From positions 1,488,001-1,552,000 of the forward strand of contig BQUP01000001.1 of the NCBI GenBank assembly GCA_022835595.1: DNA of 64,000 nt, in the 5' to 3' direction. This stretch comes from Cystobasidium ongulense. Taxonomy: Eukaryota; Basidiomycota; Cystobasidiomycetes; Cystobasidiales; Cystobasidiaceae. Position 1 is the first letter of the stretch. Each line of letters begins with the position of its first letter. Shown here one piece after another: positions 1 to 64,000 of this stretch. The position numbers and the translations under genes are program-made. The notes under the pieces were generated by a model, which worked only from the letters and a program-made list of their open reading frames with translations, did no database searches and had not been told where the DNA came from.

Positions 1-250
1 GCGATTTCCAGTACTAAGGCAGTATGGACGATACTATCACACCATATAGACTGACATTGCTTTCAAGACGCAGTTGGACAGATGGACGCTGCGAGTCGAT
101 ACGCCTGCATGCTGGATGATCGGGCTTTCGGCATGTTCGGCATTGGCCGTTCGGTTGTGTCCGTGGAAGATCTGAAAATGGATCCATCAATAGAAGACGG
201 CGCTGTTGGCGCAGGACCACATCACATCGCGGTGTCGCATCACTGCGGCA

Positions 251-2014
251 ATGCAAGAGAAGGAAGGTTCGAGCGGGCAGGCGATGACCAGCTTGCCAGC
301 CGCCAGTCCAGCTCAGGGAATAGTGCGAGAAGATCCTGGACAGATCGCGCCTGAACTCGAATCCGGGGGAATCCTCGCTCCTGCACCCTCTAGCGACAAG
401 TTGTCTATCAAAGACGACGAAGATGCGCCAGCTCCAATCGCGCTGGAGAAGATAGTTGCCCAAGAAGATGACGCCCTCTACTTTCCCGACGGGGGGTATG
501 GATGGGTGGTCATCGGCTGCATGTTCTTCACAAACATGGTCACATGGGGCATCAATTCTTCCTTTGGAGTCTTCTTGTCCTTCTATCTTCAAAACGACTA
601 TTTCCCTGGCGCAACTCCACTTCAATTCGCTTTCGTTGGAGGCCTTTCGCTCTCTCTAGCTATGGCAGTAGGGCCAGTCTCAAATTACCTCTCAAAGGCA
701 GTCGGCTTTCGGTACACCATGTGCGCTGGAGCCGCAATGTTGGCGGGTGGTCAGATTCTCGCTGGCTTCTCAAAGCATATATGGCATTTATTCCTGACTC
801 AAGGCGTTTTATTCGGCCTGGGTCTAGGCTTCGTAGGTGATGACTCGATTATCAGCGCGGGTAACAGGCTCATACCTCCACTTTCTACAGATCATGGTCT
901 CCATCACCCCTGTAGCAACGCAATGGTTCGATAAAAGACGTGGTTTGGCGTTGGTGCGACTTCATCCTCAGATAAGCGACGAACGTCGAGGAACTCGCTG
1001 ACCATCCTTTGTACGAATAGGGTATCGGTGGTGGAGGTTCTGGAGCTGGAGGACTGCTGTTCTCGAACATTACCCGCATCATGCTTGAGAAGACATCGCT
1101 GAAATGGGCATTCCTGCTCAAGTAAGTCAACCTCTCTCACCTAGCTTCTGCAAACCTTGGCTAAGATTTGCTTCAGCGGCTTGATATCTACCGCAGTCTT
1201 GATGCCATGCATATTTCTCTTGAAGAGTGAGTCATGTGCTACCGAATCAGGCTTGTAACAAATCTGACATGTATTGCTTTTACAGCGAGGAACAAACCAC
1301 TCAAAACTCGCTTTGAGCCATTCAAAGTTTCACTGTTCAAGATGCCTGCCTTCCTTTCTCTAGTAGCTTGGGGTGTCTTCACTCAGCTTTCATACACTGT
1401 CGGAATCTACGTAAGCTTCTTATTCCGTCTTCACACAAGTTCACGGCCGCTGATCTGATCTGCATATAATACAGAGCGTACCCACATACGCTACCGAAGG
1501 TTTGGGACTACCACAGAAAGATGGCGCCACTTTACAAGCCATTATGGCTGCTGGTCAGCTTACACTCCGACCACTATGCGGTCTATTCCTGGACAAAGTA
1601 GGGCGAATCAACGGAGCAATGCTAGTAACGATAGCAGCTGGTCTCACGAATCTCCTAATATGGATGTTTGCTCGGAATTTTAGTATTCTTGCGCTATTCG
1701 CATATCTACAAGGAGGTCTAGGTGGAGTTTACTGGATATCAAATAATGCTCTCCTTACGGAAATTATCGGTATTAGGAATTTAGCTTCTGGTCTTTCTAT
1801 GCTTTGGTTATCTATTGTAGCGCCAGCTACTATTGCAGAAGCGGTCGCTTTACTGTTATTGGATTATAGCAAGAAGGATCTGGGTAAGACGGGACCAGCA
1901 GCGTATCATATCAGTATTGGATTCGCAGGTGCATGCTTCGTAGTTTCGGGATTATCATTACTTGTCGCCAAGTTCTGGAAACAAGGCAACCTCAAGGTAT
2001 TCAAGAAGACATAG
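251..2014 (+). CDS. MCT-type (SLC16-like) major facilitator transporter
   Basis: Proton-coupled monocarboxylate-type transporter of the plasma membrane or an organelle; the substrate cannot be told from sequence. Six exons: 251-832, 891-953, 1021-1121, 1177-1226, 1286-1410, 1475-2014, giving 486 residues. After an acidic N-terminus of about 80 residues comes the family signature PDGGYGWVV in TM1, then a second signature, WFDKRRGLAL followed by a glycine-rich GIGGGGSGAGG, built across the second intron, which confirms the splice model. Hydrophobic segments continue to the C-terminus, fitting 12 TMs. The first ATG in frame is at 251. Family assignment is firm. Fungal members often do not carry classical monocarboxylates, so no substrate is claimed. 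Confidence 0.88.
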
Positions 2015-2155
2015 TTGGAGTTGTCGGCATGCTAGTAAGCGATGCCTAGTAACAGTAATTTCTTCGATTCATAGGAGCAGTTGCATGTACAGTACTACTC
2101 ATTTAACAAGACTCGCATAACTAAAACATCGGTATTCTTAATTATCCATTCCTAC

Positions 2156-3336
2156 CTACACTGTCCTTGCTACTTTCAGTGAACGAATTCCTCGTCCGAC
2201 TTGTCCCATGTCTATTGCTTGACATGTTCTCGCACTGTCTTTGATCATCTCTGTTGTATGCGGATCCGCCGGAATTGAACTTGACCCATTTGTTTGATTT
2301 GCAGTTTCTTTTGCTGGTAAGAAGAGGAACATGATTGTGACTATTGTCTTTACTGCTGCTGCTAAATAACATGGCGATTCCTCGCTCTTGTACTTGTACA
2401 TTGCTGCTCCCACTGCTCCTCCTATCCACATTGACAAAATATGGAGGAACCGCCTATCACGAGCTGCTGAGCGAGAAGTGAGATATTCAACTCAGCCATA
2501 ACTGCGTACGATCTAACGTTAGAGGTAAGTATCGAAATATGCTGACATTTTGACCAGCCTAGCTTGAACAGCTCAGGATCGACTAGCAGATCGCCATAGG
2601 GTGTAGTGACTGTAATGTTACAGCATCATTACAAAGACCTCCTTATCACACGTCGGTATCGGGAACGAAGGAAGACGAGACACCTACGCATGGCTGTGGT
2701 TACCTCAGGTACGCCCATCGATCTCGCCATAGCTACTTGAAAGCCAGATCCAGTGGATAATAAGATTATTGACGTGAAACGACTAGGTCTAGTCTTTTCA
2801 ATTGCCCCGATACCAAGTAGTATGCAGACGAGTATGATCGCTCCCGTCTGATACGAATGAGAGAGAAGGAGCCACCATCTACGCCTCTTCATTACGTCCA
2901 GGAGTAGGTGAAACAAAGTTTTAGTTCTTCGCCATTACTGGCAAGCGGAGTGTCTGGCCAAATTTAGAAATAGCGGAAAAGAAACCCACCCGACCAAAGT
3001 GATTTCCCAGTTGACCACCCAGCGTACAGCTCATTAAAAAGCAACTCAATGAAACGCATACGTTGATAAATCGTTGATGACTCTCTAGTAGACCAAACGC
3101 GCCAACGTAGATCAGTATCGAGTTGCCGGTTTGATTTGCTAAGAAGCATAGATAGGCTGTTTGGTTCATACGAAAGAAATGAGATAAAATATCCTTCCTT
3201 TGTCGTATACGCTTGTGAAAGATGCCTTACACGCTATTGAGAAACTGTCCAGAGCACCAGTGGCGAAACTCATAGCGAGAAGTTGCAGGACGATGCCTTC
3301 TTCTCCGACATCGTCATGGAGAGAACCTATTCTCAT
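2156..3336 (-). CDS. DUF1275 (YoaK-type) membrane protein
   Basis: Small integral membrane protein of the DUF1275 family; function unknown. Exons on the minus strand: 3231-3336, 2990-3156, 2688-2886, 2547-2609, 2156-2466, giving 281 residues. Family hallmarks appear in order: ATGALDSFSIASYLCFLANQ TGN near the N-terminus, a GGQLGNHFG turn, the basic RRRRWW segment before a TM helix, STGSGFQVAMARSMG, then VTTAMLTTPYGDLLVDPELF, and a final RDRRFLHILSMWIGGAVGA helix. These are split over five exons and only fit once the introns are removed. The 2990/2886 and 2547/2466 junctions use weaker splice sites and could be off by a few codons. The ATG at 3336 follows an in-frame stop. The gene ends 141 bp from the end of the convergent transporter gene. 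Confidence 0.8.
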
Positions 3337-3679
3337 ACGATCTTTGGAACTTCATTCAATCGTCGATGGTTGTTTGATAGACCTGTTTCGGTGGATAAGG
3401 TGGAATTGAGGGAAGAGTTGAAAGAGAAAGAGAAGTGACAAAGCCCAGCGGAAAACGTGATCAGTGTGAGTGACAGCCAGGCCAAGGCTGTGGCACAAAG
3501 TGAGAGGCACGGCAGTCAAGCGAGCATAGCAAATGCAAGCATATAGACACCGTTGAGCCAACATAGTGCGCTGTCGATGGTTTCCATCGCGTTCCAGCAG
3601 ATCTCCGATTGCCTTTGACCACTATTCGAGTATACTGTTACAACATTGTCTCAGATTGTCGGAGAGCACTCATCAGTGA

Positions 3680-4369
3680 TCATGCAAAGCGCAGATTTGT
3701 GGGCATGCCATCTCCTCCAGCAGGTCCATCGTGGTGGTCGTCCTCATCCTGCCGTGATGCAGCTTTCGATTTTACACCCGCTTCTTGACCCAATTCAACA
3801 CCTCCGACCGATTTACCATAGCCTAGTCTCGCTTTCATCCATTTTGTTAATGGCTGTCCTTCCTGATGTGGTAGTGCTCCTCCACGTCCTCTCGCCCAAG
3901 CAGCGTCTGCTAGTGACTTTTCCGAAGAGGGTGTCGATGATGAAGATGGACCAGCTTGACGTGCTGAAGCTGATTGCTGTTTCTTTGCTTCTGTTTTGAA
4001 CCCTCGTGTGATTGCAGAGTAGCAATGTGAGCAAAAGTTGTGACTTGCTTTGGCGCGTCCGCATCCTGGACATGTAACGATGTCTGGTGGGAGGAAAGGC
4101 AATGAATTCCAATGATCAGGATATGCAAAGACTGGACCCAGCTTGATCTGGGTAATTCACTCACTGTCCTTCTCCTTCAGATGCTTGTTCGCAGATCTCA
4201 TGCGCTTCCTCGAGTGCGACACTCTGCTCTTTGGCACGGCGAGCAGGATTGGCGGCAGCAGCTCGAGGAGCGACGCTGGCGACTGGAAGAGGGTTTGCAG
4301 GCCATTCTGGAGGGCTGCGATGAGCGGATTCTGGCTGTATGCGAATCCTGCACGGAGAGCGAGTGCCAT
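3680..4369 (-). CDS. MRPL32: mitochondrial large ribosomal subunit protein bL32m
   Basis: Zinc-binding protein of the mitochondrial 54S ribosomal subunit. Two exons, 4165-4369 and 3680-4083, give 202 residues. The mature start is the conserved VPKSRVSHSRKRMR block, followed after the splice by CPGCGRAK and CSHC, the four zinc-ligand cysteines. The first 50 or so residues are hydrophobic and basic, as expected of a targeting presequence that is removed in this family. The C-terminal tail after the zinc ribbon is about 110 residues, much longer than the short tail usual for the family, and is rich in Gly, Ser, Asp and His. Divergent from the Mtf2-like gene with 255 bp between start codons. Confidence 0.88.
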
Positions 4370-4624
4370 GGCGGTGGATGTGGTCGAGTCGAGCAAAGCA
4401 GACTGAACAGCTGCTTTGATTGCAGTTGATGGTTTGTAGAAGAGATGATCAACAATTTTTATAGAGCAGGCAGCTCTTGCAGTCGCCAACCCATCACTCA
4501 TACGTTCCCGCAATGAGAGCTGGCAAAGCAAGAACATTGCAGAATACGCTGCATACCGTCGCTGCACGCCAACCGGCTCGACGCTGCATCTGCGCATTCT
4601 CGACCAGCTGCAAAAGCAGCCAGC
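4370..4624. promoter_or_regulatory. shared divergent promoter, bL32m / Mtf2-like
   Basis: 255 bp separate the two start codons. Both products are predicted to act in mitochondrial gene expression, so a common bidirectional promoter is a reasonable inference. No clear TATA box or factor site is visible. Confidence 0.4.
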
Positions 4625-6568
4625 ATGATCAGTAGGTTATCGAAGTCGGATATTGCACACCCCAACATTCAGGCTAAGAGACTTCATAGACCTCCTCAGA
4701 GTTCCACTCCATCTCGATATGACCAATTGTGGGACGGGCTATCCACGTCGATGGACGGGCTCAAGGTGTCCGGTCCACGAAAGAACCCTCGTGCAGCAGT
4801 GACACCTCGACAATACACACCGCCATTCCCCTCAATGCACAACCAAGACGGCGATGATACACCATCTAGTATATCCCGTTTTAGATCTGCCTTTCAATCC
4901 CATCTACCGCCTATACCGAATAGTAGAGCATCATCATCATCTTTGCAGGAAAGTGGTGGCAAAGGTTCATCGCAAGGTGGTGACAAGAATGAAAGCATGT
5001 GGGCGAGGCCACCAAGCCAGAGTCTCAAAGAAGACACGCGCGCTTTTCAACACAAGACAAGTCCGCAGGAACTTCACGACAGCAATACTGCTTCGTCTGC
5101 ACCCTCAACTGGAGGAGTCGCTTGGGCGGATCTTCTCGCCAAGATCCAACAGACTCGTCAGAGCAACTATCCTTCCTTACCTGCAGACTACCAACATCGA
5201 GCTGCAGACGCAAGAGTCCCTTCATCAGTGCCCACTTCGCGCACACCAGCAAATGATCACGCCCGTGCGGCTGGAGCTCACATTGATGAATCGCTACATG
5301 ATCGCATATTTGAATCTCAAGCCGAATCAAGAAAGTACAGTCTAGCTTTACAAGAAGAGATACGAGATTTACAAAATCCAGCAGAAGCTCTGAATTGGTT
5401 ACAGGAGCGTTTATTCGACAAGACGAACGAACAATCATTAATGTCAAAAATCGATAATACATCTGGTACTGCTTCTGAATTACATAATTTGTATGGCGAT
5501 TTACTGGTGGATATTACAAACTACCTTCGAACATCTTCAACTTCACAAACTTCGTTCTTACCTCTTATACTAGCGAAAGCGCATTCTCCAACTTCCTACC
5601 TTTACGGATGTACAGCCAAGTTGTACGCTGTGAACATAAGGACTAAATGGGAATTATATGGCGACATTCAAGGTGTTCTTGAACTTATCCAGGACATGGA
5701 AAAGGGAGCCATACATTTAAATCCTGCTATTAAGGATTATATCAAGAATATAAGTATGGCTGTTATGGCAGATCGAATGAGAGCGCAAAGAGAACTTGAT
5801 ACAGAAGAAGAAGCTGCACGTCTTACACAACCACAGGAACAGAGTATCGAAAGTTATTTTGCTGCTTCTGAAGAAGTTGAAGGACTTGAAGATGAGAATC
5901 AAGCAAGACCAAAAGTAGGAAAACCTCTTAGATTCTCAAGTGACGCTAAGATTGAAAGTAGACTCTTCTTTACTACTTCTCAACATAGAGCATTGAAAGA
6001 GATTGAGAGATTAGTAGTTCAAGATCAAGAGAGGTATTTCGAATGGAGAGCGAGAGAGGACAATTTACATGATAATATAGTGTCGAGGTATGGTAGAGGT
6101 GAAATTCGAAACAGTATTGCGTATGGCAATTCACAATCTAACGTGGAAGGTAGCGGTGAGACGGAGAATGTGTCGGACGTCAATGCTCTTATTGGGACAT
6201 ATGGAAGAGGTATTCCTGTATATACCCCTCGAGATCGCACGAACCCATCGCAACTATCATCAGACAGAAGAATAGCAAGTGGTCCAAGATCAACTAATGG
6301 TAGACCCTCCAACTCCTCTGATAGCTTCAAGGCGCAAGAAAAAGAAGCACAAACTGCAGCTTCGATAGACAATAATTCGTCGTTTGATATCCTAAACGAA
6401 GCTGTGTCTGAGGCAAGTAGAGAAACCAAACCCAAGAAGAAGAAAACTGCAAAGCTTACCTGGACAAAGAAGAGCAAGAAGCACTCGATGAGAAAAGAGG
6501 GTGCTGGTGCAATTGCTTCTTCAAAGCAAGATGTGAAAAGGGAGGTTAAGCCTAGGATATCCCCTTGA
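4625..6568 (+). CDS. Mtf2-like mitochondrial RNA-processing factor
   Basis: Single-exon gene of 647 residues. The first 200 or so residues are low-complexity and Ser/Pro-rich with basic stretches. The middle (about 240-400) is predicted helical and contains LYGDLLVDITNYL, then a segment around SPTSYLYGCTAKLYAVNIR, KWELYGDIQGVLELIQDM and GAIHLNPAIKDYI. This order resembles the C-terminal domain of fungal Mtf2/Nam1 proteins, which bind mitochondrial transcripts next to the RNA polymerase. The C-terminus is very basic (KPKKKKTAKLTWTKKSKK) and could bind RNA. The family call is from motif memory and is moderate; the alternative is an unclassified helical-repeat mitochondrial protein. Its divergent neighbour bL32m supports a mitochondrial role. 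Base composition shifts to AT-rich from about 5340 onward. Confidence 0.55.
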   Translation: MISRLSKSDIAHPNIQAKRLHRPPQSSTPSRYDQLWDGLSTSMDGLKVSGPRKNPRAAVTPRQYTPPFPSMHNQDGDDTPSSISRFRSAFQSHLPPIPNSRASSSSLQESGGKGSSQGGDKNESMWARPPSQSLKEDTRAFQHKTSPQELHDSNTASSAPSTGGVAWADLLAKIQQTRQSNYPSLPADYQHRAADARVPSSVPTSRTPANDHARAAGAHIDESLHDRIFESQAESRKYSLALQEEIRDLQNPAEALNWLQERLFDKTNEQSLMSKIDNTSGTASELHNLYGDLLVDITNYLRTSSTSQTSFLPLILAKAHSPTSYLYGCTAKLYAVNIRTKWELYGDIQGVLELIQDMEKGAIHLNPAIKDYIKNISMAVMADRMRAQRELDTEEEAARLTQPQEQSIESYFAASEEVEGLEDENQARPKVGKPLRFSSDAKIESRLFFTTSQHRALKEIERLVVQDQERYFEWRAREDNLHDNIVSRYGRGEIRNSIAYGNSQSNVEGSGETENVSDVNALIGTYGRGIPVYTPRDRTNPSQLSSDRRIASGPRSTNGRPSNSSDSFKAQEKEAQTAASIDNNSSFDILNEAVSEASRETKPKKKKTAKLTWTKKSKKHSMRKEGAGAIASSKQDVKREVKPRISP

Positions 6569-6811
6569 ACTGTAACTATACCCTTGTCAGACTATCATTT
6601 CACTCGTTGAGCGCAATCAAACAATTACAATGAACGTGCGAGAAGCTTGAGCGCTGCTGATCGCCATTACTGCCTGGTCTGTTGTGTATCGAAGTGATAG
6701 AGCCCCACTTGTTGCCGGACGATGATCGGGGTCTTTGTTCCGCCGTTCCAGCTGTATCTCATCTACCCTTTGCACTGCTTCTGCACTCGCCATATTGTAC
6801 TCATCATCACC

Positions 6812-7293
6812 ATGCCCAAGATCATCCACATCGTACTCATCAAAGCCGAGCCATCCGCTGGCGACTTTACGCAAGAATGGAAGCAGAAAGGTGAAGCCAT
6901 GCTGGGTGGGTCCTTTACCGTTTCATTTGCTTTGAATGGAATGGGAAAGCTAACTGCGAATGGTTCATGATCATAGGCAAGATCCCAGGTCTGCTCGATA
7001 TCAAACTCAATGACTGCATCGAGGGAACGAGGCATAGAACCGCTGGATATACACATAGTGGGTCTTGCAGCAATACGGAACCCTTCGCTAGCCGTCCCAC
7101 ACGGCAGCCATGGTATTGAACGATGCATCTTTGCCTCGACAGTGCTATACTCGGTCTTTGACAACGAAGAGAGCCTGCGCGTGAGTATCATACTGCCCTT
7201 GTGCTTCCCAGCTCTGTTCTTGGACTGACCATCCGTCTCGTCCGGCTATGACACTCCCAGAAATACGCCACTGATCCCACCCATGTCGAGTAA
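6812..7293 (+). CDS. stress-responsive A/B-barrel (Dabb) domain protein
   Basis: Small dimeric alpha/beta-barrel protein of the Dabb superfamily; individual members range from plant stress proteins to fungal cyclases and decarboxylases, so no reaction is assigned. Exons 6812-6905, 6977-7057, 7092-7180 and 7261-7293 give 98 residues, the usual length for one domain. It opens with MPKIIHIVLIKAE, the family's first strand, has KIPGLLDIKL, then VLYSVFDNEESLRKYATDP THVE, matching the common 'F...E.L..Y..hp.H' ending. The third exon joins through an intron of only 34 nt, which is the least certain junction. The start is the ATG in context CACCATGCC. Confidence 0.7.
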
Positions 7294-8050
7294 GCGCGAC
7301 TTGGCTCCCTTGAACTATATGGGAATTAGTGGTTGTGCTTACTTTCTCGTTCCAACAGGCTCCTCAAGTATGGCGAGGGCAAATTCGCAGGTGAGGGGCT
7401 TTGTCGTTAGCTACAGTAAAGTCGGATCCTGATGCAATCTTCCGTTGACATGCAGACAAGCTTGCTTTTGATATGGAAATATAGACGGTGATTCGCACAT
7501 GTAGTCGTACATAGCTAGTCTCCATGATAGTCCGCATGAAATGTCCCAGCATCAGTACTCGCGAGGAAACGATGGCGCACGTGACTGAGAAATGCGGGAG
7601 AAACTCGGTCTTTGCTTTCAAGCTTCTTCTCTGCTTTACTCTACTTGCTCTTATTCCCTCGCTTTGTGCACAATCACAGCATGCACGTTGCATCCGACCC
7701 AACTATCAAAGCTACATTATGCCCACCATGCATTGTATTCTGTTTGTCGCCCTCGAAGCTCCTGTTCCTGCAGCAGTGACAATGAATGACAATTCTCAGG
7801 CCGGTCCATTCCCATTTCTCGCGGACTCGTGTCTGATGGCTGTTGGTTGGGTTGCGCTGTTCCCTTCCATCTGACACCTGTGCATGCTGCTGCTGCTCAC
7901 TAGTATCACCTGCGAGCCTCACCGCATCGACTGTCTGTATACCAGCTAGAACAGAACTCGAAGATCAGCGTTGGATGGCGATGAACGAGTAGCAGTACTC
8001 GTCAAGAAGGCCTCTTCAGGCCAGATAGCTGCAGTATCAACACTGCAAAC
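7294..8050. other. intergenic stretch, Dabb gene to four-TM gene
   Basis: About 760 bp with several short overlapping open frames on both strands, none with a recognisable domain. It contains a CACGTGAC box at 7578-7585. Probably 3' UTR of the Dabb gene plus promoter and 5' UTR of the gene at 8051. Confidence 0.5.
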
Positions 8051-10129
8051 ATGCGCGTCCACGTCCAGGAAGTGTCCGAGTCGACCTCTTCCATCGCAGA
8101 ACACGACCTGTCCGACCTCGTCCCTACATATTCGCCAGCTCATCTACAGCATCAGCAGCACGAGCAGCACGAGCTGAACATCACCAATGGCTGCTTTCCA
8201 GCTGTAGAAACGTACTCTGGTGCATCTACACCCTTTGGTGAAGAAGTCGTCTCTCGCCCACCTAGAGCTATCGTCTATGCCGCCTCTACAGCCGCTCACT
8301 CCAACACATCATCCCAACATCCTACATCCCTGATACCTACGGTTTCACCACCGCGTTATCAGCTTTCGCTTTCTCATCCTGGAACTCCCCCAAGTCGCAA
8401 TGCAAATCATCATCATCGTGCACCTCCCTCACCTCCACTTTCTCAATACTCGGCGCCTACTGTCCTGCAGCAACAGCACAGCATAGCAGCATATGATCTT
8501 AGTTGGCAAAATGACATTTCAAGCATGGCAGCCTCTGTTCCAGGACGTATGCCTCACAGAGATACGGCTTCATTACCTGAATGTGAAGTACCTGAAGAGG
8601 CGGAGCACGATCCAGTCAGCCATGAACAACATTCGCGCATTACCAAAGAACAATATAGACTTGGTGTAGGGTATGATGAACATATGTCTGGTGCAGTAGG
8701 TAAGAAGATAAGCGATCAAAGAAGGTTGGAACGTTTGAAAGCGTTAGAGAAGGAATTTGGACGCGTAAAGACAGATGCCCGATTATCATGTTTCGCTAGT
8801 TCTCCCGAGTCAAAAGTAGACAACGGCGACACAACACGCAAGACATCTGATAGATCCTCCAAGGATGATTTAGAGAAAGCCCGCTATCACGAAGCAGATG
8901 ATACGAATCCTTCAAATGCAGAAATGACATTTAAAGAGATGAGAATTCAAGAAAAGGAAGAAAAGGCAAGATTGTATAAAGAACTTGGAATTACTAAAGA
9001 TGGTAATCTATTAACTCAAGGTAGGAAATTGAGATTGGCTCTAAGGTGGTCTCAAGGATTTTTGGGCCTTGTCGCTGTTATCTCTGGTTTGGGTGGTGCT
9101 TTCGTGAGTTCAATTTTTAAACATCGGACCAATGTAAATGTACACCGCTTATTAGCTTTTTATCCGTTAGTTCACCAGCCCGACAAAGGACGACGATCCC
9201 GCTCCCTCTGGAGCAGTCTCCACATGGTTTCTATACATCATCTCCCTTGCTAGTTTTGTTTGCACGGTATACCTCTTCACGATCCTACCTTGCATCCGTC
9301 GTTCAAAGTCGAAGAAGTTCTCGTCTAACGAGGCCGCTCAACTATCAGCGGGAACTATGCATAATGGTATTGTCTTGCCAATCTTTTCTTCTTCACATGC
9401 TTACAACGCTGTGGGTGGGAAGAAAGGAGGTTTTGGGAAGAAGAACCAAAAGAACAAGAAGGGATATATGATGCAAGGACATCAACAACCTATGACTGTT
9501 AATCTCGTCGTGGATCCAAGTATGCTAAAAGGAAGCGGCTTTGGTGAATCTGCATCTTCAAGACCACCTTCCAGATACGACGATTCTGGATTCGATGAAG
9601 AGGATGAAGATCATCCTAGGACCAATATACATAGGAAAGGAGGTAATTTGGAAGTCATCAAAGAGGAAGAAGGTTATTCAGAAGACGACGATCACGATTT
9701 TCATATTCCAGATTCAGAAGCGTTGCGTAATAAAAGGCGTCAAACAAATCAACCTCTAAGTCGAATGATGGATACAATGTCTATTATGAAGTTACAGGAC
9801 AAATGGCGGGAAGCTAGACGAAGAATGAGGAAATTAGCTTGGATTGATGCTGCTTGGTCTATTATTTGGTTTGCGGAGTCATTCTTCGCTATCGCTTTCG
9901 GTGGGAGTTGCAAACCTGGTTCTGCGGCTGGATGGTGAGCATTTTGAGCTTTTGACTTTGCAAAATATGCTATATTGACGACAAGTATTGGACTACCAGG
10001 TGCGACACGTACAACATGGCCCTCGCCAGCGCAGTTCTTCTAGCTGTCGGCTTCGCAACCTCTTTTGTGTTTGATGTACTCGACCTACGGCGCTCCCGCT
10101 CGACACCTCGACTTTCACGGTCTGTCTGA
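8051..10129 (+). CDS. unidentified protein with four transmembrane helices
   Basis: I do not recognise this family. Exons 8051-9103, 9171-9934 and 10000-10129 give 648 residues. The first 340 residues are soluble-looking: His/Gln/Ser/Pro-rich, then a charged helical part ending in FKEMRIQEKEEKARLYKEL. TM1 is FLGLVAVISGLGGAF at the exon 1 end; TM2 is WFLYIISLASFVCTVYLFTIL at the start of exon 2. A roughly 200-residue loop follows, first strongly basic (GGKKGGFGKKNQKNKKG), then acidic, then basic again before TM3 (DAAWSIIWFAESFFAIAF). TM4 is ALASAVLLAVGFATSFVF in exon 3, with a short basic tail. Even TM number puts both ends on the same side. Likely a fungus-specific membrane protein; localisation unknown. 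Confidence 0.75.
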
Positions 10130-10404
10130 TTTGTCACTTCAACTGTAGAGTAGCGAGTCAGTGTACACAAGAAGTATCTTCGTTGAAAGTGCATGTATGT
10201 GGAAAGTATTCGCGTTGCCGAACTTGCACTCTGCGCGTGTTTTTCTTGATCGCGTTTTGGATTCTTGGACAAAGTGAGAGTTGCTTGCAGACCTGCTTTG
10301 TCTTTCTGTATCAACACTACCTGCTCATCCTGACACGGCAGCCCGTCCACTTTGAGAGCCTCGGTCAAGCACACTGCGCTCCCTCACCCACGCTCACGCC
10401 CGCC

Positions 10405-13230
10405 ATGCCGCCTCGTCCTGCGCGTTTCTCGAGGTCGACCAAAGCTGCAAAGCCGCCAGCAGCAGCAGCCCCAGCTGTGGCAGACGCCGGACACCAACAG
10501 CACCACCAGTGTGCTTCGGAACAGCATCGTCAGCATGCTAGGACTTGCTCAGTGGAAGTAGTCATCACTCCCAGCAAGAAGAGACGAGTCGTGCCCGCTT
10601 CAAGCGAGCTCGATCACGTAGACGCGCAGAACGGTGAGCAGCGCAGTTGTGCGTAAAGATGATTCTGACTGACATTGCATGCGATACAGTCATGGTCACA
10701 CCTACTAAAACGCCAAAGACACTCGCTTCAAGCAAGACCAACTTTCTGCCAACTCCTCCAGTCACGCCTACGATATCGGTGTCAGAGCACGAAGAAGAAC
10801 AAGATTCACCTGACCTCAGAACACCATCGAGTGTAGCTTCTTCATCTTCTATCCGTACAAGTCCATCACCATCACCATCCTCATTCAATGCGAACATCTA
10901 CGCTAAAGCTAGGTCATTACTCCGCTTATCGGCTCACAACGAGCAGAGCTACGAAGCTGGCCCCTCGTCAAGTACAAGTAACAGACTAGTCGGCAGAAAA
11001 GCAGAACGAGAACAACTCGACGCGTTTTTAAATTGTCATTTCCCGTCTCTATTCGAAAAACCTGCCATTGAAAACGTAAACTCCGAAGTGCAAGTGAAGA
11101 GAGCGAAAGCGATGTATATTTCTGGATCTCCTGGAACTGGCAAAACTGCGTTAGTACATAGTATACTGGAAGAACTCAGATCTCAACAAGATTCTTCAAA
11201 AGAAAGTGTGACAATGTCATTGTTGAATTGTACTACTGTTCAGAAACCAGATGATATTTGGACTAGACTGGCGGAGGAATTGGATTTGACAATGCCTACT
11301 TTCAACAAAAAAGGTAAAGCTAAAGCCAAGTGGACGATGGAATCTTTCAAAGAAGCTCTAAGTAATAGTACAGGAACGTGTAAATGGTATGTTGTCACAA
11401 AGTCTATCCATTTGTTTTCAGTACTTTAAGCTGACGCTCCTGAACAGTCTTGTCGTCCTAGATGAGATTGATCAATTGCTTCCAGCTGCACTTCCAACAA
11501 ACTCGACAAGCACATCAAGCACATCTCCACCTTCGAACACCAACGTTCTTGCAGCACTCTTCTCCATCGCCTTCGACCCATCATCGAACCTCGTCCTAAT
11601 AGGGATAGCAAACGCTCTTGACCTGACGCAGCGATACCGCTCCGTGTTGTTCGGAGACACAGAAGACAAGAGAGAAATGGACCAATGCGATCCTGAGCTA
11701 TTACATTTCCGACCTTTTCAATCGGATGAAATGGTAGCTATCGTCAAGCAACGACTGAACACCCTACACACCCTTCCAATACCATCTACTGAAATAAACA
11801 ATTCAAATCTGACAACGTCTCTACCACTTCCTGTCATCTTGCCTGCTGCTCTGGAATTAGCGGCCAAGAAAGTAGCAGCTGTAACAGGAGATTTAAGGTC
11901 TTTCTTGTCATTGATCCGAAAGGCAGTCGAGATTTTCGAATTAGAGCAAAAGAAACGTCTCTTTGATGTACAAACATCGTCATCTACATCAAATTCCTTG
12001 ACCTCAAACTCCAAAGACCCGGTCTCTCCGACTAAAAACATACTCGCTTATAGGAATAGAAAGAGAAAGCTTGGGCTCATCGAAGGGGAGGAAGAAGAAG
12101 AAGAAAAGATGGAAGATCCGTTACTCAAATTTGATGCCATCACAGCACCCAAATTATCGCCTGCACACATTCTGAAAGCTACCCGATTAGTCTCTCTCGT
12201 CTCCTCCTCTTCCGCCAATAATGGCACAGGCGCACATGCATCAGGCATCAATTCTTCCGCTGGTTCATTGAGCGCCTCTTCGTCTTCCTCGAACAATCTT
12301 TTACAAAATAAGATCACAGAATTAAACCTACATCAAAGATTAGCTTTAACTAGCTTCCTTATACTTTTGGCTAGAAGAATTTCATCAAAAGTACCTACAT
12401 GGGCAATGATAAGCTCAGATCAATCTTACTCTACTACTCAAAATATAGACATTGACATGGAAGCATCAAGTATACCAAGTGGAGGTGCTAGACCGTCTGA
12501 ATTGCACTCTTTATACAAAGCTATTCTCGCGAAAGAAGACTTGATACACCCCGTGTCGAGCAGTGAATTCGCAGATCTATTGAGTGGTTTACATACGAGA
12601 GGTTTAGTAGGTCTAGAGAAGGAGATGTCTAGATATAGTAGTAATAACAATAGTTCTGCAGGATCAGGTAGTCTAGCTCCACCTATGATGAGGAGAAGTT
12701 CATCTTCTTCGTCCATCTCTTCCAATGGAGCGGGATCATCGTCTTTCTCTGGAAGAGCGTCGAGATCACCGTCTCCAAATACAGCAGCTAGGAACGGAGC
12801 ACACGCACCGTTATATCTCCTATACCCATTCACATCACTTCATGCTGTCCTTTCTCTTCCTTCATCATCATCAGCAAATCCAACAGTACCACCAAAAACA
12901 ACAACAGAAGCATCAACAATATGTTCAGATTTATTATTTAAAGAATCAAAAAGATTGACAAGAATTTCAAAAATGAATAAACAATTAGAAATTGAAAATA
13001 AAGAAAAAGAATTAGCTCCTAGAGCTGGTTTCAATGGTAATGGATTGAATCAAATAAATGAAAGTAAAATCAAAGGTGGTAGAGGTTATGTTGGAAATAA
13101 AGATGGAAAGAGTAAAAATGATGAACTCGAGATTGAAGAGGGTAAGGATGATGATCATGAAAGGATACAACAGGAACAAGAAGAAAAAGATGATGCTGAT
13201 CAGGATAATGATAAGGAAGATTCTTGGTAG
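10405..13230 (+). CDS. CDC6: CDC6-like replication licensing ATPase
   Basis: AAA+ ATPase that works with ORC to load the MCM helicase at origins in the nucleus. Exons 10405-10633, 10690-11386 and 11448-13230 give 902 residues. The N-terminus has a nuclear-localisation-like KKRR and many S/T-P sites (TPTKTPK, TPPVTP), the sort used by CDK to limit licensing. NRLVGRKAEREQLDAFL starts the AAA+ domain; Walker A is GSPGTGKT near residue 223, Walker B VVLDEID near residue 313, just after the second intron. The C-terminal half has a winged-helix-like part but is interrupted by Ser-rich low-complexity blocks and ends in a Lys/Glu/Asp-rich tail, making it much longer than the roughly 500-residue yeast protein. 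ORC1 is the main alternative, but no BAH domain is present. Confidence 0.85.
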
Positions 13231-13668
13231 GCTAAAGAGAAAGCACGGAAGTAGGTGTAGTAGATAGAGTGGAGTTTGATGTATTATAGCACATAGCTTG
13301 GATCGCCAAGTGCACTAGCATCACCTGTCATAGGCAATCAAAAGTCAGATTGACTTGCTTCAGATTGCTTATTCTTGGAAGCTGTCAGACTCAGTATGCT
13401 CAGTCAACACTATTCAGTCATGACAACTGAGTCATCGATGGCCTCCTCTTGACCAATGCCAAAGTCGAGCTTTTCCATTTTCATTCGAATGAACACTACA
13501 GCTACATGTATTTTATATGTATCTCAACGACAAATATATATCTCAAAGCGATTGAAGGAAAGAAAGGCGAGGTTTTGTGCGTAGAAAGATCCATTTCACA
13601 GAAGCCATTTGTGATTATGTTTCATGTGGTGCCTATATAAGGGCAATTCTCCCCCACTCTTCCAGGTT
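13231..13668. other. convergent intergenic region, CDC6 / uL4m
   Basis: About 440 bp between two converging genes. It holds AT-rich stretches and no coding frame with recognisable features; probably the 3' UTRs and polyadenylation signals of both genes. Confidence 0.5.
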
Positions 13669-14819
13669 CTACGTTCTCTGCTTTTCAATCTCCTTCATGT
13701 GGTCTCTAACTTTATCACCATATTCTGCACCTTTTTCCTTATAAATCCTATCAAGTTCTTTTTCACGTTGTAGAGGGTCTTGAGGATACCTTCTCCAAAT
13801 AATAGGAGCTTCTTCTTCAACTACTACTTCTGGATCATTTGAGAATACAGATCCTGTATCTGAGCCATCTTGGGTTGGCCAAGTTTGAGCTGGTGGTGTT
13901 GCCATTTCAATATTGGATTCTGAGGATGATTTACGTCCTAACCATTCATCTAATATCTCGACTGCGTCTAGATCCAATATCACACGATCACCCTGCAATA
14001 AAGGATAGACATCGATATCCTCTACTAATTCAACTGAAACATTTGGTAAATTGCGCGCTGATAAAGCAAAGTTTGAATCTAGGGATGAAACGAGGAAGAG
14101 GATTTTGGATGCTGTTGATGGTGTGGTTGTTGACGAGGTGGAGGGTGCGGAAAGTACCTCTGGGAAGGCAGAGAGTGAGGATGCGAGGGAGCGTGTTGAG
14201 ATTGATTCGAGGGTGGGTGGCGTTGGGATGACAGCGAGCTATAGGACATCGGTTCAAGGAGGAGACAAAGACAGAGATGTCAGTAAGAAGCTGGGTAGAT
14301 GTCCTCATGAAGGCTACGCACCTCGCCTCGTCTCCATCTCTCGGACAGAGCAGTTCTCACGCCCATTCTCCAGACCTTTTCATTCAGACCCAAGCTGAAG
14401 TCTCTCTGACGTTTCGGGAAAGCAACACCACCTCCACGCCGAATCGGTGAGGCTACATCTCCTACTCTTGCTCGTCCGGAGCCCTTCTGAGCTTGAATCT
14501 TTCTGTTGCTTCCTCTTACTTCGGCCCTGTTCTTTGTGTGTGCTGTTCCCTGGCGCAGGGAAGCGAGATGTGCTACGACACACTGGTGCAGAATGTCGGG
14601 GCGTGACGGGGCGTGGAAGATGTCGGATGGGAGAGTGACGAGGAGGTCGTCGGAGGTGTCGCTCGAGGTGGCTTCTGTCAGCCCATCTTGCAGGGTGGAT
14701 GTCGAGGTCGATGCGGCGGCAGCAGCAGGCCACCTCGTCAATGGGAGATGGACGAATGCAGGCTCGATGGGTGCTGCTGTCTGAGCAACTGCTGCTCTGA
14801 GGAGCTTTGTGGCCAGCAT
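13669..14819 (-). CDS. MRPL4: mitochondrial large ribosomal subunit protein uL4m
   Basis: Mitochondrial uL4, a 54S subunit protein whose loop lines the exit tunnel. Two exons, 14322-14819 and 13669-14238, give 355 residues. A presequence of about 70 Ala/Ser/Thr-rich residues precedes the uL4 core: HQCVVAHLASLRQGTAHTKN, then the highly conserved GSNRKIQAQKGSGRARVGD, RRGGGVAFPKRQRDFSLGLN and VWRMGVRTALSERW. Exon 2 supplies the C-terminal Rossmann-like half (KILFLVSSLDSNFALSARNL PNV, DVYPLLQGDRVILDLDAVEI) and a tail past the usual end. The splice at 14322/14238 preserves frame and removes an in-frame stop. The gene is GC-rich at its 5' end and distinctly AT-richer near its 3' end. Head to head with eL43. 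Confidence 0.88.
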
Positions 14820-15138
14820 TGCTGTTTGTTGTTGTGTTTGATGTTGGCAAGATTGGAAGGTACAGTGGTGGATGGATGGATTACAATCTTATTTGCCATC
14901 CAGCAGTGCGCTTCTCGATGAAAAGGTGCAAAAGTTGGAGTCCCGAAAGGTTGGCAGCCCAGAAGCCTCACCTAAAGTCGAAATGGGGCCAGTCACGTGA
15001 CTCTTTCCAGGCCAAATCTGAGCCTTCCCTCGCCGCCACAGCCGGAAGAAACGAGACTTGAAGGCGGGAAAGTGCAGCACCAGCAAAGACAATTGACCAG
15101 CTCCCAAGCCAACCACCCAACCAGGACAATCTTCAACA
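14820..15138. promoter_or_regulatory. bidirectional promoter uL4m / eL43 with CACGTG palindrome
   Basis: 319 bp separate the start codons of a mitochondrial and a cytosolic ribosomal protein gene. At 14991-15002 lies the perfect 12-bp palindrome AGTCACGTGACT, an E-box type core of the sort bound by basic helix-loop-helix factors such as Cbf1. Its role in co-regulating both genes is inference. Confidence 0.45.
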
Positions 15139-16146
15139 ATGGTGAGTCGACGACGAGACGCTGCTGGGCTGGGCTGGGCTGGGCCGGGCTGCATGCTCGC
15201 TGCTGTGCGGTGTGGGTGTGGGTGGATGGATGGGGAGAGCTGGAACTCGTGCCAGACAAGGGAATGGCCGTCAAATGGGCTGGAGTCGACACTGGACAAG
15301 ATGGTTGGACAAGAGAGGGTAGTCCACAACCAGACAAGCAATGAACACTCGGTGCACCTGGCGGACAGCCTGCCAGCTATAGTCATGCCAGAGAACAACC
15401 TATCAACTCGAGGTTGTGTGTGTCAAGAACCACCCATCAGCCTGTACCATAGGGCTCGTCTCTCTCTCTTGAAGGAACGAACAGGAGACACATCTCCAAG
15501 CTGTGTATCCATCCGACCAACCAACGTACATCACCGTCAAACCAGGCTCAGTCAAACCAGGGTCAGCAAGGATTTGGAAGTAGCAGCAAAACTTTGAGAT
15601 ACCACGATGCAGCAGCAAACAGATTGACCTCACGCACAGCAGCGATCATGCCCAGCAGAGAACCACAAAAATACACAAATCTAACCTACCCTGTTCCCCT
15701 TCTCCCTAGGCTAAGCGAACGAAAAAGGCCGGAATCACCGGAAAGTACGGTGTACGATATGGTGCTTCATTGAGAAAGGAGATTAAGAAGATGGAAATCT
15801 CACAGGTTAGTCCAATTCATCTTTGATGATTATTACTATCCTTCATCTATGGTCTAAATGCTGAGCATGTCTTTGGTTCCCTCCTTCAACAGCACGCCAA
15901 GTACACATGCACATACTGCGGAAAGGACACCGTCAAAAGAACTGCCGTCGGTATCTGGCACTGCAAGGGATGCAGAAAGACAACTGCCGGTGGTGCATGG
16001 ACTGTTGCCACACCAGCTGCTACCGCTGTCCGAAGGTGCGTTACATCACCTTGCATTTCTGAGTACAAGAGAGGATTTTGTACTGAATATCCTTCTATAC
16101 ATGATACAGCACCATGCGTCGTCTACGTGAACTCGCTGAGGCTTAA
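15139..16146 (+). CDS. RPL43: 60S ribosomal protein eL43 (L37a/L43)
   Basis: Zinc-ribbon protein of the cytosolic 60S subunit. Four coding exons, 15139-15141, 15710-15805, 15893-16035 and 16110-16146, give exactly 92 residues, the family length. Exon 1 carries only the ATG; after a 568-nt intron the protein continues [27 protein letters not shown]. The zinc ligands CTYC and CKGC are in exon 3, followed by TTAGGAWTV. The last exon ends RRLRELAEA. All junctions are GT-AG and give a gap-free family match, so this is one of the most secure calls here. The first intron begins with a run of GGGCT repeats, noted separately. Confidence 0.96.
15166..15190 (+). repeat. GGGCT pentamer array, G-quadruplex-type motif
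   Basis: Five GGG tracts at 15166, 15171, 15176, 15181 and 15186 are separated by 2-nt spacers (CT, CT, CT, CC) on the transcribed-sense strand, 25 nt inside the first intron of eL43. This matches the G3N2 quadruplex pattern in the pre-mRNA. Confidence 0.8.
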
Positions 16147-16718
16147 ACATGGAAGGGTTGGAACAATAAATAGCATATCGTACTGAAGATGTGGGAGAGG
16201 TTTACAGCATTTGGAATTGAAGACGGAACAATCAAGATTGGTTTGTTTCCGTTACGACTATAAATCTAGGCCCATATACAATAACTGTAGACTTCTACTC
16301 TTACTCCCTTTATACGATATCATTTACTTCTTTCTTTCTCCTCCCCCCAAAACGTTTGCCCTTTTCGGTTTCTTGTTTTCGGCTTTTGGTTGCAATGCAG
16401 TGATGAATATGCGCCATTTCCAGACCTTTCTCTCAAGACGTATTGAGAGCCTGATTGCCTTGCTCTTCTGAAGACTACGAAATGCCTGACGAGAAATTAG
16501 TGCAGTCCATGTGCTAGATTGGCAGCATCCGGCTGTTTCGGTATCTAGGATGTTGAAGCCGTTACAAATGTCCTATATTGGGACAATGCGAAGCTGAATG
16601 AAGACTGGCTTGCTGTAAACAAAACTAGAAGTATCACAACAACATGTCAAGTAAGCGAACGACTGAGAAGTACAAGGAAGTGGGACAAAGGTAATCATCG
16701 TTATCATCAATCTAAAGA
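16147..16718. other. convergent intergenic region, eL43 / RPC37-like
   Basis: About 570 bp, partly pyrimidine-rich on the + strand. One 86-codon frame is visible but shows no domain and overlaps the expected eL43 3' UTR. I see no gene here. Confidence 0.5.
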
Positions 16719-18128
16719 CTAGAACTTCAGATACTGAGTGGCAGACGTGAGCATTGCAAGTTTGTCCTGCTTGATAGCGAATAATTTCTCATAGACGCGA
16801 TTGGCTTCTTCCGTCTACGTAGAGGAGAAAATGTTGCCAGTCAGTAAACGGGTTTGCGAGTTGTCGAAGTTCATACGCGCTTACAGTAGGATCAAAGAAA
16901 GGCAAATCAATCCAATCTTCATCCTCTGCCGCTTTAGCAGGACCAAATAATGAAGCTGCCGCTCTTGCAGTTTTCGCATCTTTAACTCCACCACCACCTC
17001 CTCCAGCAGAAGCAGAATTAGAACCTTCAGCAACAGAAATATTAATAGCTTTCATATCATCAGCTTTTAATTTTTTATCTGCAGCAGCTAGTTTTTTAGC
17101 TTTTCTTGCTGCTATCGCACTTGCTGATTTTGCTGATTCTTCTATATCTGAATCTCCTCCACCTCCTGGTGAAATATCATCATCTGAATCTATTCTATTC
17201 ATTTGTTTCTCTTTACGTGCATTCACTTTTTCTAGTTGATCTATTTCATCAAGATAATTTAAAGAGGCTCGCATTTGCATCGTTCGTGTCAAGGGTGTCA
17301 AGTGGATTTCGTCTACTCAAATCAAGCAGCAGAGACATCAATCAGCATCAGATGACAGAAACAATAACCGTATTGAGGCAGTGATAAAGGCTTACTGTCT
17401 TTCAGAACTGCACATGCATACCAAGTCTGATCTGGTACCGTTTCGCCAATCAAAGATATCCGCTTCAGAATTTCGTCACTACCCCTTGCAAATCCTCTAT
17501 CGTCTACCATATTACTGTTTGAATTTGAAGTAGCCGTTGCAGAAACGTTTGTTCCGGTACCCGAAGGTCCAAGATCACTTTTTGATACACCTCTTCCTAA
17601 CCTTCTAGCTCTTTGTGAATTGAATCTATGTTCTTCCATTCCGGTACTGACTTCCAAAGGGACTGATAACTCCAATTGACCAACGTTAGGTTTATATCTA
17701 GCAGATAACTTTTGTGAAGCAGGACGATCATCATGTTCTGGATCTTCCGGTCTAAGTGAGGGAGGAAGTAAAGGATGAACTGTATGAGGCGCAGGGGGAC
17801 GATATGGATATTGAATTAAAGCTAGCGAATCCGCCAATGCAGGAGTTAGGAAGACAGGTAATGTTTTGATGACTGGATCATCTGGATCACTGTCATCGTC
17901 GCTGTCGATGTATATCTGTCCTGTCCCTCCTCCAGTGGATGAAACGTTCCCTGTTCCTTCCATCTTGACGTCATCATCATCGCCATCATCATCATCTCGA
18001 GAAGCAGCCTGCTTTCCTGCTCGTCGTCTTCTTGCTGGTGATGTGCCACCACCATCAGACTCGCTGTCAGACGGCGGCGCAAAAAGCCTGCGCGTGACCG
18101 AAGCTGATGTCGAAGGCGCAGACGACAT
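16719..18128 (-). CDS. RPC37: RNA polymerase III subunit RPC37/RPC5-like
   Basis: Subunit of the Pol III TFIIF-like subcomplex (Rpc37/Rpc53) used in initiation and termination. Exons 17396-18128, 16885-17312 and 16719-16814 give 418 residues. After an acidic, Ser/Asp-rich N-terminus of about 85 residues comes DDPVIKTLPVFLTPALADSL ALIQYPYRPP, the opening of the family's dimerisation domain, then EEHRFNSQRARRLGRG and the spliced NEIHLTPLTRTMQMRASLNYLD. The C-terminal exon ends TEEANRVYEKLFAIKQDKLA. It is longer than yeast Rpc37 mainly through the acidic N-terminus and a Gly/Lys-rich insert around residues 300-350. The DNA-side 3' portion is AT-rich. The call rests on motif recognition and is good but not absolute. 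Confidence 0.78.
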
Positions 18129-18658
18129 GGCGCAGGTCCAGGATAAGCTTCAGCGTATGACAGAGGTTCTTCCTGTAGAGGCGACTGTATTTGAATCAAT
18201 GCGAAAGAAGGTCAAGACACAAATGCAGAATAACCCAACGAGACGCTGCTCGATCACGTCCTAAGAGCAATGCGAAAAGGTAGCAGCTGGGCGAGCCGCG
18301 AGGTAGAGCATTGTACATCCAATGCTCAGCTTTAATATGTGCTGCATGCTTGAGCAACAGTTGGGTGTTGGAACGGACTTCGAGTATTAAATATCGCCAC
18401 TACTGCCGACACTCTGAATACGGTAAACTGCTGCATTCCATAAGCAGAACGAACGCTTTTCCGTAATCATGTTTTCACTGCGATGCATTGCAAGAGCACT
18501 CTCTAGAAGGGTACCGACCGAACACGTGAGTGGGTATATCGAGGGTACAATCGTTTTTGCGATATGACGGAAAAGAAGCGACTGAAGCTTATTAAGTTGG
18601 ATACATGAACGACGATAACGATTACTTCATGTTTAAGGGGCGGGGGTATTTCTTTAAC
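18129..18658. other. intergenic region, HEM3 3' end to RPC37-like promoter
   Basis: About 530 bp between two genes on the minus strand; it should contain the promoter of the RPC37-like gene. A CACGTG box lies at 18523-18528. No coding feature is supported. Confidence 0.5.
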
Positions 18659-19988
18659 TTATGCTTGAGCTTGCTTTTCATGGAGATAGTCATGATCAAG
18701 TCCTTCATGCTGTTGAACAGCTTCTGATTTTGTTTTTTCCAATGTAGCAATTTGATCATTGATACCTTTGACATTCTTTTGTGCTACTATTCTTCCAAGC
18801 TCTTCAAGAATTGTCTTTCCTCCTCCTTGGATTAAAATCTCAGCTACGTAGATACCTAATTCTTCAGCTTCTTGGACAGTTTTGATTTCTCTGGTTTCGA
18901 CGTGCTCGACTGCAGTTTGACCGTCTAGCGATACTATCACTGCTCGCAACTCAATATTCTTGGATGTAGCGCTTGAGCTTTCAAGGTATTGTGTTTCGAC
19001 TCCGACTGGTACGGAGCAACCACCTTCTAGGGTCCTTAGCAACGCGCGCTCGCAGCTTGTACGCCAGTCTGTATCAAAGTGATTCAGGCGGGAGACGAGA
19101 TCCTGCATTCGTTTATCGCCTGTGCGTATCTCGACTGCTATTGCTCCTTGCCCTGTCGCATGCAGCATGACTGGCGACGAGAGGTAGCCTGTTATGCGGT
19201 CGTCTCGGTTTGTGCGAAGGAGACCAGCTGAGGCGAGGATAAGCGCGTCAAAGGGCCCGTTCTCATCGTCTAGCTTTCTGAGTCGTGTCTCACTGTATTT
19301 CGTAAGACGGTAGTGGACGGGAATCAGCCAACTGCGAACATGATAGAAAAAGGCAATATTATACTCACATGTTGCCTCGGCAATCTTGGAAGACGAGATG
19401 TGGGAATCTTCGTCGAAGTTGTGCTATTCTCCTGACACTCGAGCTTCCGACGCAGCTTCCTTTTGGTAGCTCGTCCAGAGTCTTCCAGCTTCTGCCTGCT
19501 TTGACGACAAGCGCATCTCTAGGATCTTCCCTCTCCAATACCGCTGCAATCTCGCATCCCTCCGGCAGGACGGTCGGAACATCCTTGAAAGAGTGTACGA
19601 TGCAGTCGACTGCGTTTTCGACCAGGGCGACCTCTAGGTCTTTCGTCCATAGTGCTTTACCACCCATGAGGTATAGCGGTTCTATCTTGTTCCTGTCGCC
19701 TGCAACAGACATGGGAGCGAGCTTCAAGTCCAGCGGCAGTCCGAGTGCCTGGAGGCCTTCGAGCACCAGGTTGGCCTGAACCAGAGCCAGAGGCGAGGCG
19801 CGGGTGCCGATGCGGATGACATTCTCGGTGTGCGGTGTGTCGACGTCGATAGCCTGTATAGCTGCTGCGAGCGACGGGTTCCGTGACATCGATGGCAGCA
19901 CATGAGGCGGCAAGGTGCTGTGGGCCATATCGACCCTGCCTCCGTTCGCCGCGGATGCACCCACGCCATTTGGGGTTGTCGGTGCCAT
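18659..19988 (-). CDS. HEM3: porphobilinogen deaminase (hydroxymethylbilane synthase)
   Basis: Joins four porphobilinogen units into hydroxymethylbilane in heme synthesis; cytosolic in fungi. Two exons, 19369-19988 and 18659-19292, give 417 residues. Motifs in order: VIRIGTRASPLALVQANLVL, GDRNKIEPLYLMGGKALWTK DLE, CIVHSFKDVPT, SSSVRRIAQLRRRFPHL, then across the intron GNIETRLRKLDDE, and finally LEGGCSVPVGV, whose Cys near residue 297 attaches the dipyrromethane cofactor. The N-terminal 60 residues ahead of IRIGTRAS are longer than usual, and the C-terminus has an extra helical tail. The frame is open further upstream to ATGs at 20090 and 20093, so an alternative start is possible. GC content falls clearly from 5' to 3'. 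Confidence 0.93.
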
Positions 19989-20279
19989 ATCTGACGAGAT
20001 GCTCGTCACTGCGTCCTCTTGAACAAATGTATTGTAGCGTAGTAGCAAAAGTGGAAATTTATCTTGCTTCGCTATCAAGCGGCCGATCATCATCACTGCT
20101 CCTACAGCCAAGTGGCAATACGCTTTCCACTACAGCACACATACGCAGTGCAAGTTGCTTGCATCGAGGATCAGGTCATGGGATTCGGTCCACCACCCTG
20201 TGCAACAATCATCAAATTCTGTGGATTACCCCTGCTTCACTTGCTAACGAAACTACTAGGAAATGTAGAACTTTCTATA

Positions 20280-23200
20280 CTACGACTCTTCAAACAACTG
20301 CGGCGCATTCTCTACAGTCAGCTCTACGACTCGGGCCTTTAGATGCATTTGCGAAAACTCTTGCGATGGGTCCGGTGAGCGTAGGAGAGTAGCTGCGATG
20401 CAGACACGGGATCGTCAATATACACGATCATAAGGACATAAAAGATACTCGACTTACGTCCAAAGACCACTCCCAAGTTCGCCGGTGTCATCTTATTCTC
20501 AGAGCTTGCGCGATGAATCCTAAGTGGAAATAGCGTCATGAGCGGCCGTCTCGATCTTATTGAATAACAGATACAATCACTCACCTGTTCAGATGGAGCA
20601 TTAGCATCTTCAAAGTTGCGTAATGCTGCTCCGGTAAGCTATGAAGCAGGTCCTCTAATTTCGCCAGCCGCAGATCGCTCTCTTTTATGCCTGCAAATAT
20701 CGGCTTAGCAACTGAATAGCGGTTCAATCATAACGGGCGGTCTACTAGTACTCACTGGGTAGACTGCAAAAGTCTTGATGGAACTCGAACGTGTATAGCG
20801 GATTTGGGAGGTTTCGGAAATAGTTCTTCAGGCTGTATGAGTGACCAAGGGCGTTAGTCACTGCCAATTGCCATAATATACCAAGGAGGATTCGGCGCTT
20901 ACACAGATGTGACTGCCGAAATATCATTGAAACGATCCTGATCTCCCAAATCGAATGGTTCACCACGATCAAAGCAAGACGAGATGAGTTTCGTTTGACC
21001 CATCCCACCGCTCTTCCTATAGATTCCTTCATACTGTATTGCCGTTGATTCGACCACTTCAATACACTTGACGACCACAGTTGGGACGAGTCGGTTCTCA
21101 GTCAAGCATTGTGCGACTAGATCGTTTCCGAATATCGACATGGCACCTGGCCTATTGTCTGGTTCTTCAACAACCACTGCAGAATTGCAGATTATATTGA
21201 ATGTGGGCGCGCATTTGCTGTGACAGTATATACCACAAGCTGGAGGAAAGACAGAGTGGGTGTCAAATACTACCTCAAGAAGTTCAGCACAAAGCAATCT
21301 TCTCACCTTGACAACGCTGTTCACCCATTCCCCACATCTTGTCTCCACAGCTTTCGCAACGCACGGGTCGCAGTATGCTAATAGGCTGGAAGTTATGCTG
21401 ACGAGCACTGAGTTCAAGTGCCATGCTCCGTTGCGATGCAGCTGGATGTTTGCTTATCGAAGCATTCAGCGGTCGTTCAAGCCCCTTCTTGCTACCCCAT
21501 CTGTACGACGCGTATCGAATGTCAGCGAGGTTAGCGAATGTAATGGCAAACTAGATGACCTACTTGAACTTGCGAACAGTCGCATGCGGTGCCACGTGAT
21601 CTATCTTTTGAACGATAGTAGCTGACTGCGCTTCAACGGGAGCCATTACATGAGGTGGTGTTTCACTTCGAGTTATAGGTCCGGGTGTTGGACCTGGTCG
21701 CAAAGTGTTTGAGGAAGAGGGTACAGACGAGCTCAAATTAGAAAGCGCCTTTTGTTGTGGTACGCTATCGCTCCGGCTCGGTGGAGGAAGAGCCTTCGTA
21801 CGCTGTTTCGTAGCGGGTGAAGCTGGGTTCGGCGAATGTAGGTGCTTTTGCAGTAATCCAGCCTGTTCTTTGACTGCTGTCAATTGATTTTGAGCAGTTA
21901 TTGTTGCTGCCTTCACAGCCTCTAGCTGTTTACGAGCGTCCGATAAGTCGTCCGATAGCTCAGCATTGCGCTTGTTCAGCTCATTGCCTTCATCCGTGAA
22001 TAGGTCTCTCGCTTGTCGCAACTCCTCGACTTCCTCTTGCAGAGTATCGCGCTCCTCACTTAACGCCTCGAGTTCCTGTCTATATGTCTCTTTCAACGAC
22101 GACAAGCGATTGTCGAGAGCGACCGAAAGCCGGTCGGGCAGGTCTGCAATATCAGGACCGCTCCTGCACATCAACATGCATCAGTTGCCGCAAAAAGGTG
22201 AGTGTATATGCGAGCGGGCTCACTTTGCATTTGCTGCAAGTTCTTCCATTTCAGCGTATGTCAACTCCCTTTGAATTTTCATCTTTCTCAACTCTTGCTC
22301 TATATCCACCACTGAACTCCTTAAATCCCGACTTTGTCGCTGAAGTTGTTCCTGCTGGGCTTGCGCCTGGTTCAAAGCAGACAGCTTAGATGCTTGCTCT
22401 TGCAACTCCTTCTTGAGTTTCAGCATCTCAAACTCTGCTTCGCGCCTTGCTTGTACTTCTCGGTCGTACTCCTCACGTGCCATGGAGAACCCTTCGAAGG
22501 CCTGCCGCGATGCACGCTGCGAGTATCGAAGAGTCAGTGTCAGCCTTCCGTGGTAAGCTTGAAAGATTTGCCTGACGTACCCTAATTGCATTGTAGTTCT
22601 TCTGTAATTCCTTCATTCTGTTTTTGGTTTCCTCCAGTTCTTTAATCAAAAGCTCCACGAGCTCTATATCAAGAGTCATGCCGGAACCAATACCAGACGG
22701 AGATTCCCCTACAGCCGAAGACATACTAGCACCTCTTGACTGTCGGATGCTCTCCCTCACTCTCTTTAAAGCGGTCTTAGTCGCGTCATCCTCCTCCTCC
22801 TCGTCATCGAAAGCTCCAAAGTTGCTCTTATTCGAACGCTGACTACCAGCTGTTGACAGACCCAGTCCATTGGCTCCTGATGATTGCCGGCGTGAGTTCA
22901 AAGGCGAAAGCATTTCTCGCTCCTCATCCCCTTCAGTCGTAGAAGCGGAAAATGTCGATATATGGCCATTGGCAACCAAATTCAAATCTCTCGGTTGTCT
23001 CGGTGAAGGTGTAAGAGAGTAGCGTTGTTCCGGATTTGGCGATAGAGACCGGGAGCGTATCTGCAGGTCACTGAGATCGGCATGGTCGCGCAGAGTAGTA
23101 TCGGGTGTGCTGTCCGAGTTATAGCCATCTTGCGCTGCCGTGCTACTCAAACTTCTCCCACTATGTCGGGCTTCATCGTGCTCCTTCGTAGGGGTGCTTA

Positions 23201-25459
23201 ACGACGACGCGTCCTGCTCGTGGCGATCTGCAGAGAGCGAAGAGGTGGGTGCCCGTCTTTGAGTACCAGGTCCATCGTTGACTGCATCCAGAAAGACCAG
23301 GACATCGGGATCGTAAAAGGACAGGTGGTTATTCTTGCCTGCTGATGAAGAAGCAGACAGAGTGTGCGGGGTATGTGAACTTGTAGAAGGGATGGACAGA
23401 GAAGAAGTAGATCCTGCACCGCTCGTATTGACTGACGACAAGGAAGAAGACGGAGTACCACTGATGCCATTACGATCCGTTTGACCTTGATTACGATTTA
23501 TAGCCAATGGTCGCACCGGCAAAGCTTTATCCCCGGCGGACAAATCCTCTTGAGAAGAATTCGCATCTTGCTCAGCATCATTTCCGTCTGGCTTTCCGAA
23601 GTAACCATTTTCAGCTTGCTCTTCCTCCTGCAAAACAGGAGTAACCGAGCCACTGCCGGTGGGCGATGTGCCGCCAGCTGGCATAGCCATTGCGCCATAG
23701 AAACCAGATCTGCGATTTGGATTTCTACTTGCGTTCGCACGTGGCGCAGTCAGGCCTCTGTGCAACTGAGTGAAATGTAGATTCGTAGGCGAGGAAGCAG
23801 GCATCACCGGACTTGCTGTCCGAGCGGATGGACTTGGCGATGGAGATCGCGGTATATTCAATGCTGGGGCACTTGGCTTGCTGGAAATCGCTTCGCTCGG
23901 CTCCATTTGACGAGCATGCCTGTCAATACTCGAATTAGAGTCTGACCGTTCGGCGATGCCATCGATGACAGGCAGAGCCTTTCCGGAATTGGCTGATGGG
24001 CTCATGTATAGTGCTTCTTGACCGCGTCGTGGACTAGTGTGCATATTCGTATGATCCTGTCCCTTAGGATGCAATGTCTCTTTATCTCCAATACGAGGAC
24101 TCTTATCCATTCCACGCAATTTCTTCAGACTCGCTGGTGGTTCCGGTAAGCTTATGCTTGCATCTGCATCTGCAGATCCTCTTCTAATAGCGGCTTGGAG
24201 ATGACTCGCAGTAGCGAGTGAAGCGCTATTAGGTGTGCTTTCCGAGTCCGTAAGAGGTGAATGAAGTGCATTGCTAGTGCTGTTATCATTAGCTGCTAGA
24301 TGTCCGTTCTCATGCCGGATACTTGAATCATAAGGTTGAGGTGTAAAGGTCTTGCTGTTATGTTCTGCGTTTACTGATGTTGATGAGCTGGCGCCATGGC
24401 GACTTCGACCAGATGAGCCTTGACCTGATGAGCCCTGTCTTTGGTTGCGCCGCAAGCTTCTGTTCCGTTTACTCTCAGCGTGTTTCCTCGTTCTTGCGAC
24501 TCGTTCATTGTGACATGCCATGCTGTGAAAGGGGGGGAGATGGATTGCTCAATGAGTAAATTGTAACAATATTCGTGAAACTGCACAAGCGTACCAGTAT
24601 ATGCCTTGACTTGTTTTCGCGAAGACAAGCTCTTCAATACGTGTACTACAAGCTTTGCATCGAAAGCAGTCGGCATGGTAGCTTTCGTCACCAGTGACGA
24701 TGGCTTCGTTTGATATTGACTGATTGCAATACGAGCAAACATACGAGCAGCCTTCGCAGCTGGCAATACAAAAGCCGGTCAGTAAGCTTATGCTGGTAAG
24801 TCGGATGCTGAAGTTGCTTACACAGGACTACCGTCCGCTAGCAGAAGTAGGTTCGTGTCATGTTCGACCAGATTATTGCATTTCGCGCATCGGCTGGAAT
24901 AAATAAGTGGAACCGTCGATGTGGCGAAATTTCGACAAGTCAGCTTGGAAGGATGCGGGGCGCGTTTCTGGGAACATAGAGCGCGTTCTACGTACAAGCT
25001 GGTAGTCAAATGGACATTGCGCGAATGCAGGAAGGACCGGTGAGCGAGCCCAAGGGATGGCGGTTCATGCGCGTAAAGAGGTCGGTAGGTGTCGTGAAGG
25101 TCCAGGCATGGGTAACAGGAAGGGTTGGAGGGACGGGCAGTCAGCATCCATTGTAAGAATGGAATGCACTTCACTGCAGCGGTTCTTTTGGCTGCGCGGC
25201 ATCTCACTCACCAGTCTACGTGCCACAGGCCTTCACCGAAGCTAACGACGACGGTGTCGCTGGTCTCCTCCAAGGACTGATGGCAGCCATTGCAAGCTAT
25301 AGGTGCACCGTTTGCGCCTGTTTGACCATTGGTATGCTGCTCTGGCGCTGTACTGGTCGATGCTGCTGCTTTGTTTGATGTTGTCGAGGACGAGCTGGAC
25401 GCACTCGTTGATGCATCGGCCGAAGTGCTTGTAGAAGCGACAGACGAGCTTGCGTCCAT
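20280..25459 (-). CDS. Rho-type GTPase-activating protein, LIM-LIM-coiled coil-C1-RhoGAP
   Basis: Cytoplasmic regulator that switches off Rho/Cdc42-type GTPases in polarity and wall growth. Thirteen exons: 25212-25459, 24996-24998, 24822-24893, 24595-24759, 22581-24522, 22224-22516, 21564-22163, 21307-21500, 20903-21239, 20756-20832, 20585-20690, 20458-20519, 20280-20392; 1,403 residues. LIM1 starts CNGC near residue 56; LIM2 follows (CEGCSYVCSYCN, HADCFRCKAC). A 600-residue Ser-rich linker leads to a coiled coil (about 790-1080), a C1 domain near 1143-1190 (RCESCGDKMWG, CGIYCHSKC) and RhoGAP to the end, with YEGIYRKSGG holding the catalytic arginine and NKMTPANLGVVFGPTLLRSP. The second exon is a predicted 3-nt micro-exon. 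Architecture resembles fungal Rga proteins. Confidence 0.88.
24996..24998 (-). other. predicted 3-nt micro-exon in LIM1 of the RhoGAP gene
   Basis: Minus-strand sequence reads ...CTACCAG, CTT, GTACGT..., a strong acceptor and donor around three bases. Inclusion makes the junction TGC TTC CGA TGC, giving CFRCAKC with normal LIM spacing; without it the protein reads CRCAKC. Confidence 0.55.
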
Positions 25460-26012
25460 GTTTGTAATGTATCACAGGAGTAGTATACGCTTGACGATGT
25501 CGTCGGAGTCCTTCAATGACCGCAATGGTCTGCTTCACGCGCTGAGCTCTCGTATGCGGGAGTTGTCCTCTTGCTTGCACGCGTCCGTTGTTGCTATGCG
25601 GGTATCGCGAGCGTTACGAAACGACTTTGACGGACCCAACACGACTCATATGAATCCAGCTGCCAGCTGCCTGTATTTTTCCACCACAGTGCGGCCTTCG
25701 CAGACTCTGCTCTCACTCTCTACTTGCGCTGTTTGACGCTCTCGGGTCTTGGAGCTCGGTTGCCACGGTATTGTCCCGCTCTTCTGGAAGCGCAAATGGC
25801 ACTAGGACTGCTGTGGATAGCGCGATGTTGTGCGTCTGGATAGACTGTGCTGTCCTGCAAAAGTCCTGCTGTTGGTCGGTTGCTGACAGTAGGTGCTGCT
25901 GAGTCGCGTGAGTTCCGCCGAGGCCAGTATAAGGCAGGGCTCTTTTACCTAAACCAACAGACAAAAAGCCTCCAGTTCAGACCGAAGACACGCAGACTGC
26001 TACTCAACCATC
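25460..26012. promoter_or_regulatory. divergent intergenic region upstream of the RhoGAP
   Basis: About 550 bp between the RhoGAP start and a possible secreted-protein start. A TATA-like GTATAAGG lies near 25928-25935, about 80 bp before the ATG at 26013. Nothing coding is supported. Confidence 0.4.
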
Positions 26013-26171
26013 ATGGGCATCTACAGGCAATCTGCCATGCGTTTAGCCCTCGCCGTCTGCCTGTGCTTGGGCGAAGCTGCTCCGTCTACTGTGAACAAAC
26101 GAGCAATATTCCAAGAACTGGTCTGTCAGCAGCTGAAGCCTCCAGAATATACTCGACAGCATCCAATGGGC
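26013..26171 (+). CDS. possible small secreted protein (first exon or short ORF)
   Basis: A frame beginning at an ATG in good context (ACCATCATGG) encodes MGIYRQSAMRLALAVCLCLG EAAPSTVNKRAIFQEL. The hydrophobic core with small residues before APS looks like a signal peptide, and NKR could be a Kex2 site. The unspliced frame stops after 52 codons. A canonical branch-like TACTAAG near 26263 followed by CCCTAG suggests that further exons exist downstream, but I could not build a convincing chain or identify a family. A TATA-like element about 80 bp upstream supports transcription. The whole call is tentative. Confidence 0.3.
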
Positions 26172-27773
26172 TAATGAAATAGCTTGAAACCCCCGAAGAA
26201 ACTTTATGCCAATCTTCGCCCAGCCTACAGCTTACAACTGCCACCTGTAGAATTGCTGCATACTAAGCACTGACATCTATTCAATATGCTTACGCCCTAG
26301 TCTAGCGGAAGCAGACGAAGACTCTCAAAGGCGCGAAACCTTCGACAGCCTCAGCCTGTGTGGCTACGAGCTCGGACTCGAGCTATCCTTCACTAGCAAT
26401 TTTGGAAGGTCATGCCGGACCGGTGCATCAGGTATATGCATGCAACCTCTGTACCAGCCTCTTGCATCGAGAATGCGACACTCCATACATCTCTACCGCC
26501 AGTCCGATGCACATCGTCTCAGAAATGATACACCCCTGCTCTTTTTCCACATCCATCCAAGTCCTCCGTTTCTTCCCCTGCCTGTCTTGACTTGGACGAT
26601 GTGATTCGTCAATCCAAGGCAAGCTGAGTAGTGTGCAGGGGTGTCGATTTGAGGAAGCTTGCAAGACTGTTAGACGGAAATTGAGGTTTGGACTCTGGGT
26701 GCACTCCCCGTAATCATCGCATGCGGAGAAGGCTAGGCAAGCAACGAGCGTCGCCGCGGCGGCGATGTACGTGGCAGGTGAACTTGAAGATTGGCAGATT
26801 ATGTGCGTATGGAAGCGATACGGTATTGACTGCCGTGGCTGCCCTTGCACTCGTGCCTGTGTTTCGAGTCGCCACTGCCTTGTACATATGACCGGGTGTC
26901 GCGGCACCAAACGTCGCAAGCAGCGGGGGTTGTTTGGACAGAAGCAGTGGGGAGCAGCGACAAGTTTAACTGAAGGGCCGTTGGAAGAGCGCGTGCGGGA
27001 GTGATGCGGACCGAAGGAGATGCTTGTTAACCAAAGGTGCGGGATATCGACCAAGTGTCAAGGAAATGCGACGGGATGTGAAATGGAAGGGTAGGATGGT
27101 GCTGTTGGTGATTGATGGCGTGCAGTGTTCTTGACAGCCATCGGAGTCGTCCTCTGTCGAAGCTTCCTTCTGCATGGACAAGACATGCTCGTGTCGTTTG
27201 CCGATAGCCGGAGCCAGGAAGCGAGCGGCTTGAGCTGACGAGGATGGACAGCTTGATGACTGTGAGAAGTGTGTTTCAGATTACAATGATGTCGAGTTTG
27301 CAGAGTGAGTGAGTAGATTGCCTAGCTATTGCACGCTCTTTGATACACATTTCATGTGGCTTTCTTTTTCGATTGCTCGTTGTCCTCGACAGCGACGCAC
27401 TTGCTCGCTTGCCTTCGCTCGACCTCGCCATCAACATCGTACCAAGTACCACATCAAGTCGAGTCAGTCAGGTCCCGGCCCTTGCATCTTCTGGCTAGCT
27501 CGCGACACGTCGGCCGGAACTGTCGAAGCAAGGTGTGAGACAGGGTGATTCACCTCACATAGACGACAAGGGCGTACGGACAGGTCAGGACCGCCTCGTT
27601 ATACTGCAACAGAGTCAGTGACATTGGCGTGCTGCTCTTGTCTCTCCATCTCGTCTCGTCGGGTCTCGAGGGCCATGCTCTGCGCTCTGCTCCACAGCGT
27701 GCAGTAGGATCATCTACAGCTACAGCTCCATCTACAGGATACACTCACTCACCTGCTCACAAGACTCCAATAC
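26172..27773. other. gene-poor stretch before the CYC8-like gene
   Basis: About 1.6 kb. A long minus-strand frame (26428-27054) has no start-proximal signal or domain I can name, and the plus strand has only short frames. It may hold later exons of the candidate at 26013 and a long promoter/5' UTR for the corepressor gene. GC-rich around 26750. Confidence 0.4.
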
Positions 27774-30700
27774 ATGGCATCTGCTGAGATTGATAGCAGC
27801 AGCAGCAATACCCAGCAGGATCAGCACGAGCGACAAGACCCATCTCATCACCATCAGCAGCCACATCACCATCACCGCCATCATCAGCAGCAGCAGCAGC
27901 AGCAACCACCCCGACAGCACCACCACCACCACCACAAAGTGCACCACCACCATCACCATCATCAGTCATTGCACTCTACTCAACAACACCATTCTCCTCC
28001 TTCGTCGCCGTTCCCATTCAGAACCGAGAGCCCAGCACTCGAAATGAACAAGTCGTCGGCTCCTCAAAGTCCAGGCACAGGCACTCCCAATGCGAGTGCT
28101 AACGGCCATGGGCCCGTAGCTGCTCAACCCCAAGTCATCAGCAGGACTGGAAGAGCAGTCCCTTCGATATCGACCAACTTTCAACCTTCCGCAGGCAGAG
28201 TGGCCGACTCGGCTGGCGGCACGCGATCAGCAACGATGAACGCGGCTCAGGTCCATCATCAGAGCAACGCACAAGGAGCAGGCCCACCATCTGCTTCGAC
28301 GTCGCATCCACACCATCATCACCATCAACAGCATTCAAGCAGTCATCAGCACCACCCTTCTTCGAACCCGCCGAGCGCCCTACCTTCTGGATTTGGTGGG
28401 CCCATCACAGTTGCCGAAGCATTATCAAACGTCAACAACCATACTGGCCCTATGTCTGGCCATCCTATACCACCTTCTAATGCAACTGCCTCTCCCTGGT
28501 CAGCGTCTGTGGGCGGCCCTACGTCTACTCACCCTCCAAATTCAGTAGCCGGGCCAAGCTCACATGCCTCTCAAGGACCGCCTGAAGCCTCGTCCGCTGC
28601 AATTACCCTGCTTGAAGGTCGAGCAGGACCAGGAGGGCCGATGGGTGGAACTGTTGAACCCAACGGACACATGATGGGCGGCAATGCGGGAGCTGCTGGA
28701 GGGGGAGGCACCACAACCGAAGCCCATCTCCTATCATTAAGAGCAGTAATAGAACATGGATCGATATTAAATAATGAAGCAGCAAAAGAAGCAAATTTTA
28801 GTGTCGAAAGAAGGAAAAACTTACCTATTATACTACAAAATTTAGAAACAGAAACAGAATTATGTTATTCTGAAATTGGTATTATAGCTTGGAATTTAAA
28901 TGATTATGCTAAAGCTTTTAAATCTTTTGAAAATGCTCTAGTTAGAAACCCTTTTTGTTTAATCTCTTTACAAGGTTTAGCTAGATTCTATCACGAAAAA
29001 GCTAATGGCACAAACACAAATGTTAATTCCCTTTCTTCTTCATTAATTGGTAATAGTGGTACTGGTGGTGTGGCTGGAGGACCAGGAGCAGGTCTAAACA
29101 ACATCGAAGATAACTATAATAAAGTCGTAGATTACGCTTCAAGATCATTAGCTATTGATGATTCTGGAAATGAAGGAGAAATGTGGTCTTTAATAGGTCA
29201 CGCTTTTCTACAATTAGGTCAAATGCCTAGAGCCTATTCGTGCTATCAACAAGCTATAGCAAAAGCAGTCAAGAAAGATGATCCTAAACTTTGGTATGGA
29301 ATCGGTATTCTGTACGATCGTTATGGTAGCGTCGAACACGCCGAAGAAGCGTTCGCAAGCGTACTCAAGCTCGATCCAAGTGAGTTTCTCTCCTTACCTT
29401 TTCTGATGCAAGGACCTGTATGACCGTACTGATGTACCTTGTTTGCGATATCTTAGACTTCCACAAACGCGAAGAAGTTTTCTTTCGCTTGGGTATAATA
29501 TACAAGCTTCAAGGCAAGGCAGATGCCAGTCTCGAAGTGGGTTGAATCAGATATCTCATATACGAGCGTATAGTATAACGGGGGGGCTGATTCTCTGTCA
29601 TTCTGTGATCTTCCCAGTGCTTTCATTACATCCTGGCTCGCCCACCGGAGCCTTTGAAAGCGGTCGACGTCTGGTATCAGATCGGACATGCTCACGAGCT
29701 GAAACGGGATGTAAGCACTGCGTAGAGTCACTATGCCGCCATTGAGCACTACTGACAAAAGTGTAATTAAACAAAATCAGCTCTCACTTGCTAAAGACGC
29801 GTACGAACGTGTGCTAAGCACAACTCCTGACCATAGCAAGGTCTTGCAACATCTAGGAGGCATCTATCTGCGCGAAAATACACCTTTTCATAACCCGCAA
29901 AAGTGCATTGATTACATCTCGCAATCACTAGAGCATGGTGAGGAGCTACTTCTTCGTTTTCTGGAACATAGATATTTGGGACAGTCTACTGATAATGCTT
30001 TTATATCGTTCTCAACTCCATCAGACTCGACCGATCCCTTCTCGTGGTATTTACTCGGTCGAGCTTTTATGCAACAAAATAACCACGGCAAGGCATATGA
30101 AGCATACCAACAAGCTGTCTACCGAGACGGCAAAAATCCAGCATACTGGTGTTCTATCGGCGTGCTGTACTTTAACATCAACCAATACCACGATGCACTG
30201 GATGCATATACACGAGCCGTCCGAATCCATCCTTTTATTCCCGAAATCTGGCAGAATTTAGGTATACTATATGAATCATGCCACGATCAACTGGCGGACG
30301 CAACGGACGCCTATCAACGCGCAAGCCAACTTGATCCCGCTAATGTAGAACTTGAACGGCGCTTGAAAGAAGTTAGAAGTGCTCTTAGGACTGGGAATGA
30401 GATCACTACTGCTCCACCCCCACCTCAGGATATTATGCCAGATAGTAAATCTTGGCAATCGGTTCATATGGACGTATCAGGTGCAAAACCGGTTTATCTC
30501 GATTCGAAAAGTATATCTCAACATCCTAGTCCTACACTAGGGGAATCTGGATTGGGACTCTCAAGCTTGGTTCAGGGAAGACCACCACCTGGCTCATCAG
30601 TAGCTGGAGTAACAGGACCATTACATCAACGAGGTTCGCCGCAAAGTGGACCTGTTATACTTGGAATGCCTCCTTCTGCTGCTTATGGGCCAGGTGGACC

Positions 30701-32252
30701 ACACGAAGGACCAAACGGGAGAAGAAGATCTTCTTTTACCCGGCCTGATTCTTCTCATGCTCATCATGCACCTCCTTATCCTGGTCAATATCTTGAAGAA
30801 ACCATGCGGCTAAGACATGCCCAACCCGGACCTCCCGGAGCTCATCTATTGGGAGGTCAACATGGTGTCAACATGGCAAGTCGACCTTCTGTACATTCAC
30901 ACGCTTCTACGTCATCTGGTCAACATGATATCGACAGAGACGTCTCGCAACTCCCATCCCGTGGTGGTGCGCTAGGTGGCAGAATGGCAGGGTCATCAGC
31001 TCGAAGTTCAGCTTATCCAAGTGATAGACATTCACCTCATTCTATGCAGGACCCTGCATTTAGACATGCTATCTCACCTAGCAACTCACCACGTATGGCT
31101 GCTGAGCATCTTCAAGGTGGTGATCATCCGATGTATGAGAGAGAACGCCAGATCAGAAAAGCTGAGGTGGAAAGAGAGGAACAGCGAGTTGGAAGTAGAG
31201 CTGGTATGCAACAACAGCAACAGCAACAACAACAACAACAACAACGAAGGCCACCACCACATGGCGCCAGTGCTCACTCTCCAACAGACGCACGGACGTC
31301 GGCTGCTTATGGCCAGAGGGAATATCCACCTGGATCATCTCGAAGACTTGGCTCACCGCCTGCTGGTCCTGGTACACGATATGCAGATGAGCGACCTACG
31401 CCCGGAAGAAGGGTTAGTGGATCTTCAAGACCAAACCAGCCTCCTGGGTATCCATATGAGTATTATCCGAATAATCCATCAGGATATCCAGATCCAAGAC
31501 GGGATCCTCGGTTCATTCACGACCCCAGATACGATTATGCTGAAGTAGCAGCTGTAGAACGAGAGAGAATGCAAGCTGAACGAGATCGACAAGCTAGGAG
31601 ACCACCTCCTCTTTCCATGGCTGCTGGAGCAAACGATCCAGACGAGGAACGCAGAAGAAGGGAAATTGAAAGGAATGGTGGCGCAGGAATAATTAGGAAT
31701 GGAAGGCGTGATATGTCACCTCTTGATTTGGTTGATGCGCGAGAGAGGGAGAGGGACCTGAGAAGACCTCCTCCTCCCAATGATCAACCTGGTGCGCTAC
31801 CTAGTATGCGAACTGCCGCTCCTGCGAGAGGCCTTCCAGGTGGACATTATCCCACACACCAAGATCAGGGAAGACGATCGCTTGATAATGGTCAGAAGGC
31901 TTCTGCTGATCGAAGAAAGCCATACAGGCATCCGGTAATTTTTCTTTTTGATGTAACTCATACCGAATGCAAGCATGCTGACCTTGGCCTATTTATCGCA
32001 AAGGACGTGACTGCTGAAGACCATCAAGGACACCATCAACCTTACCGACAGCCTGAACAGAATTTCGATGATGAGACGGACATGGCAAATGCTCTCATTG
32101 GCCTTTCTGGCGGTGCTCCTGGCTCGGAGACTGCTCCTCCTCCACCTGCCTCAAGCCGTGGTGGAGCATATAGAGCTGGTGAAAAAAGACCTCTTTCAGC
32201 TCATGAGGACTCACCTTTCAAGAAAGCTCGCGGACAGGATGATATGGCCTGA
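27774..32252 (+). CDS. CYC8: CYC8/SSN6-like TPR transcriptional corepressor
   Basis: TPR subunit of the Tup1-Cyc8 general corepressor in the nucleus. Exons 27774-29379, 29457-29536, 29618-29710, 29781-29937 and 30025-32252 give 1,387 residues. Residues 1-320 are low complexity with long His and Gln tracts. TPR repeats run from about 320 to 757: YSEIGIIAWNLNDYAKAFKS F, WYGIGILYDRYGSVEHAEEAF, VFFRLGIIYKLQGKADASLE, and the strongly conserved DPFSWYLLGRAFM, KAYEAYQQAVYRDGKNPAYW CSIGVLYFNINQYHDALDAY. The rest is Pro/Gly/Ser/Arg-rich with a 12-residue glutamine run near 31207-31245. Two stop-free introns, 29938-30024 and possibly 31935-32003, have lengths divisible by three; with the second removed the protein is 23 residues shorter. 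The TPR part is much more AT-rich than the 5' end. Confidence 0.9.
31207..31245 (+). repeat. polyglutamine-encoding CAA/CAG tract
   Basis: An interrupted CAA/CAG run in the last CYC8-like exon encodes about a dozen glutamines. Length variation among strains would be expected for such a tract. Confidence 0.8.
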
Positions 32253-32328
32253 TTGATAGTATGCCCTGCTAGAGAGCGCATTATATGTGTGTCGGCTGTT
32301 GTTCAGTCAAGTACCCTCTATCACATTA

Positions 32329-32978
32329 TTACTCAAGACCCAAAAAAACAGCTAGTCTGGATATCCTTTCTTTCTTTATAGGCTTCCTCTGCATTTTCCA
32401 AGGAACTCCTTCGTACGTTTCATCAGTCATAGTTTCGTAGGGTATTGCATAGGCATACGCAGTTTTAGGATTTCCATCCTTTTTCTTGACAGAGACGTTT
32501 CGTTTCCTAAGGTTTGGTAACTTTGGTAACTTTGGTTTCCGGTTTGGGAGTGACTTCGAGTCGGTAGTGTGTCTGTTCAATCAAGATTAGTCCGTCACAG
32601 TGACGAAAAGAAATGTACCATTCTACTTTTGTTTGAGCTTGCTAGCGTTGCATGTTGCCATTGTGTGCCTCGTCGCCACCTGCATCATCAAACAGTAATG
32701 CAGCTTCGTCGCGAATGAAGCGACACTGGAGTTCTGTCTGCCTGCTTGACACCTGCTGGTCCAAGGTACTGTGTGACTTGCAATTACAAAAGGACTTCTC
32801 CATTGAGTGTCTTTGCCACCAGGACCGTTAATGCGGGACCCCAAGTTCGTCCATGTACAGACCTTTGCGGGTTGTGCTGCAACGAAGCGGGCAGAAGCAA
32901 AGAGGACAGGACAGACACACGCACTTGAGCTACTGCAGTAGCAACGGGAGACCTGGGCAGGGCAGAAGAACGCGGCAT
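32329..32978 (-). CDS. unresolved small multi-exon gene, possibly mitochondrial
   Basis: Not identified. A 3'-terminal exon (about 32329-32578) encodes a basic stretch with LRKRNVSVKKKDGNPKTAYA and ends KKERISRLAVFLGLE, preceded by an acceptor-like GAACAG. Upstream on the same strand, the ATG at 32978 opens an Arg/Ser/Ala-rich, acid-free leader (MPRSSALPRSPVATAVAQVR) that looks like a mitochondrial presequence. Between them lies a stretch encoding LQCRFIRDEAALLFDDAGGD EAHNGNMQ in another frame. I could not connect these with confidence, so the extent and even the single-gene reading are provisional. A small mitochondrial ribosomal or assembly protein is a guess only. Confidence 0.3.
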
Positions 32979-33622
32979 TCGACAGTCCTGGAGAAAGCAA
33001 GAACGCTGGCGAACATCAGCGACAAGCGAGTGTTGCGCAACCTAGAGAGACCCGCAAACTGGCTGCACACTTCACGCACTGTTATTTTGGCCGTCTCAAA
33101 GCATTGTGGTCGTGAAGCAGGCTTGTCTAAACGCAAGTGCTGCGTACGAGGTGAGTAATAAGCTTTGATGCGACAGGAAGTGGCAGCCTTGATGTGATGG
33201 GCAGAACACAATGGCAGAGGGCGATAGGCTGCTGCCACGGTCACAGCCATTGCTACGCAGAGCTACAGAAGTGTCCACGGCTCCCATTGAACTGCACGCT
33301 GATTTCGGTTGCTTGCGTCGTGCCTGTCAAGTCCAGTCGTTCGTGCCTCAACATCGCTCAGATAGAGCACCGTCTCGTTTCAGTGTACTGCCAACAAAGG
33401 GCGGACTGTGTCCAGACGACCTCGCAAGGAAACCAAGGGTTAGAAGACTCGCACATCGTACATTCTGGCACTTTCACAACGCTTCCTTGCCTGGAGCACC
33501 TACTCCTTATCGAAGCAAGGCGACCATATTCCAGCCTAAGTTGAAGTATACTCTTAACCGAACCAAGGCAGACCACAAGGACACACAATACAAGATACCT
33601 AGAGATTTGGCAATAGCAGGGC
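32979..33622. other. intergenic region upstream of the PSP1-domain gene
   Basis: About 640 bp. Overlapping open frames occur on both strands (notably 33211-33723 +) but encode no recognisable domain and look like chance frames in GC-balanced sequence. Probably a divergent promoter region. Confidence 0.4.
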
Positions 33623-36600
33623 ATGCTGTCCTTGGGCCTCGGGTCAGGCGGCAACAGGCGAGAGGGCGGCAGCAGCAATGGCCGCAATCATGCCAGCAAT
33701 GGCGACAGCAACGACACTGCTGAAAGTACAGCAGCAAGCACAAGTCCCAGCAAGGATGCTGATCCAAGCTCACTAGCGTCACAGTCTGCAGCTAGACCGC
33801 CCTCGGCCGCTTCGAACGCATCCTCGTCGCTTCGTGGCAGGTCACGTTCACCTTCTGGATCACCTCTGTATCATCGACGAGCCACTGGGACCGGCATTGG
33901 GCGGATAGACAGCCCCAATCAGCTTCCTACCATCCCATCTGCGTCGAATATATACGGCAGCAACGCAGAACCTTTAGTAGGTTTCTGCTTTTCGGCATCA
34001 GCGAGCTGCACACCCCCCGATGATAGTCCAGTGCCAGTGGTCTCCAGCATTTACTGACTCGTCTCCCCATTGTATCTGTCATCAATAACAGGATAACAGT
34101 TCAAGTACATACTCGTCATCTCCCTTGTCAAGCTCTGGACTGTATATGAATGGCGGTCAGGAACCAGGCTTGAAGACACGCTCGTCATCGCTAGCCGCCA
34201 CAGGTAGTGCACCACGCAATATTCCCGGACAGTCTATGCCGGATCCCATCGGTACAGGATCACCACGCGAAGGAGGGCGATTGTACGAAAGAGGAGGTAC
34301 AAGCGTGTCAAGCAGTTTGGGAGCTGGGAACGCAGCCAGCGTGTTCTCTTCTAGCTTCCCTTCCAGCGGTGGAATCTGGTCTAATGACCCTAAACCTACC
34401 AATATCAACCCTTCAATGCCACCACCAACATCCACGAACGCAGGCAGAACTCAATTATCTAGACATCTATCGCTAAGTGGGACAATGCCTAAGACTGGTC
34501 TAGGCAATGCTACCTTGTCTTCACCTAGCCGGAATACTGGTGCATCAGGCTGGTTGGATTCGGCTCTTTCAGTTGAAGATGTCGCGCTATCCTCGAGCGG
34601 TGATTTTAGACAGGGTCGCTCCCGTACCCGAATGTTTGGAAACAGCCCTAGCGGATCAGGGGGCAATTCTCCCAACGTTCATATGAATCAGACGAATGAA
34701 GGCAACAATATCGCTCAGCCTGCAAAGCATCTCGCGAGATCGCTTAGTATTGCATCGGATCGAACAGCTTCTAGCGGTATCGGAGCCGGGATAGCTATTT
34801 CGAACATGTCACCTTTCGTCCGGGATACGAGAGGACTGCCGCCTCTCCCTGTCGGAGGCCCGATATACGTCGGAAGAGGTATAGATAATGGTCCAGCTTC
34901 CGCCCATCCCTATTCTTCATCCTTTTCAACAACGCATGGCTTCTTCAACAAAGGCCCGAATTCGGCAATTGGCGATTCCTTTGGCAGCCCCACCGGGTAC
35001 TCTGGTGCAGAGCGGACAATGCCTGCCAATCATGGAGCAGTGGGAAGCGGCAGGACAGCTTCAATGGCTGCTCCTCTCAATCGAAACAGACGAGAATCCT
35101 TATGGGGCAGAGATCGTGCTTTGAAGGAAGGAGATGAGGACGCTTTCTACGATGCCGAAGATGATGAAGAGGACTATGCCCCTCCTACACGAAGTGGAGC
35201 TACAAGTCGACGTCACTCGGTAGCTACTTTTACCAGTTCTAGTACCTTGACGGCCCTTACTAGTCCACCTGCTGTCAGATCGCAAGTTGGATTTCAGTTG
35301 CCAAGCGATACCTCAACGTCTTCTAACAAGCAGCACGGGCGTGGTGCAAATACTTCAACCAGGGAAAATGGCACTTCCGGAGGTGCACAGTTCTCTATTG
35401 GCGGTTCCTCGAGGTTGGATGACGAGGATTTGCTGGCCACGGATCTGAGTAACGCCCTCCATATGAATCTTGAAGCGCACGCAGCGAAACAGCGCAACCA
35501 GAAGACGGACGGTCAGATCCCACCGAGGCGGCCTGGTTACGATAGTCGAGCCTCTTCGATGCCAGCGCAAGCTGGGACACACCTTGATCGCATCGCTCAA
35601 CAACATACTTCTCCCTTTGGTAGTCTTCAAGTCGGTCAACTTTCTACTGGCCTTTCTACTTCACCGCCTTCTACCAGACCGCCGGGTGCAGGACACGATA
35701 GACGGGCTTCAGGTTCTGGAGACCCGTATTCGCCTGCAGCAAGTGCAGCTCGCTTCTTGGCGACCGCACAACATGTCCAACCACCCCCTATCCAACCTCA
35801 AACGAATTCAAACACCTCTCGACACCATAATTTCGCTCAGCAGGACAACATGTCTCCCGATCCGGATACTGGAAGGTGGCCACCTTCAGGAGCACATGTT
35901 TTCGCCCAACACCAGCAAAGCCCGAATTTTAGAAGTGGTGCTCTGCCTTCACCTGATCAGCTGCGCCAGCTGGGTCACCAGGCCCATCATATGTCTGCTT
36001 CACCGGCTGGAGGTATACCTTCTCAATCTCAATACAGTTTTATGAGTGGACCAGGAGCAGCAGGAAGAGGGGTGTCACCCGGCCAGTCTCATCCCACCCA
36101 TGCGCTTTCTCCTCCGAACTCGTTGGGATTCCTTCCCCCTTTCGCCGGATTTCCTGCTGCGCCACAAATGTCAGGACCACCTCCGCCCGCACTCTCGCCG
36201 CTGAATGCTTCGGGTCAGCCTTATTTCGTCCCACCTATCGCTCCGCAACCCAACCTAAACGATCTCGGGAGAGGAGTTCCTTTGCACGCCTTGCCGTCGG
36301 ATGGTGTAAGTGCAAAGTCATTCGACTCGATACTGGATACTGACCAAATGTTGTTGTTCTTCTCAGCCGCTCTATATAGTCGAGTTCAAAGCGGGTCGAA
36401 CAGATCTCTTCTATGTGGAGGATGCTCAACATCTCACTTTACAAAAGGGTGACTTGGTAGTCGTTGAAGCGGACAGAGGCAAGGATCTAGGCAAATGCCT
36501 AACTTCCTGCACTTTGGATGAGGTCCGCGATTTTCAGATGCATCAGGTGGAATCTGCCCTAGGACAGCTAGCTGCGAACGCGGGCGGGGGTGCTACGATT

Positions 36601-37018
36601 GGGGGTGTCGCTACGTTGCCTCCAGACCAACAACCATCTGCAGCTGCGATTGCGAGAATGACCAAGGAAATACACCCGAAGAAGATCTATGGGCTGGCTA
36701 GTCCTGCCGACGTTGCTTTGTTGGCAGTAAAAGCTGGTGACGAGCAGAAGGCTCTAAACGTATGCCGGGCCAAGGTCATTCAGCATCAGCTGCCAATGGA
36801 AGTTACGGACGCCGAGTTCCAGTTGTGAGTTACATTCCTTCAATACTATACAGGGTCTGGCTAATGTCATACATTGTATCAGTGATCGGCGCCGCCTGAC
36901 TTTCTTCTATATTGCCGACCGACGTATCGACTTCCGAAATCTGGTGAAGGATCTCTTTAGACTATATAAGACACGAATATGGTTATGTGCAATCGATAAT
37001 GGAGTCATACAGAGATAG
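33623..37018 (+). CDS. PSP1 C-terminal domain protein
   Basis: Four exons, 33623-33976, 34092-36305, 36367-36824 and 36883-37018, give 1,053 residues. The first 850 are disordered: Ser, Gly, Pro and Asn-rich, with RRHS and RRES patches that could be kinase sites. The folded C-terminal part starts at exon 3 with [35 protein letters not shown], then [33 protein letters not shown], and across the last intron [33 protein letters not shown]. This is the PSP1 domain, shared with bacterial YaaT/RicT proteins and yeast Psp1, which was found as a suppressor of DNA polymerase defects and is otherwise poorly defined. Domain call is firm; biological role is not. Confidence 0.87.
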
Positions 37019-37232
37019 TTATGCAAATTGCAGAGGGAAGCTTTAGAGAAGTACATCACGATCAGTATACCACTTCATAATTCTTTTCAATATAGACTGT
37101 ACAAGAGAATACTAAAGAGGACAGCTACACAAGTTGGGTATATCGCATTGTACCGTTACTAGGCTGCAGTGAAAGGTTCTATTCTTGGCAATAACAAAGT
37201 ACTCTCGTCGTTTTATGGGAAGTTTGAAATGC

Positions 37233-40200
37233 TCAGGGATTCAGCATTGATAACAAACCTACTCTCCAGTGACCGAAATGTCCAGTCTTCGGCTTCTCGG
37301 GCTTCTTCAGTAGCTCTAGATCCGCTTGTGAGGGGTCCGCATCAGCGAGCAGAGCGGTGTCGAGATCGTGGACCTTTGCATCTCCCAACGCAGTCCATAT
37401 CTCGTCTATTGAGGATGATACATAACTCAGCAATCCTGCTACCTCATCTTCCAAATCTTTGGCCTCGCGAAGCAGTGACTCTTCGGAACCTAAAGCGGCC
37501 TCGACTGTGGATATCGAAGACAGCCTGACAGATGCGCGAGTCAAGCTTGCAGTGGATGTGATAAGCGTTGCTAATCGCCCGCCCTCCGCTGCCAGTCTTG
37601 ATAAGCTTCCTAGTAGGTACGATTCTTCGAATATCGAGCCCTTTGCTCCAGTAGCTGCCTTCCTCATCTGTTTCTTGGCCGTCCTCCGCGACGCTCTAGT
37701 ATGAAAGGTTAGACATTGCTTTCAATGCAGTTGTGATAAAATAAACTCACCCGCTTTTGACAGTCCCAGCACGTGTGGAAGCCGCTGCCGCAGTATATCG
37801 TGTGAAAGCCGTTGTCGCCGCTGTGCCGGCATCGGTCTGCATATCGACGTTGTCGAGAGCATCGTCTCCATCGGCCGGCATTAATCGACCGTAAAAGTTG
37901 GCTGGATGCAAAGCTCAGATCACCGAAGCCCACGCATTTCAGGCGATGACACGTACCAGTATCAGATAGTCGCTTTTCGCGAAGCTCATGCAAGCGGGCT
38001 ACCTGTTTCACCACTTGATCTTTGATTTCTGCAGCTTCTTCAGAGAGCCTCTCCCGGCAATCACGAATTGCAGGCAGGATGAGATCAACCACAAGCTTAG
38101 GCATTGCATACAAGCTGGTCTAAAGTCGTAAATCAGCAAAAGAAGATCCCAGATAAGTCGAGCTTGCACTCACTAGACGCAGAGCTTCCGAAAACAAGCC
38201 TCCTTCGCTAAGTACCGACACCGCTCCCTTGACATTACGCCCATACTCCAGGAGAACACGGCCAGCCTCTGCATGTCTGGCTTTGCCCTGTAAATCCTCT
38301 GTATCGGTGCCAGAAATATCAGAAATTGATCATTCTACGTGCTGCTCTTGTACGTACCAGCGACACGCTCAGCAAGCTGGGCGATTTCTTCGCCTGACAG
38401 CTTCTCTTGCAGGGCGATATCAAAGAGTTCGACCCATGTCAGCGCCTTCTGGTGCGCCACCATCGCCTTCCGGGGCTGTGAAGCCAGAAGGTACGAGAGC
38501 GCAGCCTCGTGACATCTATTGTCCTTCATGAGCCAGTCACCTCGGAGATCGAGTACAGTCTGCTGAACACGTCAGTACATTGTTGTGTCTTTATCGATGG
38601 GTGTACTGCACTGACTCTGAGTTCCTCGGGTGACGAAGTATAGAAGGACACAGCAGCATCATAAAGCTCGTGTTGCTGCATATATTGCAAGGCTTCGTCG
38701 AAACGCTTCTTCCCGGCCAATGCCAATTGTCCGAGTGCACGAGAGAACCGGTTGAGATGATCGTCAATCTTGAATCGCTGATAGAAGGTATCGTAGGCTT
38801 TCAGCTCGCGCAGAAACGGTATGTATTCGCGTGGATCCTATTTGGACGTATTAGCTACATAGAAAGCTGGATCCGATAGGTGGACATACCTTTTGACTGT
38901 TTTGGGCCACTGCTAAGACCAAGTCGAAATCGTAGATACCCAAGGCCACATCAAACAAAGTATTTGCATCGGCCAGGAAGATGATGTACTTCACTGCATC
39001 GTCTGCAGCTTGTTGATTCAACGCTGAAGAGTTTGAATTAGCACGTGAGGAAGCATCTAATTACCAGCTGCTGCCAAGAACCTCACCTTTGATTCTAGTC
39101 AAGACTCGCAGGGCAGATTCGAGATCCGGGGGCGACTGGCATGCGTAGGTAGTCAAGACAGCATTGGCGTACTTGACCAAATCCTTCGACTCTAAGTGCA
39201 CTCTCAACCGCTTGCAGACGGTATCCACTTTATCGCGGTCACTGACAATATGCCATTAACATCGTCCAAATCGAGATTGTGTGAGGACTCACTCGGTTTG
39301 TGAAATCGCCTGAGAAGGACTCAAGGACGCATACATTGTGCGCGTAACGTTTTCGTTCCTGTGATGATAGGAAGATCAGCGGAGTCTGGCCAGATGTGTG
39401 AGGTCCAGACGTACTTGAGTCCAGTAATGAAGAGACCTAAGTATTCCGTACTATCTATTTGGTCTACAAACAGCGGGAGATCCTGTATGAATGCTTCACG
39501 ATTATGGTCGCATAGTATATTAAGATCAATACGATGACGCCTGCAAACCAAGAATGCTTCTCGGTACTCCTTTTGATTCAAGTATTCCCGGACCACCTGA
39601 AGCACCAACGGTCTCGGCGAGATAGTCTCTAGATTGCCACGAGGCATCTGAAGAATTATTGACATGGTAGATGGAACGACTGTCACAATGCGTGATCCAC
39701 GCTCAACCTTCCTTGCGTATCCCGTCTTGACATCCCCTTGCGCACTTGCCCCGGTCGTCTCGATGTGCCCGCTCTTGGGCAACGCTTGCGAAAAGCCAGC
39801 TGCCATGATGGCCTCCGAGTCTCCGTTGGCGCCGAGTAGAGTTTGTAGAAGAACGAAGCGAGCCTCGTGTTGTAGATTGGTATATATCAAGAAGTCTCCG
39901 CCAATCGCAAAAGAGCTGCAACCGCTTGCCAACAATTGATTATTGAGATACAGCCGGCCGCTTTCTGACAGCGCAAGGACCGTCCGCTGGTTGAGTACTT
40001 GTAGTGAAGGACAAGATTCGGGAAGTGTGGTGATTAAGTCGTTGTCGAGAGAAAGCACGCGGCCTGTCGCCGTTTGGACAACAACTTTGCCATAGTACGC
40101 AGATACCTGCATTAAGGAATCCGAAAATTGACCCCATTTCTTGCTTTTCACGCTCAAAGTTGTCGAATCTAGGCATATGATGGCTTCCAGTATAACATCG

Positions 40201-42254
40201 AAGGTGCTTCTACTGTCTCGTGCCAGTAAATATACTTTGACGCTGTCTCCATCTACAATGACTGATATCTGCCTCGCGCTCGTGGACGCCGCCGCATCGT
40301 CCAGCTTATATCTTCCTATATGAGTCGCTATTGGGCTCGCCCGCTTCTTTGCCTGCCACCGCCATACGTCGATTTCGTTTTCAGGCATGAGGGCCACCAG
40401 TATTTCTGCGTCTTGGGCAAAAGCTAGGTGAACAGGCGTCCGGCCATCGGGTGTTTGTAGGGCTAGCGAAGACATTGGAGGAGGGATATTCTGGTATCGG
40501 AAAGGCGTTAAAAGTATACGAGCTTTGTAAAGGCTAAATCAGCTGCTTTCTTGTCAATTCGTGTGCATTTCAGAAGCTTACAGCCGTCCATGACCGCCAC
40601 GGCGCCTGAATCATACGGTACCTTCCTATTGGAATCGTAGGTCTGCCATGCTAGGTTTCTCTGCTCAACATCCACTGATGTCAAGACAAACAAAGACATT
40701 GGCTTCTCTGGATGCCACATCACGCTTTCTAGTGCTTGCCCAGTATACGCCGTCCGGAACAAGGTCTGCTTGAGGTACCAATGACTGATGGAATGAGATG
40801 AAAGATAAGCGACGAAATTGACTTGCGCGAGGATGAACATACTAATTATTGCGTCTCCAGAGTTGTACGCAATGTCGCTTATTCTCATTTTCGACACCGC
40901 GCCTTTCCAGGTGTACAGCTAGTATAGTAGAATCGGCATTCCACGACAGTCGTCTAACGAGTGTATTGTACTCTGGTCGCTCCTCCTTCAGAGAAAACTC
41001 ATATCGTCTCAGGCCGTTGCGCTCGAAAAAGATGATCTGGCTAGAGTTGAGCGCAGAGGCTGCGATTGTGCTGCCAGAAGGTTGCCAAGCAAGGGCCCCT
41101 TCCATGCCAGGTGTTGGCTCAGATGTCGCTTGAAGGACAGCTGTCCGGGAATAAAACCGTAGACGCCGTTGCTGTTCGTTCGACTGACGCACTCCAAAAG
41201 TTGCGGAGATAACAAAGAAAGCACCATCGCCTCTCCAAGATATACGGATTGTCTGGTCATCAAAGCTGGTTGCAGCTGCAGGTGCCTGTATCGATGTACC
41301 AGGTTGACTGAGCGTCGAAGCAGCAGGCAGGCCGGCCACTGCATCGCGTCCAGCTTTGCCGATGGATCCATGGAATTGAGTTTCTTGTGCACCCCAGCCA
41401 ACATTGACAGGTTTATCTGCAGGATCATTGCGTTCAGGGATGCTCGGTCAAAGAGCGTTGAACAAAGCTATATACTAACCTTCACCGAAGTCTTCAGTTC
41501 TCAATATCGATTCTGCGAGGACATCGAAAGTTTTGGTCATCTCGACCAGGTTGTCGTCGCCTATGACACAGTCAGGGCGGTTTTAGTAATCAACTACTGC
41601 TGTATGATAGCTGTAAAGGTACTGTACCTGTTACGAGGACCAACAGCTCTTCATCGGGCGACCAGCCCGCAGCCTTTATACCGGATTCGACAGATCCAAC
41701 CACCTCAATCTGCACGGGCAACAGTTTAGATACGATAGAGCAATAGCGAAATAGCGGAGTCTCACTTTGTCTTGACCAGGCAATAGATGGTCTTCCAAAT
41801 TCACCACGACAATGTCGCCTCCGGCCAGAATGGCAGCGAGAGCATTGGCTTCAGCGAGGTATTTGAAGTCGACAAGGTGTTTTCCATCAGGCAGCTCGAA
41901 GGGCGGCTCAGGAGGTGCTTTGAACGATGCTACAGGCTGAGGAAAAGAGGTGAACGTGATCGATGATTTTTCGACGGTGTCGATGGTAATGCATCGTCAG
42001 CATTGCACAGGCAGACAACGACAGCGGTGGCTTACAGAGTTTGCGTAGTCGACTGCTGCATTGGAGATAAAGATCTGAACCTCCACACCTCCGTCTGGGA
42101 GTGGCCGTTCGCTTGCAATGTAGATGGTCTCGCCTTGACCAGAAGTTATGCCTTCCAGCTCTTCTGGACGTATCGCAAGGCCTGTATATCTCGCTTCGGG
42201 TTTCTTGCCCTTGACGGCCCGTACATCACAAGTAAGGACCGTGAGTGACCGCAT
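37233..42254 (-). CDS. ELP1: Elongator complex scaffold subunit ELP1 (IKI3/IKAP)
   Basis: Scaffold of Elongator, which makes cm5U-type modifications on wobble uridines of tRNAs. The ATG at 42254 starts MRSLTVLTCDVRAV; roughly a dozen exons run to a stop at 37233-37235, for about 1,350-1,400 residues. The N-terminal half is beta-propeller: KPVNVGWGAQETQFHGSIGK, IRISWRGDGAFFVISATFG and GALAWQPSGSTIAASALN are typical. The C-terminal half is helical repeat: KKRFDEALQYMQQHELYDAA VSFY, CHEAALSYLLASQPRKAMVA. Near the end, SRRTAKKQMRKAATGAKGS is the basic tRNA-binding segment, followed by IFEESYLLGSLSRL. Only the span is given; inner exon borders were not all fixed. A TCACGTG box lies at 42324-42330 in its short upstream region. 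Confidence 0.9.
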
Positions 42255-42479
42255 GGCTGCGTTTTCACTTGTGCAGAAGCGAAGAGCAAGTGAGCGGAAT
42301 GAGCGAGACGGTGCTTTTCGCAGTCACGTGTCAGAAGATGCATCCTATTGAAGTGGTAATTATAAGATGCAAACTTCACTGACGAAAGGCATTGGATTAC
42401 CTTGAGACAACTACTGGATATAGCGGTAGCAATCACGCTTGATAAAGATCCTGAGTACAGTGGGTATCTTCTGCATGTA

Positions 42480-44510
42480 TCACGGCTCGTGTTGACGCCC
42501 TTGCAGATATTCTCTCCATCTACGTTTGCCCTCGCTCAGAAGTTGCGATGAATGAGCTCCGGGCGACACTTCTATACTACTTGCATCGTGTCTGTATGAT
42601 ACAGATGGTAGTACTGATATACTTTGCAAGCTGATATTTGGCGAATCTTCTGTATCATCCATGAGTAGACCTTCTCTCAGATCTGTTCGTAGCCTGTTAG
42701 GCCACCATTGTTCCATGTTCAGGTTCTCCTGTTCAATGTCCATCGAAGCATCTGAAGGTAATCGAATCGATAATGCAGGTTTCACCAGGGAGAAAGTACG
42801 GCATGCCAAAGGACGCGGTTGTGTAATATTGTTGTCAGTGTTGGGATATGTTGATTGCAATATATGCACTTGTTCGAGATATGCTTGGATGGTAATATCA
42901 GGCGCAGTCGAATGTTGATTGTTGACTCTCAAAGGCAGCGGGCCGTAGCTGCCTTGACTTAGAGAGTACGAGAATGCAGGAACAGCTTCGACAACTTCCC
43001 TTACTAAAGAGTCCACTTCGTCTGCCAATCGATCTAATCGCTTCTTATCCAAGCTACTAGACGTTGGTCCTTTCAAATATCTTGGCAAAGGTGAAGGATC
43101 ATTGGGAGCTGCGGCTGCGCCCGCAGGCCAGGATGATGACCCCGTAGGCTTCGGCGTCGATGTGGTGTTCATACCATTCATCGCTGTATATGGAGATGTT
43201 GCCAGGGCTAGGCGACACATTGTACCTAGTGCGGCTTCGTATTCCTCGAGAGCATGGCAGAGCTCAAGTATCAAAATTCGATTGCTCTCGCTCCTGCTGC
43301 CTGCTCTAGCTATGAACTGTCTTCTGAGTGGGTAAAAGAGATTATTTCGCTCCAGTACTGACGCAGTTGTCTCCTCCGATATTGAAGGGTGTCGGTCCAT
43401 GAATCGTGGAGCACTGTCTGCCTTGTAAAAAGCATTCTATTCTCGACATTCAGATTAGACAAGCCATACTAGATCATAATATCGATAGCAGTGGGTGACA
43501 CTTACTTGTCCAGTCTGCATATCGTGCAATAATCTTTCCCGATATGCAGTTGCCCAGGCTTCCCATCGCAGACTCGACATCGGTTGCTCTGAGCGAGCCA
43601 AGGTGGCATGGGCGCTTGCATCTGTCGGAATATTTGTGCTCGTAGCAAAGGCGTCGTTTCCACTAGAATGAGTAGCATTGCGGGAGCGTGGCTGTGATAG
43701 TATGCTAGGATGGTCGTTATGCGTTGCCGAAGTTGGGGAGGTATTTTCTAGCGAAGCCAACGATCCCCGACGAAGACTGTTCCAATCGGAAATATTGACC
43801 GAATACCCAGATATAGTAGAGCTCCTTCTCAGGTATAGCTGATGTCGGTCGAGTGTAGGCTCTGCAAATGGATCTATCCATGTGCCGCTGCTCTGACCAT
43901 AGTTGTGATCCGCAGGTCGGATGGAAGTCGTCGGTCCAGATGCAGGATGCATGCCCCGTCTTTCGGCCGAGTAGGCATTGGGGGGGAATCCAACTTGGTC
44001 GGGGGGCGAAGCGTCGTTGTAGGCACGAGTATCGAGGTCGGAATAAGCTGAGGACCGATGTCTTATACGGCGCTGCCGTCCAGAGGTTGCTGTGGGAGGG
44101 CTGCTGGGAGGATCCCGACGATCTTGTGCAAGAAGCGGGTAAAAAGAGCGCACACTTGCATGGTCGAGCTGGGTACTGCAATCTGAAGTAGCCGAGTAAG
44201 GAAGCGAAGAAGTACTCGCTATGCTGGAGCGCGAGCCTGCCCAATTTGTGGAGAGCAGTAGAGATTCGTCATATTCCTCGGCTCCAGTTGTGGCGTTGTC
44301 GGTTTGGGTGTTCGTACGAAGGGTGGAACTCGAAGACGGGCCTGCATTCAGAGAGAGGTTCTCAAAGGCACGCTTGATGAACTCGCCGTCCTCTTGTGCT
44401 GCACGGAGACGGCTTGCGGAGTATGACGGTGGGTGGGAGGTACGGCGCTGCAGGCGAGAGTGCCGTGGTGGTTTGCTCGCAGTTGGGAAAGAGTAGTTGT
44501 CGGAAGCCAT
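42480..44510 (-). CDS. unidentified Ser-rich protein, two exons
   Basis: I do not recognise this family. Exons 43506-44510 and 42480-43436, joined in phase 0, give 653 residues from the ATG at 44510 (MASDNYSFPTASKPPRHSRL); an in-frame ATG at 44612 would add 34. The first 300 residues are Ser/Pro/Arg-rich and probably disordered. A more ordered part begins near LRWEAWATAYRERLLHDMQT and continues across the intron with RRQFIARAGSRSESNRILIL ELCHALEEYEAALGTM and a Leu-rich helix KKRLDRLADEVDSLVREVVE, suggesting a helical domain. No TM segment or signal peptide. It lies 225 bp upstream of ELP1 on the same strand; no functional link is implied. Confidence 0.7.
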
Positions 44511-45412
44511 GACGGGTTGATGTAGCTGATGCAAGAACAGTGTGCTCGATACAGCATGGTTGTCGACATTCCTTTCGCTTGCCGGACTCTGGGCGTTCGT
44601 CTGCAGCAACATGATGTGATGCTATATGTGCCGATTGGCAACGGCACTGCACACACACGCGCGCTCCGCCAGGTGATCTGTTGTGGTTGTGACAAACGAG
44701 CTGAGACAGTTTTCGAGCTGTTTCCATGAGCGCATTGCCGGCGTATTGCAGCCACTGCCGGCGGGATTACCGACGAGGTGATGGAAATCCGGGAGCCTGG
44801 ATGCATGGCATTGAGGATGAAGGAAACCTGTCAGCCTATTCGGTAGGCTCGTCCTGGCTGGATATGCTGGGGACAAGGCGCACCCGATGTGGTGGAGATG
44901 CCGCAGCTGGCCAGCAAGTGACCACCACCTCGGACCTCTCACGTCCCGGATGCTGCTATCAACGTCTTCGCGTTTTGGGAAGTCGAAGACAATCGATTTC
45001 GGCTAGCCGATCTGTTTTTCTTCATGCCTGCTCGATTTAATCCCATCTACTTGCCACAAATAACAATGCTGTGAGTTGCAATCATTCGGCACGCTGGGAC
45101 GCTGACACTTGTCTTTTGAATTTGACTGCTCGTTCAGTTTGCCATCGCCTTCCGTCCTTTCCACCGATTGTATAATCAGTGGAGAAGTCTGCTCTTTATA
45201 TACAACTCGATATTGATTACACTACTTCCTACTACTAATACTTTCTATCATAGGACTGCTGCGTCCACACAGTCATTGAGTGACATACGAAACCTTCGTG
45301 TCAGAGGCACGTCTACCCCACCCGAAAGCTTCTGCACATATCGCAGATATCATAGCTTCGCTCGTCGTGGGTTCGAGGATAATCAGGAGATGCATATGCC
45401 ATTCGTGTCTCC
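44511..45412. other. intergenic region with promoter of the 653-residue gene
   Basis: About 900 bp between two minus-strand genes. Several short frames on both strands lack domains. A short CA-rich run occurs near 44646. No RNA gene or repeat family recognised. Confidence 0.45.
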
Positions 45413-47305
45413 TTAACGCGGTCCTCCTCCTTTCTGGCTAATTCCTTCACGCCCTCTGCTACTGCTGCCAGTCCCGTCATCGAGCATGCACAACTGCTTG
45501 TGTTCAATGATCCAGTCTTTCTTTTGACACTGAATGCTGCAGCTGAAAACAACACGGTAGGTCGCAAGCGTGTCGGCCGATGCTATCATCCGTAACGAGC
45601 CTTCATTACAAACGAAGCGATGTACTCACTACCACGAAGTCTTGCACCGCGAACAGCGCGATAGCTTGGGCCATGGAAGTGCCCCGCTCCTGTCTACTCC
45701 AACCAGTCCGCAGTTGCTGCAGACCAACAGGATCTGAGGTCGTGCAGTCATCTGTGTGTGCTTGACGTAGCTCGACTTGTTGAGAGGCACTGTGGCGTAT
45801 TGTATCCCCGTTGCATGCAGATGAGGGGCAGTCGAAGTCGATTCAGACGTCCCGGCTTCACCATTCTCTCTCGCGACCTTACTTCTTATCTTTCCTCTGC
45901 CCTTCTTTTGCGCATCTGTCTCGAGCTCTTGCTTCCGACCGTAAGCAGAATACATCTCTCTTTCAATGCTGTTAAAACCGGATTCGTCCGCATTTCTGTC
46001 GGTTTCGTCACTGCTCGAAAGCAATTTTCGCCAACTGAGCATTCTACCGCAGGCATATTCAGCCAGAGTAAGCCTGAACAAGTCCAACCAATACGGGATC
46101 ATACAAGTCATCCTTCTATCATGGCACAATACTTTAGCAGGTTGAAAAGTCCCCGGAAGTGGTACTTCAGGTACGCAGTCGTGATTACCATATTCGAAAA
46201 GCCTTGATGGTAGTCTTGATTTCCCTTTGTCAGAGATATTGTATTCTTGGCCTGGGAAGTTGTTATATAGGCCCCATAAAAAAGAACTGTGTTTCTGTCC
46301 GCTGCACCACATTTCTGGAATAGCGAGATTGATCGCCAATAAAAGTTCGTTGAAGAAAGTATTGCAGGCGGGTGAGCATTCTTCGAGGCTTTTGTAGAGA
46401 GGATTTCTGAAGTCGGGAATGAGCTGCCCAATACAGGGCGCGGTCTCCATAATTGGACTTTGCCTCGCTTTCAATTTGTGCTGATAAAAGTCTTGCATCA
46501 TTGCTGAAGGCATTCTGAAGTCTATGCATGCTCCGATGTTGACTGTCTTGAGTGTGGAGTTGGGGGGTTGCTCTGGTCCCTGGCTACTGAAGTTATTTTC
46601 ATCAGGATTGGTGAGATCTTGCGGGCACTTGTATAAGACAGGAGCGTTGGCAGCCTCATTCCAAAGCGTAAATTTGAAGGACATCTGGAAATGCGCAGGT
46701 GACGATGTGTTTTCTATACCCTCTTTGTTTCCACCGAATTCACATGTACACGGAGGCAGCTGTGTATAGTCTCCTGCAGAAGTCTCGGTCTCCTTGAAGC
46801 TGTCGTTCTCACCTTCGTCGCAGGAAGGGATGAGGAGTATTTCCAGTAGCCACGTATTCTCACATTCATCGGGGAAAGTCTTCGGAGCTGGAAGACCATT
46901 CAGCACGTGTGGGGTAGATATACATAGATCCATAAATGTCCCCAATATCTTCATGTCCTTCACCACGTCTTTCTGTATTTCAGCTAGTTTAGTCGGTGAT
47001 AGGTTTGCAATACCAGTGCCGTCTGGACTTGTGCAAATGTCATCGCACAGTGCATATTTCGCGCATGTTTTGTCTATAGAGCGTCCCAGCACATAGTCGA
47101 ATAACTTGTCGCGAAGTAATGACAGTAGCAGTTTCGACATGTCTGGGGCTGTCAAGGTTGGATCCAGTAGGGAGAGGGAGCGATCAGAAAGCTCTTCTCT
47201 TTGAACATCACCACCATCCTCCGAACCTATGCCGGAGGCGTCGTTGGGCGATGTGGGTGGTGTAAGGGCGGTTGTTACGCGCTTCCTCTGCTTGGAGCGA
47301 GCCAT
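45413..47305 (-). CDS. MYND zinc-finger protein
   Basis: Two exons, 45630-47305 and 45413-45542, give 601 residues. The C-terminus is a MYND finger assembled across the intron: CSNCGLVGVD, CSRCKTSWYCSIQC, then QKKDWIIEHKQLC, with the Tyr codon split by the splice (TA|C), which strongly supports the junction. The body (about 60-500) is a unique region with scattered Cys and His, no SET-domain motifs that I can see, and an acidic KETETSAGD segment; I cannot assign it. MYND fingers usually bind proline-rich partners. The N-terminus (MARSKQRKRV) is basic and may be nuclear. Divergent from eL15 with 706 bp between starts. Confidence 0.8.
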
Positions 47306-48011
47306 TGCTGAAGGAGAGGGAATGAGCAGCTACCAGATTGTCAGTAGCATATAGGATGGAGTAAGATGAAGCAGAGCAGAGCAAAGGGACTGAAAATGAT
47401 TGCGTGTCCGGATGCTGACCCTCGAAAGACGGCAACCATGGCTGGTCGTCGTTGTAGACCTTTAAGCTTCCACCAGCTATTCAGCGAGGTTCGTGTTTGC
47501 ATGCTTCAGGAGCGGGACAGTCCAGAGCATATATAGAGCGGAAGCATGAGTGGAGTTGAATGGAAGGGAAGTGGCCAAACAGTCTGTCAGGACAGCAAGG
47601 CGAGGCAAGCCGCTGTGAAGGAAAGAAAGCAGTCCTGCAAGCAGTGGCAGGCTCGTGCAATTCTGCGTCCGAGTCAGCCAATGAGCGTGAGCACACGGGA
47701 ACATCCATTCTTCCGACAGTATGAGAAGACCAGACACCAGGTCCGATGGCACAAAATGGACACCAAAGTCATGATAGAAGGGAAGCCAACCTTGAATATA
47801 TTTAATCTATTTTACAGTGATTGTTTCCCTTCTCTTCTCAAATTTCTCTTCGCTCCCCAAGTTGCCCGATCACCGAAAAGAAAGAGAATCTTCCACTCGA
47901 TCACCTTTCCCACCCTGCGCAATTCTGCAGACGAAGACCGCGACAGCAGCCGGGGAGCGCAATAGCCAGTGAACAACTGCTCGACTTGTCTACAGTAGCC
48001 ACTCCTTCAAG
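47306..48011. promoter_or_regulatory. divergent promoter region MYND gene / eL15
   Basis: About 700 bp. A TATA-like ATATATTTA at 47795-47803 lies about 210 bp ahead of the eL15 ATG and is followed by pyrimidine-rich sequence, common upstream of fungal ribosomal protein genes. No coding frame is supported. Confidence 0.45.
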
Positions 48012-48807
48012 ATGGGTGCCTACGCTTACGTTTCAGAGATCTCCAACAAGAAGCAGTCCGACTTGGGTGCGTCGGAATCAGCTCGCTGGCTGTTCGTGTC
48101 GCCAGGCGAGGCCAGGTGGAATCGTCAATTTATCGTGTGCAGGCATGGAAGGGACGAGGAAACTGCTGGCTGGCGACATGAAGAGGCGGTAACGAACCTA
48201 GTAAACAGGCATCCATGCTGATGTGATGCATCACCAACAGCTCGTTTCCTCCTCCGAGTCCGATGCTGGGAATACCGTCAACAAAATGTCGTCGCCCGCA
48301 TTTCAAGACCTTCGCGACCTGACAAGGCCCGCCGATTGGGATACAAGGCCAAGCAAGGATACGTAGTCTACAGAGTCCGTGTCCGCCGAGGAAACAGGAA
48401 AAAGCAAGCCGCCAAGGGTGCCACCTTCGGTAAACCTACCAACCAGGGTGTCAACCAGCTCAAATTCCAGCGATCTTTGAGAAATGTCGCTGAAGAGCGT
48501 GTTGCAAGACGATGCGGTGGTCTCCGTGTCCTCAACGTGAGCAGCAATGTCTACAATTTCATAGCTGGTACCGGTTGTCGTGCAAGTGTGGGAGTGACGG
48601 GCGTGCTCAACATGTGCTGGAGAAATGCTGCTCAACCATGCAAGAGAAAGCGATAGGGTTGAAGCAGCACCAGCAGCATGAAGGAGGCACAGCATCGAAC
48701 ATGTCCGCACCCACTCTTTGCATCAACTCGTCGTGCCAGCTATGAAATTTCTAGCATCTGAACGAAAATGCTGACCGCCCACTTTCTCTTTTTATAGTCT
48801 TACTGGA

Positions 48808-48838
<31 letters not shown>

Positions 48839-49132
48839 AGTCATTCTCGTCGACCCATCCCACAAGGCTATCAGACGTGATGCCCGCATCAACTGGATCT
48901 GCAACGCTGTCCACAAGCGAAGAGAAACCCGTGGCCTTACTTCCGCCGGAAAGAGAGTCAGTAGCATTTACCAATTAACTGTCAATGCTATGTTATTAGC
49001 AAGTACTAATCATTGCCTTTTCTTCCTGCTACACAGTCTCGCGGTATTGGCAAGGGACACGGCCACAACCACGCTCCTCAATACGCCACCTGGAAGAAGC
49101 ACAACACCACCTCTCTCCGCCGATACCGTTAA
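48012..49132 (+). CDS. RPL15: 60S ribosomal protein eL15
   Basis: Core protein of the cytosolic 60S subunit. Exons 48012-48066, 48241-48536, 48798-48956 and 49037-49132 give 201 residues, close to the usual 204. The sequence is [91 protein letters not shown], and ends [14 protein letters not shown], a near-complete match to the family. Intron 1 (174 nt) and intron 2 (261 nt) are long compared with other genes here, as in eL43. I looked for C/D-box snoRNA signatures in intron 2 and found none convincing. Confidence 0.96.
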
Positions 49133-49555
49133 GCGCGTCACTGTCATTGATGGTGCTCGAACGTGTACATTATTGGAAGAGCGGAGCTTCATTCCCGCTA
49201 TCTTTACTACTCTGTTCAGCTTCGTCATGGCACATGTGCTTTTCGCCTCGAGGAGGTGTGTTTTGGGTTTGATCCCGGTTTAGATTGAGAATGCAATGCA
49301 GTCTACCTTTTCTACATGGACCTGGGAACAGTCTTTATCTTTCGTTGCTTCAAATGGCTAAGCTTCGCTCTTGGCGTCCCGGCAGGCATTGGCTAACCTG
49401 TGGAACAGACTTCCTGTGGCCTAAAAAAAACAAAAGGGCTTTGCATAGCGACATGTTTGTACAAGGCTATCCTTACTGCTGCCTACTAAACAAACACAAA
49501 AGCGGTTGAATACTTGAGACGCCGGGACGGCGAAAACGCTCTCAACACTTATCAT
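49133..49555. other. convergent intergenic region, eL15 / DUF4870-like
   Basis: About 420 bp between converging genes; expected to be 3' UTRs. Contains an A-run near 49421 and no supported coding feature. Confidence 0.5.
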
Positions 49556-50404
49556 TCACTCTTCTTCTGTCCACTGAGCTGCTATCTCTCCTATTTTGGG
49601 AAGAAAGTAGCGCTCCAAGTTGTTTGCACCTAAGAATGCTCGATACCTGTTTTGAGAACAGGACAAAAGCGAAGCAGGGCAGGAAATTTAGCTCTTTCTT
49701 TTTTTAAGTTAACAGGACCACGGAACTCTTGAAGACTTGACTTACGCTAAATTGCCGTACGTGGCGATGTCTATCAGAAAGAGGACCCATGTAAAGAAGC
49801 GTGACCAGAGTAATACGAGATGCAGGACAGCAAGGCCGGCGCCAAGCATAAGTGATTGCCACGCATTGAAACGCCTGTTTTCCAACGGAACATTTCAGCT
49901 TCCTATGCCGAACTGCTGAACAAGACACGACACTCACACGTAATCATTCTTCGTTTCCACTATTAGCAGTAGTATTGCCAATATCGGTCCAGCAATGTAG
50001 GTAGCAACGGCTTCTATATCAACCCTCCATCCATACGCCGTCTCGTACGCATCGTGACCGGAGTAGTTTCCACCTGCACCGGTAACAGACGCACTCGGAC
50101 CTGCATATCCGTTCTCGGCATCCCACAATACATCATCTGATGATATTGCTGTCTGTCCTTGGGAGGCATAGCTTGATGGTCCAGCTTCTGCCGAATGATA
50201 GGCACTAGATGAGGAAGAAACGTGGTTTGCAGAATTTAGATCTGATGTTCTTGCGCCTGATTGGTATGATCCTGTGCTAAACCATGGTGTCTTGGGTCGA
50301 GCAGAGATACTGTTGGTGCCTGTACCGCCTTTGGGAAGGGTAGATCGGGTTGGTGAACTTGGAGGACTACTGTAAGGCGCAAAGTTGAGTGGATTGGAAG
50401 ACAT
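49556..50404 (-). CDS. DUF4870-like (Tic20/UPF0132-type) small membrane protein
   Basis: Three exons, 49938-50404, 49746-49874 and 49556-49646, give 228 residues. About 120 Ser/Gly/Pro-rich residues precede a three-helix membrane domain: ETAYGWRVDIEAVATYIAGP ILAILLLIVE, then across the intron the signature KNDYVRFNAWQSLMLGAGLA, and WVLFLIDIATYGNLAYRAF. It ends LERYFLPKIGEIAAQWTEEE. The 'N.YVRFHAWQS' motif between helices 1 and 2 is typical of DUF4870/UPF0132 proteins found in archaea, bacteria and fungi; here His is replaced by Asn. Function is unknown. Frame is preserved at both junctions. The family name is from motif memory. Confidence 0.7.
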
Positions 50405-50937
50405 TGCGATAAAGTGCTGTCAAGTATGTCTGCTATGTTTGTTCTTCGAATACTGAAGGGCCTTCACTTGGTGACGGATAAGCCTGATCGACCAGGGCGG
50501 CGTCGCTGTAAAGCCGACAGGAGCAGCACGAGTACTGTCAGAGGCCAGTAGTATCCAGAGAAAGCGATAGATCGACCTAAAGCTTCTCGTTCGCTTGCTG
50601 AGCCGCAGAGTACCGAGGTGTTCCTGCACCCTTTACTCGATTGCCTTTCTACGTTGGGCTTATAGCTTCTTGGTAGCTGCAGACAGTAGAGCAGTCTTCT
50701 GTTGTGGATGTCGATGATCCTCGAATCACGTATACCAAAACCGATAGAGGAGCGACAGACTTCAGGTAAGCTCGAGGTGGACCGAGTTGAAAGGTAATCA
50801 AGCCGAGTCGGTGGCAATACCGACGCAACAGACGGGCAATTCGGATGTCAAAGCTTATCTTAATCACGAGATCCATTACAGAATGTATGTACAAATAGAA
50901 TTGCAGTGAATCTGCCCATGTAACCGTTCAATACTGA
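50405..50937. other. intergenic region between two minus-strand genes
   Basis: About 530 bp. A 117-codon minus-strand frame lies here but has no recognisable domain and sits where the DUF4870-like promoter and 5' UTR are expected. Nothing else seen. Confidence 0.45.
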
Positions 50938-51725
50938 TCAATGGCTCTTGCCTGGCTTGTCAGAGTGGCCCAGCCCTCTATTAGGGTCTATGATCTCTCG
51001 AATGCGTTGTTTCTGTACGAGTGTCCAACATTTGCACGAGCTTTCAGCCGGATCCGAGCTAATCGATGAATATGACCCACAATAACTTTCATTTCTGCGA
51101 AGCCGCCCTCTGTCTTACGGTCGTGTATGAGATTCGGCTCAGATTGGCCGCTTTGGTATAACCACACTCGAAAACGGCCGGCAGTGTCTATGAAGGGCTA
51201 GCTCAGGTATGGGTGATAGGCTTTGAATACAAAACGAAAGCTCACCTGGATTGCTGCGTGGAATCAGGGTGACCGCCGATAAGGTAGAAGGACTTTCGTC
51301 GGACGTTGCTGGAGAGTCACTAGAGGGAGAGAAAGTTGCGAGTAGCTCTGTTTGAACCCTGCAGGAAGAGCCAATTCAGTACGCAGACGAATTATTTACG
51401 TGTACGTCTTCTTACCAGGTAGCGCGTGCTCCCCTGATATTCATTTGACATCATGTGAGATTTGGCGACTGTAGCCCGAGGATGATGAAACATACCAGCG
51501 ACTAAAAGCAAGTCAGGTAGATATTCAAATAGTGTTAGAGAGTGTGACATACCATCGATTGCAATATTCAATCACTACGTGTACTTCAGATTTCAGATCT
51601 GGTTTGATAAAGGTCGACGGGTCCAGCACATCTTCGGTTTTCCTTGCTGGTTCGCTTCTGACGGCCGAAGCATTTCCGATATTCGACGAGGTTGGCTGGC
51701 AGTCTTCACATTTGGCAGCATCCAT
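50938..51725 (-). CDS. Rdx / selenoprotein-W-like thioredoxin-fold protein
   Basis: Small redox-family protein with the thioredoxin-like Rdx fold. Six exons, 51553-51725, 51496-51501, 51416-51433, 51246-51358, 51081-51187 and 50938-51012, give 163 residues. Exon 1 ends VHVVIEYCNR; a 6-nt micro-exon and an 18-nt exon then produce CRWGARATW, so the redox motif is YCNRCRW (CxxC) followed by VQTELLATF. The later exons give GRFRVWLYQ, HDRKTEGGFAEMKVI and KQRIREIIDPNRGLGHSD, all standard for fungal Rdx proteins. The CxxC uses Cys, not selenocysteine. No smaller set of exons yields the family sequence. Substrate and partner are unknown. It ends KPGKSH. The ATG at 51725 is the first in frame. Confidence 0.85.
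51496..51501 (-). other. 6-nt micro-exon encoding part of the Rdx CxxC motif
   Basis: Minus-strand sequence is ...TTTTAG, TCGCTG, GTATGT..., with a CTGAC branch-like element upstream. The six bases complete the second Cys codon, encode Arg and begin the Trp codon. Skipping keeps frame and gives CNRWGA. Confidence 0.75.
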
Positions 51726-51886
51726 CTCGGCGGTGTTAGCAAGGTTAGTCGGTGCAAGAAAAAGGAAGATGAACCAGCTACGAGCGAAGATGATGATTTG
51801 CGGCACGTGCAAGGGAGTGTCAATTCAGCAAACGCCACCAATTAACCAACGATAAGTTACAATCGGTAGCGGTCCAAATCTGCAAG

Positions 51887-53911
51887 CTAATCCCATCCGG
51901 AGATCTCACTCTCGAGTGGGTCTCTGTTCTTTTCTAGCACTTTCTGTTCTGCAATGACTAGACAACTCAGCTGGGCGTAGCCTTCTTCGCCCACAGCAAT
52001 TTTTATTAGATCTTTAGAACGACCTTCTTTTTCTATCCTCTTCCAAGACCGCATACACTGCCAAAAATCTCTTCGGACTTCCTCGCGCCAAGTTTCCATC
52101 ACTACGCCTTCTTTCGTTTGAGAATTTCCAACTTCAATACCTTGCGCTTTAAGGAAGCTGACTATTTCCCGCTGATACGCTTCACTTTCGCCCAAATGCG
52201 GCGCTCCTTGCCGATGGCCGACCTTTTCAACTGACCGTCCTAAGGATCTAATTCTCGCCTCGTCCTTCTCCATAAGGGCGATCATTTCGTGCCTTTCAGG
52301 TAGTATGGAGGGTAATGCCAAAATCCAAGCGATCAATGCCCCTTGTACAGCATTAGAGAAGCGATAACTGGTAGACATTATGTTTCCACACCAGAAAAGA
52401 GATGCAGGCCCGTGCAGAGAAGAGAAGGACATTGTGTGTTCATATAGAGGTCGCACTGCATTTGGATATATATGAGGCTAATGAGCCGCTGAGCCCTGGC
52501 TGTGCTGGATGCTCACAGTATAAATCAGTGCTGACCACACCGGGCCATTCTTCCTGCTCTGGTTCAGGCAAAGGGACTCCAGGTCGCCTCTGCAACACGC
52601 CTCCTCGCTCCAGGTATTCGTATCGGATAATGAAGCCAGTACCAAGATAGACCACGTCGACGCTGCAGTGCATCAAACTCAGTCAGCTTGAAGACCAAAG
52701 GATTTACAGCACTGGCCTTACTCCTCGAGCTCTGTACCGTCGCTAAACACGATCCCATCAGATGTAAAATATGATATGCGATCTTTGCGCTCAAAAGGCC
52801 ATGTAGGTGGGAGGACTACTGTCCGTGTTACAGAATGATAGATCTAGCATCTTGTCAGCTTAATTCGCCTTTGAATGAGCTCAATCAGTCAAACACACCT
52901 TTTTGGCATGCCGCGATATCTGTAAGGACCCATCTAATCCGCTCGGACTGTACGTCTTCATCAGCAGGCCTCTCAAGACGCGTCGAATGAACAGAATAAA
53001 TCTCGCCTACCCAGCTCCAATCACCAAAACCGTTTTGTCCTTGAAAGCCGCTGGTCCTCTGTAGAAGGCGGAATGAATGATTTGGCGGCCCGCTTTGCCA
53101 GAGAGCCATTCCTCCTCTCCCTTCCAATGCGGTATTGATGGATGTACTAGATGGCCGGTACCGTCAATCACTGCATCGAAGGTGTCCTCGTACTCCTGTG
53201 TACTGTTCGCAGAGCGAGGGAATGGCTTGCTCATCACTTTCCATTTCCCACCTTTGCCATGTTCCAGAGATCTCATCCAAGCTGCTGAATATACTTCTCG
53301 GTTGCATAGTATCCGCCGAGGCAGCTGTCGCCGAGCCTCATTTGCGTCGGTATTCGAGAATTTGAGTGGTGGTAGATCTTCAACGGGCGCAGAAGAGGTG
53401 CTTGCTTTTGTGTCTGCAGTCCTGTCCCAATCCTCTGGCTCTGAATCGTACAGACCCCATTTGCGAGCATAGTCTCGTAGATAGTCCAATACTACCGTCC
53501 AATGCGGAAACAAATCCGTATGGTCCGGGAACGGTGCATGAGGGAACGTCACTGGGTAGTCGAAGTTAGTGAATATCAAACATCGAGACGCATATGACAC
53601 CTACTCATGTGGACCGGAGTATTGGTACGCAATTCGGGGTATAGACCTGTCAAGGCAATCGAAGAACGAGGGTCTTGCAGAGTGTCATCGGGGAGCCTGA
53701 AGACTGCGAGTAAGCACAGTCTACATCGCAGATCAGAAAAGGCGACGAACCATTGTCCACCGAGTCCCTCGCGTCGTTCAAAGACTGTGACTCTCCAAGA
53801 CTCGCGCAACTCTTGCGGCAGGTCCTGCAGCGACTTGAGGAGCATTAACCCGGACGAGCCATAGCCAACAATAGCGATGTGCAGGCCCTTCTGTGTGGTG
53901 TGAGGAGTCAT
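51887..53911 (-). CDS. flavin-containing monooxygenase-like oxidoreductase
   Basis: FAD- and NADPH-dependent monooxygenase of the FMO/Baeyer-Villiger group; substrate unknown. The ATG at 53911 opens MTPHTTQKGLHIAIVGYGSS GLMLL, the FAD-binding GxGxxG, then ERREGLGGQW and GLYPELRTNTP, typical of FMOs. FDAVIDGTGHLVHPSIPHW corresponds to the FMO 'G.H..P' motif, and KDKTVLVIGAG is the second, NADPH-binding Rossmann motif. VDVVYLGTGF precedes the C-terminal part, which ends LESEISGWD at 51887-51889. Roughly seven introns; the span is given, not every border, and the protein is about 530 residues. Fungal paralogues act in detoxification and secondary metabolism, but the neighbours here show no cluster. 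Confidence 0.82.
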
Positions 53912-54454
53912 GGTGCTATCGAGTTGCCAGCAGCTGAACAGCTGCCATGGTAGTTTCCAAAAGTCCCCTCAATTGCCTTCAACCGGCCTCGGCTTCCACC
54001 ATGCGGAAAGAAAGCAGCCGCGTGACTGCAGACAGCTGCGCCCGCGTGGCAGCGTGAGCCGGACCTTTAAAGGCGTCAATCCAACACGCTGTTATCATTG
54101 CCTGGATGAGCTGCACAAGGTGGTGCGGTGTCGACAGAAGCGTGCTGCTGCAGTCTGCGATGAAGCAATGCTGGCAAGCGGCGCGATCGGCCTGTGCATA
54201 TATGATACCCAGGTTGGGCTAAGCTACGACAGCAGCCTGTGTGGGAAGTAGGTATTCATCATCCATGGTCCAGGTCTGTCAGCTGCGTCTGTCTGGCTGC
54301 CGTGTCTCGAATGTTGGTGGAGCAGGGACGACCGCTCTACGCCACGCAACTACCAAACGACACGCATGATAGCCACTTCTTGGACACGACCAACACCTAC
54401 CCTACAGCACGAAGCACGAGCAGCTGACTGAGGGACTTCATCTCAGCTTGCAAG
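53912..54454. promoter_or_regulatory. divergent promoter region FMO / CAND1
   Basis: About 540 bp separating divergent starts. Several short frames, no domain. A TATA-like element near 54199 (GTGCATATATG) is visible, but which gene it would serve is unclear. Confidence 0.4.
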
Positions 54455-57400
54455 ATGTCGACCACCTACCAGGTCCAGCAGTTGCTGGAAAAGGTGAAGC
54501 AGCCCCGCTGTGCCCATGCCCTTCCACCTGGACGTGCCTGACTGACGAGTTCAAATTATCCACGCATCCATCCCAGGCTACGAGTGGTGATCCAGACTTC
54601 CGGTGGGTGTCTTAAAATGACCTTGCATGAGGTGTATAGCTCGCTGAGCCTGGCTTGCTGTTTCACAGAATCATGTTCCTGCAGGACATAAAACAGAAGG
54701 CTGCAGAGCCAACTTTCGCTATCGACGACCACACCGAGACTCGCCTTGTGGACCAAGTTCTGAACATGTTCAATGACTCCAACTCGGAAGTCAAGAGTCT
54801 GGCAGCGAGCACGTAAGTATTCGTACTCTTATGCGTTTGACACTTCTAAACGCTGACGCGATCGCTTGCTCTTTCGGCATCTATGCTGTGACTATGCAAC
54901 TTCGACTGCAACAGCATATCCGTGTTGGTATCCAAGGTCAAAGAGGCGCGCGTCCAAGTCATTATCGAAAAGTTGACAGTCATGACGAGCGCCAAAGACG
55001 ATGCTCTACGCGATGTGGCGAGCTTAGGTGTGTTGCAGTCTGCGAAATAAGCTATACATACACAAACTGAGGTTTGGCGATGATTGAACTGAAACAGGCT
55101 TGAAGACTGTCGTGAAAGAAATACCGCCCGAATCCAAATTGGCTGTAACAGCTTGCAACAAGCTTGCACCAAAGATCCTCGAGCAATTGAAAAGCGTCAG
55201 TATAGCCCTGTCCTCTTCTATCCGCGCACCCTGCATTAACACCCATGTTGGATCTTAGCAAACATCTTCTTCTCAGGACCTGCTCATTCAACTTATCGAG
55301 GTTTTGGGGGATATTTACGCGCGATTTGAAACAACGTAAGACAGTTAATGTGTTCAACCTGCGCTTCACAATTTACATGCTGAATCCGCGTGCTCGAACT
55401 TTTGATAGGATACGAGCTAGCTCAGCTGCGCAAAGCGAAGGGTTGACAGGTCTAACACCTTTGTTGAATGATTCTCGTGGAGCAGTCAAGAAGCGTGCAA
55501 TTCGAGCCTTAGGAAACCTTATCGCCTGCTCCAGCGAAGCTACCTTCAAAACCCTTTTCGAAGAAAATGCTCTACCAGCTCTGTCAAATGCGGCCGACGA
55601 AGAACAACTAAAGACAGCTATTTCGTTAATTGGCACACTGGCTAGCTCAGCTCCTCGAAGGTTTGGGAAACGAGTGCCACAAGTCCTTCCACATGTTCTG
55701 AAAGCTACTTCCGTTGACGATGAAGAGATCAAAGAAGTCGCTCTTCAGGTGCGGATGCCGTCTTAGTACCAAAGTTGTGATTTTGCTCTAACATACAGTA
55801 TGATAGACACTGGAAACACTGCTACTCAAGTGCCCTGCTGAAACTTCGCCATTCATGAAAAACATCATTGATGCGGCCGCCGAACTAGTCACATACGACC
55901 CCAACTATGCCACGATGGACGAAAACATGGACGAGGACGAAGCCGAAGCCGACGAGGACGCTGAGGATGAAGAGGACGAGGAAGATTTCGAGGAGGTGTA
56001 CGACGATGACGACGACACATCCTGGAAAATCCGTAGAGGAGCTGTAAAAGTCCTACAAATGCCCATTCAGACACGTCTAGAACTATTATCAACTTTCTAC
56101 AAGACCATTGCACCGGTGCTCATTTCACGCTTTGGAGAACGCGAAGAGACCGTCCGTCTAGAGGTCTGGAATACGTACACATGCTTACTTAGACAGACTT
56201 ATGTTTGGGGAGGCAATGTTATCTCGGTTACTCTTCCAACAGGAGACGAATCTTTACCAGGTAGCCGACCTGGGTCCCCAGCCATCAACATGTCTCTCAA
56301 GCGTAAAAGAGACGCCTTGCAAAAACAGTCAAACGATTCGTGAGTTCAGGATTGGCTAAAATGATGCTGTTCCAGTTTGACCGAGAAATTTGCATAGACC
56401 ACTTTCCCTACTGGCCTCACAAAGTGCACAAGTCACAAAGCTGATCATCAAGCAGCTCAGCGCAACAAAATCCCTAGCTCTCCGCCTAGCTGGCTTCCAG
56501 CTTCTGTATCAGCTCACGCTAGTACTTCAAGGCGGTATGGAGTCCAGCATGGCCACCCTGATGCCTATCCTCGAAGCCATTATCAAGACAGGTGAAAGCG
56601 GTGCGGTCGCAGGAACAGTCGGAGGGTCGATTACCAATCTCAAAATCCAGGTCTTCGCCTTTCTCGCTCTTGTAGTCAAAACACACCAGGTCCGAGCTCT
56701 ACAGCCAGTACTTGGCAAGCTAGTGACTCTCATTGTTTCGTCCATCGGGGATAGATCGCCAAAGATTGGTGCTGCAGCACTGGGTGCAGCTACAGAGCTT
56801 GCCCGACTTCTCCGCCCGGCCACTCCTCAATCACCAACGACAGCTACCGCTACCGGTCCCTTCATCAATCAAATCTATACGGCTACCACGAAGTGCCTGG
56901 AGAAGTCCAACGCGGACCAAGAAATCAGGGAGAAAGGCCTCGTATGCCTCGGCGATGTCCTGGCTTCGGCGGCGAGTGACCTAGGCCCCGATGTCCAAAA
57001 TGGCCTACAGATCCTAAAGGATCGACTCCGAAATGAAAACACCCGACTTATAGCTCTGATGACTATTTGCAAAATTGCGGAATCACCGACGTCTTCCGAG
57101 TCAAGGGATGTCTTTGGGCCTTTCATGCAAGAAATCGCATTCGAAGTCGGCGACTATTTGCGGAAATCAAATAAGCCTGTCCAAGCTGCATCGTTTGTTT
57201 GTCTCGAAGCCATACTGAGGCGCCAAGGAGAAAACTTGCCGCTGGATGGCTGTAATGCTCTGGTCACCAATCTTCAAACGCCTATCGCAAACCCGGACAT
57301 GCATCTCTCCAGAGCACTGAACTGCCTGAGTGCCCTTTTGATTGCTCATGCAGATACATTACCTACCATTCGGGAAGAAATCATGCCAATCCTGCTTCAG

Positions 57401-59358
57401 CTCATCTCTACACCGTCACAGATCACAAGCACCGCATCCGAGAGTCTCCTGAACTTCTTCATCGCATACGTGGACGCAGGAGCGGACGCATACGGTCTAG
57501 TGAAAGAGATCATCGACGTTGTAGGAAAGTCCGGAGGAAGCGTGCCCGTTCTTTACAGCGCTAGCAAATGTATTGGCGCAGTGCAGCATCGGGTAGCGCA
57601 GAGTGATCCTAACAAAGCGGCCGAAATTGTCGGCATGGTAGCAAAACAATTGTTGGTAAGTCACCGTACCGATACCTTAAAATCGACCTAAGCTTATCGC
57701 TGCGCAACAGCAGGCTAAGGATGCCAACCCTCTTGCGACATGCCTAGGGTTGCTCACAATGGGCGAGATTGGTCGAACCTAGTGAGTGGGACTGAGCAAA
57801 TGTTGTTTAAATGAGTTTTACTAATACGCCATTGTGTCATAGCGATCTTTCCAGTCAGAAGGGCGCATTCTCGTCTGCAGTGTCAAACCTCAGCGCCTCC
57901 AATGAAGAAGTCCGCGGTGCTGCCGCGTTCGCGATAGGTGAGTTACTGTCTGGCTATTGTTTGCGGGCTTGGTCTGACCTCGCCCTACCCAGGTAATATG
58001 GCTGCTGGTAGTCCGGCGGCCTTTATGCCTTCCGTACTGCAAGAAATCGAGAAAGCAGAAAAGGACGATCGCCGGATGCATTTGCTCCTAGGAAGCGTGA
58101 AGGAAATATTATCACACAGCTCGCCAGAGGTGCTCTCTGAACTCTCGAATACCTTGTGGTCGCCGTTATTCCAGCTCTGTGAGAATGCATCGGCTCAGCA
58201 GAAGTCAACGGAGAACGCTGCAGGTGCCAGCGCTAAAGCTGGCGACGAGGCAAGGTTAGATGGAACTCGAAACATCGCTGCGGAATGTCTCGGTAAAATC
58301 ACTCTAACAAATCCATCTTTATATCTGGGCCAGCTGCAGGTAAGTGGTGTCTAGGACGCAGGAGGTCAATATAACCAAACTCACGTGATGTCTAGTCCCG
58401 GCTGTCGTCCAGTTCAGCTGGTACTCGCGCGGCCGTCATCACCGCTATCCGTTTCACTTTCACGGGCGCCTCTTCCAGCTACGATGACCTGCTCGCTCCC
58501 CTCATTGTACAATTCTTGTCGCTAATGCACGACGAGGACCTTGTAGGTTGCGGTCTGCTGCGCTTGTCATCTATCAACTGATGTCTGTCTCTTTATTCCA
58601 GACTGTACGACGATTAGCTGTGTCTTCCCTCACATCAGCCGCGCACAATAAGCCGCATCTCGTGCGCGAACACATGGCAACTCTGCAACCGTTATTGTAC
58701 GAGCAAGCTAAGCCCGACCCCAAGCTAGTGCATGAGGTAGTTATGGGGCCCTTTAAAGTCAAAGTCGATGAGGGTTTGAATATCAGGAAGGTAAGAAGCA
58801 ATGGAATGCAGCAGACTGCGAAGATAAGCTGACCAAGGCGCTTGTAGGCGGCATACCAGTGCATGTTCACTCTGCTGGAAACTTGTCTGAACAAGCTGGA
58901 TATTGATGCGTATCTGAATCAAGTAATTGCTGGACTTTCAGACGACGACGATATCAAGGTTCAATGCTATCTCATGCTCGTCAAGCTCAGCCACGCCACC
59001 CCAACAGCGGTCATTCAGCGTGAGTCGAAACTATTTGCTCGGCATGCACAGAACACTGAGATTGTCAACAGGCCTCGACTCTGCTGCCAAACCACTGGAT
59101 GATGTGCTAAAAACCAAGCTCAAGGAGACAGCAGTCAAGCAAGAGGTGGAAAAGCTAGCCGAAATGCAACGCTCCGTGCTCAGGACGATGGTCTCTCTCC
59201 TGCCCTTGGTCTCGCAGGCTCATACTCCTCGATTCGCTTCGTTCGTTGATGACATCAGAGCAGGACCGCTCTACGGAGGCGAGTTCAGGGAGATGATTAC
59301 GACTGCAGAGCAGACACGATCATCCGCTAATGGAATTGACCGAATGGATATCGACTAG
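54455..59358 (+). CDS. CAND1/TIP120 cullin-associated exchange factor
   Basis: HEAT-repeat protein that exchanges substrate receptors on cullin-RING ubiquitin ligases. Exon 1 (54455-54493) encodes MSTTYQVQQLLEK, exon 2 (54577-54602) is only 26 nt and gives ATSGDPDF, exon 3 (54669-54812) gives IMFLQDIKQKA, exon 4 (54915-55027) VSKVKEARVQVIIEKL. Later exons contain VKKRAIRALGNLIACSS, the marker segment DDDDDTSWKIRRGAVKVLQM, and FYKTIAPVLISRFGEREETV RLEV. The end, LNIRKAAYQCMFTLLETCLN and DDDIKVQCYLMLVKL, is the TIP120 domain. Total about 1,250-1,300 residues in more than a dozen exons. A strongly acidic block around 55917-56020 is longer than in animal CAND1. Stop at 59356-59358. Confidence 0.9.
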
Positions 59359-59548
59359 AATGCAAAGTTCGTACAAGCAGTAAAGAACCAGCCGACCTCT
59401 CACTGGAAGAGATGTAGTAATAAGTCATCGTTCTGATCAGTTACACGCGCAATTGTTGTGGCCCTTTGTTCAAGAGGGCATACGTTCGAGCAGGGCAGGC
59501 TTCGTGAACAATAATGACCGACGTATCGCTACAACTGACAAATGAAGC

Positions 59549-62500
59549 TCAAAGAGGATCCTCTTCATCGGCACCGAGCAGCCATCCGACACCGAGCTTT
59601 AGTCTACTTTCCAAAGCAGTTCGGACATGACCATCTCTGGCTGGAGACTGGGCACTCCTTTGAGCAGGGGACGCTGGACGTTCCCCACGCCCCCTAAATA
59701 GAGATGAGGGCGACATTGAACGTTCCAACGAAGAGTCGGGGGTCGATGTTCGGAAGGGAAGATAGGAGCTTGCTGCTTTCCCAACTGACAAGGCCGCTCG
59801 TGCTGCACTTTCCGCGGAGTGGTGAATAGCCATGGAGGAAGGCGTTGTAGGGCGCGATGGTAGATTGAAAGGGAGCGATAGTCCACCTAGAGACGTAGGA
59901 GATGTTACGGGTGCAATTTTACGTGCTGCCTTGGTTGGCGAACGTGGTTGTGCCATGCTGTCCGTGATTTGCCAGACTGAGAGGACTTCAGGTATATCAG
60001 TCGGAGGACACAATAACAGAGCTTGCCCGAGGAGTTCTTTCCTTCGACTTAGATCACTTATTCCAGCGTGACGCCCAAACTGGAAGCATGTTCTCCAAGC
60101 CAAGTCGGCAGCTTGAGCGGCCTTGTCTTTATCCCGTGATCTCCGGATCTGCTCAACGGCTTTAATCATACGTTCACAAACATCTCCAGCGCGCTTGCTA
60201 TCCGACGCTTGTAAAGCTGCATCGGCAAGCATGCTTAAGACTCTCGTCTCTGCTAATGCGTCGCCTCGGAAACCTAACTTTGCAACGAGTTCGAGGATAA
60301 CGTCGGGGTGCCGATAAGCGTCCTCGTTGCTCGCTAACAGACGAGAGACAAGTTCAAGTTTATCTTGTGTAAGGCGAATCTCGATGGGCGTCATGGGTTG
60401 GCCTACGCTGTTGAGTACGTGGTATGAGGCCAGTCTTGAAGTTGCTTCGATAAAGTCTCGTTCGCGTCGGATCTCCGGAGTATTGGGCGCGACAGAAAGG
60501 CTATGGGAGAGCAGAAGCATCAGACCAGAGTCGAAGAAGCAGATGGCAAGACACTCACCAGTCGAAGGCTAGCTTCATATTTCCAGAGTGTAGATTTCCC
60601 GACTCGGCATTATCGTAAAACTCTCGCGAGGCGGCTAACACTATAGCTTGCTCTGTTAAAGTATCCAAAGGGCGCTCTCCCGAGGAGGGCTGGAACAAAC
60701 TTCGAGCCAATCCGAATTCTGTCAAATAAGGCGTCAACACTGCTTGGAGGACGGTAGAGGTTCCTGTATCACATACTTGCACTACTCAGCAGACCGCCAA
60801 AGAAGATCTTGGTTATTTCTTGCTGGCTTAACGCTGAGAAAGCGGGCTTTGGGGCATTCTCCGCGCGATTAGACTTGGCACCTAACTTACACAAATCATC
60901 CAACAGGCTGATCCATTCGTCCTCATCTTCGAAATCTTTTCCTATTCTACCTTGACTATCAGACTGTGATACAGCTGCCGGAGAAGTCTTGGCAAGACGA
61001 TCCGCCCATAGCCTTTGTGCTTTTTCATCCGCGCTGAGGGTGATAAAGAATTGTAGAGTGACAGGGGTATTCCAGCGCTGGAATATTTCGGCGGCTTCAA
61101 GGTGAAGGTCAAGGGTATCCAGCGCTCTGGATAAGGCAGTCGCATCCCAATTTTGGAGGTGCTTGAAAAAGGCCGTTGGGGGTAGTGGTGTCTTTGATAG
61201 AAGGGTCCCAGATGGCTCAGGTCTTATAATGGAGAGTAATGTGTGTGTGATGGATGGCGTGGTCTGAACTTCATCGAAAGAAGGAAGACAATCGAATATC
61301 CGAAGCATCGCTTGTATGCTTGCTGAAGAGGACCCTGGATGGCCATAACAGCAAGCAAGAGCCAATCGAGCCAAATCTTCGTTCGACTTGATAATACGTT
61401 GACTTGCTGGTAGGGTAGGTTTCGATGATTCGAATATAGCGGCTATCGTCTCTAGATTCCCTGGATTTACTTGCCCGACATATCGCATCATCCAGTCGAA
61501 TAGTAAAGTATCGTGAAGTGACGAATCAGGCTGGCCTGCTCTTTCTCTTTGGCTATCAAGAACATATAGATATGGAAGTACTTGACCTCTAATATCTTGC
61601 ACAATAGTTTCAGGTGTAGATTGTGAGAGGTATGCATCGACAATATCCGATTCAGAAGATTGTTGCCATTTCTTTAAAGACCAAGCTTGTTGAATTGCGA
61701 AAGCTGAATTGGCTGATCTTCGGTCATAAACGAGTCTAGATAGCAGACTTAGCTGTTCCCCGAGCGCATCTAGACCTGGTAGACCTTGAGCGGCGCCGTA
61801 TTGAACGAGTGAAAGAGCATTGTCAACTTGTCCTGTTGCTTCATCTAATTCTTCAACTCTTGTATTGTACCAATTTGCTAATTGCTGTGCGGTCAATGGA
61901 TTCCAGGTCGGCTTCGCCATCCCTAGTATCTCATATAAAAGAGGCTCAGCCGCCCAGTCTTGAGTATCTGCTCGCCAGGCTTCTCCGTGCTGTTCGACAT
62001 CGTTATCATGGCGAGCGTCGAATAACGGTAGAAGGTCTGTATACTCGACAACGTCGGAAAAGAGAGGGATGGTATCTAGTATATCAAGTCGGAAAGGGTT
62101 GAGATCACGAGCGTGTCGCTTGAATAGTATCCTTAAGTTTTGTATTTGATTGTTTGCAGCTGCTGAGTAGGCACTGTCCATGATAGGTGTATCGACAAAG
62201 TCAGGGAGCTCGGACAAGTTACTCGTGAGCTGGTCTGCTGGATCTATGTCCATGGCCTCTTGGGCATGCTCGTTGTGAGTCGAGTCTGCCTGGTTATCGT
62301 CTTCGTCGAATTGCCACGATTCCTCCACATCACTGTCCTCGTCCATGTCTGCATCATCATTTCGCTGGGTGTCTGCAGGCGCTTGAGCAGCTCTATGGAT
62401 GGAGGAAGTCCCAGATCCGCTAGCTACGGGAGAAGCCCCATTACCATGAATCTCCTGCCATGTTCGCGTCTTGTCGTGGAGTTCGAATAGCTGTAGTCGC

Positions 62501-62835
62501 TGCTGTAGTACTTGCTTGACTGTCTCATCCTCCTCCAGCAATCTACGCAGGTCTTCCACGCAGGTGTCGTCGGAAGCTGCATTACGCGCGAGGATCAAGG
62601 CAGTGTTGCCGGAGGTTGAAGAAGCAGATTGAGATAAACCCTGTTCTGTAGACGATATAGCTGCATCGAGCAACGCTAGCTGCGCCGAGCTGTCCAACAC
62701 GCGTGTCCCTAGTACGGCATCGATCTTGAAATGATCATCGTCCTTCAAGACCGACAACAACTCCTCCGCCAGTGCCAAGGTCCAGTCTTCAGGAGATGCA
62801 TCTATCCATCTGTTCTTCGCTTGAGCTGCCTGCAT
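59549..62835 (-). CDS. SEC39: Sec39-domain protein of the Dsl1/NRZ tethering complex
   Basis: Peripheral ER protein of the Dsl1 tether that captures COPI vesicles for Golgi-to-ER transport. Exons 60777-62835, 60559-60739 and 59549-60500 give 1,063 residues from the ATG at 62835 (MQAAQAKNRWIDASPEDWTL). Helical throughout; the domain markers are EILGMAKPTWNPLTAQQLAN WYNTRVEELD, ATGQVDNALSLVQYGAAQGL PGLDALGEQLSLLSRLVYD. An acidic block sits around residues 165-215. The exon 1-2 junction uses a 37-nt intron in the chosen model; an alternative join nearby would change only a few residues. A Ser/Pro-rich part precedes the C-terminus. Members are very divergent in sequence, so the family call is good but not perfect. 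Convergent with CAND1, 190 bp apart. Confidence 0.75.
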
Positions 62836-64000
62836 CGTCGCGGACCAGTATATAGGATGTGTGCGTGTCACCACGATGATCGAGCTCTTGCAATCTCTCT
62901 AGCTTCTTGACGAGTCCTCACTCTGCAGGTCTAGGACAATTCATTCGTCGCGCTGTTTGACGAGCAGACTAGTCGGTCGGCCCCGTTGCTGAAGAGCTTG
63001 GCCTGATTTATACGGTCAGTCGACTTGCAAGAAACGGCCAGGCTGACCGTACGAGTTGCAGCAACAAGGACCTTGGATCGCACAGCCCACTACCGCTGCA
63101 AGATAAATACAGCCGCCAATCTCGACTGTGCCAACAGCTTATGAGTGATTAGGATACTCCGACATTCCTGCTGCTGTTCTCGCTTCACATCTGCAGACCT
63201 CGTCCACCATTAAGCCTAGCACTCGATCAACCTGGGCCTTCACAGATGGAAGACGTGGAGACAATAGTTAATGCGATAAGCGAAAGCTGTTATGGCATAG
63301 AAGCCATCCTCGCGATTCGTGTCAGTTTATATGAGAAACACAAGACAGCGTTTACGGTTTGCGAAACCCTTCTGCAGGATACGGTAGCATAGTAGCCGAT
63401 AAAACTGCTGGCAAGCCGAGCCGAGAGAGACACACCCGCGACTTCTGCAAAACGACTGAAGCTGGTGAAGCAGATCAACACTCGACATACTGAACTGCAC
63501 GTCTCTGGATAGATATTGTGAGGAGAATAATCCTTTCTGCGCTATAGTTATTGGGCTGCCAGGGTACCGATACCGACCAGGTCGAACGGAATGGCCCATG
63601 AGATTTGCGAGACGTTACTGCACAGGTACATACCAGCAATATGAGAGGTGGGGATACCGTATCTGATAACATGGTGCCATCGTCCAACACCACACATGCA
63701 TGACGCCCGGTCTTTGGCTCTCCTCGGTTCTTTGTTCATTTACCATACCCGGAGGTTGTCGGTATCTTCGGCTTGTTTGCCCCCCATCCGTTCCTTGAGC
63801 TTGCGGCACTACTAGGCTAGTGTAGAATACGACATAGGTACCGGCAAATGGCCAGCTTTTGGAACCGTAAGTTGTTGTATCTGCCGCCCGTATCAAGGCA
63901 GTCCAAGCATAGCATATGCCTGATGTAGATAGCAGGCACGATAACCCTGACTGACGGTCGACTCCCTGTACTGGTACTGCCAGAAGTGCCGTAAGTTATT
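62836..64000. other. terminal stretch without a supported gene
   Basis: About 1.16 kb. The first part is the SEC39 promoter and 5' UTR. Minus-strand frames between 63290 and 63896 overlap in all phases and could be pieces of an intron-rich gene continuing outside the window, but none shows a domain I can name. No RNA gene or repeat is evident. Confidence 0.4.

Follow-up and report, generated by a model that had tools for sequence, protein, structure and literature searches.

Results

The stretch of Cystobasidium ongulense DNA analyzed in this study, referred to here as the window, spans 64 kb with a G+C content of 49% and belongs to a genome of 19.8 Mb in 19 contigs. On its minus strand, positions 51725-50938 contain a predicted six-exon gene encoding an Rdx (SelW-like) protein of 163 residues. 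An open frame of 196 codons (51890-52477, minus) lies just upstream on the same strand; Pfam gave no match to it at E 0.001. Elsewhere, Pfam matches were found to Elongator ELP1 (39324-40538, minus), Sec39 (60772-62898, minus), CAND1-like (56381-57688, plus) and Cdc6/ORC-like (11362-13227, plus) proteins. TPR repeats were matched by Pfam in two neighboring open stretches (27708-29420 and 29715-32249, plus), which perhaps belong to a single Ssn6/Cyc8-like gene. No Rfam family matched between 50500 and 52600 at gathering scores.

In the gene model, the Rdx coding sequence comprises 492 bases including the stop codon and is interrupted by five introns, all features being on the minus strand. Exon 1 (51553..51725) begins at the first ATG of the open frame, the putative start, and runs to EYCNR plus the TG of the second Cys codon, its 3′ end at 51553 reading TAT TGC AAT CGA TG. 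Intron 1 (51502..51552; 51 nt, phase 2, GTATGT...CTGAC...TTTTAG) is followed by the micro-exon TCGCTG as exon 2 (51496..51501), which supplies the last base of the Cys codon, an Arg codon and the TG of a Trp codon. Intron 2 (51434..51495; 62 nt, phase 2, GTATGT...ATATCAG) has a weak acceptor and leads to the 18-nt exon 3 (51416..51433), which encodes GARAT and ends with the TG of a Trp codon. Intron 3 (51359..51415; 57 nt, phase 2, GTAAGA...CTGCAG) precedes exon 4 (51246..51358; VQTELLATFS... to SNP), and intron 4 (51188..51245; 58 nt, GTGAGC...CATAG) precedes exon 5 (51081..51187; DTAGRFRVWLY...EGGFAEMKVI). Intron 5 (51013..51080; 68 nt, GTGGGT...GTACAG) is followed by exon 6 (50938..51012), encoding KQRIREIIDPNRGLGHSDKPGKSH and then a stop. 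The 3′-end frame of the initial annotation had overlooked this last intron. Left unspliced, it gives the tail VIVGHIHRLARIRLKARANVGHSYRNNAFERS and a Pfam Rdx score of 67.4 bits; splicing it gives VIKQRIREIIDPNRGLGHSDKPGKSH, which resembles the solved bacterial relatives, and lifts the score by 8.7 bits to 76.1 bits.

The crowding of introns in the 5′ half of the model has a regular form: between 51552 and 51359, three phase-2 introns surround 24 coding bases, and each follows a TG (CGATG, CGCTG, ACCTG). The reading frame survives when either the 6-nt or the 18-nt exon is lost, and also when both are. Among 59 model introns collected in the survey described below, TG stood directly before seven, and three combined TG with a unique phase 2.

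Designation of the product as an Rdx/SelW-like protein was borne out by two profiles and by solved structures. The spliced protein matched Pfam Rdx (PF10262) over profile positions 1-74 of 74, its 76.1 bits standing against a gathering cut-off of 22.6, and it matched TIGR02174 (CXXU_selWTH; SelT/SelW/SelH) with 37 bits (cut-off 34.2). With the micro-exon in place, it carries CNRCRW near the domain start, in keeping with the CxxC or CxxU followed by xW expected of Rdx proteins. Solved relatives 2p0g, 2obk, 2oka, 2ojl, 2fa8 and 3dex were matched at E 5e-10 or better; the other 14 of the 20 chains listed, mostly from antibodies, gave weak matches (E 0.02-1) and were disregarded. The alignment of YCNRCRWGARATW, which includes the micro-exon, with the bacterial YCTQCQWLLRAAW is gap-free, and with both the 6-nt and 18-nt exons included, YCNRCRWGARATWVQTELL aligns with YCTQCQWLLRAAWLAQELL of 2obk without a gap. 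Like the bacterial Rdx chains (2OBK, 2OKA, 2P0G, 2FA8, 2OJL, 3DEX), the fungal protein has CxxCxW, RAxW, ELL, GGFxExK, KQR(I/V)R and LGH motifs. Unlike them, it is extended by ~40 residues at the N terminus, and the loop leading to its DTAGRF segment is longer; five introns interrupt its gene, with three clustered around 24 coding bases.

The CxxCxW motif was present in all 18 matches that the profile found across a single phylum (80 bacterial genomes). It was also present in 80/80 Pseudomonas loci kept of 550 relatives, a biased set that was fetched partly by peptide patterns containing the motif. These two sets overlap by one gene and, being entirely bacterial, test the motif and not the intron positions. 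A search of GTDB contigs and IMG/VR with the spliced protein found no relatives. Within its own genome, the locus is the one Rdx-family (SelT/SelW/SelH-like) gene detected: an exon-by-exon profile search, which a paralogue made of small exons could escape, gave a single match to PF10262, lying over its exon 5. The product is a putative thiol-redox protein. MIEN1 and mouse SelW are named as Rdx-family relatives, and the redox-active disulfide of MIEN1 is reported at -225 mV (PMC3527542).

When the micro-exon region was re-examined on the minus strand, every exon/intron boundary proposed in the initial annotation matched the sequence, and the six-base exon completing the CxxC is confirmed as a prediction from sequence. 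Inclusion of TCGCTG between CGA-TG and GGGAGC gives CGA TGT CGC TGG GGA (R C R W G), whereas skipping gives CGA TGG GGA, with the frame intact, Cys-Arg gone and the first Cys retained. The codons read across the junction agree with the earlier claim that skipping keeps the frame; two companion claims needed adjustment. The first placed half of the CxxC on the micro-exon, which does complete the motif; of the Cys codon (TG|T), however, it supplies just the final base, the other two lying in exon 1. The second held that a skip isoform would lack the second Cys and be redox-dead; that Cys is indeed lost, but the first remains, so the product would be a monothiol. At 6 nt between GT-AG introns of 51 and 62 nt, exon 2 falls within the range of a micro-exon (up to about 30 nt between canonical introns of normal length). 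Its length, like that of the neighboring 18-nt exon, is a multiple of three, a property of switch-like exons.

Omission of the small exons lowers the family match to differing degrees. Without the 6-nt exon, the Pfam Rdx score is 60.4 bits, still above 22.6, and that of TIGR02174 is 24.8 bits, under its cut-off of 34.2. Without the 18-nt exon, the Pfam score is 55.8 bits. In the 119 nt that separate exon 1 from exon 3, only two AG...GT segments (6 and 10 nt) are flanked on either side by introns of 38 nt or more, and the 6-nt segment is the sole in-frame one. When the 119-nt stretch was shuffled 100,000 times with dinucleotides preserved, 10 shuffles contained an equivalent YAG|Y-NNN-TG|GTRNGT segment, the first intron being held to at least about 38 nt and the second having no minimum length. 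With looser donors, the same shuffles yielded 160 per 100,000 (any GTR) and 568 per 100,000 (bare AG/GT). No notable RNA structure was found around the micro-exon (z = +1.30), 182 of 200 shuffles folding at least as well.

Intron-like spans were surveyed in 264 kb (the window plus 200 kb) by demanding a donor, a branch site, an acceptor and open flanks, with the reversed sequence as an imperfect null. Spans of 50-79 nt were found 56 times in the real and 12 times in the reversed sequence. The excess was smaller at 80-99 nt (13 vs. 6) and absent at 100-150 nt (18 vs. 25) and at 110-119 nt (3 vs. 4). A looser count gave the same picture, with 34 real and 34 reversed spans of 115-119 nt. Introns 1 and 2 lie within the length peak, and the 119-nt intron that skipping would demand lies outside it. 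Relative to the 59 model introns, which must contain chance spans given the 12 at 50-79 nt in reversed sequence, intron 1 is at percentile 0.44 for its donor and 0.58 for its acceptor, and its CTGAC is a branch site of the CTRAY type. The acceptor of intron 2 scored lower than those of all 59 and is the weakest of the gene. No CTRAY site is present in introns 2, 3, 4 and 5. Low scores for introns 3 and 4 are built in, since only GTRNGT donors were used to train the donor model.

Exons of 30 nt or less also occur elsewhere in the 264 kb: three under a strict rule (17, 17 and 25 nt) and four under a laxer one, vs. none in reversed sequence. The survey is blind to the Rdx gene, as it demands a stronger acceptor than is present there and an open frame of 25 codons past the second intron. 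The strict-rule exons all lie in the 200-kb stretch, outside the window, and all exceed 6 nt. The 25-nt candidate is on the plus strand at 48737-48761 of that joined stretch (C1 1,000,001-1,200,000 of the same genome), and its flanking introns pass the model; the two 17-nt candidates are on the opposite strand.

Discussion

In the current study, we characterized a six-base exon within the redox motif of a fungal Rdx gene. As read from the DNA, the micro-exon is well supported and is of a kind already in print, although none was found in a fungal Rdx gene in the titles and abstract openings of the open-licence papers listed. The account that we consider most likely is that of a constitutive micro-exon in an intron-dense gene, with skipping as a rare error; the exon would probably be a constant part of the transcript and not a switch. 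Two of the five short introns sit six coding bases apart within the CxxC, leaving a 6-nt exon between them, and each intron would be recognized across itself (intron definition). For intron 1, the GTATGT donor would pair with the acceptor nearby; excision of intron 2 would use the second GTATGT, and the order of the two is presumably free. If intron 1 were removed first, the second GTATGT would sit behind an exon of normal length. Pairing across short introns could include the exon without exon definition, which is hardly possible for 6 nt, and the usual mRNA would include the micro-exon and encode YCNRCRW. Counting against constitutive use, mis-splicing could be common, given the weak acceptor of intron 2 and its lack of a CTRAY site, which introns 3, 4 and 5 share; in addition, the 119-nt skip is in frame and its product scores above the Pfam cut-off.

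Such an arrangement has precedents in fungi. Cryptococcus neoformans, likewise an intron-rich yeast with ultra-short exons, is reported to have exons down to 1 bp, and its genome averages 3.35 introns per kb as compared to about 10 per kb in the Rdx gene (five in 492 coding bases) (PMC3990503). A 1-nt exon in Fusarium CYP621A and an 8-nt exon in Phanerochaete CYP5141A1 are described inside conserved P450 motifs (PMC12940212). Like the Rdx micro-exon, these are easily overlooked in annotation, but the CYP621A exon is needed for the frame (PMC12940212), whereas the 6-nt exon is frame-neutral.

Among the alternatives, the one that survives best, though it is unlikely, is that productive vs. non-productive splicing at this gene, by retention of intron 1, 2 or 3, sets the level of the protein and not its isoforms. 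Introns 1, 2 and 3, which were the ones tested, each bring a stop if retained, so such mis-splicing would mostly lower output. The weakness of the intron 2 acceptor fits this account. Expression control that depends on retention is reported in C. neoformans (PMC5006051). On the other hand, a stop or frameshift is described as the rule for retained introns of that yeast, with 7% of retention events able to yield an alternative protein (PMC5006051), and nothing at the Rdx gene indicates raised retention. An altered in-frame protein would come only from exon skipping, either by the 119-nt skip or by skipping of the 18-nt exon.

The possibility that the 6-nt exon is a regulated switch, whose skipping yields a CNRW isoform without the second Cys that tunes redox activity or acts as a dominant-negative binder, appears rather improbable. 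Skipping would change Cys-Arg only, in frame, and leave a product that is still recognized as Rdx at 60.4 bits. A published fungal precedent exists in Trichoderma Xlr2, where a microexon carrying two zinc-cluster cysteines is reported to be a glucose-dependent switch (PMC11121469). The two cases are alike in that a conserved motif (PCRRCE in Xlr2) owes cysteines to a tiny exon, whose inclusion decides whether the domain is whole; they differ in that inclusion in Xlr2 reportedly depends on glucose (PMC11121469), whereas regulation of the Rdx exon is hypothetical. Splicing in C. neoformans is described as condition-responsive (PMC5006051), and its repertoire includes exon skipping (PMC3990503). 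More than 6% of its coding introns are reported to have an alternative form, with 49% of those events keeping the frame (PMC3990503). On the side of skipping, skipped exons across eukaryotes are described as generally short, although their flanking introns are longer (PMC6142364). Over 99% of the coding introns of two varieties of C. neoformans are reported at identical places (PMC5006051). In contrast, alternative splicing in this yeast is said to be mostly intron retention with a small contribution to the proteome (PMC5006051). At the Rdx locus itself, the skip intron would be 119 nt, a length at which the genome sample has no excess of spans; skipping would pass up a better acceptor in favor of the weakest one in the gene; and the structure around the exon is unremarkable. 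The suggestion in the initial annotation that splicing could gate redox activity is not supported: intron length, acceptor strength and the splicing of C. neoformans all lean toward constitutive inclusion. More doubtful still is a conserved redox switch, in which stress-dependent skipping would turn the Rdx dithiol (CNRC) into a monothiol (CNRW), with the splicing state set at the paired GTATGT donors. If a switch did exist, the putative finding would be of greater importance.

That the micro-exon is illusory, the Cys coming from another exon or parse or the protein truly having no second Cys, is barely credible: the junctions are predicted, the skip product passes the Pfam cut-off by itself and intron 2 contains another AG followed by TCGCC, but exon 1 joined to that AG reads CRQISHDVK and then a stop in the frame of retained intron 2, whereas the 6-nt segment is the single in-frame one, and its motif, spacing and both flanking donors fit.

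The exon also bears on annotation, as this redox motif is one that automatic gene finders could lose. Dropping the six bases keeps the frame and still passes Pfam, so the loss would go unnoticed and the protein would be called CxxC-less.

The hexamer-plus-donor stretches TCGATGGTATGT and TCGCTGGTATGT differ at 1 of 12 bases. An origin of the micro-exon by tandem duplication was considered and rejected, since outside these stretches the likeness of the introns does not exceed that of shuffled sequence: 452 of 2000 shuffles did as well as introns 1 and 2, and 29 of 2000 when the hexamers and donors were included. The CxxC presumably predates these introns because bacterial relatives carry it, and the likeness of the hexamers presumably reflects the R-C-R-W codons plus the donor consensus.
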